64,000 nt of DNA from Flavobacteriales bacterium (GTDB taxonomy: Bacteria; Bacteroidota; Bacteroidia; Flavobacteriales_F; PHOS-HE28), in contig CP129489.1 in NCBI GenBank assembly GCA_030584065.1, forward strand, positions 1,636,640 to 1,700,639, given 5' to 3'. This document shows, piece by piece, positions 1-64,000 of this stretch; position 1 is the stretch's first letter, and every line of letters begins with the position of its first letter. Below the pieces are notes generated by a model. The model saw only the letters and a list, made by a program, of their open reading frames with translations. It had not been told where the DNA came from and searched no databases. The position numbers were made by a program, and so were the translations under genes.

Positions 1-2154
1 TTCGCGGCGCACCAAGGTCATCTCCTGCACCAGATGCCCGGCCCCGGCGAACTTGTCGATGATGAAGAGGAGGTAGCGCGCGTCCACGCAGATATTGCGG
101 CACTTCCCGGGGTCGAACTGGATATCGCTCATCGTGCTCTCCCAGGTGCGGTCGAAGTTCAGGCCGATGAGCTCGCCACGCCCGTTGAGCACCGGACTGC
201 CGCTATTGCCGCCCGTGGTGTGCAGCGAGGAAGTGAAGCAGACGGGCATCTCATCGCCTTCGCCATAAGGACCGTAGTCCTTGGTCCGATGGAGCTCGAG
301 CAGCCGCTGGGGCACATCGAACTCGGCATCGCCCGGCACGTACTTCTCCAGAACGCCGTCGAGCGTGGTCCTGTGGACGTAGCGGACGCCATCACGCGGC
401 AGGCTGCCCTCCACGGCACCATAGCTCAAGCGCAGGGTGCTGTTCGCGTCGGGCCAATATGTCCGCTCCGGATACATCTCCATCATGCCTTTCACGTAGG
501 TGCGCATGGCGGTCTCGATGCGGTCGCTGAGCTGCGCATGAGGCGGCCGGACCTGGTCGAGGAAGGTGCTGAAGAAGCTGCGCGACACCCGGAAGGCGGG
601 GTCCTTGGCCAATCGCTTCATGGCCCCGGCGGATGGATTGCCCAGTGCCTTGCGCAGCCTGCCCTCATCGGTGAAGGCGCTCCGCGCGTAGATCGCATCC
701 ACCCAGGCATCGGTATCGCCGCGGTAACGCGTGTCCACCTCCTTCAATACCGGTGGCAGCAGGTGCGCCGGCATGTGCTTCCGGTAGATGGGCAGCAGGG
801 CCTTGAACACGCGCTTGTCCACTTCGGCATCGTAGTTGGCGAAGTAGGCCTTCGCGGCCTCCATGGCCTTCAGGGACTCCGGGGCCAGCTTCCCCTCCTT
901 CCGCAATGCATCGTGCTGCTCCACCACCTCCTTGAAGCCATCGGCGAAGCGCAGCACCTCCGGACCGTAGTAGGCCATCTCCACGAACAGGTCGCGGGCC
1001 GTAGCAAAAGGCACGTAATCGCCGTAGAGCTGCTTCAGCTGCGGCAGGGCCTCGGCATAGGGCGCCATGCCGGCTGCACGGGCCTTCTCCTGGTACTCGC
1101 GCTCGTAGGCCCGCTTCCGCTCGAGCGTGCCCAGTTCCTTCAGCCCTCTGAGCTCGCCGATCCACTTCTTCCAGGCATTGCTGATGCCCGCCTGCTTGTC
1201 GGCGTACTGAAGGCGCGTACGGTCGCTGGCCCGCATGGCGGCATCGATCACCGCCAGGCTGGCGGTCCGCATCTCGATGCGCATGGGGTCGGACTTCTCC
1301 ATCACATACTCCACGGCATAGCTGCTCAAGTAGCGCTGCGTCTGGCCCGGGAATCCGAAGATCATGGCGAAATCCCCCTCCTTCACGCCGTCAAGGCTGA
1401 TGGGAAGCACGTGCCTCGGCTTCATGGGGATGTTCGCATCACTGGGCTCGGCGGGCTTGCCGTCCGGCCCGGTGTAGATCCGGAAGAGGCTGAAGTCGGC
1501 ATTGTGCCTGGGCCACATCCAATTGTCCGTGTCGCCACCGAACTTGCCGATGGCCGCAGGCGGCGCCCCCACCAGTCGCACATCCCGGAAGGTCTCCGTG
1601 ACGATGAGGTAGAAGCTGTTGCCGTAGTTGAAGGGGCGCACCACGGCCTTGAAGTGGGTGCCCGCCACCGCCTCGTCCACCAGCGGCTTGGCGGCCTTTA
1701 CCAGGAGTTCCCTGCGCGCCGCCTCATCGGGCGCTCCGCTCAGCTGCGGCGCGATCCGCTCGGTGACATCCTCCATGCGCACGATGAAGGTGGCCGTGAG
1801 CCCGGGGTTCTTCAGCTCTTCGGACTTCCCGGCCGCCCAGAAACCGTTCTTGAGCCGATCGTTCTCCACGGTGCTGTGGTCGGTGATGGCACCGAAGCCG
1901 CAATGGTGATTGGTGAGGATGAGGCCCTGCCCGCTGACCACCTCCGCGGTGCAGCCGCCGCCGAAGAGCACGATGGCATCCTTCAGGCTGCCGCGATTGA
2001 TGCTGTAGATATCCTCGGCGCTCAGCTTGAGGCCCGCCGCCTGCAGGTCGCCCTCGATGCCCTTGAGGAGCGTGGGCAGCCACATGCCCTCATGGGCGGA
2101 TGCGGCAGACGCCTGCACGAACAGGCCAAGAAGGAATAGCCGGATGTAGCGCAT
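1..2154 (-). CDS. S46 family dipeptidyl-peptidase, DPP11-like (3' end cut by window edge)
   Basis: Exported serine exopeptidase that removes dipeptides from peptide N-termini, normally periplasmic and used for amino-acid nutrition. 718 codons are visible with no stop, so the gene runs off the left edge, probably by only a few codons. A signal peptide (MRYIRLFLLGLFVQASAASA) starts at the ATG at 2154. The S46 triad can be placed: NHHCG at residues 82-86 (His84), the Asp of WPRHNADF at 220, and the Ser of GGNSGSP at 651. Eighteen residues after that Ser lies Arg669 in LNFDR. In the family this position is Gly in DPP7 and Arg in DPP11, where it selects Asp/Glu at P1, so DPP11-type specificity is inferred. 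A TACCTTCG box lies 19 nt upstream. The long open frame on the opposite strand is a GC-rich shadow. Confidence 0.93.
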   Translation of the reverse strand, partial: MRYIRLFLLGLFVQASAASAHEGMWLPTLLKGIEGDLQAAGLKLSAEDIYSINRGSLKDAIVLFGGGCTAEVVSGQGLILTNHHCGFGAITDHSTVENDRLKNGFWAAGKSEELKNPGLTATFIVRMEDVTERIAPQLSGAPDEAARRELLVKAAKPLVDEAVAGTHFKAVVRPFNYGNSFYLIVTETFRDVRLVGAPPAAIGKFGGDTDNWMWPRHNADFSLFRIYTGPDGKPAEPSDANIPMKPRHVLPISLDGVKEGDFAMIFGFPGQTQRYLSSYAVEYVMEKSDPMRIEMRTASLAVIDAAMRASDRTRLQYADKQAGISNAWKKWIGELRGLKELGTLERKRAYEREYQEKARAAGMAPYAEALPQLKQLYGDYVPFATARDLFVEMAYYGPEVLRFADGFKEVVEQHDALRKEGKLAPESLKAMEAAKAYFANYDAEVDKRVFKALLPIYRKHMPAHLLPPVLKEVDTRYRGDTDAWVDAIYARSAFTDEGRLRKALGNPSAGAMKRLAKDPAFRVSRSFFSTFLDQVRPPHAQLSDRIETAMRTYVKGMMEMYPERTYWPDANSTLRLSYGAVEGSLPRDGVRYVHRTTLDGVLEKYVPGDAEFDVPQRLLELHRTKDYGPYGEGDEMPVCFTSSLHTTGGNSGSPVLNGRGELIGLNFDRTWESTMSDIQFDPGKCRNICVDARYLLFIIDKFAGAGHLVQEMTLVRRE

Positions 2155-2173
2155 GGATTCACCGAGATTGCGG

Positions 2174-2181
2174 CGAAGGTA
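2174..2181 (-). promoter_or_regulatory. Putative -7 box (TACCTTCG) of the S46 peptidase gene
   Basis: Reads TACCTTCG on the minus strand, one mismatch from the Bacteroidota -7 consensus TAnnTTTG, and ends 19 nt before the start codon at 2154. No good -33 TTG was found 20 nt upstream. Similar boxes precede several other genes in this window. Confidence 0.35.
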
Positions 2182-2224
2182 GGCCGCACCACCCGGAGCG
2201 AGGGCTGCAGCAGCGGGCCCGGCA

Positions 2225-2506
2225 TCACTGCCCAGGCGCCGGGGGCGACTGCTCCGGAACAGGGCTGCCGCCGCTATCCGGATGCGGGCCTTCCAGCAGG
2301 CCCTCGCTGAGCAGCCAGGCCAGCAGCACGATCAGCAGCAGTGCGAAGAACGCCTTCGGGTCCCGATAGATCGGCCGCCGGTGCAGCAGGTCGCGCGCCC
2401 GCTGGTAGTTGTAGAGGAGCCTGCCCTTATCCCGGTAGCGCAGGATCTCGGCATCAGTGGGCTCTGGCCCGCTGCCCTGGGGCGTTATGCGGTATCGGTG
2501 CTTCAT
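2225..2506 (-). CDS. Small single-pass membrane protein coupled to the sigma factor
   Basis: A 93-aa protein not assignable to a family. It has a charged N-terminal half (about residues 1-50, rich in Arg/Asp/Tyr), one hydrophobic segment (FFALLLIVLLAWLLSEGLL, about residues 53-71) and a short Pro/Ser/Glu tail. By the positive-inside rule the N-terminus is probably cytoplasmic. Its ATG overlaps the stop codon of the upstream sigma factor (ATGA, 2503-2506), so the two are co-translated. That position and topology are where a small anti-sigma factor often sits, but no known anti-sigma motif is visible, so this role is only a suggestion. Confidence 0.75.
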   Translation of the reverse strand: MKHRYRITPQGSGPEPTDAEILRYRDKGRLLYNYQRARDLLHRRPIYRDPKAFFALLLIVLLAWLLSEGLLEGPHPDSGGSPVPEQSPPAPGQ

Positions 2507-3042
2507 GCCCGCTTGGAAAGATAGGCCCGCAGGACGGCGAGGGCGCGATGGGTGCGCATCTTGGCGGCATCCTCTCCGATGCCCAGCACCTGGCCCACCT
2601 CCAGGTAGCTCATGCCATCCATGAATCGCAGCTGGATCAGCTGAGCGCGGGCTTCATCGAGGTGGGAGAGCGCGGCGGCCAGCCGCTGCATGTCGTCGGG
2701 GTCGGGATTCAGTTCCAGCTCTTCGCCCAAACCGCGGACGCGCTGGTAGTCCAGGTCGATCACCACCTCGCGGCGCTTGCGCCAATGCATGCGCAGCTCG
2801 TTGAGCGCGATGCGGAAGAGCCAGGCGCGGAAGGGCAGGCCGCGGTCCTGGTAGCGCGACAACGACAAAAGGGCCTTCAGGAAGCACTGCTGGGTGATGT
2901 CCGCGGTGAGCTCACGGTCGCCGGCACGCCGGAGCACGAATCGGAACACATCGGCGAAATAGCGGTCGTACAGCGGGCCGAACCGAGCCGGATCAGCTTG
3001 GGCGCGCCGTATCTCCTCCGGTTCCGTTGGCGGTGCGGGCAT
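2503..3042 (-). CDS. RNA polymerase sigma-70 factor, ECF type
   Basis: A 179-aa protein of normal ECF sigma length. Region 2 is recognisable at about residues 17-80 (FGPLYDRYFADVFRFVLRR, then PFRAWLFRIALNELRMHWRK). Region 4 is at about residues 120-175 (LIQLRFMDGMSYLEVGQVLG, with a helix-turn-helix ending in MRTHRALAVLRAYL). The ATG at 3042 was chosen because region 2 begins right after it; the open frame extends upstream into the divergent intergenic region without sigma-like sequence. A TTCCTTCG box, two mismatches from TAnnTTTG, sits 9 nt upstream. It is divergent from the giant cargo gene at 3189 and overlaps the downstream small membrane protein by 4 bp. Target promoters are unknown. Confidence 0.9.
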   Translation of the reverse strand: MPAPPTEPEEIRRAQADPARFGPLYDRYFADVFRFVLRRAGDRELTADITQQCFLKALLSLSRYQDRGLPFRAWLFRIALNELRMHWRKRREVVIDLDYQRVRGLGEELELNPDPDDMQRLAAALSHLDEARAQLIQLRFMDGMSYLEVGQVLGIGEDAAKMRTHRALAVLRAYLSKRA

Positions 3043-3188
3043 GTTCAACAGCGAAGGAATGCAACCCCCGGCCTTTGGTAACGCTGAAAGCGCTCGTCGA
3101 TGGCGAAAATGCACCCATCGACTTAACCGCTGGATGTGTCGGAAACACCGGGTTGGCTTCCTGCGTATGACGCTCACTCTCCAAAACG

Positions 3189-6100
3189 ATGCGCCGATCA
3201 CGAAACCGCTATGCATGCGGTCACGACTGCCTGACACGCTGTGCGGTCCTCGCGTTCGCAGCATTGGCTTGCGTGGGTGCCTCAGTGCACGCGCAGCCCT
3301 TCGCCTGGCCATGGACAGCCAACCTATCAGGCACCCATCAGGAGGAGGTGAAGGGGGTTGCCATGGATGAGCAAGGGGCCGTGGTGGCCGCGGGCTACAC
3401 GCGCTCAACGGGCCTTTTCGCAGGGACCACCGGACAGGTCACCGGGAACCAGGATGCGTTCATCGCACGATACAGTCCAACCGGAGCCCTGCTCTGGGCA
3501 GTCACCCCGGACAATGCCGCTGAAAGCGCCGCGATGGATGTGGCGGTGGATGAATCGGGAAATGCCTATGCCTGCGGATGGTTCAAGAACACGATCAGCT
3601 TCGCGAATCCCACCATCGCCACAGGCAGCCAGTCGCTCACCAGTGCCGGAAAAGAGGATTGGTTCATCGCCTCCTGGACACCATCAGGTGAGCTCCGCTG
3701 GGCAATCAGACTGGGGGGCAGCGAGGCCGATTTCCCCTCCTGCATCCGGTTCGGAGAAGATGGACCCGTAGTGCTCGGCACAATCGAGGGACGCATCACC
3801 ACCGGCTTCGGCTCCATACCGGCTGCGCTGCCGAGCGGGAAGGATAACCTGGCGATCGCCAAGCTCACCACCTACGGCGTGGGAGAGTGGCTCATATCCG
3901 GCGGAAGCGGGGATGATGAGCTGCCCCGAAGCCTGGCCGTCGATGGTGACCGGGTCTATGCCGGGTACCACGCACGCAACGCAACCATGACCTGGTATGG
4001 GCCGAGCGGTGCGGTACTGGGCACGCATACCTCAACGGCCTCGAGCGGAATCCGGGTCACCGCGCTCTCGGCCCCGGGTGCGGCCCTTTGGACGACTCAG
4101 GTAGCGGAGCTGTCATCAGCGCTCCAAGGGCCCGCTGCGCTGGCAGCCGGCTGCGGAGCGGTGTACCTCACCGGCATCACCCACTCACCGAGCCTCTTCC
4201 CTGGCCAAGGAACCATCGCGACCGGCACCCATGACTACGGCTACCTGGCCCGACTGAACCAAGCCAATGGTGAATTCCAATGGGTGAGCACCGGCACGTC
4301 GACGGGCGGGGACCACCTATTCGGCGGTACGGGCCTGGCCCTGACCGGACAGGGCTTGGTGCTCCTTTCCGGCCAGTACAGCACAACCTTCACGTTGGGC
4401 GGCATCACCCTCTCGGCGCCGAACAACAAGACCCAACCCTTCGTAGCGGCGTACCTTCCATCGGGCCAGGTGGCGCGCATCGACCGGTTCACCAGCGAGA
4501 AGGATGCCACGCCGCCAGCCATCGCCGCCAACCGGAACGGGAGGTTCGCAATTGGCGGTGCATACGAGACCAACCTCGACCTCGGCACCTTCAGCATCAC
4601 CGGTGCCTCCAACCTGAATGGCTTTGTGGCATCCGGGCAGATCGACCTGATGGCCATGCCGAACCGCTCGGTTTGGCAACCGCCAGGGCCCGTATGCACC
4701 AGCGCCGCTCCATTGAACCTCATGGGCTTCCTGGTCCCGTTCACCAGGGGCCATGCCGTTTCGGTGATGGCATCGACGGGGGTGAGCAACGCCGCCGGTG
4801 CCGTTGATGGGCTGTCCGGCACCTATGCGGCCTTTGCCAATGCCGGAAATTCCATCACCGTGGACCTTGGATCCGTGGTGCCAGCAGGCGGCACCGTGGG
4901 ACTCACCTGGGGCGCGGATGCAGGCAATGCCATTGCCATCATCACCACAGGCCTGACGATGCCTCCCACGCACAATGCCGGCAGCCTTGCCATCGGCGGC
5001 ATGGTGGACCAATACAGCGGCCTGCAACTGGTGGAACCCGCACGCTACGTGACCATCTCCAGGCCCCTGACGGGGAGCCTCAGCTTCCGCTTGGATGCCG
5101 TGGACTTCGCGTTCGGCAACGACCTTTCGGGCACCTGGTCGGGGCCCGGCGTTACAGGCAGCGCATTCAGTCCGGTAGGGCTCAGTGGCGCCATCCCAGT
5201 CACCTATTCCGTGGGTCATGGGGCTTGCAGCACAAGCACCACAGGCACTATCCAGGTTGAATCACCACCGAATGCCGGAATCGATGGCGTGCTCAGCCTT
5301 TGCACGCCCACCGGCACCTTCAACCTGTTCGCGGCGCTTGGAGGAAACCCGCAGCCGGGTGGCACTTGGAGCGGACCCAGTGCGGTGAGCGGCAACACAT
5401 TCGATGCCGCCACCATGTCCGGGGGCGAATACACTTACTCATTGGCTGGATCCGGCGGTTGCATGAACACCGCCGCCAGCGCCCAGGTGTCGGTGAGCAT
5501 CGGCCTCCCACCTGGCGGTGGCAACTTCACCGGATCAGGCGAGGTATGCCCCCCACCTTCCAGCGGCATGCTGTCCATCTCGGGCTATGGTGGATCCATC
5601 GTGCGATGGCAGTGGAGCGAGAACGGCACGACCTGGAACAACACTTCGATCACAACGCCGTCCATCACCTGGAGCAACCTCACATCGCCTAGGAGGTACC
5701 GGGTGGAGCTCAGTTCGCCCCTATGCCCGAACGGCTTCAGCAATGTGGCCGTCATCACCCCGTCTGACAACACGCCGCCCGTGCTGCAGTGCCCGGCGGT
5801 GAGCCCCATGGAGGATGCGCAAGCGGATGCCAATTGCATGCTGCAGGTGCCTGACTTCACATCCTATTTCATCGGCACCGACAATTGCACCCCAACCCCG
5901 CAGATGGTGCAGTCACCTGCCGCGGGAACCACCATCCCATTCGCGGAGATCACCGTCATTGAGGTGCGGGCCGTGGATGCTACCGGGAATCCCTCCGCTC
6001 CCTGCCAAGCGTTCCTGCTCGGACTGGATGCTTCACCGCCCATCGTGAGCTGCCCCGGGGATGCCGTGATCTCTGTCGCCCCGGGCTCATGTTCGGCAGC

Positions 6101-9100
6101 CTTCATTCCCGTTGCAGCGACCTACAGCGATAACTGCCTCGGGACCGGAACAGCAGACCGGATCCACCTGCGAACCGGCCTCCACAGCATCGCACCCTTC
6201 TCGCTCTTTGATGATGCCGGTTGGACGGACATTTCCGGTATTGGCAGCGTGGACCTCGCTCCTGGAACCTACACCATCGCGCACATCGCACTGAGCGGCA
6301 CCAGCCCCATCGCCCTCTGCAGCAACACGGTCACCGTGGGAGACCCCTACCCACCGATCGCCACCTGCCCCCCTGCGCATACGCTGCTCTATACGCCATC
6401 AGGAAGCTGTGTAGCCCTCTATACATTGCCTGCAATCAGCTCATCCGACAATTGCCCCATCGGAATCACGCCTGATGGCGCTTTCATTCAGGACGGCTCC
6501 GGGGTCCTGGTGATTGGCGGGCCGACAGCGCCAGCGGAAATCGACGAGCCGCTCCCGGAGGGAACCCAGCTGCTCCTGCCTCCCGGCATGCATCTCTTCT
6601 CCGATTCCATTGCGGATGCCGCAGGGAACCTGGCCATTTGCACATGGGTGGTGGAAGTCCGGGATACCATCGCACCGGTGTTCACGAACTGTCCGGCAGC
6701 CCTGGATACCATCGCCCTGGTGAACGGAGGATGCATGGCGCAATACATCTTCCCCGTCCTTCAATCGACGGACGCATGCGACTCCGATACGGATAGCGAC
6801 TACCGCACATGGCACAGCCTGGATGGCGGAAACAACTGGGGGGAAGTCACTGGGCAGTGGTCAATCGATCTTGGCCCGGGAGCGCATCGATTCCGCGAGG
6901 AGCATCGGGATGACGCCGGTCGGGTGGCGACCTGCTCCTGGACCATGATCGTCATGGACCAGGAGGCGCCGGCCATCATTTGCCCTGCAGGCCTATCACT
7001 CAATGATGCGGACGGTGATTGCCTGGAACTGTTACCTGTGCTGAGCGCCACCGCCACGGACAACTGCGGACCAGTGCTGATTGTGCAGACCGCCGGCCCC
7101 ATGGCCGGATCGTCGGTCGGGATCGGATCGCACACCATCGGCTACACCGCAACTGACGGTGCCGGCCTAACCGCCACCTGCACCTTCGAGCTGGAAGTGA
7201 TCGACCTGGCGCCCCCCACCGTGTGGTGCCCACTGATGGATACCATCCACCTCTCGACGGGCGCAGGCTGCGCGATCGCATTCCCCGACCTGCGCGATTC
7301 CCTGACAATCACGGATTGCAGCGCCTGGACCAACACGATGACGCCTTCACCCGGCACCGTGCTGGGACCCGGTCCGGCCTTCCTGATGACGATGTGGATC
7401 GAGGACGCGCATGGCAACGGCCTTTGGAACAACCATTGGGTGCGCGTAGTGGATCAGAGCGCTCCCTCGGTCTCTTGTCCCAGCATCATTGCTACGCTGC
7501 ATGCCGGACCGGATTGCACCGCATCCCTCCCGGACTACCGCTCCTCGGCGGCCGTGAGCGACAACTGCGGCAGCGCTGGCCTTGCATTGACCCAGGCCCC
7601 TGCCCCGGGCGCATCGCTCCCTCCCGGTGCGCATAGCGTGACCCTTACCGTCCGCGACGCCGCAGGTCTGTCGGCCTCATGCACATTCTCCGTGACCGTG
7701 ACAGACGCAACGCCGCCGGTGATCACCGGATGCCCATCCGCGCCGCTCACGATGTCGACACCATTCGGCTCATGCAACGCTGTGGTGAGCTGGAATCCGC
7801 CGCTCGCCTCCGACGCATGCGGAGCCGCGAACATCACACAGACCGGTGGCCCAGCACCAGGAAGTGCTTTCAGCGTGGGGACGCATGCGGTCGCCTACAC
7901 TGCCGTGGATGCAGCCGGGAATGCCTCGACCTGCAGCTTCAGCGTGGTCGTTATCGACCAGACCGCACCGACAATCACCTGCCCCACCGTCATTCCGGGC
8001 ATCCCCGCCACTTCTGGGCTTTCGGGCTCCATGCCGGACTGGCGCAGCCTGGTCCTCATAGCGGATAACTGCGGTACTGCTGCAGCCGGAATCAGTCAGA
8101 ACCCGGCGCCCGGAACCACGGTTACCGGCTCATTCACGGTCACCTTCTCCATCGCGGACCTGCACGGTCTCTCAGCGCAATGCAGCGTCACCGCCATGGT
8201 GGTTGACTGCACCGGCTCACTCGCCGCCGGGGCCTACCTGGACAATTGCGGACAGTGCGTTGGAGGCAATAGCGGATCAACCCCGTGCGCGCAGGACTGC
8301 CTTGGCGCATGGGGCGGCTCGGCCCTGCCCGGTACGCCTTGCGATGACGGAGATGCCTCCACCGGCAACGACAGCTGGAACAGCAGCTGCCAGTGCGTCG
8401 GCCAGCTCATCGATTGCAGCGGCAGCGCCGGCGGATCGGCCCTGCCCGGTACGCCTTGCGATGACGGCGATGCGGCTACCGGCAACGACAGCTGGAACAG
8501 CAGCTGCCAGTGCGCAGGCCAGCTCATCGATTGCACCGGCAGCGCCGGCGGCACCGCCCTGCCCGGTACGCCTTGCGATGACGGCGATGCCTCCACCGGC
8601 AACGACAGCTGGAACAGCAGCTGCCAGTGCGCAGGCCAGCTCATCGATTGCAGCGGCAGCGCCGGCGGATCGGCCCTGCCCGGTACGCCTTGCGATGACG
8701 GCGATGCGGCTACCGGCAACGACAGCTGGAACAGCAGCTGCCAGTGCGCAGGCCAGCTCATCGATTGCACCGGCAGCGCCGGCGGATCGGCCCTGCCCGG
8801 AACGCCTTGCGATGACGGCGATGCGGCTACCGGCAACGACAGCTGGAACAGCAGCTGCCAGTGCGCAGGCCAGCTCATCGATTGCACCGGCAGCGCCGGC
8901 GGATCGGCCCTGCCCGGAACGCCTTGCGATGACGGCGATGCGGCTACCGGCAACGACAGCTGGAACAGCAGCTGCCAGTGCGTCGGCCAGCTCATCGATT
9001 GCAGCGGCAGCGCCGGCGGATCGGCCCTGCCCGGTACGCCTTGCGATGACGGCGATGCGGCTACCGGCAACGACAGCTGGAACAGCAGCTGCCAGTGCGC

Positions 9101-12100
9101 AGGCCAGCTCATCGATTGCACCGGCAGCGCCGGCGGATCGGCCCTGCCCGGTACGCCTTGCGATGACGGCGATGCCTCCACCGGCAACGACAGCTGGAAC
9201 AGCAGCTGCCAGTGCATCGGCCAGCTCATCGATTGCACCGGCAGCGCGGGCGGCAGCGCCCTGCCCGGAACGCCTTGCGATGACGGCGATGCCTCCACCG
9301 GCAACGACAGCTGGAACAGCAGCTGCCAGTGCATCGGCCAGCTCATCGATTGCACCGGCAGCGCCGGCGGATCGGCCCTGCCCGGTACGCCCTGCGATGA
9401 CGGCGATGCCTCCACCGGCAACGACAGCTGGAACAGCAGCTGCCAGTGCGCAGGCCAGCTCATCGATTGCACCGGCAGCGCCGGCGGATCGGCCCTGCCC
9501 GGTACGCCTTGCGATGACGGCGATGCCTCCACCGGCAACGACAGCTGGAACAGCAGCTGCCAGTGCATCGGCCAGCTCATCGATTGCAGCGGCAGCGCCG
9601 GCGGATCGGCCCTGCCCGGAACGCCTTGCGATGACGGCGATGCGGCTACCGGCAACGACAGCTGGAACAGCAGCTGCCAGTGCGCAGGCCAGCTCATCGA
9701 TTGCACCGGCAGCGCCGGCGGATCGGCCCTGCCCGGAACGCCTTGCGATGACGGCGATGCGGCTACCGGCAACGACAGCTGGAACAGCAGCTGCCAGTGC
9801 GTCGGCCAGCTCATCGATTGCAGCGGCAGCGCCGGCGGATCGGCCCTGCCCGGTACGCCTTGCGATGACGGCGATGCGGCTACCGGCAACGACAGCTGGA
9901 ACAGCAGCTGCCAGTGCGCAGGCCAGCTCATCGATTGCACCGGCAGCGCCGGCGGATCGGCCCTGCCCGGTACGCCCTGCGATGACGGCGATGCCTCCAC
10001 CGGCAACGACAGCTGGAACAGCAGCTGCCAGTGCGCAGGCCAGCTCATCGATTGCACCGGCAGCGCGGGAGGCAGCGCCCTGCCCGGAACGCTCTGCGAC
10101 GACGGCGATGCCTCCACCGGCAACGACAGCTGGAACAGCAGCTGCCAGTGCGCAGGCCAGCTCATCGATTGCACCGGCAGCGCCGGCGGATCGGCCCTGC
10201 CCGGAACTCCTTGCGATGACGGCGATGCGGCTACCGGCAACGACAGCTGGAACAGCAGCTGCCAGTGCGTCGGCCAGCTCATCGATTGCAGCGGCAGCGC
10301 CGGCGGCAGCGCCCTGCCCGGAACGCCCTGCGACGACGGCGATGCCTCCACCGGCAACGACAGCTGGAACAGCAGCTGCCAGTGCATCGGCCAGCTCATC
10401 GATTGCACCGGCAGCGCGGGAGGCAGCGCCCTGCCCGGAACTCCTTGCGATGACGGCGATGCGGCTACCGGCAACGACAGCTGGAACAGCAGCTGCCAGT
10501 GCGTCGGCCAGCTCATCGATTGCAGCGGCAGCGCCGGCGGATCGGCCCTGCCCGGTACGCCTTGCGATGACGGCGATGCCTCCACCGGCAACGACAGCTG
10601 GAACAGCAGCTGCCAGTGCGCAGGCCAGCTCATCGATTGCACCGGCAGCGCCGGCGAATCGGCCCTGCCCGGTACGCCCTGCGATGACGGCGATGCCTCC
10701 ACCGGCAACGACAGCTGGAACAGCAGCTGCCAGTGCGCAGGCCAGCTCATCGATTGCACCGGCAGCGCCGGCGGCAGCGCCCTGCCCGGAACTCCTTGCG
10801 ATGACGGCGATGCCTCCACCGGCAACGACAGCTGGAACAGCAGCTGCCAGTGCGCAGGCCAGCTCATCGATTGCACCGGTGTCCCCGGAGGCAGTGCCCT
10901 GCCCGGAACGCCTTGCGATGACGGCGATGCCTCCACCGGCAACGACAGCTGGAACAGCAGCTGCCAGTGCGTCGGCCAGCTCATCGATTGCACCGGCATC
11001 GCGGGAGGCAGCGCCCTGCCCGGTACGCCTTGCGATGACGGCGATGCCTCCACCGGCAACGACAGCTGGAACAGCAGCTGCCAGTGCGCAGGCCAGCTCA
11101 TCGATTGCACCGGCAGCGCCGGCGGATCGGCCCTGCCCGGAACTCCTTGCGATGACGGCGATGCCTCCACCGGCAACGACAGCTGGAACAGCAGCTGCCA
11201 GTGCGCAGGCCAGCTCATCGATTGCACCGGCAGCGCCGGCGGATCGGCCCTGCCCGGAACTCCTTGCGATGACGGCGATGCCTCCACCGGCAACGACAGC
11301 TGGAACAGCAGCTGCCAGTGCGCAGGCCAGCTCATCGATTGCACCGGCAGCGCCGGCGGATCGGCCCTGCCCGGTACGCCTTGCGATGACGGCGATGCCT
11401 CCACCGGCAACGACAGCTGGAACAGCAGCTGCCAGTGCGCAGGCCAGCTCATCGATTGCACCGGCAGCGCGGGCGGCAGCGCCCTGCCCGGAACGCCCTG
11501 CGACGACGGAAACGAGCAAACCATCGATGATGCATGGACCACCGACTGTGGCTGCGCCGGAACGCCTGTGGATTGCACCAGTGATGCTGGCCCCGACCAG
11601 ACCGTTTGCGGCACATCAACCACAATGGCCGCATCCGGCTCCGGCATCTGGACCGCACCCACCGGTGTCAGCCTCAGTTCGGTGACGGACCCAACGGCGC
11701 AAGTATCGGCTGCGACCCCTGGTGCCTTCGACCTGCTGTGGACTGTGGCAATCGGCGGTTGCGTTGATACCGACACGGTGCGCATCACCTTCCACCCCAC
11801 GAGCGACGCCGCCTTCGCCTATGGTGCAGCACAATACTGCGTCAACGGACCTTCGCCTGCACCGTGGACGGCGGAGGCGGGAGGCACCTTCAGCGCAGTA
11901 CCCGCCGGCCTGGCCATCGATGCCCTCAGCGGAAGCATCGACCTTTCCGCGAGCGTACCAGGCGACTACCTCGTGAGCCACCTGATCGGCGGTGCGTGCC
12001 CCGCATCTGCGGTCGCCGAACTGACCATCATCGCCGCACCGAATGCGGCCTGGACGCCCGGCTCGGTGATCTGCAGCAACCACAGCCCCATCAACCTGGA

Positions 12101-13010
12101 TGGGTGGAACACCGGCACGCCGGGCGGTACATGGTCGGGCCAGAACGTTTCCGGAGGCGTCTTCGACCCCAGCGGCCTCTCCGGCAGCATCCCCCTCACC
12201 TACACCATTGAAACGGCCGGATGCACCGCGCAATCCACACAGCCGGTGATCGTCCAATCCGCTCCTGCCGCGAATGCTGGACCCGACCAGAGCATCTGCG
12301 GAGATGCTGCCGACCTGAGCGGGACCGGGCAAGGCCAATGGACCGCCCCATCGGGCGTCACGTTCTATGGCTCGCCGCAGCAGCCCAGCGTCATCGCAAC
12401 GGCCACCGCTTATGGTACATATGCCATCATCTGGACGGAGGCCCAAGGGTCCTGCTCCGCCAGCGACACGGTGCTGGTGACCTTCCTCGACCCAGGCACG
12501 GCCCTATGGGTGGAAGCCGGCGAGGATCAGCGCCTGGAGGTGACCACGGAATCGCTGGTGACCGGCAGCGCTTCGCCCGGCGCGAGCCTGATATGGACCA
12601 TCCTCAGCGGGTCGGGCTCCTTCGCACAACCGACGGACAGCTCCACCAGCATCACCGGCCTCGCCATCGGCGACAACGTGGTGGTCCTTACCGCCAGCCT
12701 GGGGATCTGCGCCTCGGTCAGCGACACCCTGCTGATCCACGTGGCCGACCTCTTCATTCCCCAAGGCTACTCCCCGAATGGCGATGGCACGAACGACCGC
12801 TGGGTCATCACCGGGCTCGAAGCCTACCCGGCGAGCGAACTGCGGATCTTCAACCGATGGGGACATCCCGTGTATGCGACGGATCGCTACGGCAACGATT
12901 GGGAAGGGCGCTCCCACAACGGTCAGGCCCTTCCGGATGACACCTACTTCTACGTGCTGAACCTTGGTGGGAACCGAACGTACAACGGCCACGTGATCAT
13001 CAAGCGATGA
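3189..13010 (+). CDS. Giant type B T9SS surface protein with HYR domains and a 27-unit Cys/Asp-rich repeat array
   Basis: A 3273-aa secreted protein. A signal peptide (hydrophobic core CAVLAFAALACVGASVHA) follows the ATG at 3189. Residues about 35-480 look like an SBBP-type beta-propeller (repeats of the GNAYACGWF kind). Residues about 500-860 are Ig/PKD-like beta domains. About 860-1700 is a string of HYR-type modules (PPxxxCP starts, DNCG cores, closing ATCTFxxxVxD). Residues 1703-2755 are 27 exact-length 39-residue repeats with four Cys each, and a degenerate unit follows. The C-terminus has further Ig-like domains and a gliding-motility type B sorting domain (PQGYSPNGDGTNDRWVI, FNRWG, DDTYFYVL). 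It is probably a surface adhesin exported by the T9SS. The stop overlaps the next start (ATGA), coupling it to a PorP/SprF protein. Confidence 0.93.
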   Translation: MRRSRNRYACGHDCLTRCAVLAFAALACVGASVHAQPFAWPWTANLSGTHQEEVKGVAMDEQGAVVAAGYTRSTGLFAGTTGQVTGNQDAFIARYSPTGALLWAVTPDNAAESAAMDVAVDESGNAYACGWFKNTISFANPTIATGSQSLTSAGKEDWFIASWTPSGELRWAIRLGGSEADFPSCIRFGEDGPVVLGTIEGRITTGFGSIPAALPSGKDNLAIAKLTTYGVGEWLISGGSGDDELPRSLAVDGDRVYAGYHARNATMTWYGPSGAVLGTHTSTASSGIRVTALSAPGAALWTTQVAELSSALQGPAALAAGCGAVYLTGITHSPSLFPGQGTIATGTHDYGYLARLNQANGEFQWVSTGTSTGGDHLFGGTGLALTGQGLVLLSGQYSTTFTLGGITLSAPNNKTQPFVAAYLPSGQVARIDRFTSEKDATPPAIAANRNGRFAIGGAYETNLDLGTFSITGASNLNGFVASGQIDLMAMPNRSVWQPPGPVCTSAAPLNLMGFLVPFTRGHAVSVMASTGVSNAAGAVDGLSGTYAAFANAGNSITVDLGSVVPAGGTVGLTWGADAGNAIAIITTGLTMPPTHNAGSLAIGGMVDQYSGLQLVEPARYVTISRPLTGSLSFRLDAVDFAFGNDLSGTWSGPGVTGSAFSPVGLSGAIPVTYSVGHGACSTSTTGTIQVESPPNAGIDGVLSLCTPTGTFNLFAALGGNPQPGGTWSGPSAVSGNTFDAATMSGGEYTYSLAGSGGCMNTAASAQVSVSIGLPPGGGNFTGSGEVCPPPSSGMLSISGYGGSIVRWQWSENGTTWNNTSITTPSITWSNLTSPRRYRVELSSPLCPNGFSNVAVITPSDNTPPVLQCPAVSPMEDAQADANCMLQVPDFTSYFIGTDNCTPTPQMVQSPAAGTTIPFAEITVIEVRAVDATGNPSAPCQAFLLGLDASPPIVSCPGDAVISVAPGSCSAAFIPVAATYSDNCLGTGTADRIHLRTGLHSIAPFSLFDDAGWTDISGIGSVDLAPGTYTIAHIALSGTSPIALCSNTVTVGDPYPPIATCPPAHTLLYTPSGSCVALYTLPAISSSDNCPIGITPDGAFIQDGSGVLVIGGPTAPAEIDEPLPEGTQLLLPPGMHLFSDSIADAAGNLAICTWVVEVRDTIAPVFTNCPAALDTIALVNGGCMAQYIFPVLQSTDACDSDTDSDYRTWHSLDGGNNWGEVTGQWSIDLGPGAHRFREEHRDDAGRVATCSWTMIVMDQEAPAIICPAGLSLNDADGDCLELLPVLSATATDNCGPVLIVQTAGPMAGSSVGIGSHTIGYTATDGAGLTATCTFELEVIDLAPPTVWCPLMDTIHLSTGAGCAIAFPDLRDSLTITDCSAWTNTMTPSPGTVLGPGPAFLMTMWIEDAHGNGLWNNHWVRVVDQSAPSVSCPSIIATLHAGPDCTASLPDYRSSAAVSDNCGSAGLALTQAPAPGASLPPGAHSVTLTVRDAAGLSASCTFSVTVTDATPPVITGCPSAPLTMSTPFGSCNAVVSWNPPLASDACGAANITQTGGPAPGSAFSVGTHAVAYTAVDAAGNASTCSFSVVVIDQTAPTITCPTVIPGIPATSGLSGSMPDWRSLVLIADNCGTAAAGISQNPAPGTTVTGSFTVTFSIADLHGLSAQCSVTAMVVDCTGSLAAGAYLDNCGQCVGGNSGSTPCAQDCLGAWGGSALPGTPCDDGDASTGNDSWNSSCQCVGQLIDCSGSAGGSALPGTPCDDGDAATGNDSWNSSCQCAGQLIDCTGSAGGTALPGTPCDDGDASTGNDSWNSSCQCAGQLIDCSGSAGGSALPGTPCDDGDAATGNDSWNSSCQCAGQLIDCTGSAGGSALPGTPCDDGDAATGNDSWNSSCQCAGQLIDCTGSAGGSALPGTPCDDGDAATGNDSWNSSCQCVGQLIDCSGSAGGSALPGTPCDDGDAATGNDSWNSSCQCAGQLIDCTGSAGGSALPGTPCDDGDASTGNDSWNSSCQCIGQLIDCTGSAGGSALPGTPCDDGDASTGNDSWNSSCQCIGQLIDCTGSAGGSALPGTPCDDGDASTGNDSWNSSCQCAGQLIDCTGSAGGSALPGTPCDDGDASTGNDSWNSSCQCIGQLIDCSGSAGGSALPGTPCDDGDAATGNDSWNSSCQCAGQLIDCTGSAGGSALPGTPCDDGDAATGNDSWNSSCQCVGQLIDCSGSAGGSALPGTPCDDGDAATGNDSWNSSCQCAGQLIDCTGSAGGSALPGTPCDDGDASTGNDSWNSSCQCAGQLIDCTGSAGGSALPGTLCDDGDASTGNDSWNSSCQCAGQLIDCTGSAGGSALPGTPCDDGDAATGNDSWNSSCQCVGQLIDCSGSAGGSALPGTPCDDGDASTGNDSWNSSCQCIGQLIDCTGSAGGSALPGTPCDDGDAATGNDSWNSSCQCVGQLIDCSGSAGGSALPGTPCDDGDASTGNDSWNSSCQCAGQLIDCTGSAGESALPGTPCDDGDASTGNDSWNSSCQCAGQLIDCTGSAGGSALPGTPCDDGDASTGNDSWNSSCQCAGQLIDCTGVPGGSALPGTPCDDGDASTGNDSWNSSCQCVGQLIDCTGIAGGSALPGTPCDDGDASTGNDSWNSSCQCAGQLIDCTGSAGGSALPGTPCDDGDASTGNDSWNSSCQCAGQLIDCTGSAGGSALPGTPCDDGDASTGNDSWNSSCQCAGQLIDCTGSAGGSALPGTPCDDGDASTGNDSWNSSCQCAGQLIDCTGSAGGSALPGTPCDDGNEQTIDDAWTTDCGCAGTPVDCTSDAGPDQTVCGTSTTMAASGSGIWTAPTGVSLSSVTDPTAQVSAATPGAFDLLWTVAIGGCVDTDTVRITFHPTSDAAFAYGAAQYCVNGPSPAPWTAEAGGTFSAVPAGLAIDALSGSIDLSASVPGDYLVSHLIGGACPASAVAELTIIAAPNAAWTPGSVICSNHSPINLDGWNTGTPGGTWSGQNVSGGVFDPSGLSGSIPLTYTIETAGCTAQSTQPVIVQSAPAANAGPDQSICGDAADLSGTGQGQWTAPSGVTFYGSPQQPSVIATATAYGTYAIIWTEAQGSCSASDTVLVTFLDPGTALWVEAGEDQRLEVTTESLVTGSASPGASLIWTILSGSGSFAQPTDSSTSITGLAIGDNVVVLTASLGICASVSDTLLIHVADLFIPQGYSPNGDGTNDRWVITGLEAYPASELRIFNRWGHPVYATDRYGNDWEGRSHNGQALPDDTYFYVLNLGGNRTYNGHVIIKR
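8295..11453 (+). repeat. 117-bp tandem repeat array, 27 units in perfect register
   Basis: The distance from the first Asp-Cys codon (8295) to the codon starting the degenerate 28th unit (11454) is 3159 bp, exactly 27 x 117. Each unit encodes DCxGxxGGSALPGTPCDDGD then xxTGNDSWNSSCQCxGQLI. Variation is confined mainly to four codons: Ser/Thr after DC, Ala/Ser in DGDxxTG, Ala/Val/Ile before GQLI, and synonymous changes in the PGT codons. Because the unit is a multiple of three and has few stop triplets, long spurious frames stay open on both strands. Confidence 0.97.
11454..11570 (+). repeat. Degenerate 28th unit of the 117-bp array
   Basis: Begins like the other units (DCTGSAGGSALPGTPCDDG) but diverges to NEQTIDDAWTTDCGCAGTPV, keeping the Cys pattern and length. 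This is typical of an old terminal unit that has escaped homogenisation. Confidence 0.85.
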
Positions 13011-13930
13011 GGATCATCCGCCGCTCTATCCCGTTGGTAGCGCTGTGCCTCACCGCTGCGGTCCGCGCACAGCACTCTCCGCTCACCAGCCAGTACCTAT
13101 TCAACGGCTTGACCATCAACCCCGCTTATGCCGGCAGCCGCGATGTGCTCAGCGCCACGCTGACGCACCGCCAGCAATGGGTGGGCTTTGACGGGGCGCC
13201 GGTCACGCAGATGGCTTCCGTGCACGCCCCCGTGAAGCGAAGTCCGCTCGGGCTGGGCCTGGTGGTCTACAACGACCGTATCGGAGTGACCAACGAATCG
13301 GGGATCCTCTCGAACTACGCGTACCGCATCCGCACACCCAGGGGCAAGCTTGCCTTGGGCGTAGGCGCAGGCCTCACGGTTCTCCGGGCGAATTGGACCG
13401 AGGTGTCCCTGCAGCAGACAGACGATGCCGCCTATGCGGGCGCCACGCGAGCCGCGCTCCGACCCAACTTCAGTGCGGGAGCCTTGTATCAGACCAAGAC
13501 ATGGTTCCTCGGCGCATCGGTCCCCTTCCTGGTCGCTCACCGATACGATCCAACGGATGGCGCATACCGCCTCACGAACGAACGCATCAGCATGCAACCG
13601 ATGCTCACAGGCGGATGGCTGATGAAGCTCAACGACGACCTGAAGCTGAAGCCCAGCGCGCTGCTGCGCTACCGCTTGGACAGTGGATTGCAGGGTGACC
13701 TCAGCACGAATGTCATCTACAAGGACCGGATCTGGCTGGGCGTGAGCTACCGCACGCGCGATGCGGTGGTCGGGATGCTGGAGGTGCTGCCTACGCCGCA
13801 GTGGCGCCTCGGCTACGCCTACGACCTGGGCATATCCGCCCTGCGCCCGTATCACCGCGGCACGCATGAACTGCTGGTCCAGTATGAATTCGGCTACCGC
13901 ATCCGGGTAAGGGACCCGCGCTACTTCTAA
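13007..13930 (+). CDS. PorP/SprF family T9SS-associated outer-membrane protein (first module)
   Basis: A 307-aa predicted beta-barrel. It has a signal peptide ending VRAQ and then the family hallmark near the N-terminus (SQYLFNGLTINPAYAGSRD), followed by RQQWVGFDGAP and alternating beta-strand patterns to the C-terminus. PorP/SprF proteins are outer-membrane partners of type B T9SS cargos; SprF with SprB in Flavobacterium is the known example. Here it overlaps the stop of the giant cargo by 4 bp and is followed after one base by an OmpA-type protein, so it is probably the dedicated anchor or secretion partner of the 3273-aa protein. Confidence 0.92.
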   Translation: MRIIRRSIPLVALCLTAAVRAQHSPLTSQYLFNGLTINPAYAGSRDVLSATLTHRQQWVGFDGAPVTQMASVHAPVKRSPLGLGLVVYNDRIGVTNESGILSNYAYRIRTPRGKLALGVGAGLTVLRANWTEVSLQQTDDAAYAGATRAALRPNFSAGALYQTKTWFLGASVPFLVAHRYDPTDGAYRLTNERISMQPMLTGGWLMKLNDDLKLKPSALLRYRLDSGLQGDLSTNVIYKDRIWLGVSYRTRDAVVGMLEVLPTPQWRLGYAYDLGISALRPYHRGTHELLVQYEFGYRIRVRDPRYF

Positions 13931-13931
13931 C

Positions 13932-16157
13932 ATGCCACGCTTCCTCCTCGCCCCCCTTCTCTCCTTCAGCGCGCTGGCTGCCACCGCGCAGGTGGTGCAT
14001 GAGGTGCGACCTTTGGGGATCCGTCCGGCAGGGGAGGATTACGCGCCGCTATTCATGGACAGCGGCTTCGTGATGTGCTCGGTGCGCGAGAACAGCTCAC
14101 TCATCGGGTTCGTGGACGCGGAGACCGGAAAGCCGCTGAGCGATCTCTACTGGGTGCCGATGCGCGAAGGCCGAACGGGCACCCCGGTGCTCTTCAGCGC
14201 CAACCTCGCCACTCCCGTGAACGAGGGCCCCGCCAGCTTCACCGATGGCGGACGCACCATCTGCTACACCCGCAACCAGGTGCTGCCCAAGAAGCTGACA
14301 AACATGCGCCGATCCAGTAGCCAGCTGGGCCTCTTCTTCTCGCACCTGGAGGATGGGGCTTGGACCGCACCCGTGCCATTCGCCCACAATGATCCCGCTC
14401 ATGCCCATGTGCACCCCTGCTTCTCTCCCGACGGGCGCACCTTGCTCTTCGCCAGCGACCGGCCCGGCGGCTTCGGCGGCATGGACCTGTACCGATCCAC
14501 ACGCACAGCTGATGGATGGAGCGCACCGGAGAACCTGGGGCCGGGCATCAACAGCGCCAGCAATGAGGCTTATCCCAGGCTGCAGGCCGATGGGCGTTTG
14601 CATTTCGCCAGCGACCGGCCCGGCGGGCTGGGCGGCCTCGACATCCTCGTCTGCGAACCTCATGGGGACGGCTGGGCGACGCCGAAATGGATGCCGGAGC
14701 CCGTCAACAGCGCCGCCCACGACCATGGCTATGCCGAGATGCAGGACCGCTACAACGCGCTCTTCTCCTCCAACCGCTCCGGGACGGATGCCATCCACCA
14801 GGCCAAGGTCACCGTGCCGCGCTTCCGTGATTGCACGGAGCAGCAGCAGAACAACTACTGCTACTCCCTGCGGAAGCGCCCGCATGCCGCCACTAGCGCT
14901 CTCCCCCTGGATCATTACTGGGACATGGGCGATGGCACACGCATCAAGGGCTATCATGCGCAGCACTGCTACGAACAGCCCGGAACCTATACGGTGCGCT
15001 CGGTGCTGATGGACCGCAAGACCAACGCCGTGTTCCACGTGCTGACCGAGAAGGAACTGGTGGTGGCCGACCTGACCCAGGCGTGGATCGCGGCCCCGGA
15101 TACGGTGCGGACCGGTCGTCGCCTGGAGCTCCATGGGGGCATGAGCAACCTGCCAGGCATGAAGCCCGGCGAGTACCATTGGGACCTCGGGGACGGCACA
15201 TTGCTCGAAGGCCTGAAAGCACATCATGCGTTCAAGGCGGAAGGCACCTATGAGGTCAAGCTAGATGTGATCGCTTGGCCGGATGGAGAGGGCACGATCA
15301 CCAACCGCTGCAACACCAAACGCATCGTCGTCATCGACCGCTTCCGCGACCACGAGGACATGGCCGTGGTGGCAACCTACCAGGATGCACTGGGCAAGAC
15401 CCATAGCTTCGAATACCAGGAGCTGCCCTTCGATGATGCCAGCCTGCAAGGCGTGGACCTTGCCGATGCGGTGTTCTCCGTGCAGCTCTTCACGAGCAAG
15501 GCCCGTGTGGACCTCGATGATCCGCGCTTCGCGCAGATCCGGAAGCTCTACCGCGTGGTGGAGCGCTTCGATCCCCTGCAAGGCACCTACACCTATTCCG
15601 TGGGAGAGACCAAGAGCGCAGAGGAACTCTACGAGGTCTTCAGGAAGGTGAAGGAACTGCAGTTCCTGGATGCGGAGGTGTTCGCCCTGCGCGTGGAGCA
15701 GCTCCTGGACCTGAGCCAGCTGGATTTGAGCCGCCTCGAAGACCTCAACCACAAGAAGCTGCGCACCAGCGCCATCCACTTCGCTTACAAGAGCGCCGAC
15801 CTGGAGCGCAGTGCGGAGCCTATCCTGGAGCAGATCATCGTCCTGCTCCGACAGCATCCGGAACTGCAGCTGGTGATCGAAGCCCACACCGACGACATCG
15901 GCAGCCGCCAGTACAATCTAGGCCTATCGCAGGATCGCGCCGATGCGGTGGTGAGGCACCTGGTGGATCGGGGCGTGGCCGCCGAACGGCTGGTGCCGAT
16001 CGGACACGGAAAGAACCAGCCCCTTGCCAGCAACAGGACCGAGGAGGGGCGCAGCCAGAACCGCCGTGTGGAGTTCCGCATGGTGGTGAGAGGGGATGCC
16101 GCGCCGATGCAGGACCAGCTCTCGGGTGCGACGCCGCGGAAGGCACGGCGCCCCTAG
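13932..16157 (+). CDS. OmpA-family envelope protein with PD40 and PKD domains (PorE-like)
   Basis: A 741-aa exported protein. The signal peptide is at residues 1-20 (LLSFSALAATAQ). About residues 25-290 hold WD40-like PD40 repeats (SPDGRTLLFASDRPGGFGGM, then a second copy with LHFASDRPGGLGGLD). About 295-480 holds two PKD-like modules (HYWDMGDGTRIKGYHAQHCY; YHWDLGDGTLLEG). The C-terminal OmpA domain spans about 610-725 (IEAHTDDIGSRQYNLGLSQD and then RRVEFRMV). The OmpA residues used for peptidoglycan binding look intact. Proteins of this architecture link T9SS machinery or cargo to the cell wall. The gene begins one base after the PorP/SprF stop. Confidence 0.9.
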   Translation: MPRFLLAPLLSFSALAATAQVVHEVRPLGIRPAGEDYAPLFMDSGFVMCSVRENSSLIGFVDAETGKPLSDLYWVPMREGRTGTPVLFSANLATPVNEGPASFTDGGRTICYTRNQVLPKKLTNMRRSSSQLGLFFSHLEDGAWTAPVPFAHNDPAHAHVHPCFSPDGRTLLFASDRPGGFGGMDLYRSTRTADGWSAPENLGPGINSASNEAYPRLQADGRLHFASDRPGGLGGLDILVCEPHGDGWATPKWMPEPVNSAAHDHGYAEMQDRYNALFSSNRSGTDAIHQAKVTVPRFRDCTEQQQNNYCYSLRKRPHAATSALPLDHYWDMGDGTRIKGYHAQHCYEQPGTYTVRSVLMDRKTNAVFHVLTEKELVVADLTQAWIAAPDTVRTGRRLELHGGMSNLPGMKPGEYHWDLGDGTLLEGLKAHHAFKAEGTYEVKLDVIAWPDGEGTITNRCNTKRIVVIDRFRDHEDMAVVATYQDALGKTHSFEYQELPFDDASLQGVDLADAVFSVQLFTSKARVDLDDPRFAQIRKLYRVVERFDPLQGTYTYSVGETKSAEELYEVFRKVKELQFLDAEVFALRVEQLLDLSQLDLSRLEDLNHKKLRTSAIHFAYKSADLERSAEPILEQIIVLLRQHPELQLVIEAHTDDIGSRQYNLGLSQDRADAVVRHLVDRGVAAERLVPIGHGKNQPLASNRTEEGRSQNRRVEFRMVVRGDAAPMQDQLSGATPRKARRP

Positions 16158-16199
16158 CCGGGGAGCAGCGCGGACCGCCGTTCACCATCGTCCCAAGCT

Positions 16200-16207
16200 A
16201 CCTTCGT
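16200..16207 (+). promoter_or_regulatory. Putative -7 box (TACCTTCG) at the start of the second surface module
   Basis: TACCTTCG lies 11 nt before the ATG at 16219, inside the only sizeable gap (61 bp) of the six-gene cluster. It resembles TAnnTTTG with one mismatch. If active, the second cargo/PorP/OmpA set could be transcribed independently of the first. No TTG is seen at the expected -33 distance. Confidence 0.3.
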
Positions 16208-16218
16208 GCGGCCAGCCC

Positions 16219-19200
16219 ATGGGACCCTCGCGTGCCTTCGCCATCCTTGCCACCCTGCTCATCGGGGCCAGGGCCGATGGCCAGGCGCGCTTCATCGAGA
16301 ATCGCGGACAATGGGAGGCGGGCATCCTCTACCAGGCGGAAATGGATGGAGCGGTGGCCTGGTGCGAGCGGGACGCCATCGTCTTCGACCTCTTCGATGC
16401 CGCGGCCATGGCAGGCACACATGCCCGGGTAGAGGCGCCATTGCCAGCGGCGATCAGACGGCATGCCGTTCGGATGCGCTTCCTCAGCGCCGATGAGGGC
16501 ACGCGCCCCGAGGCGTCGGATGAGCTGCGGGGATACCACAACTACCTTCTCGGCCGCGACCGCTCAAGGTGGGCCTCCAGAGCCAAGGGCTTCGCGCAGG
16601 TCACCTACAGACGGATCGCACCGGGATGCGATGCCGTGCTCAGGGCCGGCCGCGGAGGAGCGAAATACGACCTGGTGGTCGAAGCCGGCGCTGACCCCTC
16701 CGGCATACGCATCGCCTTCGAAGGCGCCGACAAGGTGGAGCTGCTCGGCGCATCGCTTGTCGTGCACACTTCACTGGGCAGGCTCACCGAGCGCATCCCG
16801 CTGGCCTACCAAGTCATCAACGGTGAGCAGCGGCCCGTGCAATGCCGTTACGTGGTGCAGGATGGCATCGTCGGATTCATGCCCGGCGACTATGACACGC
16901 GGCACCCGCTGGTCATCGACCCCACCCTCTCCTTCGCCACATACTCGGGATCATTCAGCAACAACTTCGGATACACCGCCACATTCGACCAGCTCGGATT
17001 CCTGTACGCGGGCAGCACGGCCTTCGGCAACCAGTTCCCCGTGACCCTCGGCGCCTACCAGACGCAATGGGCCGGCGGTGCGGGTCAGCAGAACGGCGGC
17101 ACCGACATCGCTGTCACCAAATACGACACCACCGGCAGCTTCCTCGTCTGGAGCACCTACCTCGGCGGCAACGGCGACGAGATGCCGCACAGTCTCTATG
17201 TGGACGGCAACGACCAGCTCGTGCTGCTCGGCACTACCGGCTCCGATGATTTCCCCACCACGGCCGGCTGCTTCGACAACAGCTTCGGCGGAGGCTCAGC
17301 GGTGACGCCGGCCGGCCTCGGCATCTCCTATCCGAACGGATCGGACATGGTGGTGGCTCGCTTGGCCAGCGATGGCAGCGCCCTCATCGGCAGCACCTAC
17401 CTCGGCGGCACGGCGAACGATGGCTTGAACTCGGCCGCCGGCCTCAAGTTCAACTATGCGGATGAGGTGCGCGGCGAAGTGCTCCTGGACCCTCAGGGCC
17501 GCGTTTGGGTGGTGAGCTGCACGCAGACGCAGAACATGCCCGTGACGGCTGACGCCGCACAGGCCGCTTACGGCGGCGGAAGCCACGATGGCTTCGTGGC
17601 GCGCTTCAATCCGCAGCTCACGCAGCTGCAATATGGCAGCTATCTCGGGGGGACCGCAGCAGATGCGCTCTACAACGGCGACCTGGATACGCAGGGGCGG
17701 CTGTATGTGTGCGGGGGCACGTTGAGCACCAACCTGCCCGTGAGCTCCGGCGCGGTGCAGGGCGCGTTCAACGGCGGTCCGGCCGATGCCTTCGCGGCGC
17801 GCTTGAGCGTGGGCGGAAACGCGGTGGAGCGGCTCACCTACTGGGGAAGCGCGGGCTACGACCAAGCCTACTTCATCGAGCTGGACGGCAGCGGCAACGC
17901 CTTCCTCTTCGGGCAGACCAACGCTCCCAGCGGCCAGCTGATCCAGAACGCGCCGTACAACATACCGGCAGGCGGTCAATTCATCACCAAGCTGAACCCC
18001 GAGCTGAGCGCGGTGCTGCTCAGCTCGCGCGTGGGCGCCGGCGATGGCACTCCGGACATCTCGCCCACCGCTTTCCTGGTGGATGTGTGCGACAAGATCT
18101 ACACGAGCGGCTGGGGCAGCAGCAGCGGAGGCCTGGGCGGCAGCCTCACCACGGCCGGCCTGCCCGTAACGCCGGACGCCATCCAGTCCGCCACGGACGG
18201 CCACGATCTCTACCTGGCCGTCTTCGACATCGATATGCAGGCGCTGACCTATGCCACCTACTACGGCGGCAGCCAGAGCCCGGAGCATGTGGATGGCGGC
18301 ACCAGCCGGTTCGACCGCCGCGGGCGCGTTTACCAGAGCGTGTGCGCAGGTTGCCAGAACAACGATGACTTCCCCACCACCCCGGGCGCCTGGAGCGCCA
18401 CCAACAACAGCAGCGGGTGCAACAACGGGGTGCTGAAGATCGATTTCGATGCTCCGCTCACCATCGCCGCATTCCTGGCGCCCGACACGGTGTGCGCACC
18501 GCTCAGCGTGCCCTTCACCAACCTGAGCAGCGGCGCAACAGGCTACCTCTGGGATTTCGGCGATGGGGAGACCAGCACCGCCGCATCGCCATCGCACACC
18601 TACGCGCAGCCCGGCACCTACACGGTCACGCTCACAGCCACCAGCCCGCTCACCTGCAACGGACAGGACATCGCCACGCGCACGGTCACCCTGGCGCCGT
18701 CCGGACCGCTGCTGCAGGCCATGAGCGACACGCTCATCTGCGGGCCGGCCAACTCCTTCACGCTCATGGCCACCAGCTTCGGTACGGCGAGCACATGGCA
18801 TTGGAGCAGCGATCCGCAGTTCACCGACACGCTCAACGCATCCTTCAGCGACAGCACGGCCACGGTGGCGCCCGCCGTCAGCGGCACCTACCACATCCGC
18901 GCGAGCAGCGGATCCGCCTGTTCCACGCGTGATAGCGTTCATGTGACCGTGCAGCTGGCCATCATACAGTTGACCGTTGAGCAGGGCATCTGCGTGGGTG
19001 ACACGGCCCAGATCGCCATCAGTGGGAGTCTGGGAGACGCGACGATCGAGTGGTTGCCTGCCGATGAGATCATCAGCGGTCAAGGCGAGACGACCGCCTT
19101 GGTCGCACCCACGTCACAAACCACATACGGGGTCAACCTCACAACCAGCCTTGGTTGCACGTGGAGCGGCACCGTGACCGTGAACGTCTCGCCGCTGTTC

Positions 19201-19722
19201 GGGAGCGCGGTCAGCGCCAGCGCCGACCAGACGCTCGTGCTGCCCGGCACCACGGTGCAATTGCTGGCCACTCCGGGCACGGGGGTCACCTACTCCTGGC
19301 AGCCGGCCGGCGCGGTGAGCGACCCCGGCATCGCGAACCCGACGGCCGTGGTGCAGCAGACCACCACCTTCATCGCCACGGTGAGCGACGGCATCTGCAC
19401 GCGGTCGATCCCGGTCACGGTGCGCGTGTACGAGCTGCGCTGCGAGGACCCGGACATCTTCGTGCCCAACACCTTCACACCGAACGGCGATGGAGCGAAT
19501 GACGTGCTCTTCGTGCGGGGCCGGCACATCGCGCGCATGGAGTTCAAGGTCTTCGATCGCTGGGGCGAGAAGGTCTTCGAGACCAATGACCCCGCCATCG
19601 GCTGGGACGGCCAATACAAGGGCATGCTGGTGGACCCTGCGGTATTCGTGTACCATCTGCGGGCCTGGTGCATCGATGGACAGGAGTTCTTCACGAAGGG
19701 CAATGTGACCGTGGTGCGATGA
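16219..19722 (+). CDS. Type B T9SS surface protein with SBBP propeller and PKD domain
   Basis: A 1167-aa secreted protein. The ATG at 16219 gives a proper signal peptide (SRAFAILATLLIGARADGQA); the frame is open further upstream but overlaps the previous gene. The mature N-terminus (FIENRGQWEAGILYQ) is the domain that usually precedes SBBP repeats in Bacteroidota. About residues 240-740 form SBBP beta-propeller repeats (STYLGGNGDEMPHSLYVDGN; later copies with YLGGTANDG). A PKD domain lies at about 755-835 (YLWDFGDGETSTAASPSHTY), then Ig-like domains. The C-terminus is a type B sorting domain (VPNTFTPNGDGANDVLFVRG, FDRWGEKVF). It overlaps the following PorP/SprF gene by ATGA. Probable T9SS-exported surface protein. 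Confidence 0.9.
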   Translation: MGPSRAFAILATLLIGARADGQARFIENRGQWEAGILYQAEMDGAVAWCERDAIVFDLFDAAAMAGTHARVEAPLPAAIRRHAVRMRFLSADEGTRPEASDELRGYHNYLLGRDRSRWASRAKGFAQVTYRRIAPGCDAVLRAGRGGAKYDLVVEAGADPSGIRIAFEGADKVELLGASLVVHTSLGRLTERIPLAYQVINGEQRPVQCRYVVQDGIVGFMPGDYDTRHPLVIDPTLSFATYSGSFSNNFGYTATFDQLGFLYAGSTAFGNQFPVTLGAYQTQWAGGAGQQNGGTDIAVTKYDTTGSFLVWSTYLGGNGDEMPHSLYVDGNDQLVLLGTTGSDDFPTTAGCFDNSFGGGSAVTPAGLGISYPNGSDMVVARLASDGSALIGSTYLGGTANDGLNSAAGLKFNYADEVRGEVLLDPQGRVWVVSCTQTQNMPVTADAAQAAYGGGSHDGFVARFNPQLTQLQYGSYLGGTAADALYNGDLDTQGRLYVCGGTLSTNLPVSSGAVQGAFNGGPADAFAARLSVGGNAVERLTYWGSAGYDQAYFIELDGSGNAFLFGQTNAPSGQLIQNAPYNIPAGGQFITKLNPELSAVLLSSRVGAGDGTPDISPTAFLVDVCDKIYTSGWGSSSGGLGGSLTTAGLPVTPDAIQSATDGHDLYLAVFDIDMQALTYATYYGGSQSPEHVDGGTSRFDRRGRVYQSVCAGCQNNDDFPTTPGAWSATNNSSGCNNGVLKIDFDAPLTIAAFLAPDTVCAPLSVPFTNLSSGATGYLWDFGDGETSTAASPSHTYAQPGTYTVTLTATSPLTCNGQDIATRTVTLAPSGPLLQAMSDTLICGPANSFTLMATSFGTASTWHWSSDPQFTDTLNASFSDSTATVAPAVSGTYHIRASSGSACSTRDSVHVTVQLAIIQLTVEQGICVGDTAQIAISGSLGDATIEWLPADEIISGQGETTALVAPTSQTTYGVNLTTSLGCTWSGTVTVNVSPLFGSAVSASADQTLVLPGTTVQLLATPGTGVTYSWQPAGAVSDPGIANPTAVVQQTTTFIATVSDGICTRSIPVTVRVYELRCEDPDIFVPNTFTPNGDGANDVLFVRGRHIARMEFKVFDRWGEKVFETNDPAIGWDGQYKGMLVDPAVFVYHLRAWCIDGQEFFTKGNVTVVR

Positions 19723-20726
19723 AGAGCTGCGCATCCCTGCTGCTCGCACTCACCGCAGCCCTCAGCTGCACGGCGCAGGACATCCATTTCTCGCAGTTCT
19801 TCAACGTGCCGACGGGCCTCAATCCCGGGTGCATCGGCCAGTTCGAGGGCGACTACCGCGCGCATGGCGTGTTCCGCCAGCAATGGCGGTCGGTCACCGT
19901 GCCCTACCGCACCTTCGGCCTGGGCGGCGATGCGCGCGACTTCACGGGCGCGAAAGGCCTTGGCTTCGGAGCCTGGCTGTTCAACGACCGCGCGGGCGAT
20001 AGCCGCATGAACCAGTTCCACTTCAGCCTGGGCGCGAGCTGGACCGGGATGCTCGATGCCCGCAAGCGCCACAGCCTCACCGTGGGCGCGCAGCTCGGCG
20101 TCACCTCGCTCACCATCGACAACAGCGGCCTCACCTTCGATGCCCAGTACAACGGCTTCAGCTACGATCCCAGCCGCGACAATGGCGAGGACTTCCGCCG
20201 CTACGGCCTGGCGCACGAGGACGTGCATGCAGGGCTCGTGTACCGCTACGTGAAGTCCTCACGGCAATGGCTGCAGGCCGGCTTCGCGCTGTTCAACCTC
20301 ACGCGGCCGGGCGTGGGCTTCCTCGGCGAGCCCAGCATCCCGTTGGACCGCCGGAGCGATGTCCATGCGATGGCCTCCTTCACCGTGCACGAGGACATCG
20401 ATGTGCTGCCCGTGATGCGCTGGATGGCGCAGGGAACCTTCCGCGAGCTCGACCTGGGCGCCAACGCGCGCTACATCCTCCTGGAGCGCTACGGGCTGAA
20501 GCGCGCGCTGCTCGCGGGGCTCCACCTGCGGGCGCGTGATGCAGGCTTCGTCTTCGCCGGACTGGAGCGCGATGACTGGACCTTCGGCATGAGCTACGAC
20601 ATCAACTCCAGCGACCTGGTGCCCGCGAGCCGCTACAGGGGCGCGATCGAGTTCACAGCGGTGCGCATCTGGAGGAAGCGCCCGCCGGTGCCGGTGCGCT
20701 TCAAGGCATGTCCCGAGCAGCTGTGA
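19719..20726 (+). CDS. PorP/SprF family T9SS-associated outer-membrane protein (second module)
   Basis: A 335-aa predicted beta-barrel. The ATG at 19719 overlaps the previous stop (ATGA) and starts a signal peptide ending SCTAQ. The family signature follows (DIHFSQFFNVPTGLNPGCIG, then FRQQWRSVTVPYRTFG). It is only distantly similar in sequence to the PorP/SprF protein at 13007, as expected if each copy is matched to its own cargo. It is translationally coupled on both sides: the downstream gene starts in the TGATG overlap at 20726. Confidence 0.9.
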   Translation: MKSCASLLLALTAALSCTAQDIHFSQFFNVPTGLNPGCIGQFEGDYRAHGVFRQQWRSVTVPYRTFGLGGDARDFTGAKGLGFGAWLFNDRAGDSRMNQFHFSLGASWTGMLDARKRHSLTVGAQLGVTSLTIDNSGLTFDAQYNGFSYDPSRDNGEDFRRYGLAHEDVHAGLVYRYVKSSRQWLQAGFALFNLTRPGVGFLGEPSIPLDRRSDVHAMASFTVHEDIDVLPVMRWMAQGTFRELDLGANARYILLERYGLKRALLAGLHLRARDAGFVFAGLERDDWTFGMSYDINSSDLVPASRYRGAIEFTAVRIWRKRPPVPVRFKACPEQL

Positions 20727-23005
20727 TGACCGCGCCTATGAGGACCGAAGGCCCCGTTCCAGCCAAGCGCCCGGTGCTGTTCGCGGCGGCGGCCTTCCTC
20801 CTGGCCCTCACTGCCGCAACCGCGTCGGCGCAGAGCATCGAGCAATGGACGCAATGGGGCGATGCTGCCATGGCACGCGGCGAGTACTACGGTGCCACCC
20901 GGTTCTACGATGGCGCGCTGGCCATCGATGCCGGCCGCATGAGCCTGCAATGGAAACAGGCCGAAGCCTGCAGGCTGAGCCACCAATACGACCGTGCCGC
21001 CGCGCTCTACGACCGCGTCCACCGGAAGGACCAGGGACGCACCCATCGCGAAGCGCTCCGCTGGCTGGGCGAGATGCAGCTGTGCATGGGCGACCCCGGA
21101 GCCGCCGAGCGCACCTGGAACAGGGTGCTGCAGAAGGAGAAGGATACGTCCTCGGTCCTGGCGCAGCGCGCTGCCAATGCCCTCATCGGCTGCGGAATGG
21201 CCCGGACGCTGCGCGCCGACAGCGCGATCCGCTTGGAGCATCTGCCCCAGCCCGTGAACGGCTACGACAGCGAGTACGGCGCGCGCATCGGGCCTGACAG
21301 CCTGCTTTGGTTCGCCAGCCTGCGCGGGAAGCTGAACAAGGAGGGCGAGGTGGAGGATACCGCCGCCTATCGGTCGGCACTGCTGCACGTATCCCTGCGC
21401 CAGCCGTGGCAACAGGCGACCCAGGCGGCGGATGCCATCAATGCCATCGGCGACAACGCGAATGCGGCATGGAGCCTGGATGGCCGGTGGATCCTCTTCA
21501 CGCGGTGCGCGCCGCTGTGCCGCATCCACATCGCGCCGGTGGACGAACAGGGGCGCATCGGCGAAGCCACGCTGCTGCCGGGGATCGGCGAGGGGCAGAC
21601 GAGCACCCAGCCCATGATCGCCTGGTGGGACGAACGTGAGATGCTGCTCTTCGCAAGCGACAGGGAAGGCGGCGCCGGCGGATTCGACCTCTGGATGGCA
21701 GAGTTCCACAACGGCACGGCACGCAACCTCTTCCCGCTCGACCGCTTCGTGAATTCGCCGGGCAATGAGCGCTGCCCGTGGTACGATGCCGATTCGCGCA
21801 CGCTCTGGTTCAGCAGCGACTTTCATCCCGGGCTGGGCGGCTACGACATCTTCCGCAGCCGATGGGGGGCCGATGTCTTCTCCGCCCCCATGCACGCCGG
21901 CCTGCCCGTCAACAGCCCCGCCAACGACCTCTATCCCGCGTGGTATCCCGCTCGCAACGAGCTCTGGCTCACCAGCAACCGTGCCGGCTCCTTCGCCAGC
22001 AAGGGCGAGACCTGCTGCAATGACCTCTATCGGCTCCGGCTTGAGCGCCTCGACACCGCCGCTGATCTGGCCTCTGCCGATACCGCAACAGCCCCCATCC
22101 GGCCCCTGACCGCGCTCGAGCGGCTCGTGGGCTGGCAGCGCGAACCGCCCCTCGTACTCTACTTCCACAATGACGATCCCGAACCGCGCAGCTGGAGCCC
22201 CACCACTGCTCAACCCTACAGCGAGGCCTACCTCCGTTACAAGCGCCTGCAGGTCGACTACGAATCGCTCGCCGGCGATTCCGCGGCGGTCCGGCGCTTC
22301 TTCACCGATGAGGTGGACCGCGGATTCGAGCGACTGGGTGAGTTGGCACGCAGCCTCGCTCCGGTCCTGGCTGAGGGCACATCCATCACCTTGGAGGTGC
22401 GCGGCCATGCCAGCCCGCTCGCGCGCAACGACTACAACCGTTACCTCAGCATGCGCCGCATCCAGAGCCTGCGCAACCACCTGCGCATCGCCGAAGGCGG
22501 CGCACTCACCGCCTACCTCGACGGAACCGCACCCAATGGCGCGCGCCTTTCCGTGCAGAACCTGCCCTTCGGCGAGGAGCGCTCGCAGGCCGGTGTGAGC
22601 GATGACGTGCGCGACCCGCAGCGCAGCGTGCACAGCGTGGAAGCCATGCGCGAGCGAAGGATCGAGGTGGTGCGCATCGGCCTTACACGCCGCGAGGAGA
22701 CCACGGAGGCCGTGCGTATCGTGCAGCACGTGGGAGCGATGGCCCAAGGCGCCGAGCGCAAGGTGCCTTTCACCATCTCCAACACCGGCAACCGTCCGCT
22801 GCGACTGGTGAAAGCCGAGGCCGATTGCGGCTGCACCACCGCCGACCTGCCCAAGGCCCCGCTCGCACCGGGCGGCTCGGCCGTGGTGGAGGTCACCTTC
22901 AATGGCCGGGCGCAACCGGGGCCGCTCACCCGCATCGTGGTGGTGGAGACCGATGGCGAGCACCTGCGCTTCGACCTTGTTCTGCAAGGCGAGGTGGTTC
23001 CGTAA
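20726..23005 (+). CDS. Envelope protein with TPR-like, PD40, degenerate OmpA-like and DUF1573 domains
   Basis: A 759-aa exported protein counted from the ATG in the TGATG overlap at 20726 (in-frame ATGs exist 18 bp upstream and 12 bp downstream). It has a signal peptide (FAAAAFLLALTAATASAQ). About residues 25-150 are TPR-like. About 180-430 are PD40 repeats (LLFASDREGGAGGFDLWMAE; LWFSSDFHPGLGGYDIFRSR). An OmpA-like segment at about 510-640 (VRGHASPLARNDYNRYLSMR) has lost the usual GHTD motif. A C-terminal DUF1573 domain at about 670-759 contains DCGCTTADLPKAPLAPGGSA. It occupies the OmpA slot of the second module, but the altered motif suggests it may not bind peptidoglycan in the usual way. 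Confidence 0.85.
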   Translation: MTAPMRTEGPVPAKRPVLFAAAAFLLALTAATASAQSIEQWTQWGDAAMARGEYYGATRFYDGALAIDAGRMSLQWKQAEACRLSHQYDRAAALYDRVHRKDQGRTHREALRWLGEMQLCMGDPGAAERTWNRVLQKEKDTSSVLAQRAANALIGCGMARTLRADSAIRLEHLPQPVNGYDSEYGARIGPDSLLWFASLRGKLNKEGEVEDTAAYRSALLHVSLRQPWQQATQAADAINAIGDNANAAWSLDGRWILFTRCAPLCRIHIAPVDEQGRIGEATLLPGIGEGQTSTQPMIAWWDEREMLLFASDREGGAGGFDLWMAEFHNGTARNLFPLDRFVNSPGNERCPWYDADSRTLWFSSDFHPGLGGYDIFRSRWGADVFSAPMHAGLPVNSPANDLYPAWYPARNELWLTSNRAGSFASKGETCCNDLYRLRLERLDTAADLASADTATAPIRPLTALERLVGWQREPPLVLYFHNDDPEPRSWSPTTAQPYSEAYLRYKRLQVDYESLAGDSAAVRRFFTDEVDRGFERLGELARSLAPVLAEGTSITLEVRGHASPLARNDYNRYLSMRRIQSLRNHLRIAEGGALTAYLDGTAPNGARLSVQNLPFGEERSQAGVSDDVRDPQRSVHSVEAMRERRIEVVRIGLTRREETTEAVRIVQHVGAMAQGAERKVPFTISNTGNRPLRLVKAEADCGCTTADLPKAPLAPGGSAVVEVTFNGRAQPGPLTRIVVVETDGEHLRFDLVLQGEVVP

Positions 23006-23014
23006 CATAGCGGC

Positions 23015-23722
23015 ATGGAACTGCTGCTGCTCTCCAACTCCACGCTCCCTGGCGAACCCTTCTTCACCTGGCCCCAGCCCTATGCGGCAGCGTTCCTCAA
23101 GAACCGCAGGCGCATCGCCTTCGTACCCTTCGCCGCCCCGGACGCTATGCTCGACGCCTATGCGGACAAGGTGGCGCAGGTCTTCGGCGGATTCGGCTGC
23201 GAGCTGCTCAGCCTGCACCGCGAGTCCGATCCGGTAGCCGCTCTGAATGGAGCCGACGCGGTGGCGGTGGGCGGCGGCAACACCTTCCTGCTCCTGCGCG
23301 CGCTCTACCGTTCGCACCTGCTCAAGGCCATCGCCGACCGTGTGCGGAACGGCTTGCCCTACATCGGCTGGAGCGCCGGCAGCAACGTGGCCTGCCCCAC
23401 CATCATGACCACGAACGACATGCCCATCGTGGAGCCGCCGAGCCTGCGTGCCATGCACCTGGTCCAGTTCCAGATCAACCCGCACTACACCGAGGCCACC
23501 ATTCCAGGGCATGGCGGCGAGAGCCGCGATCAGCGCATCGCCGAGTTCCTGGCGCTCAACCCCCGGATGACCGTGGCCGGCCTGCGCGAAGGGGCCCTGC
23601 TGCATGTCCAGGGCGGCACGGTGCGCCTGGAAGGCAGCGGCATGAAGGTGTTCCGGCATGGAGAGCCCCCCCTTGAAGTGGCCGGGGGCACCGAGCTGCG
23701 CGCCTCCCTCGGCGGCATCTGA
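23015..23722 (+). CDS. pepE: Peptidase E (alpha-aspartyl dipeptidase), family S51
   Basis: A 235-aa cytoplasmic enzyme that hydrolyses dipeptides with N-terminal aspartate. The nucleophile Ser120 sits in GWSAGSN, Asp135 in MTTNDMP and His157 in INPHYTE. These match the residue numbers of the characterised Salmonella enzyme (Ser120, Asp135, His157), so the start at 23015 is well supported. The length is normal for the family. It lies 9 bp after the surface-protein cluster and 45 bp before the MscS gene, and may be read through from upstream. The window also carries an Asp/Glu-type dipeptidyl-peptidase at its left end, which could supply Asp-X dipeptides. Confidence 0.96.
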   Translation: MELLLLSNSTLPGEPFFTWPQPYAAAFLKNRRRIAFVPFAAPDAMLDAYADKVAQVFGGFGCELLSLHRESDPVAALNGADAVAVGGGNTFLLLRALYRSHLLKAIADRVRNGLPYIGWSAGSNVACPTIMTTNDMPIVEPPSLRAMHLVQFQINPHYTEATIPGHGGESRDQRIAEFLALNPRMTVAGLREGALLHVQGGTVRLEGSGMKVFRHGEPPLEVAGGTELRASLGGI

Positions 23723-23752
23723 AACGGCCGAAGGGCGGTAACCGCGCGCCCT

Positions 23753-23760
23753 TACTTTCG
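23753..23760 (+). promoter_or_regulatory. Putative -7 box (TACTTTCG) of the MscS/CorA pair
   Basis: TACTTTCG lies 7 nt before the GTG start at 23768, one mismatch from TAnnTTTG. At that distance the transcript would be leaderless or nearly so. Confidence 0.4.
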
Positions 23761-23767
23761 GCCCACG

Positions 23768-24637
23768 GTGAAGGACCTGCTCGATACCCTCGGAATCAAT
23801 CTGCTGCTCCTGCTCAAGGTGGCGCTCATCGTGGGGGGCGCCTTCGTGGCGGAGCGCATCATCCGCAAGCTGCTGCGCCGCACCTACCTGCGCAGCGAAC
23901 AGGGGTACGAGGACCGCACGCGCTACCGGTTCCTGCGCAATGCCATCCGCTTCATCGTGGGCACGCTGGCCTTCACCGCGATCGTCTACAGCATCCCATC
24001 GTTCAAGCAGCTGGCCATCACCTTGTTCGCCGGCGCCGGCATCCTCGTGGCCATCCTCGGCCTGGCCACCCAGCGCGCCTTCAGCAACATCATCAGCGGC
24101 ATCTTCATCGTCAGCTTCAAGCCCTTCCGCGTAGGCGATGTGATAAAAGTGGGCGCCATCGACAGCGGCGTGGTGGAGGACATCACCCTGCGGCATACCG
24201 TCATCGTCACCTTCGAGAACCGCCGCGTGATCATCCCCAACGCGGTGATCAGCGACGATGTCATCGTGAACAGCAGCATCACGGAGGAGGAGACCTGCGA
24301 GTTCGTGGAGGTGCGCGTGAGCTACGAGAGCGACCTGGACCGCGCCATGGCCCTGCTCCAGGAAGAATGCAGCGCGCACCCCGACTGCATCGATAAGCGC
24401 ACGCCGGAGGAGGTGAAGCGCAACCTGCCCAAGGTGCTCGTGCGCGTGATACGGCTGGACGAGAGCGCCGTCGTGCTCCGCGCCTATGCGTGGGCGAAAG
24501 AGCCCGTGGGCGCGCGCATGATGCACTACGACCTCAACCGCAGCATCAAGCTCCGCTTCGATCGGGAGGGCATCACCATCCCCTACCCGCAGCGCACGGT
24601 GCATGTGAAGGACCTCATCGCCAGGAACCAGGCATGA
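23768..24637 (+). CDS. MscS-type mechanosensitive ion channel
   Basis: A 289-aa membrane protein starting with GTG at 23768. Hydrophobic segments lie at about residues 10-28, 60-78 and 80-112. The last is the Gly/Ala-rich pore helix (FAGAGILVAILGLATQRAFS), followed by the conserved beta domain (FKPFRVGDVIKVG, VVEDITLRHTVIVTFENRRV, IIPNAVISDDVIVNSS). The C-terminal alpha/beta domain ends with YPQRTVHVKD. Channels of this size open on membrane tension during osmotic downshock. The stop overlaps the corA start (ATGA), so the two are co-translated. Confidence 0.95.
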   Translation: MKDLLDTLGINLLLLLKVALIVGGAFVAERIIRKLLRRTYLRSEQGYEDRTRYRFLRNAIRFIVGTLAFTAIVYSIPSFKQLAITLFAGAGILVAILGLATQRAFSNIISGIFIVSFKPFRVGDVIKVGAIDSGVVEDITLRHTVIVTFENRRVIIPNAVISDDVIVNSSITEEETCEFVEVRVSYESDLDRAMALLQEECSAHPDCIDKRTPEEVKRNLPKVLVRVIRLDESAVVLRAYAWAKEPVGARMMHYDLNRSIKLRFDREGITIPYPQRTVHVKDLIARNQA

Positions 24638-25695
24638 AGAAGGTGAAGAGCCGGGCCGGAAAGGCCGGACTGCCGCCAGGCTCCCTGGTGATGGTTTCCG
24701 GAACGGAAGCGGCACATCCCACACTGCATCTGTTCACCTTCAGCGCGGACCGCATGGAGGAGCGGCTGCTCGACAGCCTCGCGGATTACGCGGATGCCGA
24801 TGCCGAGACCACCGTCACCTGGCTCGACATCGATGGGTTGAACAGCGAGGGCTTCCTGGGCACCATCGGGGAGCGGTTCGGCCTGCATCCGTTGCTGTTG
24901 GAGGACATCCTGAACACGGACCACCGCCCGAAGGTGGAGGAATACCAGGACACGCTCTTCGTCGTGGCCAAGATGCTGGGGCTCGACAAGGAGACGGGCG
25001 GCATCGAGCAGGAGCAGATCTGCTTCGTGCTGCGCAAGGGGCTGGTCATCTCCTTCCAGGAGCGGCCGGGGGATGTGCTCGACCCCATCCGCGAGCGCAT
25101 CCGCAACGATCTGGGCCGCGTAAGGCGCAGCGGCAGCGACTACCTCTTGTACGCCCTGCTCGACGTCATCGTGGACCAGTACTTCGTCATCGTGGACGAC
25201 CTGGGCCGCCGCATCGAGCAATTGGAGCGCAAAGTGATGGTGCGCCCGGGCAACGAGGACCTGGTGACCATCCAGGAGCTGCGGGCCGCGCTCATCACAG
25301 TGAACCGCTACGTCACCCCAAGCCGCGAGCTGGCCGGGCGCCTCAGCACCATCCAGAGCCCGCTGATCGACAAGGCGACGCGGCGCTACATCAACGACCT
25401 GCAGGACCACACGGTCTACATCGCAGAGACCATCGGCGTGTTCCGGGAGCTGCTCACCAGCCTGGAGAACACCTACCACGCCGGGCAGAATGCCCGCATG
25501 ACCCAGGTGATGAAGCTGCTCACCATCATCAGCACCATCTTCATCCCGCTCACCTTCGTGGTGGGCATCTACGGCATGAACTTCGACCACATGCCCGAGC
25601 TGCGCTGGCCTTACGGCTACTTCGGCGTGCTGGCGATCATGGCGGTGATCGCATTGGTGATGCTTGCCTGGTTCAGGAGGAAGCGTTGGCTGTGA
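24634..25695 (+). CDS. corA: CorA-type divalent cation (Mg/Co) transporter
   Basis: A 353-aa inner-membrane transporter of normal family length. The ATG at 24634 overlaps the mscS stop. It has a long cytoplasmic N-terminal domain (HPLLLEDILNTDHRPKVEEY is a family hallmark), then a stalk helix. Two C-terminal membrane segments flank the signature YGMNF, with GMN at residues 314-316, followed by HMPELRWPYGY. The C-terminus is the usual basic RRKRWL tail. The pairing with a mechanosensitive channel suggests an ion/osmotic homeostasis operon. Confidence 0.96.
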   Translation: MKKVKSRAGKAGLPPGSLVMVSGTEAAHPTLHLFTFSADRMEERLLDSLADYADADAETTVTWLDIDGLNSEGFLGTIGERFGLHPLLLEDILNTDHRPKVEEYQDTLFVVAKMLGLDKETGGIEQEQICFVLRKGLVISFQERPGDVLDPIRERIRNDLGRVRRSGSDYLLYALLDVIVDQYFVIVDDLGRRIEQLERKVMVRPGNEDLVTIQELRAALITVNRYVTPSRELAGRLSTIQSPLIDKATRRYINDLQDHTVYIAETIGVFRELLTSLENTYHAGQNARMTQVMKLLTIISTIFIPLTFVVGIYGMNFDHMPELRWPYGYFGVLAIMAVIALVMLAWFRRKRWL

Positions 25696-25696
25696 G

Positions 25697-25712
25697 GGCG
25701 CAGGCATGCGCC
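25697..25712 (+). terminator. Short hairpin just after corA
   Basis: GGCGCA-GGCA-TGCGCC forms a 6-bp perfect stem with a 4-nt loop one base after the corA stop, upstream of the response-regulator promoter region. There is no clear T-tract, so terminator function is uncertain. Confidence 0.3.
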
Positions 25713-25717
25713 GCCAT

Positions 25718-25765
25718 ATCATGGTTTACCATGATTGCGGCACCTTTACCTGCCCGGCATTTTTG
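25718..25765 (+). promoter_or_regulatory. Inverted-repeat operator plus putative promoter of the response-regulator operon
   Basis: ATCATGG-TTTA-CCATGAT (25718-25735) is a perfect 7-bp inverted repeat with a 4-nt spacer. Its last bases run into ATTGCGG, whose TTG (25735-25737) is placed as a -33 element. Exactly 20 nt later comes CATTTTTG (25758-25765), one mismatch from the TAnnTTTG -7 box, 5 nt before the ATG at 25771. The same arrangement recurs at 31288 and 35798. The dyad overlaps the putative -33 and would suit a dimeric LuxR-type regulator, perhaps the product of this operon. Confidence 0.6.
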
Positions 25766-25770
25766 CCCCG

Positions 25771-26424
25771 ATGGTGACGCAACGATACTCCTTGGTGCTG
25801 GTTGACGACCAGAGCATCTTCCTCGACGGAATCGAGAGCCTGCTGGAGCGCATGCCCGAGATCCAAATCATTGGAAGAGCCCACAACGGCCGCGCTGCCC
25901 TTGATCTGGTTGCCGAGCACAGGCCAGACCTCGTGCTCATGGACATCAACATGCCGGGCATGGACGGCATCGAGGCCAGCAAACACATGCGCAAGGCCAG
26001 CCCTGACACCCGTGTGATCGTCCTGAGCATGTACGGCCATCGCGAATTCGTGCTGGAACTGCTCGATAGCGGCGTGGGCGGCTATCTCCTGAAGAGCATC
26101 GGCAAGGACGAGCTGATGACCGCCATCCGCACCGTGGCCGAAGGGAAGCAATACATCGCGCAAGCCCTGCGGGAACTGGCGTCCAAAGCCGACCGGAATG
26201 CCGACAGGGATGGCGAGCTGAAGTATGGCCCGCTCACGAAGCGGGAAATGCAGATCGTGAAGCTCATCCTCCAGGAGCGCACCACGCAGGAAATCGCGGA
26301 GACGCTCTTCCTCAGCATTCCCACCGTGGAGACCCACCGCAGGAATATTTTCCATAAACTCGACTGCCGCAACATCGCCGGCCTGGTCAAGTACGCCATG
26401 GAACGGGGGTGGGGCGAGCACTAA
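25771..26424 (+). CDS. LuxR/NarL-family response regulator
   Basis: A 217-aa cytoplasmic DNA-binding regulator. The receiver domain (residues about 6-125) has the acidic pair Asp12/Asp13, the phosphoacceptor Asp58 in LMDINMPGMDG, Ser86 and Lys108. The C-terminal LuxR-type helix-turn-helix spans about 148-210 (LTKREMQIVKLILQERTTQE, then IPTVETHRRNIFHKL). The ATG at 25771 is preferred over a TTG 36 bp upstream because it starts just before the first receiver strand. It is the first gene of a tight operon (gaps of 11-12 bp) with two small unknown proteins and two histidine kinases, its likely phosphodonors. The dyad upstream suggests autoregulation. Confidence 0.94.
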   Translation: MVTQRYSLVLVDDQSIFLDGIESLLERMPEIQIIGRAHNGRAALDLVAEHRPDLVLMDINMPGMDGIEASKHMRKASPDTRVIVLSMYGHREFVLELLDSGVGGYLLKSIGKDELMTAIRTVAEGKQYIAQALRELASKADRNADRDGELKYGPLTKREMQIVKLILQERTTQEIAETLFLSIPTVETHRRNIFHKLDCRNIAGLVKYAMERGWGEH

Positions 26425-26436
26425 CACCTGAACGAC

Positions 26437-26766
26437 ATGCCGGTACTCTCAGCTGAAGTGATCCTGCCAGGCCGCGGAGGCAAGGTCTCCGTGAAGGTCA
26501 AACGCACGGCCGACCTGAAACCGGTCGGCTTCGAGGTTGAACCCGTGGGTGACCCGAGCAATGATCCACCGCGGTATATGGTCGCCTTCTACGAGGAAAC
26601 CGGCGGGGAACTGAGAAATGAAGTGGATGACATCCACGAGACCGAGCTGGAACATGACCCGGCCTCAGAAGCAGGAACATCCTTCTCCGCGATCGTGGTG
26701 GTCGGCCATGCCGTTGTCGCCAGGGACCGTAGGCGAGTGAGGAACGGCTTGAGCAGCATGGGCTAG
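26437..26766 (+). CDS. Small protein of unknown function in the two-component operon
   Basis: A 109-aa protein, not recognised. It has no signal peptide or membrane segment, is charged, and is predicted mainly beta (MPVLSAEVILPGRGGKVSVK start). Its tail (VVARDRRRVRNGLSSMG) has the same spacing of conserved residues as the tail of the next gene (IKARDRKTIRDGRSITG), so the two are probably diverged paralogs. It begins 12 bp after the response regulator and 11 bp before its paralog. Its position between regulator and kinases suggests a role in the same signalling pathway, or that it is an output of it; nothing in the sequence shows which. Confidence 0.75.
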   Translation: MPVLSAEVILPGRGGKVSVKVKRTADLKPVGFEVEPVGDPSNDPPRYMVAFYEETGGELRNEVDDIHETELEHDPASEAGTSFSAIVVVGHAVVARDRRRVRNGLSSMG

Positions 26767-26777
26767 AGGCGCAGGCC

Positions 26778-27077
26778 ATGAGCTTCACGGTGAAGATCGA
26801 GCCGCCAGTAGTCGGCAAATCCATCAAGGTCCAGGGAACCTGCCAGGGCAACTACCGCTTCCTACGGGCCGATACGGACACGATAGACAGCTCATTCCTG
26901 CTGGTCCATTTCACCTGCTTGTCCGGCGCCGGGATCTCAACACGGACGATCGATACGGGCATCGTCCATCAAGGAGGCGGCAGCCTGCGCAAGTTCAATG
27001 CGCTGGTCATCGCGGACAATATGATCAAGGCCAGGGATAGGAAGACCATCCGTGACGGCCGGTCGATCACCGGTTGA
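26778..27077 (+). CDS. Second small protein of unknown function, paralog of the preceding one
   Basis: A 99-aa protein, not recognised, with no export signal. The N-terminus (MSFTVKIEPPVVGKSIKVQG) and middle look beta-rich; the C-terminus shares the ARDR-xx-R-x-G-x-S pattern with the protein at 26437. It ends 12 bp before the first histidine kinase. Two short paralogs in tandem inside a two-component operon is an unusual layout. Confidence 0.72.
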   Translation: MSFTVKIEPPVVGKSIKVQGTCQGNYRFLRADTDTIDSSFLLVHFTCLSGAGISTRTIDTGIVHQGGGSLRKFNALVIADNMIKARDRKTIRDGRSITG

Positions 27078-27089
27078 CCCCCGATAGCC

Positions 27090-29189
27090 ATGGAGCCCCG
27101 GGCAGGATCAAGCGCGCTCAAGGCTGGATCCATCCGGCGCTCCGCGAATCCGCTGGGTTGGGCGATCATGGCGGTTGGGCTCACCGCCTTCCCGTTGCAG
27201 GCCCTTCCGCAAACCGGCGCTGCCCGCGCGTCGCTCGAGGGCGTATACGCCAGGTCCACGCAGCTCATCGTCCAGGAGCGGATCCATGACCATGAGCAGC
27301 TCGTTGATTCCCTGAGCGCCGTGGGGCGGCGGTCCGCAACACTTGCTCAATTGCATGCGCTCATCCAGGCCAGGCACCACCGGCACACCGGCAGGCTGCT
27401 CGTGGCGCACCACCTGCTCGATTCCGTCACGAGCAGCCTGGATGCGGCAGCGCCATACCTCTCCTACCTGAAGCACTATCAGCATGCCAAGACGCTGCTC
27501 GACCTGGAGGTCTTCGGCAAGGCGAAGCAGGAAGCACTGCAGGCCATCGTCGCGGCGGAGCGATGCGGGATGAGCGACGAGGTGCTGCAGATGAAGCTGC
27601 TGGCCTGCGAGATCGACCTGCACGCCGACCGGCTGCCGGAAGCGCAACTCGGTTTCGAGCGCGCGCTGAAGGAGTCCCGAGCGGTTGGGCATGCAGAGGG
27701 TGTCTGCCGGGCCCTGGTAGGGCTTGGCAACGTGTACTATTACCAGGAGCAGGATTCCGCGGCGCTCCACTACTACAACCAGGCCTTCAATGAAGCCCGC
27801 AAAGGCAGTGATACCGGCCTCCTGGTGAGCGCGCTGCTGAACATCGGCGCGTCACTCTCCTACACGGCCAGTCCCGATTCCGCCATCGCCCTGTACCGGT
27901 CCGTGCTGGATACCGCCACGTCCAGGAGCCTTGGGCCGCGGTTCCGGGCCGACCTGCTTGGCAATATGGCCAGCATGCACAGCGACATGGAGCGGCATGC
28001 CCAGGCCGCTGCGCTCATCGATTCGGCCCTCGCCATCTATGCGTCGCTGCGCGATACGGCCAGCATGGCCCAATCGCACCTCTACAAGGCAACGGCGCTC
28101 TGGCATCTGGGCCAGCGCGAAGCGGGCTTGGCGGAAGCGAAGCTCGCCCATGCCCGCACCCGCTCCGCAGACCTGAAGGCCAAAGCCGCACGGAAGGCTG
28201 CCGACTACCTCCGCGACCTCGGACGGATGTCCGAATCGCTCGCCTACCTCGATGAATACGCCACCCTCGCCGACAGCCTCGCGCGTTCGCGATACAGCAA
28301 AGGCATCGCCGGCGCGCAGGTCCAGTTCGAGACCGCGGAGAAGGAGCGCCGCATCGCAGAGCAGGAGCAAGCCCTGGCGCTCAGCACGGCCGAGGGCCGC
28401 CGCCGCACCGTGCAACGGAACGCCCTCATCGGCGCCACCATCGCCCTGGCCCTCATCGCCCTCCTCCTCTACCGCGTGCTGCGCCATCGCCATCGCCTGG
28501 CCCGCCAGCAGAAGGAACTGCATGACCAGCACGTGGACCAGCTGCTCAGCCAGCAGGAAATCAAAAGCATCAACGCCATGCTCGAAGGACAGGAGAAGGA
28601 ACGTGAGCGCATGGCTGCGGACCTCCACGATCGTCTGGGCAGCATGCTCGGCGGCATCAAGGCCAACATGAGCGCGCTGGAGGACCGCGTGGAAGCCATG
28701 CGGCAGGACCAGCAGTACCAGAAGGTGAGCCGCCTGCTGGACCAGACCGTGAGCGAGCTGCGGCAGATCAGCCACGACATGGCCGCCGCAACCCTCAGCC
28801 GCTTCGGCTTGGAAAAGGCCTTGAAGGACCTGCGCGACACCCTGCACATCAGCGGGCGGCTGCAAGTGGAGCTCAACACATTCGGGCTGGAGCAGCGCTT
28901 GGAGCGCAGCGTGGAGATCGCCGTGTACCGCATCATCCAGGAGCTGGTGAGCAACGTGCTCAAGCACGCCAACGCCACGGAGCTCAGCATCGGCGTTACG
29001 CGCGCGCCGGGCCGGTTGAGCGTGGTGGTGAGCGACAACGGCGTGGGCTTCGACGCCGCACAAGCCGGCAACGGCATGGGCCTGGGCAATGTGCGGTCGC
29101 GCGCTGCGGCCATCGGCGCCACGGTGCAGATCGACAGCACACCCGGGAAGGGCACCACCGTGAGCGTGGAATGCCCGGTGGTGGAGTGA
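27090..29189 (+). CDS. TPR-type sensor histidine kinase (HisKA_3/HATPase), copy 1
   Basis: A 699-aa kinase. The N-terminal hydrophobic segment (WAIMAVGLTAFPLQALPQ, residues about 24-42) is a signal peptide or anchor. Exported TPR-like helices follow (about 50-430), then a short coiled coil, a membrane helix (LIGATIALALIALLLYRVL, about 448-466) and a second coiled coil. The dimerisation/phosphoacceptor domain has His513 in ADLHDRLGSMLGG. The HATPase domain has the N box ELVSNVLKHANAT, DNGVGFD and GMGLGNV. It is a NarX/LytS-type kinase that would phosphorylate a NarL-type regulator, here the product at 25771. Its catalytic half is nearly identical to that of the following gene, while the sensor halves differ. 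Confidence 0.93.
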   Translation: MEPRAGSSALKAGSIRRSANPLGWAIMAVGLTAFPLQALPQTGAARASLEGVYARSTQLIVQERIHDHEQLVDSLSAVGRRSATLAQLHALIQARHHRHTGRLLVAHHLLDSVTSSLDAAAPYLSYLKHYQHAKTLLDLEVFGKAKQEALQAIVAAERCGMSDEVLQMKLLACEIDLHADRLPEAQLGFERALKESRAVGHAEGVCRALVGLGNVYYYQEQDSAALHYYNQAFNEARKGSDTGLLVSALLNIGASLSYTASPDSAIALYRSVLDTATSRSLGPRFRADLLGNMASMHSDMERHAQAAALIDSALAIYASLRDTASMAQSHLYKATALWHLGQREAGLAEAKLAHARTRSADLKAKAARKAADYLRDLGRMSESLAYLDEYATLADSLARSRYSKGIAGAQVQFETAEKERRIAEQEQALALSTAEGRRRTVQRNALIGATIALALIALLLYRVLRHRHRLARQQKELHDQHVDQLLSQQEIKSINAMLEGQEKERERMAADLHDRLGSMLGGIKANMSALEDRVEAMRQDQQYQKVSRLLDQTVSELRQISHDMAAATLSRFGLEKALKDLRDTLHISGRLQVELNTFGLEQRLERSVEIAVYRIIQELVSNVLKHANATELSIGVTRAPGRLSVVVSDNGVGFDAAQAGNGMGLGNVRSRAAAIGATVQIDSTPGKGTTVSVECPVVE
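28554..29189 (+). repeat. Duplicated kinase transmitter segment, copy A
   Basis: This segment aligns without gaps to 30615-31250 (constant offset 2061 bp) with mostly synonymous differences, while the flanking sensor-coding sequence upstream is only loosely similar. It reflects a recent tandem duplication or gene conversion limited to the catalytic half. Confidence 0.85.
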
Positions 29190-31250
29190 ATGCCCAGAAC
29201 CGAATCGACATCCGCAATGAACTCACCAGCCAGTGCCATTCGCGAACTGCTCGCAATCCTCGCGTTCCTCATCACGGCGTCGGCCTGCGCCCAATCGGGA
29301 TGGCCCGCCTACGAGCGTTTCCGTGCGGTCATGGGGCAGAACGAACCTGCCGCCCTGGGCTCCTTGGGGAAGCAGTTGACCGGCTCAGCGGATCCCCGGG
29401 AGCGCCATCTGGGATTGCTGGCATGGGCCGCCTCCCTTCACCGTTCCGATGACCTCGTTGCGGGCATCAGCGCGTTCGATAGCGTGCTTGCCACGGTCCC
29501 TGCCACGGAATACGGCATACGCGCCACCGCGCGCCAGATGCTCTCCAATGCGTTCACCATGCTCGGCGATCCGGAGAAGGGCCTCATGGTGGCCGAAGAA
29601 GGCCTGCGCGACCTGCCCGGGAACGGACATGCCCGGGAAAGGATCGGCTTGCACATCGTTCGAGCGGAGGCCAAGCTGGTGAAGGGCGACGACCTGGCGG
29701 AGGTGTTCGACGCATTCGTCGTGGCCGCCCGTTTGGCGGGATCGGCCGGCTTCCACCTGGGCCATGCGCAGGCGGAGAACGGCATGGGCCTCGTTCGGCT
29801 GAACCAGGCCGGATACGATGAAGCCTGGTCGCACTTCAGCGAAGCGCTGCGGCATGGCAGGCTAGCGGAATCCGCTCGTTCCATGCAGAACACCGTGGCC
29901 AACCTGAGCATCACGGCCACCATGAGCGGCCACTACGACAAGGCGCTGCACCTGTGCGACAGCCTGCTCCAGGCCGGATCATTGAGCCCCGAATTCGAGG
30001 CCAACCTGTACACCGAGCGCGGCGTGATCCACAAACGGCAGGGCCTGCTGGATGCGGCCATCCGCGACTTCGAGCGCGCGCGTGCCCTCCTTGACCCGCT
30101 TCCATCGACACGCACCAAAGTGAAGCTTCCGCACCACATGGCCAGCCTGTACTGGACCCTTGGCCGGCGCGATGAGGCCTTCAGCAGCCTGCACGCGGCC
30201 CTTGCCGAGGCCGAGCGGATGAACTGGAAGGACCTCCAGGCCGAGATCCACCGCGGGCTGCACAACTACCACCACGAGCTCGGCCAGCTAGCTCCGGCAC
30301 TGAAGCACATCCAGGCCTATGCCATCCTCTCCGACTCCGTGAACGCGGTGCGCTACGACGAGCAGATCGCCCGTTCCGCAGCGCTCTACGACACCGAGAA
30401 GAAGGAGCACCGCATCAAGGAGCAGGAGCAGGCCATCGCCCTTGCCGCCGCCGAGGACCGCCGAAAGGCCATGCAGCGCAACGCCCTCATCGGGACCACG
30501 GGAGCCCTGCTGCTGGTGGCGCTGCTCCTCTACCGCGCCATGCGCCACAGGCAGCGGCTCGCAGCCAAGCAGAAGGAGCTGCACGACCAGCAGGTTGACC
30601 AGCTCCTCAGCCAGCAGGAGATCAAGAGCATCAACGCCATGCTCGAGGGCCAGGAGAAAGAGCGCGAGCGCATGGCCAAGGACCTCCACGACCGCTTGGG
30701 CAGCATGCTCGGCGGCATCAAGGCCAACCTGTCGGCCTTGGAGGACCGTGTGGAGTCCATGCGCCAGGACCAGCAGTACCAGAAGGTGACGCGCTTGATG
30801 GAGCACGCCGTCGGCGAATTGCGGCAGATCAGCCACGACATGGCCGCCGCCACCCTGAGCCGCTTCGGCTTGGAGAAAGCCTTGAAGGACCTGCGCGATA
30901 CCCTGCACATCAACGGGCGCCTGCAGGTGGAGCTCAACACCTTCGGGCTGGACCAACGGCTCGAGCGCGGGGTGGAGATCGCCGTGTACCGCATCGTGCA
31001 GGAATCGGTGAGCAACGTGCTCAAGCACGCCAAGGCCACGGAGCTCAGCATCGGCGTCACGCGCGCACCCGGTCGGTTGAGCGTGGTGGTGAGCGACAAC
31101 GGCGTCGGATTCGACACCGCGCACGCCGGCAGCGGAATGGGCCTGGGCAATGTGCGCTCGCGCGCAGCGGCCATCGGCGCCACGGTGCAGATCGACAGCA
31201 CACCCGGCAAGGGCACCACGGTGAGCGTGGAGTGCCCGGTGGTGGAGTAA
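29190..31250 (+). CDS. TPR-type sensor histidine kinase (HisKA_3/HATPase), copy 2
   Basis: A 686-aa kinase whose ATG directly abuts the previous stop (TGAATG). A second in-frame ATG at 29217 would give a shorter signal-peptide n-region and is equally possible. The export signal is LLAILAFLITASACAQ. TPR-like helices fill about residues 40-415, with a membrane helix at about 436-454 (ALIGTTGALLLVALLLYRAM). His500 lies in KDLHDRLGSMLGG, with HATPase motifs ESVSNVLKHAKAT, DNGVGFD and GMGLGNV. From about residue 475 to the end it is nearly identical to copy 1, but the periplasmic sensor part is strongly diverged. It probably senses a different signal and feeds the same response regulator. Confidence 0.93.
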   Translation: MPRTESTSAMNSPASAIRELLAILAFLITASACAQSGWPAYERFRAVMGQNEPAALGSLGKQLTGSADPRERHLGLLAWAASLHRSDDLVAGISAFDSVLATVPATEYGIRATARQMLSNAFTMLGDPEKGLMVAEEGLRDLPGNGHARERIGLHIVRAEAKLVKGDDLAEVFDAFVVAARLAGSAGFHLGHAQAENGMGLVRLNQAGYDEAWSHFSEALRHGRLAESARSMQNTVANLSITATMSGHYDKALHLCDSLLQAGSLSPEFEANLYTERGVIHKRQGLLDAAIRDFERARALLDPLPSTRTKVKLPHHMASLYWTLGRRDEAFSSLHAALAEAERMNWKDLQAEIHRGLHNYHHELGQLAPALKHIQAYAILSDSVNAVRYDEQIARSAALYDTEKKEHRIKEQEQAIALAAAEDRRKAMQRNALIGTTGALLLVALLLYRAMRHRQRLAAKQKELHDQQVDQLLSQQEIKSINAMLEGQEKERERMAKDLHDRLGSMLGGIKANLSALEDRVESMRQDQQYQKVTRLMEHAVGELRQISHDMAAATLSRFGLEKALKDLRDTLHINGRLQVELNTFGLDQRLERGVEIAVYRIVQESVSNVLKHAKATELSIGVTRAPGRLSVVVSDNGVGFDTAHAGSGMGLGNVRSRAAAIGATVQIDSTPGKGTTVSVECPVVE
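30615..31250 (+). repeat. Duplicated kinase transmitter segment, copy B
   Basis: Partner of 28554-29189 at a fixed 2061-bp offset; it ends at the identical final codons (CPVVE). Confidence 0.85.
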
Positions 31251-31287
31251 CAAGAGTTATCTGACAAAAAGTCCGACCCGGGCCAGA

Positions 31288-31335
31288 ATCATGGTTTACC
31301 ATTATTGCGGCCAGGCCGTGCGGCAACGTGCTTTG
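31288..31335 (+). promoter_or_regulatory. Second copy of the inverted-repeat operator and promoter, ahead of the FG-GAP gene
   Basis: ATCATGG-TTTA-CCATTAT (31288-31305) differs from the copy at 25718 by one base and is followed by the same TGCGGC. TTG at 31305-31307 and GTGCTTTG at 31328-31335 (two mismatches to TAnnTTTG, with the TTTG half perfect) are again separated by exactly 20 nt. The start codon is at 31353. Confidence 0.6.
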
Positions 31336-31352
31336 AAAGACCCAACCCTGCC

Positions 31353-34300
31353 ATGCACCCGTTCCGCCTTGTCGTCCATAGGGCGAACCGCTCAGTACTC
31401 GGCCTTTGCTTGCTGCTCGTGCTCATCGCCGGGCCACTCCGCGTGGGCGTGCATTCGGCCCAGGAGTCCGCCCGCCCGCTTCCCGGCCCGTGGAAAGAGG
31501 CCCCTCAGGCGGTGACCCCATTGATCCCCATCGGCGGACCGCTCGATCCGGACCAAGCCGCCCTGGGCAGGTTGAGCGCCGCATCCGAAGCTGCCATCCC
31601 TGACGACTGGTACGCGCAGATGACCCGCCAGATCGCTTCCAGCGAGTACCACATCAACTGGCAGGAAGACGCGGGCGCCTATCAAAGCCCCAACCGTAGG
31701 CAGGACCTGCGCGTCACCTACCGCACCGATGGTTTCAGCCTGACGCCGCGCGTGGCCGACAGCCTCTGGACCGTCTCGCTCAACGTGGGACGCATCGGCC
31801 GTGCAGGCCATTGGATGCTGCCAACGGATAGTGCGGTGATCACCGTCGAGGAGAACCTGCTCGTGGCGGACCACAGCCGCTTCGCCATCGACTACCGCAA
31901 CAGCGCGGAGGGCATGCGCCAGAACTTCACGGTGCGCGAGAAGCCCGCAGGCGATGGCCTCTTGGAAGTGCGGCTCCGCTACACCGGCACCTTGCACGCA
32001 GCGGACAAGGGCGGCAACGCCATCGCCTTCTGCCAACCCGTGGCGGGCACCAGCAGCCACGTGCCTGTGCTCTGGTACAAGGACCTGCACGTGTGGGACG
32101 CCCAGGGCGACACGCTCGAAGCCACAGCCAGCTTGGAGGATGACGAGATCGTGCTGGCCGTGCGTGACGACGGCGCGCAATACCCCATCACCGTGGACCC
32201 GCTGAGCACTACGGCGGCGTGGACCGCCGAAAGCGACCAAGCCAGTGCATCCTTCGGCACCAGCGTGAGCAGCGCTGGTGATGTGAACGGCGATGGCTAC
32301 AGTGACATCATCGTTGGCGCAACGCGATTCGACAACGGCCAGAGCAATGAAGGCAGGGCCTTTGTCTTCCACGGCTCGGCCACAGGACCTGCAGCGGCGC
32401 CCAACTGGACCTTCGAGAGCGACTTCGCGAACGCTGAACTGGGCATCGCCGTGGCCACTGCCGGCGACGTGAACGGCGATGGCTTCAGCGATGTGGCCAT
32501 CGGCGCCAACGGGTACACCAATGGCCACACCAATGAAGGTCGGATCTACGTGTTCCGGGGTTCGGCCACCGGCTTACCTGCCACCCCCAACTGGACCTTC
32601 GAGAGTGATGTGGCGTTGGCCCGCCTGGGCACTTCGGTGGCCTGCGCCGGTGATGTGAACGGTGACGGATACAGCGATGTGATCGCGGGCGCCTTTGACC
32701 TCTCCAATGGCCAGACCAATGAAGGCCGCGCCTATGTGTTCCACGGCAGTGCCGCTAACCTGCCCGCAGCACCGAGTTGGACCTTCGAGAGCAACCAGGC
32801 CAGCGCCCGTCTGGGCCGCAGCGTGGCAGGGGCTGGTGATGTGAACGGCGATGGCTTCAGCGATGTCATCATCGGTGTGTACAATTGGGACAATGGCAAA
32901 GGCCGTGCCTTGGTGTTCCACGGCGCCGGCGTCGGTTTGCCCGCCGCGCCGAACTGGAGCGAGGAGATCGACCTCCCCAATGCGTGGTTCGGATACAGCG
33001 TGGCCACTGCGGGCGATGTGAACGGCGACGGCTACAGCGACGCCATCATCGGCGCGTGGCAGTACTACGGCGGGCTGGTGGGTGAGGGCGCCGCCTTCGT
33101 CTACCACGGCAGCCCCACCGGACTGGCCGCCGCACCTGCGTGGTGGCGCGAGGGCGACCAGTTCACCGCCCACTTCGGTGAGGCGGTGGCCTGCGCGGGT
33201 GACATCAATGGTGATGGGTTCGCGGATATCCTGGTGGGGGCGCCCGATTTCGACCAGACCCTCAGCGGCACCGGCCGGGCGCAGCTCTGGCTGGGCTCTT
33301 CCACCGGCGTGCAGAGCGTGCCCCACTGGACCAGCGATGGCACCCAGGCCGCTGAAGGACTCGGCAGCAGCGCGGCCAGCGCCGGCGATGTGAACGGCGA
33401 TGGATACAGCGACATCATCGTTGGCGCACCCGGCTACAATGGCGGGCAGGCGGGGGAAGGGAGGGCAGCCCTCTATTTGGGGGCTGCTGAAGGATTGACC
33501 GCCAATGCCGCTTGGACGGCCGAGAGTGACCAGGCAGGCGGCCTCTTCGGATGCGTCGCCAGTGCCGGCGATGTGAACGGCGACGGCTACAGCGATGTGA
33601 TCGTGGGGGCTTCCCAATTCGACAACGGCCAGGACGCTGAGGGCCGCGCTTTCATTCACCACGGCGGCCCGGCGGGCTTGAGCCCCACCCCGGCATGGAC
33701 GGCGGAGAGCGACCAGGTGGTCGCCTTGTTCGGAATCAGCGTCGCCAGTGCCGGCGATGTGAACGGCGATGGCTACAGCGACGTGATCGTGGGCGCTGAC
33801 CAGTACGACAATGGGCAACTCTATGAAGGCCGCGCCTTCGTGTACCACGGCAGCCCGGCCGGATTGAGCCCCACACCAGCGTGGACGGCGGAGAGCGACC
33901 AGGACGGCGCCCGTTTCGGCTGGAGCGTGGCCAGTGCCGGCGATGTGAACGGCGATGGTTACAGCGACGTGATCGTGGGGGCTGTCTATTACGACAATGG
34001 GCAACCCGATGAAGGCCGCGCCTTCGTGTACCACGGCAGCCCGGCCGGATTGAGCCCCACACCAGCGTGGACAGCCGAGAGCGACCAGGCATACGCCTGG
34101 TTCGGCAGGAGCGTGGCCAGTGCCGGCGATGTGAACGGGGATGGCTACAGCGACGTGATTGTGGGCGCTGACCAGTACAACAATGGGCAACCCGATGAAG
34201 GCCGCGCCTTCGTGTACCACGGCAGCCCGGCCGGATTGAGCCCCACACCAGCGTGGACGGCGGAGAGCGACCAAGCAAGCGCCTTTTTCGGCTGGAGCGT

Positions 34301-35774
34301 GGCCAGTGCCGGCGATGTGAACGGCGATGGCTACAGCGACGTGATCGTGGGGGCTGGCTATTACGACAATGGGCAACTCTATGAAGGCCGCGCCTTCGTG
34401 TACCACGGCAGCCCGGCCGGATTGAGCCCCACACCAGCGTGGACGGCGGAGAGCGACCAGGTCGACGCCCGTTTCGGCTACAGCGTAGCCAGCGCAGGCG
34501 ATGTGAACGGGGATGGGTACAGCGACGTGATCGTGGGAGCTCTACTGTTCGACAATGGGCAACTCTATGAAGGCCGCGCCTTCGTGTACCACGGCAGCCC
34601 GGCCGGATTGAGCCCCACACCAGCGTGGACGGCGGAGAGCGACCAGGTCGACGCCCGTTTCGGCGCAAGCGTGGCCAGTGCCGGCGATGTGAACGGGGAT
34701 GGGTACAGCGACGTGATCGTGGGAGCTCTACTGTTCGACAATGGGCAGACCAATGAAGGCCGCGCCTTCGTCTATCACGGCAACAATGGCACGGGCCGCC
34801 GCCACAACCTTCGCCTGTACAACACCAACCTCACGGCACCCATCAGCGCCAGCAACATACCGGTCACCCAGTTCGGGGCGGGGCTGTACGCCAAACCCTT
34901 CCTGGGGCGTGGCCGCGTGCGCATGGTGTGGGAAACACGCATCCAAGGGCAGGCCTTCAGCAGCGCGGGCGGGCGCATCACCAATAGCACCGCCTTCACC
35001 GCGCAACAAGCGGCCGACTCACTCACCTTCACATCAGGCGTCGAGCTCAAGGACCTGGTGGACAAGCTCACCAGCACCCACCCCATCACCGCCACCAAGG
35101 TGCGTGCGCGCCTGCGCTACAACATGGTCACCGCGCTCACCGGCCAGGTCTTCGGCCCCTGGCGCTACATGCCGGGCTACTTGGATGGCCACGGCACGCA
35201 CAACAACATCCCGCTGCCCGTGGAGATGCTGTGGATGGAGGCCGCCTGCGAGGCCAGCACCCCCACCCTCTCCTGGGCCACCGCCACCGAGCGCAACAGC
35301 AGCCACTTCATCATCGAGCGCAGCACGGATGGCCTTGCCTGGAGCGAGGCCGGGCGCTTGCCCGCCGCAGGCCACAGCCAGCAGGTGATCGAATACACCT
35401 GGCGCGATGCGGCCCCGAGCTCCTTCGCCACCGTGTACTACCGCTTGCGGCAGGTGGATCTGGATGGGCAGGAGGAGGTGCTAGCGGTGCTACCGATGGA
35501 AGCTTGCGGGGGTACCGACTTGGAGCTGGTGGTGCTCCCCAACCCCACCGATGGCCCGGTGGAGCTGCGATGGCCCCCGCAGGACGAAGCGGCAGGCATC
35601 AGCGAGCTCCGCGTGCTGGATGCGCATGGGCGGGTGCTGCGCAGCGAGCGCGTGAACGCCCAAGCCTTGTGGACCACGATGGACCTATCCGGGTTGGCCG
35701 CTGGGGTGTATTCAATCATCGGCATCAGTCCTGTGGGCGCACAGGTGAGCAGCGTGCGCGTGGTGCGTCGATGA
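31353..35774 (+). CDS. FG-GAP beta-propeller surface protein with type A T9SS sorting domain
   Basis: A 1473-aa secreted protein. The ATG at 31353 leads to a signal peptide (SVLGLCLLLVLIAGPLRVGV). About residues 80-285 form an unrecognised beta-rich N-terminal domain. About 287-1150 hold 14 FG-GAP/integrin-alpha-like repeats with the calcium-loop motif AGDVNGDGYSDVIVGA; the last seven are spaced exactly 186 bp. An Ig/fibronectin-like region follows (STPTLSWATATERNSSHFII). The C-terminal domain (VVLPNPTDGPVELRW, then GLAAGVYSIIG) is a type A sorting domain, so the protein is expected to be exported by the T9SS and attached or released at the surface. The conserved dyad and promoter upstream link it to the two-component operon before it. 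Confidence 0.92.
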   Translation: MHPFRLVVHRANRSVLGLCLLLVLIAGPLRVGVHSAQESARPLPGPWKEAPQAVTPLIPIGGPLDPDQAALGRLSAASEAAIPDDWYAQMTRQIASSEYHINWQEDAGAYQSPNRRQDLRVTYRTDGFSLTPRVADSLWTVSLNVGRIGRAGHWMLPTDSAVITVEENLLVADHSRFAIDYRNSAEGMRQNFTVREKPAGDGLLEVRLRYTGTLHAADKGGNAIAFCQPVAGTSSHVPVLWYKDLHVWDAQGDTLEATASLEDDEIVLAVRDDGAQYPITVDPLSTTAAWTAESDQASASFGTSVSSAGDVNGDGYSDIIVGATRFDNGQSNEGRAFVFHGSATGPAAAPNWTFESDFANAELGIAVATAGDVNGDGFSDVAIGANGYTNGHTNEGRIYVFRGSATGLPATPNWTFESDVALARLGTSVACAGDVNGDGYSDVIAGAFDLSNGQTNEGRAYVFHGSAANLPAAPSWTFESNQASARLGRSVAGAGDVNGDGFSDVIIGVYNWDNGKGRALVFHGAGVGLPAAPNWSEEIDLPNAWFGYSVATAGDVNGDGYSDAIIGAWQYYGGLVGEGAAFVYHGSPTGLAAAPAWWREGDQFTAHFGEAVACAGDINGDGFADILVGAPDFDQTLSGTGRAQLWLGSSTGVQSVPHWTSDGTQAAEGLGSSAASAGDVNGDGYSDIIVGAPGYNGGQAGEGRAALYLGAAEGLTANAAWTAESDQAGGLFGCVASAGDVNGDGYSDVIVGASQFDNGQDAEGRAFIHHGGPAGLSPTPAWTAESDQVVALFGISVASAGDVNGDGYSDVIVGADQYDNGQLYEGRAFVYHGSPAGLSPTPAWTAESDQDGARFGWSVASAGDVNGDGYSDVIVGAVYYDNGQPDEGRAFVYHGSPAGLSPTPAWTAESDQAYAWFGRSVASAGDVNGDGYSDVIVGADQYNNGQPDEGRAFVYHGSPAGLSPTPAWTAESDQASAFFGWSVASAGDVNGDGYSDVIVGAGYYDNGQLYEGRAFVYHGSPAGLSPTPAWTAESDQVDARFGYSVASAGDVNGDGYSDVIVGALLFDNGQLYEGRAFVYHGSPAGLSPTPAWTAESDQVDARFGASVASAGDVNGDGYSDVIVGALLFDNGQTNEGRAFVYHGNNGTGRRHNLRLYNTNLTAPISASNIPVTQFGAGLYAKPFLGRGRVRMVWETRIQGQAFSSAGGRITNSTAFTAQQAADSLTFTSGVELKDLVDKLTSTHPITATKVRARLRYNMVTALTGQVFGPWRYMPGYLDGHGTHNNIPLPVEMLWMEAACEASTPTLSWATATERNSSHFIIERSTDGLAWSEAGRLPAAGHSQQVIEYTWRDAAPSSFATVYYRLRQVDLDGQEEVLAVLPMEACGGTDLELVVLPNPTDGPVELRWPPQDEAAGISELRVLDAHGRVLRSERVNAQALWTTMDLSGLAAGVYSIIGISPVGAQVSSVRVVRR
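33514..34790 (+). repeat. 186-bp tandem repeats (seven near-identical FG-GAP units)
   Basis: The GTGAAC of the calcium-loop codons occurs at 33573, 33759, 33945, 34131, 34317, 34503 and 34689, each exactly 186 bp apart. The units share long identical stretches and vary mainly at the XXFDNGQ and AxFG positions. Earlier FG-GAP units in the gene are more diverged, so this is a recent C-terminal-side expansion. Confidence 0.95.
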
Positions 35775-35797
35775 GGCAGCGCCCGGCCATGCGCGAA

Positions 35798-35845
35798 TTC
35801 ATGGTTTCCCAGTATTGCAGGCTGCGCCTCTGCGTCATCCCTTAG
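35798..35845 (+). promoter_or_regulatory. Third copy of the operator-like motif, ahead of the 4546-aa giant
   Basis: TTCATGG-TTTC-CCAGTAT (35798-35815) keeps CATGGTTTnCCA and is followed by TATTGCAGG, matching the other two copies at 20 of 24 aligned positions. TTG is at 35815-35817. The sequence 20 nt further on (TCCCTTAG, 35838-35845) matches TAnnTTTG only partly (4 of 6). The start codon is at 35879. The dyad itself is less symmetric than in the other copies. Confidence 0.5.
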
Positions 35846-35878
35846 CCATCCCGGTTCAGTGTCCCAAACACATTCCTC

Positions 35879-38800
35879 ATGCGTCGTTCCACCTTCTTGC
35901 GTCTCGCGTTCATCGCACTCGGGATATCACTTTCCAGCCTCGGACTCCGCGCCCAGGAATACCGAAGCAAGGCCAGCGGCAACTGGAACGCCTTGGGCAC
36001 CTGGGAACAGGACAACGGCAGCGGCTGGGTTGACGCCACGGTGATCCCGACGAATGCGAGCGGGGCGATCACCATCCGCGCGCCGCATTCGGTGACGGTG
36101 ACCGCCAACGTGAGCCTCGATGATGTGACGATCGAGGCGGGCGGAACGGTGACAACAACTGCCACTGGCACGACAACATGGACCATAGCCAATGGGACCT
36201 ATGGCGTGAAGGTCTTCGGGACCTTCAATGCCAATTCCAGTGCAGGGAGCTTCGGTTGCTGCGGATCGGTCAGCGTGGAGAATGGCGGTGTGATCAACCA
36301 GAATGCCGGCGGCTCTTTCTATGGTCCGACTGTGGTGCAAGAGGGCGGCACCGTGGTGGGCAACACGCCCATCAACCTGGCTGGCGGGGCCGTGGTGAAC
36401 CATGGCACCTGGACGATGACCGGCAGCAACGGCCTGACAACCACTGCTGGCGGGTCATTCACGAACAATGGCATTCTCACGCTGCGGGGTTACTCACTGG
36501 CAGGCACGCTCACGAACAATGGAACAATCAACTGGAGCGCAGGGGTGATCAGTGGCAGTGGAAGTGGAAATATCCAGAACACAAGCGGTGCTGTATTCAA
36601 CATCTCCTTCGCTGGCGTGAACCAGCTACAGCGACCATTCACCAACCAGACCGGAGCAACGATCAACTACACCAACGCAGGGATCTTCAATACCTGGTCA
36701 GGAACCACGTTCAACAATGCGGGCACCTTGAACGTGGTCAATGGCGTATGGCAATTCATCGGAACCGTTACCAACTCCGGCACGCTGCACATACCCAGCG
36801 GCCGTTTCATCCAGTTCGATGCCACCGCCAGCCTGAATGCCGGAACGAGCATCACCGGTGGAGGAACCATCGTGAACCAGACCGGCACTGTCGCACAGAA
36901 CTTCCCGTGGACAAATAGCACTCACACCTTCAACATGAATGGAGGTGCCTGGACCAACAGCACCGGTAACCCCACTGTATTTGACGTGGGCAGCGCATTC
37001 AACTGGACCGGAGGAACGCTGGCCGGTGCAGAGGGCTATTCGATCGCCGCAGGCTTGACCGCAGCATTCAGCACCACCGCCTCGAAGACACTGAACAGCG
37101 CGCTCACCAACAACGGCACAATCAACTGGAGCGGAGGTGTGATCGGCGGTTCGGGCACCATTACGAACGCCGCTGGTGCCGAGTTCAATATCTCCTTCGC
37201 TGGCGTGAACCAGCTACAGCGACCCTTCACCAACCAAGCCGGCGCAACGATCAACTATACCAACGCCGGGGTCTTCAACACCTGGAGCGGTACCACGTTC
37301 ACCAACGCGGGCACCTTGAACGTGGTCAATGGTGTATGGCAATTCATAGGAACCGTCTCCAACTCCGGCACGCTGCACATACCCAGCGGCCGTTTCATCC
37401 AGTTCGATGCCACCGCCAGCCTGAATGCCGGTACGAGCATCACCGGTGGAGGGACCATCGTGAACCAGACCGGCACTGTCGCACAGAACTTCCCGTGGAC
37501 AAATAGCACTCACACCTTCAACATGAATGGAGGTGCCTGGACCAACAGCACCGGTAACCCCACTGTATTTGACGTGGGCAGCGCATTCAACTGGACCGGA
37601 GGAACGCTGGCCGGTGCAGAGGGCTATTCGATCGCCGCAGGCTTGACCGCAGCATTCAGCACCACCGCCTCGAAGACACTGAACAGCGCGCTCACCAACA
37701 ACGGCACAATCAACTGGAGCGGAGGTGTGATCGGCGGTTCGGGCACCATTACGAACGCCGCTGGTGCCGAGTTCAATATCTCCTTCGCTGGCGTGAACCA
37801 GCTACAGCGACCCTTCACCAACCAAGCCGGCGCAACGATCAACTATACCAACGCCGGGGTCTTCAACACCTGGAGCGGTACCACGTTCACCAACGCGGGC
37901 ACCATGAACGTGGTCAATGGTGCATGGCAATTTATGGGGACCGTCTCCAACTCCGGAACACTGCACATACCGAGCGGCCGTTCCATTCAGTTCGACGCCA
38001 CCGCCAGCCTGAATGCCGGTACGAGCATCACCGGTGGAGGGACCATCGTGAACCAGACCGGCACTGTCGCACAGAACTTCCCGTGGACAAATAGCACTCA
38101 CACCTTCAACATGAATGGAGGTGCCTGGACCAACAGCACCGGTAACCCCACTGTATTTGACGTGGGCAGCGCATTCAACTGGACCGGAGGGACGCTTGCT
38201 GGTACCGCAGGATACACCATAGAGAACGGATCAACCGGCACCTTCTCAACTGCCGCGAACAAGACCCTCAACAGTCTGCTCACCAACAACGGAACTATCA
38301 ACTGGAATGCAGGAGTGATCGCTAATGGCACTGGTGGCACTATCCTCAACGCAAGCGAAGGCATCTTCAATATCCAGTTCACCAGCACCAATCAACTGCA
38401 GGCGCCCTTCACCAACCAGCCGGGCGGCGTGGTGAACCTGAACGGATCGGGCACCTTCACTACGTTCAACAATAGCAACGGCACCTTCACCAATAACGGC
38501 ACGATCGACTTGGTGAATGGCAACTGGACCTTCCAGTCCTCCAATTCGCATAGTGCGTCCAGTGTTCTGAACATCGGCGCCTCACGCACGCTGACCTTCA
38601 CCACCGCCCCAAGCTCGTTTGCGGGCACGGTCAACAATTCCGGCACCCTCGCCGGTACCATCACCTCCTTCACCGGCACCACCTTCACCAACAACGGCAG
38701 CGTAACGCTCACCAACCTGCCCTTCGCCGGCACAGCAGCCCAAACGCTGGATGGCACCGGATCCATTACCAACCTCACGCTGAACAATGCCAACGGCCTC

Positions 38801-41800
38801 ACGCTGGGCGGCACCCAGACGGTCACGAATACGCTGACCCTTACGAATGGCCGGATCACCCTTGGCAACAACGATCTTATCCTGAGCAACACGGCGCTTG
38901 CAGGTCTCGTGGGCGGCAACGCCACCAACCACTTCGTCACGAATGGCACCGGTGCCTTCCACCGCCAATTGCCCATCGGCGGCGCCAACTACCCCTTCCC
39001 CATCGGCACGGGCACGAGCTACCTGCCGGTGACCTTGAGCAACACCAGCGGGCCTGCCGAGCGCTTCGGCGCGCGCGTGGCGAACGATGTGCACATGGAG
39101 TACAGCGCACCGGGCGTGCCCGATGGCCCCGTGGTGCTGAACGACCAGGTGGAGCGCACCTGGACACTCTCCGAACTGACGGAAGGCGGCAATCAGGCCA
39201 CGGTTCAGCTTCAATGGAACACCGCGGATGAAGGCGCGAACTTCGATCGCGCGAACAGCGGCCTGCACGCGTACAACGGCACCGATTGGGTGGCCTTGGC
39301 CTTGGGTGCCGCCGGTGGCAGCAACCCCTACACGCGGAGCACGACCGGACTTACGGCCTTCCGGGAGTTCACCGTGGCCGATGGGGAGAGCACCCTGGCA
39401 TTCAGCTGCCCCGGAGGGGTGATCCCCGGCACGGCCTGCGACGACGAGGATGATTGCACCACGAACGATGTGGTGAATGCGGAGTGCAACTGCGTCGGCA
39501 TCTTCCAGGACAGCGACAACGATGGCACCTGCAACGCCGAGGACGGCTGCCCGAATGATGCGAACAAGACCGAGCCCGGCGCCTGCGGCTGCGGCGTGGC
39601 CGATGTGCCCCAGATCTACTACGTGGACGGTGATGGCGACGGATATGGAGCCGGCGCTCCAGTGGATGGCTTCGTGTGCGTCGTACCTGCAGGCCATGTC
39701 ACGAACAACACGGATTGCAACGATGCCAATGCGAGCGTGTACCCGGGCGCACCCGAGCTCTGCGATGAACTGGACAACAATTGCAACGGCCAGGTGGATG
39801 AGCTCACGAGCTTCTCCAACGGCCTGGTGGCGCAATGGCTCTTCAACGGCAACCTGACCGACCGGACCACGAACGGGAACAATGGCAGCGCACCAAGCGG
39901 CTCCAGCTACACCACTGGGGTCGACGGCGCCGCCAATGGCGCCTTCCAATTCGGCGGTGGCCGCTATGTAGTGGTGCCGCACAATGCGGCCTACAATTTC
40001 GGCACGGGTGATTTCACCTACTCGGCCTGGCTGAAATGGAACTCCACCTCGTATGCCAGCGTGATCGACAAGAACGACTATGCGGGTGGCGGCATCAACC
40101 GTTTGAACTGCTTCGTGGACTACCCGGCCGCCGGGAACTTCATGGGCCGTCCGGGGGATGTGGTGGCAGGAACAGGGCTGGGCAACAACACCTGGCGCCA
40201 TGTGGTGATGACACGCACCGGAACGACCATCCGTATCTACTTGAACGGTGTGCTCAGCAGCAGCAGCACCATCTCGCCCATCGACCTCAACAACTCCAGC
40301 AGCATCTTCATCGGCAGGCATGGCAACAGCGACATACAATTCTACACCGGCGCGATGGACAACCTGCGGCTGTACAACCGCGCGCTCTCGGCGGAAGAGG
40401 TGGCTGAACTGCGCCTGCACGAGCTGGCGGGTAATGTGGACGGCGTGAGCGAAGTGACCTATTACACCGATGCCGATGGCGACGGCTATGGCGACCCCGC
40501 CACGATCGGATCAGGATGCACCCAGCCACCCGGTACCGTGCTGCTCGGAGGTGACTGCGACGATACCGACGAGAACATCAACCCGGGTGCATCCGAGATT
40601 TGCGACGGTCTGGACAACAACTGCGCGAATGGCGTGGATGATGGACTCGCCTTCGTCGACTACTGGCCCGACACCGACGCCGACGGCTTCGGCGATGCTT
40701 CGGCCAGCAGCATTTCCGCGTGCACACCTCCTGCGAACCACGTGACCAACAACACCGACGCCTGCCCGAACGACCCCCTGAAGCAGCTCCCCGGAGCATG
40801 CGGCTGCGGCAACGTGGAGGTGGACACGGACGGAGACACCACGCCCGATTGCATCGATGCCTGTCCGAACGACCCACTGAAGATCGCGCCGCTGCAATGC
40901 GGTTGCGGCAACTTGGAAACGGATAGTGACAACGACGGCACCGCCGATTGCGTGGACGCCTGCCCGAACGACCCGCTCAAGACCACGGCCGGCCAATGCG
41001 GCTGCGGCAACCCGGATACCGACAGCGATGGTGACGGCATAGCCGATTGTGTGGATGATTGTCCAAGCACTGCTGGCACGATCGGTTCACCCTGCAACGA
41101 CGACGATGCTACTACCGGCAACGATGCGCTCAATGCAAGCTGTGAATGCGAAGGCCAGCTCATCGATTGCCTCGGTGTTCCTGGAGGCAGCGCGCTTGCC
41201 GGCACGGCTTGCACCACGGCAGGCCTGCCCGGGATCTGGTCGGCCAGCTGCGTATGCGAACTCGAAGGCCCGGATGTGCTGGTGCAGAACGTGAGCGCAC
41301 CGAACGACACCATCGCGGGAGACGAGGTGGTGACGCTCTCGTTCGAGGTGTACAATAACGGCAACGCCGATGCCACGGTGAACTGGACCGAGCGCTTTTA
41401 CATGGAAAGCGAAGCCGGTGCCTTGCGCACGCAGATCGGGCAGTCCGCGCACAGCTCCGGCAGCCCGCTCGCCGCTGGCGCTACGCTCGGCCGCAGCGTG
41501 CAGATTACCATGCCGGCCCTGATCAACGTGGGCGATCAGGCCCGCTTCGTGGTGGAGCTGGTCCCTGGTACTGGCTTGATCGAATTGCCGAACAGCGTCA
41601 CCAACAACACGGGCACGCAGGCCACGCCTTGGGTGGTGCGCAAGCAGATCCGGCTCCTGGTGCCGCAGCCGGCGCTCACCGAAGGCGCAGCGGCAGGTGT
41701 CCCCATAACGGTGCAACGCACCGGTTCCATCTCCAATGCGCAAGTGGTCAGCATCGGCATTGATGAATCCGAGCGCTTCACCTTCCCCAGCACCGTGACC

Positions 41801-44800
41801 ATCCTCGCCGGGCAAGCCGCGCGCAGCTTCACGCTGGTGGCCATGGAGAACGCGCTGCTCGAAGGCACCATCCCGGCCGTGCTCACCGCCAGCGCCACCG
41901 GGTTCAGCAGTGCCACGCGCAACCTCACCATCCTCGACAACGAGGCCCCTGCCCTCTCCTTCTCGAACGTTCCAGCGACCACGGGCGAAGGCACCAGCGT
42001 GACCTTCCAAGTGAGCACCAACTTCGCTCCTGCCTCAGCGCTGCAGGTATTCCTCACCAGCAGCGACCAGGCGCGCTTCCCCGTGCCGGCCAGCGTCACC
42101 ATCGCTGCCAACACCACCTCGGCGAACGTGACCGTGAACCTGCCGCAGGACCAGCTGCCGGAGCTCGACATCACCGTGAACCTCACCGCCGGTGCCGCCA
42201 ACCACACGGCTGCCAACGCTTCGCTGCAGCTCACCGACGACGACCTTCCGGGCCTTCAGCTCGTGCTGCAGACGGATACCGTGAGCGAGAGCGGAGGCGC
42301 CTTCGCCGTGCAAGCCACCTTGCAGCGCACAGCGGGCAGCCCGGCCATCGCCTTCACGGCGGTGATCACGCCCAGCCTCGCGAACACCTTGCTCCTGCCC
42401 ACGAGCATCTCGCTCGCGGCTAACGCCAGCCAGCAGACCTTCACCATCGGCGTGATCGACAACGCGCTGGTGGATGGCTTCCGCACCGTGACCATCAACG
42501 CAGCGGTTCAACTGGCGGGCTGCGGATGCAACGCACCTGTATCCACCGCAGCGAATGTGAGCGCGGACCTCACCGTGGCCGACAACGATGGTCCTACGCT
42601 CACCATGTCGGTCAATCCCGCCACGCTGGCCGAAGGCCTGGCCAATGCGGGCACGATCCGTGTGCAGCGCAACACAGCAACGACCGCGGCTCTGGACGTG
42701 GCGCTGATCTCATCGGATGTCACTGAGCTCACGGTTCCCGCCACGGTGAGCATTCCCATCGGCTCGTCCTTCGTGGATGTGCCCGCTACAACCGTGAACG
42801 ATGGGACCCCTGACGGCAGCCAACAGGTGTATGTGCAGGCCACGGCCGACGGCTTCTCACCCGGCATCACCTGGTGCATCGTCACCGATGTGAACCAGCC
42901 CGACCTGCTGGTGAGCGCCGTGACCCCGAGCGCAAGCCCTTGGCCGGCCTTGGTTCCCTTCACATGGCAGGCCACCATCAGCAACACGGGCTTCGCCAAC
43001 TCCATCGCGGGCGTGCCCGTGCGCGGCGTGCTCTCGCAGAACAATATCGTGGATGCGAGCGACCCCGTCCTATTCGACTACACCATCAATACACCGGTGC
43101 CCGCAGGAGGCAGCGTGCAGATCAGCGGAGCGGCCGTCGCACCGAATCTCCCTGGCACCCACAAGCTGTTACTGCAAGTGAATCCGGGCGCATCGGCGAC
43201 CGAGCTCACCTATACGAACAATACCTCAGCGCCGGTGAACGTGAGCATCGCGCCCAGCTACACGGCCACGGCGCAGGTGGCGGGTACCACCTTCCTGCGC
43301 GGCACGACGATCCCAGTGACAGGCACCGCCGTTCGGCCCGATGCGAGCCCTGCGGCGAACGAGTCCATTGAGGTCTACGTGCTCACCAACGGCCTGCGCC
43401 GTGAAGTGCTCACCACCACGGATGCTACGGGGGCGTTCACGGCCAGCTTCGTCCCCCTCGCGAACGAAAGCGGACACTACACCATTGGCGCCAGCTTCCC
43501 CGGCATGGGGCAGACCACGGAGCAGGATGCCTTCGACATCCACGGCGTGCGGATCAACAACGGGCAATACCCGCAATTCATCACCCTCATCGGCGATACG
43601 CTCACGGGCACGCTCGCGATCCAGAACCTGAGCGATGCGCCGCTCACCAACCTGACCTTGACACCATTGAATGTTCCTGCAGGATCAACCTTCAGCTTCA
43701 CAACGATCGCCTCGCTCGCAGGCGGGGCCAGCACGACCGTCGCCTATGAAGTGAGTGGAACCGTCGTCACACCGGGCTACAACTTCCAGCCCGGCACCTT
43801 GCAAGTGACCGCCGACCAAGGCATGATCCAAAGCCAGGACCTCTACTACTACTGCATGGTGCCCGGTGGCCATATCAGCGCCGACATCACCAGCATAAAC
43901 ACGACCGTCTCCCAGGCCGCTGGCCAGCAACTGGTACAATTCCGCATTGTGAACACCGGCGGTGGCAATACCGGCGCACTCAGCCTCTCATTGCCGCAAG
44001 TTCCCTGGTTGCAGGCCATGACGCCGGTGAACATGGGGTCAATGGCGCCCGGCGATACGGCCCTGGTCATACTCCGCTTCCTCGCTGATGCCAGCGTGCC
44101 TTTCGACTTCCCCATCAATGGCACCATCGCCATCAACGGGGCGAACAGCAACAGTCTGGTGATCCCCTTCACCTTCACCAAGGTGAGCGTAACTACGGGC
44201 AACCTCACCGTGGACGCCGTGAACCAATTCACCTTCTTCGATGAGGACGAACCGCATGTGGAGGGTGCTAACGTTGAAGTGCGCCATGCCTATTCCAACG
44301 CACTGCTCGCCCAAGGAACCACGGATACCAATGGTCTGGTCTCGTTCGCCAACCTCCCCGAAGGACAGCACCGGTTGCTGGTGAGTAAGCCACAACACCT
44401 TCCCTCCGAACAACTGGTGACGATAAACGCCGGAGCGAGCTTGAGCCAGACAGTGTTCTTGAACTATCAGGCGATAACCTTCGGATGGAGCGTAGTTCCG
44501 ACGACTGTGCAGGACCAGTACGATGTGACATTGACCATGCAATTCGAGACGAACGTGCCGATACCGGTGGTGACGATCGACATGCCAGATACGATGCCGC
44601 AACTGTTCGGCGATGAGGTGTATGCTTTCAACGTGACGCTCACGAACCATGGTTTGATCACGGCCGAAGATGTCGAGCTCATCCTACCCACCCATCCGGA
44701 ATATGAGTTCCTGACGAACTACGGTACCGAGAACCTTGCAGCGTTGAGCAGCATACAGGTCCCCGTACTCATGCGCCTTCGCGATGTCCCTTTGGCCACC

Positions 44801-47800
44801 GCAGAAGGATCCGACATTGTCTTCATCTCCCAGTTACTTGGCATGAATGAAGAGGCATACAGAGACATTGAGATCGGAGGGTTCACTTGCAAGCTTTATA
44901 CCTACACCCGGTACCACTACAACTGTAACGAAGCAACGGGGCTCTATGAAACAACTGGCAAGGAATCGTATATCAAGATGCCGGGTTGTGTACCGACAGC
45001 ATCTCCAGGAAATGGGTTCCAGCCACCTCCTCCGCCCCCACCACCCGACTGTGATTGCGAATTGCTTCCTTGGTGCTGCCAGACCTATGGCCCCACACCC
45101 ACTGGGGGAGCAGATTGCATCATCTGCGTTGACCCTCCAGTGGTGAACGCAAGGATAGACTGCGCCTGTGTCTCGGACCTGCTCGGTGTCATTTCTTGTC
45201 TGCCGCTTCCGGATCCGCTTACCGCGGTATTCGGAGTCCCAGGATGCGTCGATGCAATTGAAGCGGAAGATAACTTCGAGATTTTCGTAGGGTGCATAGC
45301 TCAGTTCCTTCCTGAGCCTGCAAGTAATGTGATCGGCGACCTTGACTGTCTGAGAACTGCGTACAATGCGTTCAAGCATTGCTTCCGCAATTCACCCACA
45401 TCGCCAGCAATGACCTTCTCCTCTGTTGAGAGAGATGGACCGAATGGTGCATACCAACAGCCGTTCAACGATCTCGAACAGATCGTGCTCGCCTGGGAGG
45501 CTGACTCCTCACTGAATGCAATCTACTACGTCCAACTGATCGAACGTGAAGCAATCGATGAGCTGATAGCGATACTGGATCCATATATCAGCACCTTCTC
45601 CAACATTCCGGCTTCGGCTCAAACCATGACACGTACAGCCATTTCCGGCTCGGACATCGGCGAAAATGAAGCACAGTGGTTCATGGATCGTTGGAATGAG
45701 ACCTTGCTAGCATGGAACCAAGGCATTACCGCACCCGATGCGCAGCACCCTGACATAATCGACCGCAACGTTGTCGAAAGCCATATCGCAACGATCATTG
45801 AGGTAATCGACTACGCATCGCAAAGAGGTTATGGATCAATCTCAGAACTCTATGGGGCATTCATGGAGTTCGTGGAAGAAATCAGCACAGCACCGGATGC
45901 CGTCTGCGCCTCCGTGACCGTGCAACTGAGCCAGACCGTGACCATGACGCGTGAGGCCTTCACCGGCACGCTCGACATCTTCAATGGCCACCCCACCGAC
46001 GGCATCGACTCGCTCAGCGTGGACATCCTGATCACCGATCCGGACGGTGTGCCGAGCAACGGGCTGTTCCAGATTAACACCGAGCAGCTCACGGGCCTAA
46101 GCGATGTAACCGGCACCGGCCAGATCCCCTCGCAGGAGCATGGCATCGTGCAGTTCCTCTTCATCCCTGAGCCCGGTGCCGCGCCCACGGTGCCTGTGCC
46201 CTACTCTTTCGGCGGCTCGGTGACCTATTGGGATCCGTACAACCAGGAAATGACCACGATCCAGCTCGCAGGGATCACCCTGACGGTGAACCCGAGCCCG
46301 GACCTGATGCTTCACTACTTCATGGAGCGCAACATCCTGGGCGATGACGCGCTGACCAGTCCGGATGTGGAGCCTTCGATCCCTGCGGAACTGGCGGTGA
46401 TGATCGAGAACCACGGATACGGTGCGGCGCAGAACATGAAGATCTCATCCGCACAGCCGGAGATCGTGGAGAACGAGAGCGGACTGGCCATCAACTTCGA
46501 GCTCACTGGCAGCAACCTGCAAGGGCAGCCCGCACAACTCGGCGTGCTGGACATCCCCTTCGGCACCATTCCGCCGCTGCAGACGCGCGTGGGCCAGTGG
46601 TGGTTCACCAGCAGCCTGCTCGGCAAATTCGTTAGCTACGAAGCCGAGGTGGTGCATGCCAACAGCTTCGGCAATCCGGAGCTGAGCCTGATCCAGGGCG
46701 TAGAGCTGCATGAACTCACCCGCAGCATCCGTGAGTACGGGCCACTGGCCGATGCCATGAACGACTTCCTGGTGAACGACCAATTCGACGTGAACGACGT
46801 GCCTGACATCATCTACTTCTCGCAAGGGCGCCGCACGGCGGAAGTGCTGCCTGCCGCTGCGGCGAGCTTCAACGCACCGGTCACCGCACCCACCTTCACC
46901 AACACGCTGACCGTGCAGGCGGAAGAACCCGGCTGGAACTACACGAAGCTGAACGACCCCGGCAACGGCGACTACGACATCGTGAGCGTGACGCGCAACA
47001 GCGACGCACAGGCGATACCGCTCGACAACGCCTGGCTCACCTTCGTGACGCTGCCCGTAAGCCAGCAGCCGGTGTACGAGGACAAGTTCCACTTCGTGGA
47101 TACGCTGGCCACCACGACGCCGACCACCTACACGATCGTCTGGGCACCGAAGAACACCGACGTTCCTGCGGTGGACACGATCATCGGAGCGCCAGCATCG
47201 ATCTCCGCGCTACAGGTCACACAACTCACCGTGGTCTTCGACAAGGCCATCGACCCTGCCACCTTCACCACGGATGACCTCACGCTCACCTTCCAGGGCG
47301 GGCCGGACATCATGGACAACAGCGCCATCATCACCCAGGTCGACCCCTTCACCTTTACCGTGGACCTCACGCCGCTCACCACCGGCGACGGGCTCTATCA
47401 GTTCATCGCACAGGCGGCCGGTATCACGGACATCTATGGCATCGCCGGGGTGGCGGGTCGCCAAGTCACATGGACACAGTTCATCTCCGTCCCGGCCATC
47501 GTCGCCTTCCAAGGACTGCCAGGAGGCACCACCGATGATGAATTCAGCACCATCGAGCTGCTCTTCAACCGGCCCATCGACGAGACGAGCCTGACTGCAT
47601 CAGACATCAGCATCACCCTCGGAGGTGTGCCGCAGCCGGGAGCGCTCAGCATCACCCGCCAGAACAGCGACAGCACCTTGTTCCTGGTGAGCGGGTTGGA
47701 GAACGCGATCACCACCGATGGTGCGCATCTGTTCACCGTGAACATGCCCACCGTGCTGAGCACGGAAGGCGTCACCGGGATACAGGCGCAGAGCGTGACC

Positions 47801-49519
47801 TTGACACGCGACACCCAAGGTCCGACCATCGCCGAGCTCACTCCCTTGTTCACCGGCGGCCTCGATGCGCAGCACCGCACCGGCGTGAACATCCGCTTCA
47901 GCGTGCCTGCGACCGGGCTCACCATCGGCGCCATCGCGCTGAGCCGTGATGGCAACTCACTCCCACTGACGGCCGGTCAGCTCACACAGGTGGATCCCGA
48001 CGAATGGCGCGTGAGCGGCTTCGGGCTGGCCAGCTACCTCGATGGCGACTACGCGTTCACCGTTGATGCAACAGGCGTCACGGATGCCATCGGGAACGCC
48101 GGCAGCGGAACCGCGAACGTGACCTGGGAAGTGGACCGCAGCACGCCGATAGCCGTCACGAACGTGGGCATCGACCCCGACCTGGGCATCAGCAACAGCG
48201 ATGGCATCACCTCCTCAGGGAGCTTCAATGCCCTCTTCAACCTGAATGCGGACGCCGCACAGGTGACCATCGCCCAGACCTCCTTCGGCAGCGAGCAAGT
48301 GCTGGTGACGCTCCAGGACCTGAGCGCCGGGACACATGCTGTTCCGGTGACCTTCCCCACCGGCGGCAACACCGGATTGAAGGTGACCGCTGTGGGCAAC
48401 AACGGAGGCAGTGCAGCTGGCACGCGATCGCTCTTCATCGACCAGGCACCCTTGAGCGCGAGCTGGCAGACCGCGAACAACCAGTCGCTGACCACGGACC
48501 TGAGCAGCGCCACAATCCAATTCTCGGCGGCCGTGCTGGACCCGGGTGCGATCGCGAGCGCGCTCGGCCTGCGCAAGAACGGCCTGCCCGTTCCCGCAGC
48601 GATGCTGACCGTGACGCCGGTGAACAGCACCACCTACAGCATCGGCAACCTGCCCGCCGCAGCTAACGGCACCGGCAGTTATGAGCTCACGCTCGATGCG
48701 GCCCTCCTGAACAAGTCGACCAGTGGCATCGGCGGCGCAGGCATCGCCACGCTGAACTGGACCGTGGTGCCCAGCTACTCCGCCACCCTGCGCGCCCGGG
48801 TCTTCCTCGAGGGCCCGTATGCATCCGGCTCCATGCACGATTCGCTGCGCACGCTCATCGACTTCCCGCTGATTGAGCCGTTCACCACGCTGGGTTACGG
48901 GCATGTCGGCGGAGGAGGGGGCGAGACCACCACCCCGCAAGTGCTCGCCGTACCGGGCAACGATGCCATCGTGGACTGGGTGCTCGTGGAACTGCGCGAC
49001 CGGGACGATAACACTGCCGTGGTGGCGAGCCGTAGCGCCTTGCTGCAGCGCGATGGGGACGTGGTGGCCATGGATGGATTCTCTCCGGTGACGATCAGCG
49101 TGGGTGCTGGGGCGTACTATGTGGCGTTGCGGCATCGGAACCACCTGGGCGTCATGTCAGCCGATTCGGCGCGCTTCTACACGGGATCGACGCAAGTGGA
49201 TTTCACCCTCCTCTCCACAGCGACCTATGGAACGGAAGGCCAGAAGCAAGTTGGCGCGCGCAGGGCGCTTTGGGCAGGTGATGTGAACTTCAACGGCATG
49301 GTGCAGTACGTTGGAGAGGGCAACGACCGCGACCCAATCCTGGTGAGCATCGGTGGAAGCACGCCCACCAGCACCGCACTCGGGTACCTCCCAACCGATG
49401 TGAACCTTGACGGCCGCGTGAAATACGTGGGTGAGGGGAACGACCGCGACCCCATCCTGGTCAATATCGGCGGTTCCATGCCCACCAACATCCGTGACGC
49501 CCAACTCCCACAGCCATGA
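35879..49519 (+). CDS. 4546-aa multidomain surface giant ending in two dockerin-like loops
   Basis: The signal peptide is at residues 1-25 (FIALGISLSSLGLRAQ). An SGNW/TWE-type N-terminal domain follows to about 90. About 211-940 is Asn/Thr-rich beta-solenoid-like sequence with three 196-residue repeats. Then come MopE-like motifs (YYVDGDGDGYG; about 1240 and 1525), a LamG-like domain (about 1311-1517, LVAQWLFNGNLTDR), TSP3-like repeats (CPNDPLK, about 1620-1730), a CARDB domain (about 1800-1920), Calx-beta-like repeats (about 1930-2340), more CARDB/Ig, a Cys-rich plus helical insert (about 3000-3340), and SbsA-type Ig domains (about 3760-4300). The end (about 4464-4540) is two copies of DVNxxGxVxYVGEGNDRDPI and no recognisable T9SS domain. 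It overlaps the next gene by ATGA. Confidence 0.9.
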   Translation: MRRSTFLRLAFIALGISLSSLGLRAQEYRSKASGNWNALGTWEQDNGSGWVDATVIPTNASGAITIRAPHSVTVTANVSLDDVTIEAGGTVTTTATGTTTWTIANGTYGVKVFGTFNANSSAGSFGCCGSVSVENGGVINQNAGGSFYGPTVVQEGGTVVGNTPINLAGGAVVNHGTWTMTGSNGLTTTAGGSFTNNGILTLRGYSLAGTLTNNGTINWSAGVISGSGSGNIQNTSGAVFNISFAGVNQLQRPFTNQTGATINYTNAGIFNTWSGTTFNNAGTLNVVNGVWQFIGTVTNSGTLHIPSGRFIQFDATASLNAGTSITGGGTIVNQTGTVAQNFPWTNSTHTFNMNGGAWTNSTGNPTVFDVGSAFNWTGGTLAGAEGYSIAAGLTAAFSTTASKTLNSALTNNGTINWSGGVIGGSGTITNAAGAEFNISFAGVNQLQRPFTNQAGATINYTNAGVFNTWSGTTFTNAGTLNVVNGVWQFIGTVSNSGTLHIPSGRFIQFDATASLNAGTSITGGGTIVNQTGTVAQNFPWTNSTHTFNMNGGAWTNSTGNPTVFDVGSAFNWTGGTLAGAEGYSIAAGLTAAFSTTASKTLNSALTNNGTINWSGGVIGGSGTITNAAGAEFNISFAGVNQLQRPFTNQAGATINYTNAGVFNTWSGTTFTNAGTMNVVNGAWQFMGTVSNSGTLHIPSGRSIQFDATASLNAGTSITGGGTIVNQTGTVAQNFPWTNSTHTFNMNGGAWTNSTGNPTVFDVGSAFNWTGGTLAGTAGYTIENGSTGTFSTAANKTLNSLLTNNGTINWNAGVIANGTGGTILNASEGIFNIQFTSTNQLQAPFTNQPGGVVNLNGSGTFTTFNNSNGTFTNNGTIDLVNGNWTFQSSNSHSASSVLNIGASRTLTFTTAPSSFAGTVNNSGTLAGTITSFTGTTFTNNGSVTLTNLPFAGTAAQTLDGTGSITNLTLNNANGLTLGGTQTVTNTLTLTNGRITLGNNDLILSNTALAGLVGGNATNHFVTNGTGAFHRQLPIGGANYPFPIGTGTSYLPVTLSNTSGPAERFGARVANDVHMEYSAPGVPDGPVVLNDQVERTWTLSELTEGGNQATVQLQWNTADEGANFDRANSGLHAYNGTDWVALALGAAGGSNPYTRSTTGLTAFREFTVADGESTLAFSCPGGVIPGTACDDEDDCTTNDVVNAECNCVGIFQDSDNDGTCNAEDGCPNDANKTEPGACGCGVADVPQIYYVDGDGDGYGAGAPVDGFVCVVPAGHVTNNTDCNDANASVYPGAPELCDELDNNCNGQVDELTSFSNGLVAQWLFNGNLTDRTTNGNNGSAPSGSSYTTGVDGAANGAFQFGGGRYVVVPHNAAYNFGTGDFTYSAWLKWNSTSYASVIDKNDYAGGGINRLNCFVDYPAAGNFMGRPGDVVAGTGLGNNTWRHVVMTRTGTTIRIYLNGVLSSSSTISPIDLNNSSSIFIGRHGNSDIQFYTGAMDNLRLYNRALSAEEVAELRLHELAGNVDGVSEVTYYTDADGDGYGDPATIGSGCTQPPGTVLLGGDCDDTDENINPGASEICDGLDNNCANGVDDGLAFVDYWPDTDADGFGDASASSISACTPPANHVTNNTDACPNDPLKQLPGACGCGNVEVDTDGDTTPDCIDACPNDPLKIAPLQCGCGNLETDSDNDGTADCVDACPNDPLKTTAGQCGCGNPDTDSDGDGIADCVDDCPSTAGTIGSPCNDDDATTGNDALNASCECEGQLIDCLGVPGGSALAGTACTTAGLPGIWSASCVCELEGPDVLVQNVSAPNDTIAGDEVVTLSFEVYNNGNADATVNWTERFYMESEAGALRTQIGQSAHSSGSPLAAGATLGRSVQITMPALINVGDQARFVVELVPGTGLIELPNSVTNNTGTQATPWVVRKQIRLLVPQPALTEGAAAGVPITVQRTGSISNAQVVSIGIDESERFTFPSTVTILAGQAARSFTLVAMENALLEGTIPAVLTASATGFSSATRNLTILDNEAPALSFSNVPATTGEGTSVTFQVSTNFAPASALQVFLTSSDQARFPVPASVTIAANTTSANVTVNLPQDQLPELDITVNLTAGAANHTAANASLQLTDDDLPGLQLVLQTDTVSESGGAFAVQATLQRTAGSPAIAFTAVITPSLANTLLLPTSISLAANASQQTFTIGVIDNALVDGFRTVTINAAVQLAGCGCNAPVSTAANVSADLTVADNDGPTLTMSVNPATLAEGLANAGTIRVQRNTATTAALDVALISSDVTELTVPATVSIPIGSSFVDVPATTVNDGTPDGSQQVYVQATADGFSPGITWCIVTDVNQPDLLVSAVTPSASPWPALVPFTWQATISNTGFANSIAGVPVRGVLSQNNIVDASDPVLFDYTINTPVPAGGSVQISGAAVAPNLPGTHKLLLQVNPGASATELTYTNNTSAPVNVSIAPSYTATAQVAGTTFLRGTTIPVTGTAVRPDASPAANESIEVYVLTNGLRREVLTTTDATGAFTASFVPLANESGHYTIGASFPGMGQTTEQDAFDIHGVRINNGQYPQFITLIGDTLTGTLAIQNLSDAPLTNLTLTPLNVPAGSTFSFTTIASLAGGASTTVAYEVSGTVVTPGYNFQPGTLQVTADQGMIQSQDLYYYCMVPGGHISADITSINTTVSQAAGQQLVQFRIVNTGGGNTGALSLSLPQVPWLQAMTPVNMGSMAPGDTALVILRFLADASVPFDFPINGTIAINGANSNSLVIPFTFTKVSVTTGNLTVDAVNQFTFFDEDEPHVEGANVEVRHAYSNALLAQGTTDTNGLVSFANLPEGQHRLLVSKPQHLPSEQLVTINAGASLSQTVFLNYQAITFGWSVVPTTVQDQYDVTLTMQFETNVPIPVVTIDMPDTMPQLFGDEVYAFNVTLTNHGLITAEDVELILPTHPEYEFLTNYGTENLAALSSIQVPVLMRLRDVPLATAEGSDIVFISQLLGMNEEAYRDIEIGGFTCKLYTYTRYHYNCNEATGLYETTGKESYIKMPGCVPTASPGNGFQPPPPPPPPDCDCELLPWCCQTYGPTPTGGADCIICVDPPVVNARIDCACVSDLLGVISCLPLPDPLTAVFGVPGCVDAIEAEDNFEIFVGCIAQFLPEPASNVIGDLDCLRTAYNAFKHCFRNSPTSPAMTFSSVERDGPNGAYQQPFNDLEQIVLAWEADSSLNAIYYVQLIEREAIDELIAILDPYISTFSNIPASAQTMTRTAISGSDIGENEAQWFMDRWNETLLAWNQGITAPDAQHPDIIDRNVVESHIATIIEVIDYASQRGYGSISELYGAFMEFVEEISTAPDAVCASVTVQLSQTVTMTREAFTGTLDIFNGHPTDGIDSLSVDILITDPDGVPSNGLFQINTEQLTGLSDVTGTGQIPSQEHGIVQFLFIPEPGAAPTVPVPYSFGGSVTYWDPYNQEMTTIQLAGITLTVNPSPDLMLHYFMERNILGDDALTSPDVEPSIPAELAVMIENHGYGAAQNMKISSAQPEIVENESGLAINFELTGSNLQGQPAQLGVLDIPFGTIPPLQTRVGQWWFTSSLLGKFVSYEAEVVHANSFGNPELSLIQGVELHELTRSIREYGPLADAMNDFLVNDQFDVNDVPDIIYFSQGRRTAEVLPAAAASFNAPVTAPTFTNTLTVQAEEPGWNYTKLNDPGNGDYDIVSVTRNSDAQAIPLDNAWLTFVTLPVSQQPVYEDKFHFVDTLATTTPTTYTIVWAPKNTDVPAVDTIIGAPASISALQVTQLTVVFDKAIDPATFTTDDLTLTFQGGPDIMDNSAIITQVDPFTFTVDLTPLTTGDGLYQFIAQAAGITDIYGIAGVAGRQVTWTQFISVPAIVAFQGLPGGTTDDEFSTIELLFNRPIDETSLTASDISITLGGVPQPGALSITRQNSDSTLFLVSGLENAITTDGAHLFTVNMPTVLSTEGVTGIQAQSVTLTRDTQGPTIAELTPLFTGGLDAQHRTGVNIRFSVPATGLTIGAIALSRDGNSLPLTAGQLTQVDPDEWRVSGFGLASYLDGDYAFTVDATGVTDAIGNAGSGTANVTWEVDRSTPIAVTNVGIDPDLGISNSDGITSSGSFNALFNLNADAAQVTIAQTSFGSEQVLVTLQDLSAGTHAVPVTFPTGGNTGLKVTAVGNNGGSAAGTRSLFIDQAPLSASWQTANNQSLTTDLSSATIQFSAAVLDPGAIASALGLRKNGLPVPAAMLTVTPVNSTTYSIGNLPAAANGTGSYELTLDAALLNKSTSGIGGAGIATLNWTVVPSYSATLRARVFLEGPYASGSMHDSLRTLIDFPLIEPFTTLGYGHVGGGGGETTTPQVLAVPGNDAIVDWVLVELRDRDDNTAVVASRSALLQRDGDVVAMDGFSPVTISVGAGAYYVALRHRNHLGVMSADSARFYTGSTQVDFTLLSTATYGTEGQKQVGARRALWAGDVNFNGMVQYVGEGNDRDPILVSIGGSTPTSTALGYLPTDVNLDGRVKYVGEGNDRDPILVNIGGSMPTNIRDAQLPQP
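36508..38277 (+). repeat. 588-bp tandem repeats, three copies (last about 594 bp)
   Basis: Copies start at 36508, 37096 and 37684 with the sequence encoding LTNNGTINWS; a fourth, strongly diverged start is at 38278. Copies 2 and 3 are identical over long stretches (for example around CTCCTTCGCTGGCGTGAACC), and copy 1 differs by few bases. The encoded 196-residue unit (for example FNISFAGVNQLQRPFTNQ, FDVGSAFNWTGGTLAG) is rich in Asn, Thr and Gly, as in beta-solenoid adhesins. Confidence 0.93.
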
Positions 49520-50316
49520 CCAATAGATCCTTCACACTCGCAACGTCATGCGCCGCATGGGCGGCATGCCTCCTGCCGGTCATGGCCATGGCCCAGCAGC
49601 GGGTGGATATCCAATTGAACCGCATCGATGATGGCTCGGACCAGGTCCTGCTGATCGCGGAACAGGACTTCGATGGCCTGATCTCCAACCTGGTGCTCAC
49701 GCTGGCCTGGGATAGCACGCAATGCCTGCAAGACCCCGTACTCAGGCAGTCGGCCGAACAATCCATGGTGCTCCCCCTATCCCCATCGGGACCTGCATTC
49801 AGCAACGGCGGAATGAAATTCCGGAAATACACGGGCGTGGGCCTGGTACCGCTCCATGAATCGGCGGTTCGCTTGCAGGCGGCCAAGAGCCTGTGCATCG
49901 CGCGCATCGAAGGCGAGGCTGGCTGTGCTGCCTCGATTTCCGCTGAACCATGGCTCCGGGAACGGCGGCACAACGGCGCCTATTACGTATCGCTGAACGG
50001 CCTCGACAAGACAGGAAGGGTGATTGCGCCAGCCGCCGGTGCCGTGCCCGCTGAAGGCCCTGCAGTAGCGGTATCGCCCAACCCTTACTCCGGCGGTCCT
50101 CTGTCCTACTCCATCCATGCCGGTGCCGCCGGCAATGCAAGCATGACCCTTGAGGATTCGCAAGGCAGGCGCGTGGGCGAGTGGCCCATCACCGTAAGGC
50201 AAGGCAGCAACACCGGCACGATCTCGCCGGCATCACTTGCTGCAGGAAGGTACACCGTGCGGGTTGCCCTTCATGGGCGCGATGCCACGGTTCCGCTGGC
50301 CGTGATGGCGCGCTGA
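49516..50316 (+). CDS. Small secreted type A T9SS protein, possible cohesin-like partner of the giant
   Basis: A 266-aa protein. The ATG at 49516 overlaps the giant's stop (ATGA). The signal peptide ends VMAMAQ. About residues 28-160 form one beta-sandwich-like domain (RVDIQLNRIDDGSDQVLLIA; ISNLVLTLAWDSTQCL) with the general look of cohesin-type folds, but no clear family match can be claimed. About 185-266 is a type A sorting-like domain (VAVSPNPYSGGPLSYSIHAG and then GRYTVRVALHG). Its coupling to a giant that lacks a sorting signal but has dockerin-like loops suggests that this protein carries or anchors the giant at the surface; that is inference. Gene borders are clear. Confidence 0.82.
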   Translation: MTNRSFTLATSCAAWAACLLPVMAMAQQRVDIQLNRIDDGSDQVLLIAEQDFDGLISNLVLTLAWDSTQCLQDPVLRQSAEQSMVLPLSPSGPAFSNGGMKFRKYTGVGLVPLHESAVRLQAAKSLCIARIEGEAGCAASISAEPWLRERRHNGAYYVSLNGLDKTGRVIAPAAGAVPAEGPAVAVSPNPYSGGPLSYSIHAGAAGNASMTLEDSQGRRVGEWPITVRQGSNTGTISPASLAAGRYTVRVALHGRDATVPLAVMAR

Positions 50317-50640
50317 AACGGGGTTCCCCACCAGGGGCGTCCGGGTCGCAAGCCGGGGCGGAAGGATGCGCACGCGCCGATCGTTCCCGGTCTCTACCTT
50401 TACTCCCGCGATGAGCACGACCTGTGGATTGGCTCTAGCGCCGCGCCCCAACTGCGACGCCCAAGCGGTATTGCTTTGCGCTGCATTCCCCTTCCGCTGA
50501 TGACCGCCCAGGCCCTCTCCGTGCTCCGGCCCCGTGCCGCGCGCGCCTCGGCCTTCCCCATCCCGCATCCCCATGGCCAATGGCGGTGGGCCATGCCATT
50601 CCTGCTCCTGCCCCAGCCTCCCGCCCCTGCTTCCTGAACA
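50317..50640. other. Intergenic leader before the arginine decarboxylase gene
   Basis: 324 bp with no confident gene. Near its start CCCC-ACCA-GGGG is a small hairpin without a T-tract. At 50395-50402 TACCTTTA resembles the -7 box (5 of 6), and 8 nt later an ATG (50411) opens a 29-codon frame ending in TGA at 50500, out of frame with the decarboxylase. The rest is GC-rich and featureless. The mRNA leader of the decarboxylase would therefore be about 230 nt, unusually long for this window. Confidence 0.5.
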
Positions 50641-52056
50641 ATGAAGACCCGCTACATCGACCTCATCGAGCAGACCTTCGACTTCCCGAAGGATGAGTTC
50701 AAGCTCGACGGCGACAACCTGATCTGGAACGACCTGCCGCTCATGGACCTGCTGCGGAAGCACGGCACGCCCCTGCGGATCAGCTACCTGCCCAAGATCG
50801 GCGAGAAGATCGAGATGGCCCGCGCCAGCTTCGCCAAGGCCTTCGCCGCGCACGATTATCAAGGACGCTACGAGTACTTCTACTGCACCAAGAGCAACCA
50901 CTTCAGCTACGTCATCGACAAGGTGCTGGACAAGGGCGTGAACCTGGAGACCAGCAGCGCCTACGACCTGGAGATGATCGAGCTGCTCATCGAGCGCGGC
51001 CGCATCACCAAGGACAGCACCATCCTGTGCAACGGCTTCAAGGATGAGCGCTACATCAAGGGCATCGGCCGCCTGGCCAACCGCGGCTACAAGGTGGTGC
51101 CCATCATCGACAACATGGGCGAGATCTACGCGCTGGACGAGGTGATCGAGGGCACCTGCGACATCGGCATCCGCATCGCCGCCGAGGAGGCGCCCAAGTT
51201 CGAGTTCTACACCAGCCGCCTGGGAATCGGGTACAAGGACATCATCCCCTTCTACATGCGGAACATCAGCAAGCAGAAGAAGTTCCGCCTGAAGCTGATG
51301 CACTTCTTCATCAACACCGGCATCACCGACACCGCCTACTACTGGAATGAGCTCAGCAAGTGCGTGAACGTCTATTGCGATCTGTGGAAGCTCTGCCGCA
51401 CGCTGGACACCCTTGACATCGGCGGCGGCCTGCCCATCAAGAACAGCCTCAACTTCAGCTTCGACACCGACTACATGATCGGCGAGATCGTGGGGCGCAT
51501 CAAGGACGTGTGCGAGGAGAACAAGGTGCAGGAGCCCAACATCTTCAGCGAGTTCGGCAGCTTCACCGTGAGCGACAGCGGCGCCACCTTCTTCAGCATC
51601 GTGTACCAGAAGAAGCAGAACGAGAAGGAGCGCTGGAACATGATCGATGGGAGCTTCATGACCACGCTCCCCGACACCTGGGCCATCAGCAAGCGCTTCA
51701 TCATGCTGCCCATCAACAACTGGCACGACGAGTACGAGCGCGTGTTCCTCGGCGGCATGACCTGCGACAGCGACGATTACTACAACAGCGAGCAGCACAT
51801 CAACGCCATCTACCTCCCCAAGTACAGCGAGGACAAGCGGCAGTACATCGGCTACTTCAACACCGGCGCCTACCAGGACACCCTGGGCGGCTTCGGCGGC
51901 ATCCAGCACTGCCTCATCCCCAAGCCCAAGCACGTGCTCATCGACCGCCGGCCCGACGGCACACTGGTCGACACCGTCTTCGCCGACACACAGAGCGCCG
52001 AGCGCATGCTGCAGCTGCTGGGCTACCTGCCCCTGGAGGAACCGGTCCGCAAGTAG
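50641..52056 (+). CDS. speA: Arginine decarboxylase-like PLP enzyme (fold III)
   Basis: A 471-aa cytoplasmic decarboxylase, shorter than the about 630-aa Escherichia SpeA. The PLP lysine is probably Lys84 in YCTKSNHFSYV. The glycine-rich phosphate loop is TLDIGGGLPIKNS, and the C-terminal Cys-Asp motif is GGMTCDSDDYYNS, which supplies the conserved cysteine of fold III decarboxylases. Conversion of arginine to agmatine is inferred from similarity to proteins so named in Bacteroidota; another basic amino acid is possible. It is followed after 93 bp by a deoxyhypusine-synthase-like gene, consistent with polyamine synthesis. No agmatinase gene is seen between them. Confidence 0.85.
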   Translation: MKTRYIDLIEQTFDFPKDEFKLDGDNLIWNDLPLMDLLRKHGTPLRISYLPKIGEKIEMARASFAKAFAAHDYQGRYEYFYCTKSNHFSYVIDKVLDKGVNLETSSAYDLEMIELLIERGRITKDSTILCNGFKDERYIKGIGRLANRGYKVVPIIDNMGEIYALDEVIEGTCDIGIRIAAEEAPKFEFYTSRLGIGYKDIIPFYMRNISKQKKFRLKLMHFFINTGITDTAYYWNELSKCVNVYCDLWKLCRTLDTLDIGGGLPIKNSLNFSFDTDYMIGEIVGRIKDVCEENKVQEPNIFSEFGSFTVSDSGATFFSIVYQKKQNEKERWNMIDGSFMTTLPDTWAISKRFIMLPINNWHDEYERVFLGGMTCDSDDYYNSEQHINAIYLPKYSEDKRQYIGYFNTGAYQDTLGGFGGIQHCLIPKPKHVLIDRRPDGTLVDTVFADTQSAERMLQLLGYLPLEEPVRK

Positions 52057-52126
52057 GCCCCTTCGGGCTTTTGCGCCATAGGCCCGGCATCGCCGCGCCG
52101 GCATCGGGCATATATCGGCCCGCCTC

Positions 52127-52134
52127 TATATTTC
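52127..52134 (+). promoter_or_regulatory. Putative -7 box (TATATTTC) before the deoxyhypusine-synthase-like gene
   Basis: TATATTTC matches TAnnTTTG at 5 of 6 positions, 15 nt before the ATG at 52150. TCG lies where the -33 TTG would be, 20 nt upstream. It allows separate transcription from the decarboxylase. Confidence 0.35.
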
Positions 52135-52149
52135 GCCCCGAACCGCACC

Positions 52150-53127
52150 ATGAGCCAGCCACGCCCCGTCTCCGCCTTCATCGAGAAGCACTTCCTGCAC
52201 TTCAACGCCGCGGCCTTGGTGGATGCGGCCAAGGGCTACAAGGAGCACCTCGGCAAGGGCCGCAAGATGATGATCACCCTGGCCGGCGCCATGAGCACCG
52301 GCGAGCTGGGCAAGATCCTGGCAGAGATGATACGCCAGGGAAAGGTGGACATCATCAGCTGCACCGGCGCCAACCTGGAGGAGGACGTGATGAACCTGGT
52401 GGCGCACGACCATTACGAGCGCATCCCCCATTACCGCGACCTGACCCCGGAGCAGGAGCGTGCCCTGCTGGACCGCGGCATGAACCGGGTCACCGACACC
52501 TGCATCCCCGAGCATGAGGCCTTCCGGCGCCTGGAGAAGCACGTGCTCGACCTCTGGACCGCCGACGACAAGAGCGGCAACCGCCGGTTCCCCCACGAGT
52601 ACTTCTATGAGATGATCCGCAGCGGCGTGCTCCAGCAGTACTACCAGATCGATCCGAAGGACAGCTGGATGGTTGCGGCCGCCGAGCGGAACCTGCCGAT
52701 CATCTGCCCGGGCTGGGAGGACAGCACCCTGGGCAACATCTTCGCCGGCCATTGCATCACGGGCGACTGCAAGCCCTCCATGATGAAGAGCGGCATCGAG
52801 TACATGATGTTCCTGGCCGAGTGGTATACCGCCAACTGCGGGAAGGATGGCATCGGCTTCTTCCAGATCGGCGGCGGCATCGCGGGCGACTTCCCCATCT
52901 GCGTCGTCCCCATGCTCCATCAGGACCTCCAGCGCGACAGCATCCCTTTCTGGAGCTACTTCTGCCAGATCAGCGACAGCACCACCAGCTATGGCAGCTA
53001 CAGCGGCGCCGTGCCCAACGAGAAGATCACCTGGGGCAAGCTGGACATCGACACGCCGAAGTACATCATCGAAAGTGATGCTACTATTGTGGCGCCCCTC
53101 ATCTTCGCCTACGTCCTGGACATGTGA
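52150..53127 (+). CDS. Deoxyhypusine synthase-family protein, probably polyamine-related
   Basis: A 325-aa protein of the deoxyhypusine synthase fold. Visible motifs are LAGAMSTGELGKILAEMIRQ near the N-terminus, SCTGANLEEDVM, the NAD-binding-like IGGGIAGDFPI (Gly241-243) and the C-terminal YGSYSGAVPNEKITWGKLDI. In eukaryotic deoxyhypusine synthase the catalytic lysine lies three residues after the GGG; here that position is Gly246, so the lysine is absent there. Bacteria lack hypusinated eIF5A, so this protein should act on small polyamines or something else. Its neighbour is an arginine decarboxylase. The exact reaction cannot be read from the sequence. Confidence 0.85.
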   Translation: MSQPRPVSAFIEKHFLHFNAAALVDAAKGYKEHLGKGRKMMITLAGAMSTGELGKILAEMIRQGKVDIISCTGANLEEDVMNLVAHDHYERIPHYRDLTPEQERALLDRGMNRVTDTCIPEHEAFRRLEKHVLDLWTADDKSGNRRFPHEYFYEMIRSGVLQQYYQIDPKDSWMVAAAERNLPIICPGWEDSTLGNIFAGHCITGDCKPSMMKSGIEYMMFLAEWYTANCGKDGIGFFQIGGGIAGDFPICVVPMLHQDLQRDSIPFWSYFCQISDSTTSYGSYSGAVPNEKITWGKLDIDTPKYIIESDATIVAPLIFAYVLDM

Positions 53128-53139
53128 GCCCAGCAAGCC

Positions 53140-53541
53140 ATGCAGCGACTCATCCGCTCCTTCAACACCTTGACCGACGAGCTCAAGGAGACCCTGCAGG
53201 AACAGTATCCCGACGGGATCGATGCCTCGCACATCAAGACCATCCCCACCGCCAAGGGCGACATCCTGCGCGTGATCGAGCTGCGCACGCCCGAGGCCAT
53301 GTACCTCATCAAGATCAACGCGGAGAGCCGCGCCGAGATCGAGGAGTTCCTTGACCAGGAAAGCGATGCCAGCGTGCCTGCCGATGACATCGAGGAGGAT
53401 GCCGGCCTGGAGGGCGCCGAGGACGCCGGGGACGAGGGCGACGAGGAGAGCGATGACATGGAGGAGGAGGACGACGAGGAAGAGGACGGCGACGAAGATG
53501 CCGGTGACGAGGGCGATGCCGGCGACGACGACGAGGATTGA
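53140..53541 (+). CDS. Small protein with a highly acidic C-terminal tail
   Basis: A 133-aa protein beginning 12 bp after the previous stop. The first 75 residues form a compact alpha/beta-looking domain (LIRSFNTLTDELKETLQEQY; GDILRVIELRTPEAMYLIKI). Residues about 75-133 are almost entirely Asp, Glu, Gly and Ala. Similar short acidic proteins are common in Bacteroidota without a known function, and some are annotated as primase without good reason. It probably shares the transcript of the deoxyhypusine-synthase-like gene and is followed by a strong hairpin. Confidence 0.85.
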   Translation: MQRLIRSFNTLTDELKETLQEQYPDGIDASHIKTIPTAKGDILRVIELRTPEAMYLIKINAESRAEIEEFLDQESDASVPADDIEEDAGLEGAEDAGDEGDEESDDMEEEDDEEEDGDEDAGDEGDAGDDDED

Positions 53542-53565
53542 CCGCCACCCCTTGTGGCGCTGAGG

Positions 53566-53606
53566 GAAGGCCTTGGAGCGGGACGCTCCGGGGCCTTCTT
53601 ACTTTT
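53566..53606 (+). terminator. Strong intrinsic-type terminator after the acidic-protein gene
   Basis: GAAGGCC (53566-53572) pairs with GGCCTTC (53592-53598), and GGAGCG (53575-53580) pairs with CGCTCC (53584-53589) around a GGA loop. Two mismatched bases lie on each side between the stems. The hairpin is followed by TTACTTTT. It closes the 50641-53541 polyamine-like group. Its tail overlaps the putative -7 box of the next gene. Confidence 0.75.
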
Positions 53607-53607
53607 C
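53600..53607 (+). promoter_or_regulatory. Putative -7 box (TACTTTTC) of the VOC gene
   Basis: TACTTTTC matches TAnnTTTG at 5 of 6 positions, 16 nt before the ATG at 53624. It lies in the T-rich tail of the preceding hairpin. Confidence 0.3.
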
Positions 53608-53623
53608 GCCGAATCCTCAACCC

Positions 53624-54040
53624 ATGAAAGGCACCTTCCACCTCGCCTTCGCCACCACGGACCTGAAGCGCATGAAGGCCTTCTACGGCAAGTTCCTCGG
53701 CTTGAAGGAAGGGCGCAGCGCCAAGACCTGGGTCGATTACGACTTCTTCGGCCACCAACTCACCATCCAGGAGGTACCGGTGACCTACCGCACCGCGCGC
53801 ATATACAACCCCGAATCGAACGTGCCCAGCGACCACTGGGGCGTCGTGCTCTCCATGGCGGATTGGAAGAAGCTGCGCGACAAGCTCAAGAAGCTGGGCC
53901 ATCCCTTCCACATCGAACCGCGAACGGTGATGAAGGGGCAAGTGGGCGAGCAGGTGAGCATGTTCATCGAGGACCCCGATGGGCATGCGATCGAGTTCAA
54001 GGCGTTCGACGACGAAGACGACCTGTTCAGGAAGGCGTGA
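53624..54040 (+). CDS. VOC (glyoxalase/dioxygenase) family protein
   Basis: A 138-aa cytoplasmic protein with the two beta-alpha-beta-beta-beta motifs of the vicinal-oxygen-chelate fold. The start is HLAFATTDLKRMKAFYGKFL, with His at the first metal position, and the end is FIEDPDGHAIEFKAFDDEDD, with Glu at the last metal position. The ATG at 53624 is chosen because it precedes the first strand; the frame is open further upstream only through the terminator hairpin. The substrate cannot be told from sequence. It is a single gene, with its own possible promoter and no operon partner. Confidence 0.9.
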   Translation: MKGTFHLAFATTDLKRMKAFYGKFLGLKEGRSAKTWVDYDFFGHQLTIQEVPVTYRTARIYNPESNVPSDHWGVVLSMADWKKLRDKLKKLGHPFHIEPRTVMKGQVGEQVSMFIEDPDGHAIEFKAFDDEDDLFRKA

Positions 54041-54446
54041 ATGCGCGCAGGGCCATCGCCCTCTTCCTGCAGGGTACCGCACGGCCAGGCTATGGCCCCG
54101 CCATCAGGCTCCGTCACCGCCCGTTCGCCAACGGGATCATCCCTGAGGGCACCACCCTGCCTGCTTCCGCCTGGGGCATCCCCGCCCTGGATCACTCCGC
54201 CAGCACGGCATGATGGAGCTCCATCGCTGCGGTCCCGGAACCGCATCATCGCGTCCTGCGAAGCGTCCGGCGCAATCCTCCGGTCAGTCAAGGAGCGACC
54301 CAGGCTCAGGCCCGGGGCGAAACCTGAAGCCGGAAATCGAAGCGCTGAGCGACCAATGATGGCCGAGGAAGCCCGGGCAATCCTGAAAAGCCTGCAGACA
54401 CGGCTTCTCGCGCCACCTGGAATGTACCGCGGCATTGAGCCAGTGA
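54041..54446. other. Gap without a convincing gene
   Basis: About 400 bp after the VOC gene. The plus frame that remains open here has no coding character. The only small start-to-stop frame worth noting is 54356-54451 (31 codons, begins MMAEEARAILKSLQTRL), which ends in the first codons of the GldL-like frame. No repeat, RNA gene or promoter was recognised. Confidence 0.4.
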
Positions 54447-54695
54447 CTTAAGCAGCCGGCCCGGAACATCCTTGCCCTGCTGCTCGTCGGAACCGCCACC
54501 CTCACCTGCGGCGGCCTGTTCAAGACCCTGCACTGGCCCGGGGCCAATGCACAGCTCCTCCTCGGAGGTATGCTGCAGACAGCGATGGTGCTGGCGCTCA
54601 AGCTGGCCAAGGGCAACGACCCGAACTTCCAGCTCGATCGCTGGAACAAGACGCCTTGGGGAAGTCCGGCTCCGGCCGAACCGCTGATTCAATAG
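54447..54695 (+). CDS. Small GldL-like membrane protein with no normal start codon
   Basis: The frame from 54447 to the TAG at 54693-54695 encodes about 82 residues. It has two hydrophobic segments (LALLLVGTATLTCGGLF and LLLGGMLQTAMVLALKL) around KTLHWPGAN, the hallmark of the GldL-like small proteins that occur widely in Bacteroidota. The end is a polar tail. The frame is closed by TGA at 54444-54446, and the expected start position reads CTTAAGCAG where ATGAAGCAG would be natural; no ATG, GTG or TTG lies before the first helix. Either an unusual start is used, or the gene has lost its start and is decaying. It overlaps the convergent MORN-type gene by 7 bp. Confidence 0.6.
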   Translation, partial: LKQPARNILALLLVGTATLTCGGLFKTLHWPGANAQLLLGGMLQTAMVLALKLAKGNDPNFQLDRWNKTPWGSPAPAEPLIQ

Positions 54696-55090
54696 GAGCG
54701 CATGGCCACCAGGGCACCCTGCTCATCGTATTGCTCGCCGCGCAGGATGACGCCATCTGCGCAGGTCAAGCGACCAAGGACGTTATTGTCGTGGCCGCGG
54801 AACTCCCATACACCCTGACGCTGCCCATTGCTGAAGCCGGCCCGGGCCAGCAGCGCACCGGTATCGCTGAACTGCTTCCACACCCCATCACGGCGCCCCT
54901 TGCGGAAGCAGCCCATCTCTTTCACCCGGCCGTTCTCATGATAGGTGATGAAATGGATGCGGTCACCCTCTTGGTAGCGGGTCGCCTTCAACGTGCCATC
55001 GGGCCAGCGCTCCTGGCCGAGCAGCTCAGGCGACTGGGCAAGGCACAGGCTGGCAATCAGCAGCGCGGACAGAAGAAGAAAGTGGCGCAT
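54689..55090 (-). CDS. Secreted MORN-variant repeat protein (YwqK-like)
   Basis: A 133-aa protein with a signal peptide (FLLLSALLIASLCLAQ) from the ATG at 55090. The frame stays open to 55141, but that would place the start upstream of the promoter. The mature part has MORN-variant repeats (GTLKATRYQEGDRIHFITYH; NGRVKEMGCFRKGRRDGVWK; NGQRQGVWEF). Such repeats form beta-hairpin strips, and the function of short secreted forms is unknown. The upstream region has a perfect TACCTTTG box and a 17-bp palindrome. It converges on and overlaps the GldL-like frame. Confidence 0.85.
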   Translation of the reverse strand: MRHFLLLSALLIASLCLAQSPELLGQERWPDGTLKATRYQEGDRIHFITYHENGRVKEMGCFRKGRRDGVWKQFSDTGALLARAGFSNGQRQGVWEFRGHDNNVLGRLTCADGVILRGEQYDEQGALVAMRSY

Positions 55091-55130
55091 TTCTCCGGGT
55101 TCAGGTTCCCTTGGTACGCCCAAAGGTAGC

Positions 55131-55138
55131 CTAATGTT
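55131..55138 (-). promoter_or_regulatory. Perfect Bacteroidota -7 box (TACCTTTG) of the MORN gene
   Basis: Reads TACCTTTG on the minus strand, a full match to TAnnTTTG, 40 nt before the start at 55090. No TTG was seen 20 nt upstream; that area is occupied by the 55141-55157 palindrome. Confidence 0.55.
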
Positions 55139-55140
55139 CA

Positions 55141-55157
55141 CCCATGTTTAACATGGG
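55141..55157. promoter_or_regulatory. 17-bp palindrome CCCATGTTTAACATGGG, operator candidate
   Basis: CCCATGTT-T-AACATGGG is a perfect inverted repeat with 8-bp arms, lying directly upstream of the -7 box of the MORN gene and covering its -33 region. The next gene upstream on the same strand encodes an XRE/S24 repressor, a class that binds such operators. The remaining sequence to 55317 shows nothing else. Confidence 0.5.
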
Positions 55158-55317
55158 CTTTACATTGAGCGAACCGGTCGGTGTTCGTCCACGGGCCCTG
55201 CCGGTCGGTCATCCGGCGCCCACCACCTCACCGCTAGAGGAAGCCCGTGCCACCGCTCCCACCCCCGAACCCAGCGGGCATGCGGGCCATGAACGGCCGC
55301 TCGCGCGGCGCCTCTCC

Positions 55318-56145
55318 TCAGAACGCCAATCTCCCCTGCTGCTCCATGGCCAGGCGCAGCTGCCCCACCTCCTTGCGCAGCTCCACCACGCTGCGGGCCA
55401 GTTCGTCGCGGCTCATGTTGGGCTCGGGCAGCTCGGCGCTGATGAAGTGCACGAACTTCCAGATCTCGAGCACATTGGTCACGGGCACTTCATAGGGCGC
55501 ATAGAGCGGGTTGGTGCTGCAGAGCAGCAGGCTGCCCTTCTCCTTCAGCTGGTTGTACACCACCTTGAAGACGATTCCATCGTCCTTGGTGACCACGACG
55601 TAGGGCTGGCCGTCGCGGATCGTCTGCCAGTTCTGCACGTACTCGCCGGTCACCCACGAACCATCGGCCACGGGCGGCATGCTATCGCCGCTGATCTGGA
55701 AGGTGCGGTACTTGCGGTCCTTCGCGAGGAAGGGCATCTGGAAGGTGGGCAGGATGCTGATGTACTCCGGGTCAGCGTAGCCCAGCGCGTAGCCGGCCTT
55801 GGCCTTCTCGGGCACCAGCTCCACATTCTCCCGGTCCTGCTTGTCCACCGTGGTCGCCAGCACGCGCAGGCGCCGGCCGCTCAGATCGATGTCGCCGCCG
55901 CGCTCCAGGATTCCGAGCTGGCTCTCGCTGAGCTGGGTGAGGTCGTCGCGCAGCAGCTTGTCGATGCTCACCTTGTAGTACTCGCTGAGCCGCACCAGCA
56001 GGTCGAAGCTGGGCTCGGCGCTGCCGTTCTCATAGCCGCTGTAGCTCGACCGCTTCACGTCGAGGGCGATGGCCACTTCCTCCTGCGAGCGGCCGCGACG
56101 GGTGCGCAGGAGCTTGATGTTGCTTCCGAAGACTGCGTTTGCCAT
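55318..56145 (-). CDS. XRE-family transcriptional regulator with S24 (LexA/CI-type) peptidase domain
   Basis: A 275-aa repressor. The N-terminal helix-turn-helix spans residues about 6-65 (NIKLLRTRRGRSQEEVAIAL; SSYSGYENGSAEPSFDLLVR). The C-terminal S24 domain has the Ser155 nucleophile in ISGDSMPP and Lys194 in IVFKVVYN as the likely Ser/Lys dyad. A linker Ala117-Gly118 bond (KAKAGYALGY) fits the self-cleavage site of LexA/CI proteins. It could therefore be a stress-sensitive repressor inactivated by RecA-stimulated cleavage, although many Bacteroidota members of this group have no known inducer. A short C-terminal coiled coil follows. Its target may be the palindrome at 55141. Confidence 0.92.
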   Translation of the reverse strand: MANAVFGSNIKLLRTRRGRSQEEVAIALDVKRSSYSGYENGSAEPSFDLLVRLSEYYKVSIDKLLRDDLTQLSESQLGILERGGDIDLSGRRLRVLATTVDKQDRENVELVPEKAKAGYALGYADPEYISILPTFQMPFLAKDRKYRTFQISGDSMPPVADGSWVTGEYVQNWQTIRDGQPYVVVTKDDGIVFKVVYNQLKEKGSLLLCSTNPLYAPYEVPVTNVLEIWKFVHFISAELPEPNMSRDELARSVVELRKEVGQLRLAMEQQGRLAF

Positions 56146-56214
56146 TGGAGTGACGGGGTTGAAGGTTGGAGGTTGGGGCGGTTGAGCGTTGTTCAGTGGC
56201 AGGTTGAAGGTTGG

Positions 56215-56778
56215 CTAGGATTCGCCGGGCTTGAAGCCAATGGCCCTGCGCGATTGCTCCGTGCCGGAAACCATGGCGGTCAGGTGGTTGAAGAGGGCTT
56301 GGATCTCCTCGTCGTGGCCGCTCACGCGCTCTTCCAATGCCTCCAGCCTCCGCAAGAGATCCTGCTGGGCAAGGAGGACCTCCCGCATGCGTGCGAAGAC
56401 TCGGATGACATGGATACTGACTTGAATGGCCTGTTCACTGCCAAGTACGCTGGACAGCATGGCCACGCCCTGCTCGGTGAAAACCAAGGGAGCATAGCGC
56501 ACCCCGCCCCAGCTTGAGGTGCCAGATCGGCTCCTCAAGATCTCGTTCTCCTCTTTGGAGAGTTCGAACATGAAATCCTCTGGGAAACGGGACAGGTTGC
56601 GCCGCACCTGCCGCTTGAGCTGCTTGGTCTCCACGCCGTAGAGCTCGGCCAAGTCCCGGTCCAGCATCACTTTGCGGCCACGGATATCATGGATGCGGCC
56701 CGTGATGGCCTCGTCGGCCGGTGGAGCAAGACCATAGCCGGCCCGCGGCTCCATTGCCAGGGTATCCGTCAGCGGCAT
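56215..56778 (-). CDS. ORF6N domain-containing protein
   Basis: A 187-aa protein. The N-terminal ORF6N domain (IHDIRGRKVMLDRDLAELYG; then LKRQVRRNLSRFPEDFMFEL) spans about residues 25-110 and includes VFTEQGVAMLSSVL. It is followed by a helical, coiled-coil C-terminus (LRRLEALEERVSGHDEEI). ORF6N proteins are DNA-binding-like and common in phages and on bacterial chromosomes; their function is unclear. The ATG at 56778 is preferred over a GTG at 56790 because a TATACTTG box ends 4 nt before the GTG and 16 nt before the ATG. It sits between an XRE/S24 repressor and a helicase with no other phage genes. Confidence 0.88.
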   Translation of the reverse strand: MPLTDTLAMEPRAGYGLAPPADEAITGRIHDIRGRKVMLDRDLAELYGVETKQLKRQVRRNLSRFPEDFMFELSKEENEILRSRSGTSSWGGVRYAPLVFTEQGVAMLSSVLGSEQAIQVSIHVIRVFARMREVLLAQQDLLRRLEALEERVSGHDEEIQALFNHLTAMVSGTEQSRRAIGFKPGES

Positions 56779-56794
56779 GACCGTTTCCACGGCA

Positions 56795-56824
56795 CAAGTA
56801 TATGGCCGTTTTCCCAGAATCCAA
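56795..56824 (-). promoter_or_regulatory. Putative promoter of the ORF6N gene (TTG, 19 nt, TATACTTG)
   Basis: On the minus strand TTG (56824-56822) is followed after 19 nt by TATACTTG (56802-56795), 5 of 6 with TAnnTTTG, and the ATG at 56778 comes 16 nt later. It is one of the few boxes in the window with both elements. Confidence 0.45.
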
Positions 56825-56878
56825 CCGACGGATATTCCGTCAACCGGTTCTTGTTGATGGAGACGGGCTGGGAATCCC

Positions 56879-59266
56879 TCAGCCTTCAGCAGCCTCCCGC
56901 TTCACCCACGCCTGCACCATCCTCAGCTGCCCGTAACCGAAGCGCCCCTCAAAGTAGCCCGCCGCCTCATTCAGTCCCTTGGAAGGATTCTCGCGCATCC
57001 AATCGGCGATGAGGTCGCGCTCCGAATCGGGCATCAGGCCCTCGATCCCGATTTCACCTTCAGCGATGCCGCGTGCGATATGCCCCTCGATGGTGCTCTT
57101 CGCCATCTGCCTCTTCTGCGCGATCTGCTCCAGCGTGAGGCCCTCCTTCACCAAGACGTAGGTGGTGGCGTAGGTGGCACCCTTAGCGGGTCGACCCTGT
57201 GATTCGATGCCCGTATCCTCACCAGGAGCAGCGTCATCCGTCTTGCGCTTGCGCCGCTTTCCCGTCTTGCCCTTGGGCCGGTGCTCCTCAGCCCAGGCAC
57301 GCGCCTCGCCCACCATGGCGGCGCGCTTCGCGGCCAGGCCCTGCTCGATCGCCTTCTGCCGCTGAATCTCCTCGCCGCTGAGGATGCAGCGCGTGATGTA
57401 GCCCACCTTGGCGATGGTGGCGATGCGCTTCATCAGCATGCCGTCGATCTCCTTCAGCGCATTGGTGTACTCCTTCGTTCGGCTCAGCAGCTCAGCCTGC
57501 GCCATGTGCCGGAAAAGGGCCTTCATCTGCGCCTGCAGCAGGTCGCCGTAGTAGGCGCCGCCCTTCTCGATGCGCACCAGCAGCTCATCGCGCTTGTCCT
57601 CGAAGAGCAACCGCATGAGCTGGCCCTGGAACTTGCGCGTGTTCTCCTCCTCGCCCCGCAGGGTGTCGCGCAGCACCTGCAGCGCGGTCTTCATGCTTTC
57701 CTCCTCGAACTGGGCGGTCTCCGGGTGGTCCTTCTGGGTCCACTCCACCTTGCGCAGCAGCTCGCTGAGGTCGAAGGTGCTTGTGAGCAGCTGCTGCAGG
57801 TACTCGCGCTGCTTCGCCTTCAGCTGGTCCGGCAAAGGCTCCTGCTGCTCGCCCCGCTGGGTGAAGGCCACCACATCCTTGTCGCTGCTCACCACCGAGG
57901 GGTCGATGCGCGTGCGCAGTATCAGCCCGTCGAGGGATCGCAGGCGCGATAGCGCCACGTACACCTGTCCCGGCGCGAAGGCCTGCCCCACGTCGATGAT
58001 GGCCCTGCTGAAGGTGAGGCCCTGGCTCTTGTGCACCGTGATGGCCCAAGCGAGCTTGATGGGGTATTGCTCGAAGGTGCCCAGCACCTCCTCTTCCTGC
58101 TCCTTCGTGGCCGCGTTCACCACGTAGCGCTTGTTCTCCCAGGTCTCCCGCTTGAGCTTGTAGGTTGTGGGGGAGAGCGCATCCCCCACCCCATCGTACA
58201 TGCGCACGGTGATGCCATCGTCATCAAGCTGCTCCACGCGCGCCAGCTTGCCGTTGAAGTACATCCTGTCCGGATCGTTCTTCACGAACATGATCTGCGC
58301 GCCCGCCTTGAGCTCGATGCGCTCCAGGACCGGGTACATGCTCTGCGGGAATTCGCCTTCGATGCTGGCCTCGTAGGCGTGGGCCTTGCCCGTCAGCTGG
58401 GCCAGCGCCTGCTGGTTGATCTCGTCGGCCTTGTAGTTGTGCGTGGTGAGGGTGATGACGCCCGCGCTGTCGGCCTGGCTGATGGCGGGGCGGTAGTGCG
58501 CGTTCAGCTCAGCCACATCCTGGGGCTGCACCCGGTTGTCGCGCAGGTTGTTGAGGATGCGGATGAAGCGGTCGTCCTGCTGGCGGAAGATGCGGTCGAG
58601 CTCGATGTGCGCGTAGCCATGCTGCTTCAGCACCAGGCTCTCGAAGAAATGCATGCTCGCGTAGTACCGCTGCATCACCCGCCACTCGTCGTCCTTCACC
58701 ACGGGCGGCAGCTGGTACAGGTCGCCGATGAGCAGCACCTGCGCGCCGCCGAAGCTCTCGCGGCGGTTCTGGCGCACGGCGCGCATGCGGAAGTCGATGG
58801 CGTCGAGCACATCGGCCCGGAGCATGCTCACCTCGTCGATGATGAGCAGGTCCACCTCGCGCAGCACGTTCCGCCGCAGCGCGTTGAGGGGGTGCCGGCG
58901 CGTGAGCGTATCCTGGTCGTGGTAGGCGCCTTCGGGGATGTCCAACGGCCGTTGCTTCTCGGGCAGGAAGGCCCCGAAGGGCAGCAGGAACTGGCTGTGG
59001 ATGGTGACCCCTTTCGCATTGAGCGCCGCGATGCCCGTGGGCGCCAGGATTACGTAGCGCTTGTGGGTGCTGGCGGCCAGCTTGTGCAGGAAGGTGGTCT
59101 TTCCGGTGCCCGCCTTTCCGGTGAGGAAGACGTGGCGATTGGTGCTGTTGACGAAGCGCGCGGCCAAGGCGGCCATCTCGGTCTCGATGTGAGCTTCGTG
59201 GGGAACAGCGATCTGTGGCTTCACGTGGCGAAGTACGGAAGCGCTCTCTTCATGCGGTGCGTGCAT
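56879..59266 (-). CDS. PIF1/RecD2-like helicase with C-terminal helix-turn-helix
   Basis: A 795-aa ATP-dependent DNA helicase. The Walker A motif is FLTGKAGTGKTTFLHKLA (residues about 46-63), and Walker B is DLLIIDEVSML. Further SF1 motifs are LLIGDLYQLPPVVKD and, near residue 410, WAITVHKSQGLTFSRAIIDV with the following QVYVALSRLRSLDGL. After about residue 480 comes a long charged helical region with a Lys/Arg-rich linker (KGKTGKRRKRK). The C-terminus (about 690-760, LVKEGLTLEQIAQKRQMAKS) is a helix-turn-helix of the type often found on Bacteroidota PIF1-like helicases. It probably acts in replication or repair. The start at 59266 is an ATG; no better one is seen nearby. Confidence 0.92.
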   Translation of the reverse strand: MHAPHEESASVLRHVKPQIAVPHEAHIETEMAALAARFVNSTNRHVFLTGKAGTGKTTFLHKLAASTHKRYVILAPTGIAALNAKGVTIHSQFLLPFGAFLPEKQRPLDIPEGAYHDQDTLTRRHPLNALRRNVLREVDLLIIDEVSMLRADVLDAIDFRMRAVRQNRRESFGGAQVLLIGDLYQLPPVVKDDEWRVMQRYYASMHFFESLVLKQHGYAHIELDRIFRQQDDRFIRILNNLRDNRVQPQDVAELNAHYRPAISQADSAGVITLTTHNYKADEINQQALAQLTGKAHAYEASIEGEFPQSMYPVLERIELKAGAQIMFVKNDPDRMYFNGKLARVEQLDDDGITVRMYDGVGDALSPTTYKLKRETWENKRYVVNAATKEQEEEVLGTFEQYPIKLAWAITVHKSQGLTFSRAIIDVGQAFAPGQVYVALSRLRSLDGLILRTRIDPSVVSSDKDVVAFTQRGEQQEPLPDQLKAKQREYLQQLLTSTFDLSELLRKVEWTQKDHPETAQFEEESMKTALQVLRDTLRGEEENTRKFQGQLMRLLFEDKRDELLVRIEKGGAYYGDLLQAQMKALFRHMAQAELLSRTKEYTNALKEIDGMLMKRIATIAKVGYITRCILSGEEIQRQKAIEQGLAAKRAAMVGEARAWAEEHRPKGKTGKRRKRKTDDAAPGEDTGIESQGRPAKGATYATTYVLVKEGLTLEQIAQKRQMAKSTIEGHIARGIAEGEIGIEGLMPDSERDLIADWMRENPSKGLNEAAGYFEGRFGYGQLRMVQAWVKREAAEG

Positions 59267-59371
59267 GCTTCATGGCTGAACGGAACGGCTCCGGCTGTCA
59301 CTGACGGAAACCCCGTCACCCGGCACGGCTGCAATGTAATCGCGCTCACCATCCGTCGCACCTCCTTGCCC

Positions 59372-59379
59372 GACCTTCG
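59372..59379 (+). promoter_or_regulatory. Putative -7 box (GACCTTCG) of ytxJ
   Basis: GACCTTCG lies 6 nt before the ATG at 59386 in the divergent region with the helicase gene. It matches the TAccTTCG pattern seen at other starts, with one further mismatch. Confidence 0.25.
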
Positions 59380-59385
59380 CGCCGC

Positions 59386-59742
59386 ATGAATTGGACCGCC
59401 CTTACCGACGAGGCGCAGCTCGACGCCATCGACCAGCAATCCGCCGAGCGACCGGTGCTCATCTTCAAGCACAGCACGCGATGCAGCATCAGCAGCGCCG
59501 CGCTGAACCGCCTAGAGAGCGCATGGGGCGCAGCTGACGAAGACTTGGGCGCCATCTACCTGCTCGACCTCATCCGCCATCGCGGCATCTCGAATGCCAT
59601 CGCCGACCGCTACGGGGTGCAGCACGAATCGCCGCAGGTGCTGGTGATCCGCCATGGTCGCTGCGTCCACCATGCCTCGCACTTCGGCATCACCTGCGCC
59701 GGAAGCAAGGAAGCCCTGCATACGGCAGGGCTTCCGGCATAG
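59386..59742 (+). CDS. ytxJ: YtxJ-type monothiol bacilliredoxin
   Basis: A 118-aa cytoplasmic thioredoxin-fold protein. The single active-site cysteine, Cys33, sits in FKHSTRCSISSAAL, the YtxJ motif. Later family features are YLLDLIRHRGISNAIADRYG and the cis-Pro of HESPQVLVI. YtxJ proteins are thought to remove bacillithiol from oxidised protein thiols, which implies that this organism makes bacillithiol. It is a single gene, divergent from the helicase and convergent with the propeller gene; a perfect hairpin covers the last codons. Confidence 0.93.
   Translation: MNWTALTDEAQLDAIDQQSAERPVLIFKHSTRCSISSAALNRLESAWGAADEDLGAIYLLDLIRHRGISNAIADRYGVQHESPQVLVIRHGRCVHHASHFGITCAGSKEALHTAGLPA
59709..59735. 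terminator. Perfect 11-bp hairpin between convergent genes (bidirectional terminator candidate)
   Basis: GGAAGCCCTGC-ATACG-GCAGGGCTTCC is an uninterrupted 11-bp stem with a 5-nt loop. It lies inside the last codons of ytxJ, 20 bp before the end of the converging gene at 59755. There is no T-run on either side, so it may rely on stem strength or block readthrough in both directions. Confidence 0.55.
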
Positions 59743-59754
59743 GGTCGTGCACCG

Positions 59755-60972
59755 CTACCGCTCCACCGCGAAGCGAACGGCCTCATCGCCGATGCGCATC
59801 ACGTAGAGCCCAGCCTTCAGCACGGAGACATCGAATCGCAGCCGCTGACCGGACACCCGCTCCGTGAGCACCGCACGCCCACTGGCATCGAGCACCTCGG
59901 CTGGCGCATTCACCTCAGGCGCCTCCAGCGCCACCTCGACCATCGTGCTCGCAGGGTTCGGGAAGAGCCGGAAGCGACCCGCAGTGCGCTCATCGATGCC
60001 GATGGTGATGTTGCTGATGCGCGTGAGACCCGTGCTGGTGGCCACCCAGATGCTGTTGCTCGCATCCTTGGCCAGACGGCGCACGTTCGGCCCCGCGAGG
60101 CCATCGGGCTCCTCGTACTGGCTCCAGGCGCCGTTGGCGTACACGCTCACCCCGCCCACCGTCACCAGGTAGTCCACATACACACCGGCCCAGATGCGGC
60201 CCGCATTGTCCACCAGCATGTCGGTGATGGGATTCAGCTCATCGGGCGGCGGCAGGATGAAGACATGCTCATGGTCAGCGCTGTGCACGTTGGAGGCATC
60301 CAGCACGGAGACGCCCTCGGCGGTGCCCACCCATTTGCTCTGCTGCGCATCCACGGCAATGCTGCGGATGCGGTTGCTCAAGAGCCCGTCCGCCATTGTG
60401 ATGGCCGTGAAGGCACTACCGTTGTACACGATCACGCCGCCCAGGCCGCCGCCTAGGAGCACATCGCCATTGCTGGCGAAGGCCACGTGCGTGGCGCCGC
60501 CGAAGGGGATATCCGGTGAGCCGAAGGCCGTGAAGTCGCCGGCGCCGGTGCGCCGGGTGGCGCCGTTGATGGTGGCGAACCAGATGTCGTTGTTGGGCGC
60601 CTGCTTGATGTTCTTGACCTCGTTGTCGCCAAGGCCATCGGCGGTGGTGAAGGCGGTCCACGACGATCCATCGTAGCGGCTCGCCCCGAAGTCGGTGCCG
60701 GCCCAGACATCGCCGTTGCTCATCACGGCGATGGCGTACACATCATCATTCACCAGGCCAGGACTGGTGGCCGCCGTGTAGGTGGTGAAGGTGCTTCCGT
60801 TGAAGCTCACCACGCCGGCGCCGGTCGCGAGCCAGATGGTGCCATTCGGCGCCACCGCCACATCGCGCAGGTCATCCGTGGGCAGGCCCTCGGCCATGCG
60901 CCACGTGGTGAAGGTCTGGGCTTCGGCGGAGAGCAGCCCGGCGAAGGCAAGCAGGGCGAGGAACTGTTTCAT
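59755..60972 (-). CDS. Secreted two-component-regulator-type propeller protein with type A T9SS domain
   Basis: A 405-aa exported protein. The signal peptide is LALLAFAGLLSAEAQ. Residues about 20-320 form repeats of the Reg_prop class (TIWLATGAGVVSFNGSTFTT; DVWAGTDFGASRYDGSSWTA; DIWFATINGATRR), folding as a beta-propeller but without the kinase usually attached. The C-terminus (about 330-405, FRLFPNPASTMVEVALEAPE, LKAGLYVMRIG) is a type A sorting domain. The ATG overlaps the stop of the upstream CotH gene (ATGA), so it is the last gene of a coupled trio of secreted proteins. Confidence 0.9.
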   Translation of the reverse strand: MKQFLALLAFAGLLSAEAQTFTTWRMAEGLPTDDLRDVAVAPNGTIWLATGAGVVSFNGSTFTTYTAATSPGLVNDDVYAIAVMSNGDVWAGTDFGASRYDGSSWTAFTTADGLGDNEVKNIKQAPNNDIWFATINGATRRTGAGDFTAFGSPDIPFGGATHVAFASNGDVLLGGGLGGVIVYNGSAFTAITMADGLLSNRIRSIAVDAQQSKWVGTAEGVSVLDASNVHSADHEHVFILPPPDELNPITDMLVDNAGRIWAGVYVDYLVTVGGVSVYANGAWSQYEEPDGLAGPNVRRLAKDASNSIWVATSTGLTRISNITIGIDERTAGRFRLFPNPASTMVEVALEAPEVNAPAEVLDASGRAVLTERVSGQRLRFDVSVLKAGLYVMRIGDEAVRFAVER

Positions 60973-63233
60973 GGGATGATGATGAAGGGTTTGCTCAGGG
61001 TGGCGTCGCCGAAGGTGGCGCGCAAGGTGTAATGCCCGGCAGGAAGGCCGTAGGCATCCACTTCGACGAGCTGACGGCTGCTGCGTTTGATCGGGCCGGC
61101 CATCCTTCGGCCATCGGCGCGGAAGACCTCCACCTCGAATTCGCCATCCCGGTCGACGAAGGCGAGCACCTGCGCGGTGGCCGGATTGGGCCAGAGCTGG
61201 AAAGCCGCGTCGGTATCGAAGCCTACTACGATGTGGTTGTAGGTCTTGAAGGTCGGTGCCATCCGCTTGAACGCGCCCGTTCCGTTGGGTGACCGCGCCC
61301 AGGAGTAGATCGGGTACTGTTGGCCGAAAGCGACCTGATCGATGACGTTCTCCGCATCGTACGCCAGCAGCAGGGTCCCCCCTTCCGCATCGAGCTTGAA
61401 GCCGGCATGGTAGTCATCCACCCACTCGCGGTCGTCGGCCCAGATGATGAGGTACTCGCCGGGCGCCAGGATGAAACCGGGCATGAACCACTTCTGCGGA
61501 TCATCGGGATCGTCGCTCATGTACAAGCCCGCCGTGCTGATGGTGCTGCCGCTCGCGTTGTACAGCTCGATCCAATCACCGGTGGCGCCGGAGGCATCCG
61601 CTTGGGTGCGGTTGTCGGCCATGAACTCGTTGATCACCAGCATGCCCGGCTCGATGCGCGTGAACGCGCGGTGTGTCTTGTATGCGGCGCCACGGGGGTT
61701 GAATTCGCCCGCCAGGGCATTCTCCGCGTAGATGTAATACTCGATCAGGTTCGATTCGGCGGTGATCACGGCGCCGTAGACGCCATCGTCCGTCGCGCCG
61801 TCGCCGTGCAGGCCATCGTCGAGCAGGGCGGTCTTCGCGAACCGACCATTCATACCGAACCGGTAGGCAAGGAAGGCCGTGTCGCTGCCGCTGATGGCGC
61901 TGGTGATGGTCAAGGGCTCCCCGACCACGATGTCGACCGGCGCGGTCTGCGGCCAGCCGATCGAGGGCTGCCCGGTGAAGCCCGGATAGGATTGCAGGTA
62001 GGCGGCGCGCCCGGTCATGAGCTGCGCGATGCCGGGATAGGTGATGGTGAAGCTCACCGGGTCGGCCAGGTTGTCGAGGAAGCCCTGGTAACTGTAGAAC
62101 TTGTTCGGGTCGGCCTGAACATGCGCATCGATCAGCGTGCGCAGCTGCGCTGCGAGCTGGTAGATATCGCCGTTGGTGAAATGCTCATCGAGGATCGCGC
62201 GGATGTGCGCCAGGTACATGCGCCGCCGCATCGGGTCCTGGAAGAGGCTGCGCATGAGCGGCCGTTCCGACACGCTGACGCCGTTGTAGTGGCTCAGGGG
62301 ATCGATGTTCATGGCCTGCGCGATGCTGAACCCGTTCCAATAAGTGCTGGCATCGGTTAGCCGGAAGGCTCCGAAGCTCATGTTCATGTCCCATGGGATC
62401 GTGTTCCACAGGCCATCGCGGTCGCGGTACAGGTAGTAGTTCTGCGCGTAGCCCACATAGCTGTCGAAGTTGATGAGGGCATAGTTGAGCGCATGCATCC
62501 AGAGGGCACGGTCCACATTGAGCACGCTGTCGATCCGGTCGGGATGTAGGTTCAGCGCGTCGATCAGGTCGAGCAGGTGGCCCCAGCCGTGCGCGCTCTG
62601 AAGCTCGTACAGGTCGAAGTAGGCCGTGCTGTCGGTGCCGGGCGCATCGCTCAGGTTGCAGTTGTCGCCGGTCAGGTCGACCGTGGGCGGATTGCCCTTC
62701 ACGAAGGATCCGTCGTTGTCGCCGAAATGCGCGGCGAGGAAATCGTTGCCGACATCCTCGGTGATGACATAGAGGCCCTGGAGCGTGTCGTTCACCCACA
62801 CGTTGGCATAGCCGGTCCGCGAGGCGGGCATGTACTCGCGGGCGATCGCGTAGGTGAGCGTCTCGCGCAGGAAGCTGGGGTCCTGGAACACGTTGCTGAG
62901 CTTGAGCTTATTCTGGCCCTGGTAGCTCTGGCCGCTCACCGTGTGATTGAGGTCGATGTTGAACGGGTTCTTGATCCGGCCGGCGCTGTACGAGCTGTAG
63001 CCCTTGAAGCGTACTCCGCAGCCGCTCAGCACCGTCCCGTTGATGCTCACCTGCCCGACGAGGCGGCCGTTCTGCCCCTCCGTGTAGAGGTCCTCGAGCC
63101 GCGCGCGCCAATCCGGCTCGGCGAAGCTGATGCGGATCTCATGCACCGCGCTCAGGTCGAACAAGGAGGCTTGCGGCCGCGCCTGGATCGCTGCGGCCGT
63201 GAACAGGACCGAGAGCAGGATACGCGACCGCAT
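60969..63233 (-). CDS. CotH kinase family protein with lamin-tail domain and type A T9SS domain
   Basis: A 754-aa secreted protein from the ATG at 63233, which shares one base with the previous stop (TGATG). After the signal peptide (LLSVLFTAAAIQARPQ) comes a CotH-type kinase-like domain (about residues 30-400: CGVRFKGYSSYSAGRIKNPF; WNTIPWDMNMSFG). CotH proteins can phosphorylate secreted proteins in spores and other surfaces. A lamin-tail-like domain lies at about 540-660 (VINEFMADNRTQADASGATG; DWIELYNASGS), and a type A sorting domain at about 675-754 (FQLWPNPATAQVLAFVD). It may modify co-secreted surface proteins, but no substrate is evident. Confidence 0.9.
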   Translation of the reverse strand: MRSRILLSVLFTAAAIQARPQASLFDLSAVHEIRISFAEPDWRARLEDLYTEGQNGRLVGQVSINGTVLSGCGVRFKGYSSYSAGRIKNPFNIDLNHTVSGQSYQGQNKLKLSNVFQDPSFLRETLTYAIAREYMPASRTGYANVWVNDTLQGLYVITEDVGNDFLAAHFGDNDGSFVKGNPPTVDLTGDNCNLSDAPGTDSTAYFDLYELQSAHGWGHLLDLIDALNLHPDRIDSVLNVDRALWMHALNYALINFDSYVGYAQNYYLYRDRDGLWNTIPWDMNMSFGAFRLTDASTYWNGFSIAQAMNIDPLSHYNGVSVSERPLMRSLFQDPMRRRMYLAHIRAILDEHFTNGDIYQLAAQLRTLIDAHVQADPNKFYSYQGFLDNLADPVSFTITYPGIAQLMTGRAAYLQSYPGFTGQPSIGWPQTAPVDIVVGEPLTITSAISGSDTAFLAYRFGMNGRFAKTALLDDGLHGDGATDDGVYGAVITAESNLIEYYIYAENALAGEFNPRGAAYKTHRAFTRIEPGMLVINEFMADNRTQADASGATGDWIELYNASGSTISTAGLYMSDDPDDPQKWFMPGFILAPGEYLIIWADDREWVDDYHAGFKLDAEGGTLLLAYDAENVIDQVAFGQQYPIYSWARSPNGTGAFKRMAPTFKTYNHIVVGFDTDAAFQLWPNPATAQVLAFVDRDGEFEVEVFRADGRRMAGPIKRSSRQLVEVDAYGLPAGHYTLRATFGDATLSKPFIIIP

Positions 63234-64000
63234 CAATGCGCCACCACCAGCCTGCGGGATTGTCGCTCACCGGTGCCATGCTCAAGCACCACGGTGTACA
63301 CGCCATCGGGCAGGTCGCTCACGTCGATGGTCCACCCGGGAAGCTCGCGCTTCACCTCGCGGCCGCTGGCATCGTGCACCACGAAGGCGCGAAGGGTCTG
63401 CACGTCAACCCCCATAAGGTTCACTTGCTCGCGCGCCGGATTCGGGAACATGCCGAAGGCGGCCAGCTCCTCATCGGTGGGCACATCGGTGGTGATGCCG
63501 CAAGGGTCATTGAGCAGGTTGATGATGCCAGGGTGGTCGCAGGTGTACCGGAAGGCACGCTGAGGGCTGGCATTGTATTGCCAGATGACCTGATTGCCGC
63601 TGTTCACCTCGTACAGGTACTGGCCGCTGGGCGCGCAGAACACGTTGCCGTTGGGCATGATGTCGGCCGAGCTCTGCCCGCTGGCATAGGCCAGGCAGGT
63701 GTGTCTCCAGCCGTAGTTCGCCGGCCCCCACACAGTGCCGGGCGTCCACGGGTAGGTGTAGCCATTCCGGTCGGGGTTGATGGCATCGACGGTGCTGGTG
63801 CTGCTGCCGCCGCCGTTGTTGTTGAAGAAGGAGATCCAGCCGTCCATGGAGCCACCCTTCACCCATTTCACATCATGGACCGCCGCCGGGATGCGCTGCG
63901 GGCCGGCCACCGCGTAGTTGGCGGGCTTGCCCCAGCGGAAGAGGAAATCGCCGCCACGGCCCGCGTTGCCGCCGGTGTGCCCTGCGGCCTCGGCGGTGGT
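63233..64000 (-). CDS. Arylsulfotransferase-like secreted protein with type A T9SS domain (5' end cut by window edge)
   Basis: At least 255 residues are visible; the frame is open to the right edge, so the N-terminus lies outside. The visible part (HTGGNAGRGGDFLFRWGKPA; WISFFNNNGGG; ADIMPNGNVFCAPSGQYLYE) resembles the C-terminal propeller blades of the arylsulfotransferase family in Bacteroidota. The end (FGMFPNPAREQVNLMG, then LPDGVYTVVLEHGTG) is a type A sorting domain. Sulfotransferase activity cannot be judged because the catalytic region is not in the window. It overlaps the downstream CotH gene by one base. Confidence 0.8.
   Translation of the reverse strand, partial: TTAEAAGHTGGNAGRGGDFLFRWGKPANYAVAGPQRIPAAVHDVKWVKGGSMDGWISFFNNNGGGSSTSTVDAINPDRNGYTYPWTPGTVWGPANYGWRHTCLAYASGQSSADIMPNGNVFCAPSGQYLYEVNSGNQVIWQYNASPQRAFRYTCDHPGIINLLNDPCGITTDVPTDEELAAFGMFPNPAREQVNLMGVDVQTLRAFVVHDASGREVKRELPGWTIDVSDLPDGVYTVVLEHGTGERQSRRLVVAH

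Follow-up and report, generated by a model that had tools for sequence, protein, structure and literature searches.

A giant secreted protein without a T9SS tail and its overlapping neighbor

How a giant secreted protein without a T9SS tail reaches, or holds onto, the cell surface is the question raised by one locus in the 64,000-nt stretch of Flavobacteriales DNA analyzed here (the window). The ORF in question (nt 35879-49519; + strand, as are all features of this locus) encodes 4546 aa comprising a signal peptide, a long repeated region, MopE and Laminin_G_3 domains, and a C-terminal X-dockerin-like module. Pfam and NCBIfam scans found no type A or type B T9SS tail in this protein, as the first-pass annotation had claimed, and identified type B tails on two other large window proteins (3273 and 1208 aa). 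ORF coordinates also bear out the reported ATGA overlap between the stop codon of the giant and the start of a 266-aa ORF (nt 49516-50316). The two terminal motif copies described earlier are likewise present, DVNFNGMVQYVGEGNDRDPI at residue 4468 and DVNLDGRVKYVGEGNDRDPI at residue 4507, spaced by exactly 39 residues. The recurring gene pair to which this locus belongs probably shows how proteins devoid of an export tag reach the cell surface or hold onto it.

The C-terminal module combines an X-module-like domain and two dockerin-like loops

The conserved unit at the end of the giant is larger than the loops, beginning about 165 aa upstream of them (nt 48788), so that the last ~240 residues make up one module with a transthyretin/X-module-like domain followed by two loops. 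The X-module-like part (nt 48788-49279), delimited by alignment of the 14 to 15 copies in the genome, is a predicted transthyretin/prealbumin-like beta sandwich (pLDDT mostly 80 to 94) with the motifs LEGPY..VDWVLVELR..HRNHLG..YGTEGQK..WAG. The first dockerin-like loop and the start of its helix (nt 49280-49339) have four residues inserted ahead of the position-12 acid; the second loop (nt 49397-49456) leads into the conserved end of the module (..LVNIGGSMPTNIRDAQLPQP and stop; nt 49457-49519), which reads ..QLP or ..SLP at the stop in 14 of the 15 genome copies. The one-contig genome encodes 15 proteins with the 79-aa loop element, each time at the C terminus, a recurrence that is far beyond chance. 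Its hosts include metalloproteases as well as lysyl-oxidase-like and adhesin-like proteins, and Pfam recognized no glycoside hydrolase among the 15.

Dockerins consist of two tandem 12-residue calcium loops (DxNxDGxVxxxD). When the module of the giant was compared with 350,542 PDB chains using Foldseek, ranks 1 to 5 were all taken by X-module-dockerin chains of type II complexes (4wi0, 4u3s, 4fl4, 3kcp, and 2b59), with weak E values of 0.05 to 0.12. VIA-align scored the module against X-dockerins at a Z of only about 4, and in the model of the giant itself the pLDDT of the dockerin part is below 50. Pfam dockerin and cohesin models had no match in the two window proteins, and NCBIfam yielded no model for the loops. 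Relatives in other families have ordinary 12-residue dockerin loops, with an invariant D at position 12 of both, and their profile (A9) matches many solved dockerins in the PDB (best, 2vn5_B; E value, 1.9e-6); Pfam Dockerin_1 gives a match, below threshold, in 6 of 10 of these relatives (best, 20.3 versus 22.9 bits). The profile of the insert-variant loops (A10) gave only marginal dockerin matches in the PDB (E value, 0.8). It aligned with the ordinary-loop profile at a probability of 96.8% (E value, 2.7e-10); the alignment has a gap of four residues ahead of the position-12 acid. The loop of the giant, with the insertion previously noticed ahead of the last acidic residues, has the ordinary dockerin frame plus four extra residues. 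A dockerin-like nature of the giant's end is supported by the profiles of its relatives and by weak fold matches of the module itself.

The overlapping gene encodes a putative cohesin-like T9SS anchor

The 266-aa protein starts with a predicted signal peptide (aa 1 to 26; nt 49516-49593), whose N-terminal pattern is shared by its paralogues. A cohesin-like beta sandwich follows (aa 27 to 172; nt 49594-50031), defined by a 42-member family and modeled by AlphaFold2 with pLDDT values of 88 to 97 over most of the domain, and then a T9SS type A C-terminal domain with an Ig-like fold in the model (aa 184 to 266; nt 50065-50313; TIGR04183 E value, 0.0026). Taken alone, the protein scores below the TIGR04183 cutoff (17.7 versus 23 bits). 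Three paralogues in the genome (71044, 756007, and 765847) exceed it, and a search with the family profile retrieves T9SS C-terminal domains of known structure (8glk, with an E value of 2e-6, 8glj, and RgpB), which makes the type A assignment secure at the family level. The signal peptide, the TIGR04183-type domain recognized by the family profile, and SprA in the genome together place the protein among T9SS type A substrates. The architecture originally proposed, one beta sandwich plus a type A tail, thus agrees with both the predicted fold and the family profile.

Cohesins adopt a nine-strand jelly-roll fold, which is also that of the predicted model of the small protein (domain pLDDT, about 90). 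All PDB chains listed by VIA-align as spanning residues 1 to 150 were cohesins: CaCohA2 (6kge) aligned over 120 residues at 3.4 A with a Z of 9.2, and 5nrm, 2jh2, and 1aoh scored 9.0, 8.5, and 8.4, respectively. The cohesin fold is a predicted one, and we class the window protein only as cohesin-like because it does not match the Pfam cohesin model. It retains just 26 of the 49 sites conserved in its relatives; the module of the giant is a typical member of its own family. This divergent anchor may be drifting or may have a different partner specificity, and for that reason we do not claim an exclusive pairing between the giant and the small protein.

Both modules co-occur, and a T9SS-tailed gene recurrently follows the module gene

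Co-occurrence had been set beforehand as a test of the proposed pair, and the outcome was in its favor. Among 30 near relatives, 19 genomes encode both modules and 11 encode neither, i.e., co-occurrence is perfect. In a sample of 395 genomes of the phylum, the dockerin-like module was found in 51, all of them SprA positive (SprA overall, 303/395). The cohesin-like domain was found in 4 of the 395, each time together with the dockerin-like module; no genome of this sample had the former without the latter. Outside the genus, the cohesin-like domain lies directly downstream of the dockerin-like module in 4 of 5 cases, and a tight cohesin-like alignment retrieved 45 related loci.

Gene order is conserved more widely. 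At 60 sampled module genes of other families, the next gene is co-oriented within 350 bp in 54 and has a signal-peptide-like start in 51, with a median gap of 23 bp and overlapping or adjacent genes in many families. Of the 49 complete next genes, 28 encode a recognizable T9SS type A tail, versus 6 of 47 genes further on (P = 5e-6), counts that were taken from Pfam, as a purpose-built tail profile is partly circular. None of the 49 complete next genes of other families reached the Pfam cohesin cutoff. A profile built from the domains that next genes encode elsewhere in the phylum (A8) matched neither PDB sequences nor, by hhalign, the cohesin-like family of the window, and we therefore do not claim homology of all phylum anchors. 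Genome G043 encodes a signal-peptide protein in which a Pfam cohesin (25.9 bits; cutoff, 24.1) is fused to this dockerin-like module. In the genome studied here, 15 module proteins face four recognizable cohesin-like anchors, each with a single cohesin-like domain, and just 2 of the 15 module genes lie directly 5′ of a cohesin-like gene; one anchor may thus serve several clients.

A probable non-covalent surface anchor and its alternatives

Fold and profile searches each lent independent support to the cohesin and dockerin identities suggested earlier, and the cohesin/dockerin-like interpretation of the gene pair is largely supported. Beyond the observed sequences, family, conserved gene order, and co-occurrence, we infer that the small protein binds the giant in a calcium-dependent manner and anchors it. 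We regard it as probable that an X-module-dockerin-like end and a cohesin-like T9SS anchor fix the giant to the surface. The final ~240 residues of the giant would act as an X-module-dockerin-like dyad, and the product of the overlapping small gene would join a cohesin-like domain to a T9SS type A tail. Contact with the cohesin-like face would be made by the dockerin-like loops, which are probably stabilized by calcium. The T9SS would export the small protein and anchor it to the surface, so that the tail-less giant would be held there non-covalently.

The place of docking separates this anchor from a cellulosome-like extracellular matrix of many proteins, in which cargo would exit by another route and be captured outside. 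The two explanations otherwise overlap, and we entertain the matrix as a serious, if minority, possibility. It would accommodate the many modules (5 to 48) versus few cohesin-like proteins (1 to 6) per genome, the metalloproteases and oxidases among the cargo, the cohesin-module fusion in G043, which resembles adaptor scaffoldins, and the reported precedent of "Candidatus Stygibacter," with dockerin peptidases and a cohesin scaffoldin bearing a surface-attachment C-terminal domain (PMC8542988). However, the analysis turned up neither a tandem-cohesin scaffoldin nor any glycoside hydrolase among the module hosts, and on these grounds we reject a cellulosome proper. Moreover, to our knowledge there is no alternative outer membrane route for such cargo, which counts against the matrix. 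Formation of the complex in the periplasm and its passage through the wide T9SS pore are slightly favored over separate exit and docking outside, since the cargo is devoid of any other signal for export. A broader proposal along these lines is tether-assisted export, whereby a calcium X-dockerin module would let signal-less proteins attach, while still in the periplasm, to small T9SS adaptors of the cohesin-like type and cross the T9SS pore with them in folded form. A few adaptors would be shared by as many as about 48 clients in one genome, and the cargo-adaptor gene pair would be widespread in the phylum; we advance this only tentatively.

It is unlikely that the C-terminal module is a new T9SS sorting signal that the secretion machinery reads directly, with just another T9SS protein encoded downstream. 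In favor of such a signal, the module is almost always C-terminal on many unrelated hosts, has a conserved end (..QLP or ..VP), occupies the position of type A/B tails in this genome, and is restricted to SprA-positive genomes. However, it is not a known signal, appears related to dockerins, lacks the Ig-like fold of T9SS tails, and is followed by at least 30 residues in some genomes (G255 and G248), unlike known T9SS tails, which sit at the extreme C terminus. Such a signal would also leave the conserved downstream anchor gene and the cohesin-like co-occurrence unexplained. Operonic coexpression of two unrelated, non-interacting secreted proteins would be in keeping with how common beta sandwiches and EF-hand-like loops are and with the moderate fold scores, but we consider it improbable, since cohesin is the sole fold matched over the small protein's domain among the PDB chains listed, dockerins dominate the profile matches, and pairing persists across many families as overlapping or adjacent genes, with a cohesin-module fusion in G043.

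Significance and comparison with known systems

Cohesin-dockerin pairs are best known from the cellulosomes of Gram-positive anaerobes. Bacteroidetes genomes have been described as devoid of them (PMC5831590). If the proposed anchor is correct, the sampled phylum has a T9SS-anchored pair in Flavobacteriales and in 21 further families, explaining how large proteins without a T9SS tail arrive at the surface, enlarging the predicted surface proteome by many proteins that lack annotation, and offering a plug-and-socket for surface display in Gram-negative bacteria. It also raises the testable question of whether the T9SS transports non-covalent complexes. Hitchhiker or piggyback transport of folded complexes is documented for Tat hydrogenases and peroxisomes (PMC9251779). 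The proposal, if true, shares with it a signal-less subunit carried by a signal-bearing partner, in other systems and across other membranes than the T9SS case that we infer here. Within the window itself, nt 3189-13930 encode T9SS type B cargo and a PorP/SprF partner, likewise as a giant cargo gene with an ATGA-overlapping downstream helper; there, however, the cargo bears a type B tail of its own, and the helper, PorP/SprF, is a membrane protein.

Type II cohesin-X-module-dockerin complexes (Clostridium thermocellum CipA XDoc; 2b59, 4wi0, and 3kcp) share with the present pair a C-terminal beta-sandwich X-like domain, predicted here, preceding two loops that are probably calcium loops here as well, and a separate, cell-anchored partner, whose cohesin fold is predicted and whose anchoring is presumed here. 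In contrast, the loops described here contain four inserted residues and lead into short helices, the anchor bears a T9SS tail in a Gram-negative bacterium rather than S-layer domains or a sortase signal, the cargo is not glycoside hydrolases, and the anchors are proteins with a single cohesin-like domain rather than scaffoldins. The nearest published precedent that we found is "Candidatus Stygibacter" (Cloacimonadota), with dockerin-type peptidases and a 3755-aa tandem-cohesin scaffoldin ending in a surface-attachment domain of the T9SS kind (PMC8542988). The system described here differs from it in its small single-domain anchors, some of them encoded directly behind individual cargo genes, and in combining an X-module-like domain with divergent loops in Bacteroidota.

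Results

The 4546-aa giant (35879-49519) and the 266-aa small protein (49516-50316; signal peptide, one domain, and type A T9SS tail) are encoded on the forward strand. The first-pass annotation, which proposed a cohesin/dockerin-like pair, correctly described the ATGA overlap of the giant's stop with the small gene's start, the two motif copies in the giant exactly 39 residues apart, and the giant's missing T9SS tail (neither type A nor type B was found). The type A tail of the small protein scores 17.7 bits alone, against a cut-off of 23, but is secure at the family level; the family profile matches solved T9SS C-terminal domains, and paralogues in the same genome exceed the cut-off. The N-terminal part of the giant (approximately 35879-39000) contains about three near-identical long repeats (..GSGTITNAAGAEFNISFAGVNQLQRPFTNQAGATINYTN..). 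Elsewhere in the window, at 3189-13930, a PorP/SprF-family gene (13007) overlaps by ATGA the gene for a type B T9SS giant of 3273 aa, repeating the cargo-plus-helper arrangement with a helper of another kind.

Fifteen proteins of this complete 3.92-Mb genome carry the element found at the giant's end. Alignment of these copies delimited a conserved unit of ~240 aa (the module), in which an upstream domain (conserved blocks LEGPY.., VDWVLVELR, HRNHLG, YGTxARK, and LWAGD) precedes two loops. Fourteen of these 15 copies terminate at ..QLP or ..SLP, and the window copy terminates at ..QLPQP. Among the hosts are metalloproteases (M36 and M12B), lysyl-oxidase-like and sugar-dehydrogenase/PKD/PA14 proteins, T9SS-associated galactose-binding repeats, a P-domain protein, and an SprB-repeat protein; none of the hosts in this genome was identified as a glycoside hydrolase.

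The small protein was modeled confidently (mean pLDDT, 86). All solved chains spanning its residues 1 to 150 in VIA alignments are cohesins, with Z scores of 7.9 to 9.2 that are middling on the tool's own calibration, the matched family being nonetheless consistent; the remaining rows fit the T9SS tail, whose Ig-like fold is ordinary. In the giant's module, the first 165 residues were well modeled and the loops fell below a pLDDT of 50. Its best five Foldseek chains across the whole PDB set are X-module–dockerins from complexes with type II cohesins (E, 0.05 to 0.12; VIA Z, ∼4). This match, weak alone, points to the type of module that cohesins naturally bind, and was reached independently of the small gene.

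In other families of the phylum, ordinary loops come after the same upstream domain, e.g., GDxNxDGxIxxxD...GYxxxDxNLxGxVTxxD. Pfam Dockerin_1 gave subthreshold matches in 6 of 10 such relatives, and a profile of 20 ordinary-loop ends recovered PDB dockerins (best E, 1.9e-6). The window-type loops aligned to this profile (E, 2.7e-10) with a four-residue gap ahead of the last acid, bearing out the insertion previously noted there. A natural, adaptor-like fusion is encoded in genome G043, where one signal-peptide protein contains both the same module and a cohesin recognized by Pfam (25.9 bits; cut-off, 24.1). On contig 12 of G043 (locus L093), the fusion gene is followed by a second module protein with a beta-sandwich-like start and then by a T9SS-tailed anchor gene, a row that looks like cargo, adaptor, and anchor.

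The genome encodes four copies of the small protein's domain, all accompanied by a T9SS tail. Of the four anchor genes, two immediately follow module genes (the window one and 760312, behind 759407-760138), a proximity with a chance probability of ∼1e-6; another, 755491, lies two genes upstream of 759407-760138. The cassette at 7500-18182 of locus L022 (genome about 755400-766100) opens with a cohesin-like T9SS-A gene, continues with genes for a secreted product with a sorting-like tail and a lysyl-oxidase-like module protein, and closes with a 1961-aa T9SS-A protein with a cohesin-like domain at its start. Among the best 150 scored candidates in genome G000, at least ∼148 type A tails exceed the cut-off, and its surface is predicted to be very heavily T9SS dependent. 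The small protein retains 26 of the 49 sites that its relatives conserve. Two other anchors located directly behind modules (L172 and L173) show comparable divergence (25/45), and the stand-alone type, mostly unlinked to modules, is well conserved. Module-linked anchors may be pair specific or relaxed; because the giant's own module is ordinary, exclusive pairing with the small protein is only a candidate.

The co-occurrence expected of such partners was recovered: both domains were present in 19 of 30 near relatives and neither in 11, although 18 of the 19 belong to one genus, so that independent events are fewer than the count implies. Every genome of this genus searched contained 1 to 6 cohesin-like domains and 5 to 48 modules. 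G005 and G008 show a large expansion, with 46 and 48 module copies versus 1 and 4 cohesin-like genes, and several copies cluster on contig 52 of G008. In a survey of 395 genomes from the phylum, the module was detected in 51, representing 22 families, and the cohesin-like domain in 4, each of which also has the module. SprA was found in 51/51 module genomes versus 303/395 overall, which is modest evidence of association since the SprA-negative genomes, among those listed, mostly belong to one family.

Gene order is similar elsewhere. In G018, from another family, the sole cohesin-like gene starts 63 bp behind a module gene; outside the genus, those of G043 (two) and G122 (one) immediately follow module genes and that of G107 is two genes behind. 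At 54 of 60 module sites sampled in other families, the next gene shares the module gene's strand and begins within 350 bp (median gap, 23 bp; overlap frequent), and at 51 it has a signal-peptide-like start. A Pfam T9SS tail was detected in 28 of 49 complete next genes versus 6 of 47 genes further on (P, 5e-6). Judged by eye and by architecture, the N-terminal domains encoded by the next genes resemble cohesins, a relationship that sequence methods did not establish.

Discussion

The cargo carries a signal peptide and no outer-membrane export tag, and its partner combines a T9SS tag with a socket-like domain. Noncovalent docking of one on the other is the simplest reading. With 15 modules and 4 anchors in the genome, sharing of anchors among several cargo proteins is suggested. 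Proteins cross the T9SS pore, which is very wide, in a folded state. Hitchhiker transport of complexes occurs in other systems (PMC9251779). Together, these two points make carry-through of the cargo-partner complex by the T9SS plausible, and slightly favored over docking that follows export.

A full-text search, with subscription journals mostly outside its reach, returned no published account of this pair. An earlier study identified no cohesins or dockerins, as in other Bacteroidetes genomes (PMC5831590), and none were found for the Melioribacter cellulases (PMC3534657). The nearest precedent found is the tandem-cohesin scaffoldin with a surface-attachment CTD of "Ca. Stygibacter" (Cloacimonadota) (PMC8542988). 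Given this precedent and the lack of a prior account, we regard the putative pair as a new version of the known cohesin-dockerin theme.
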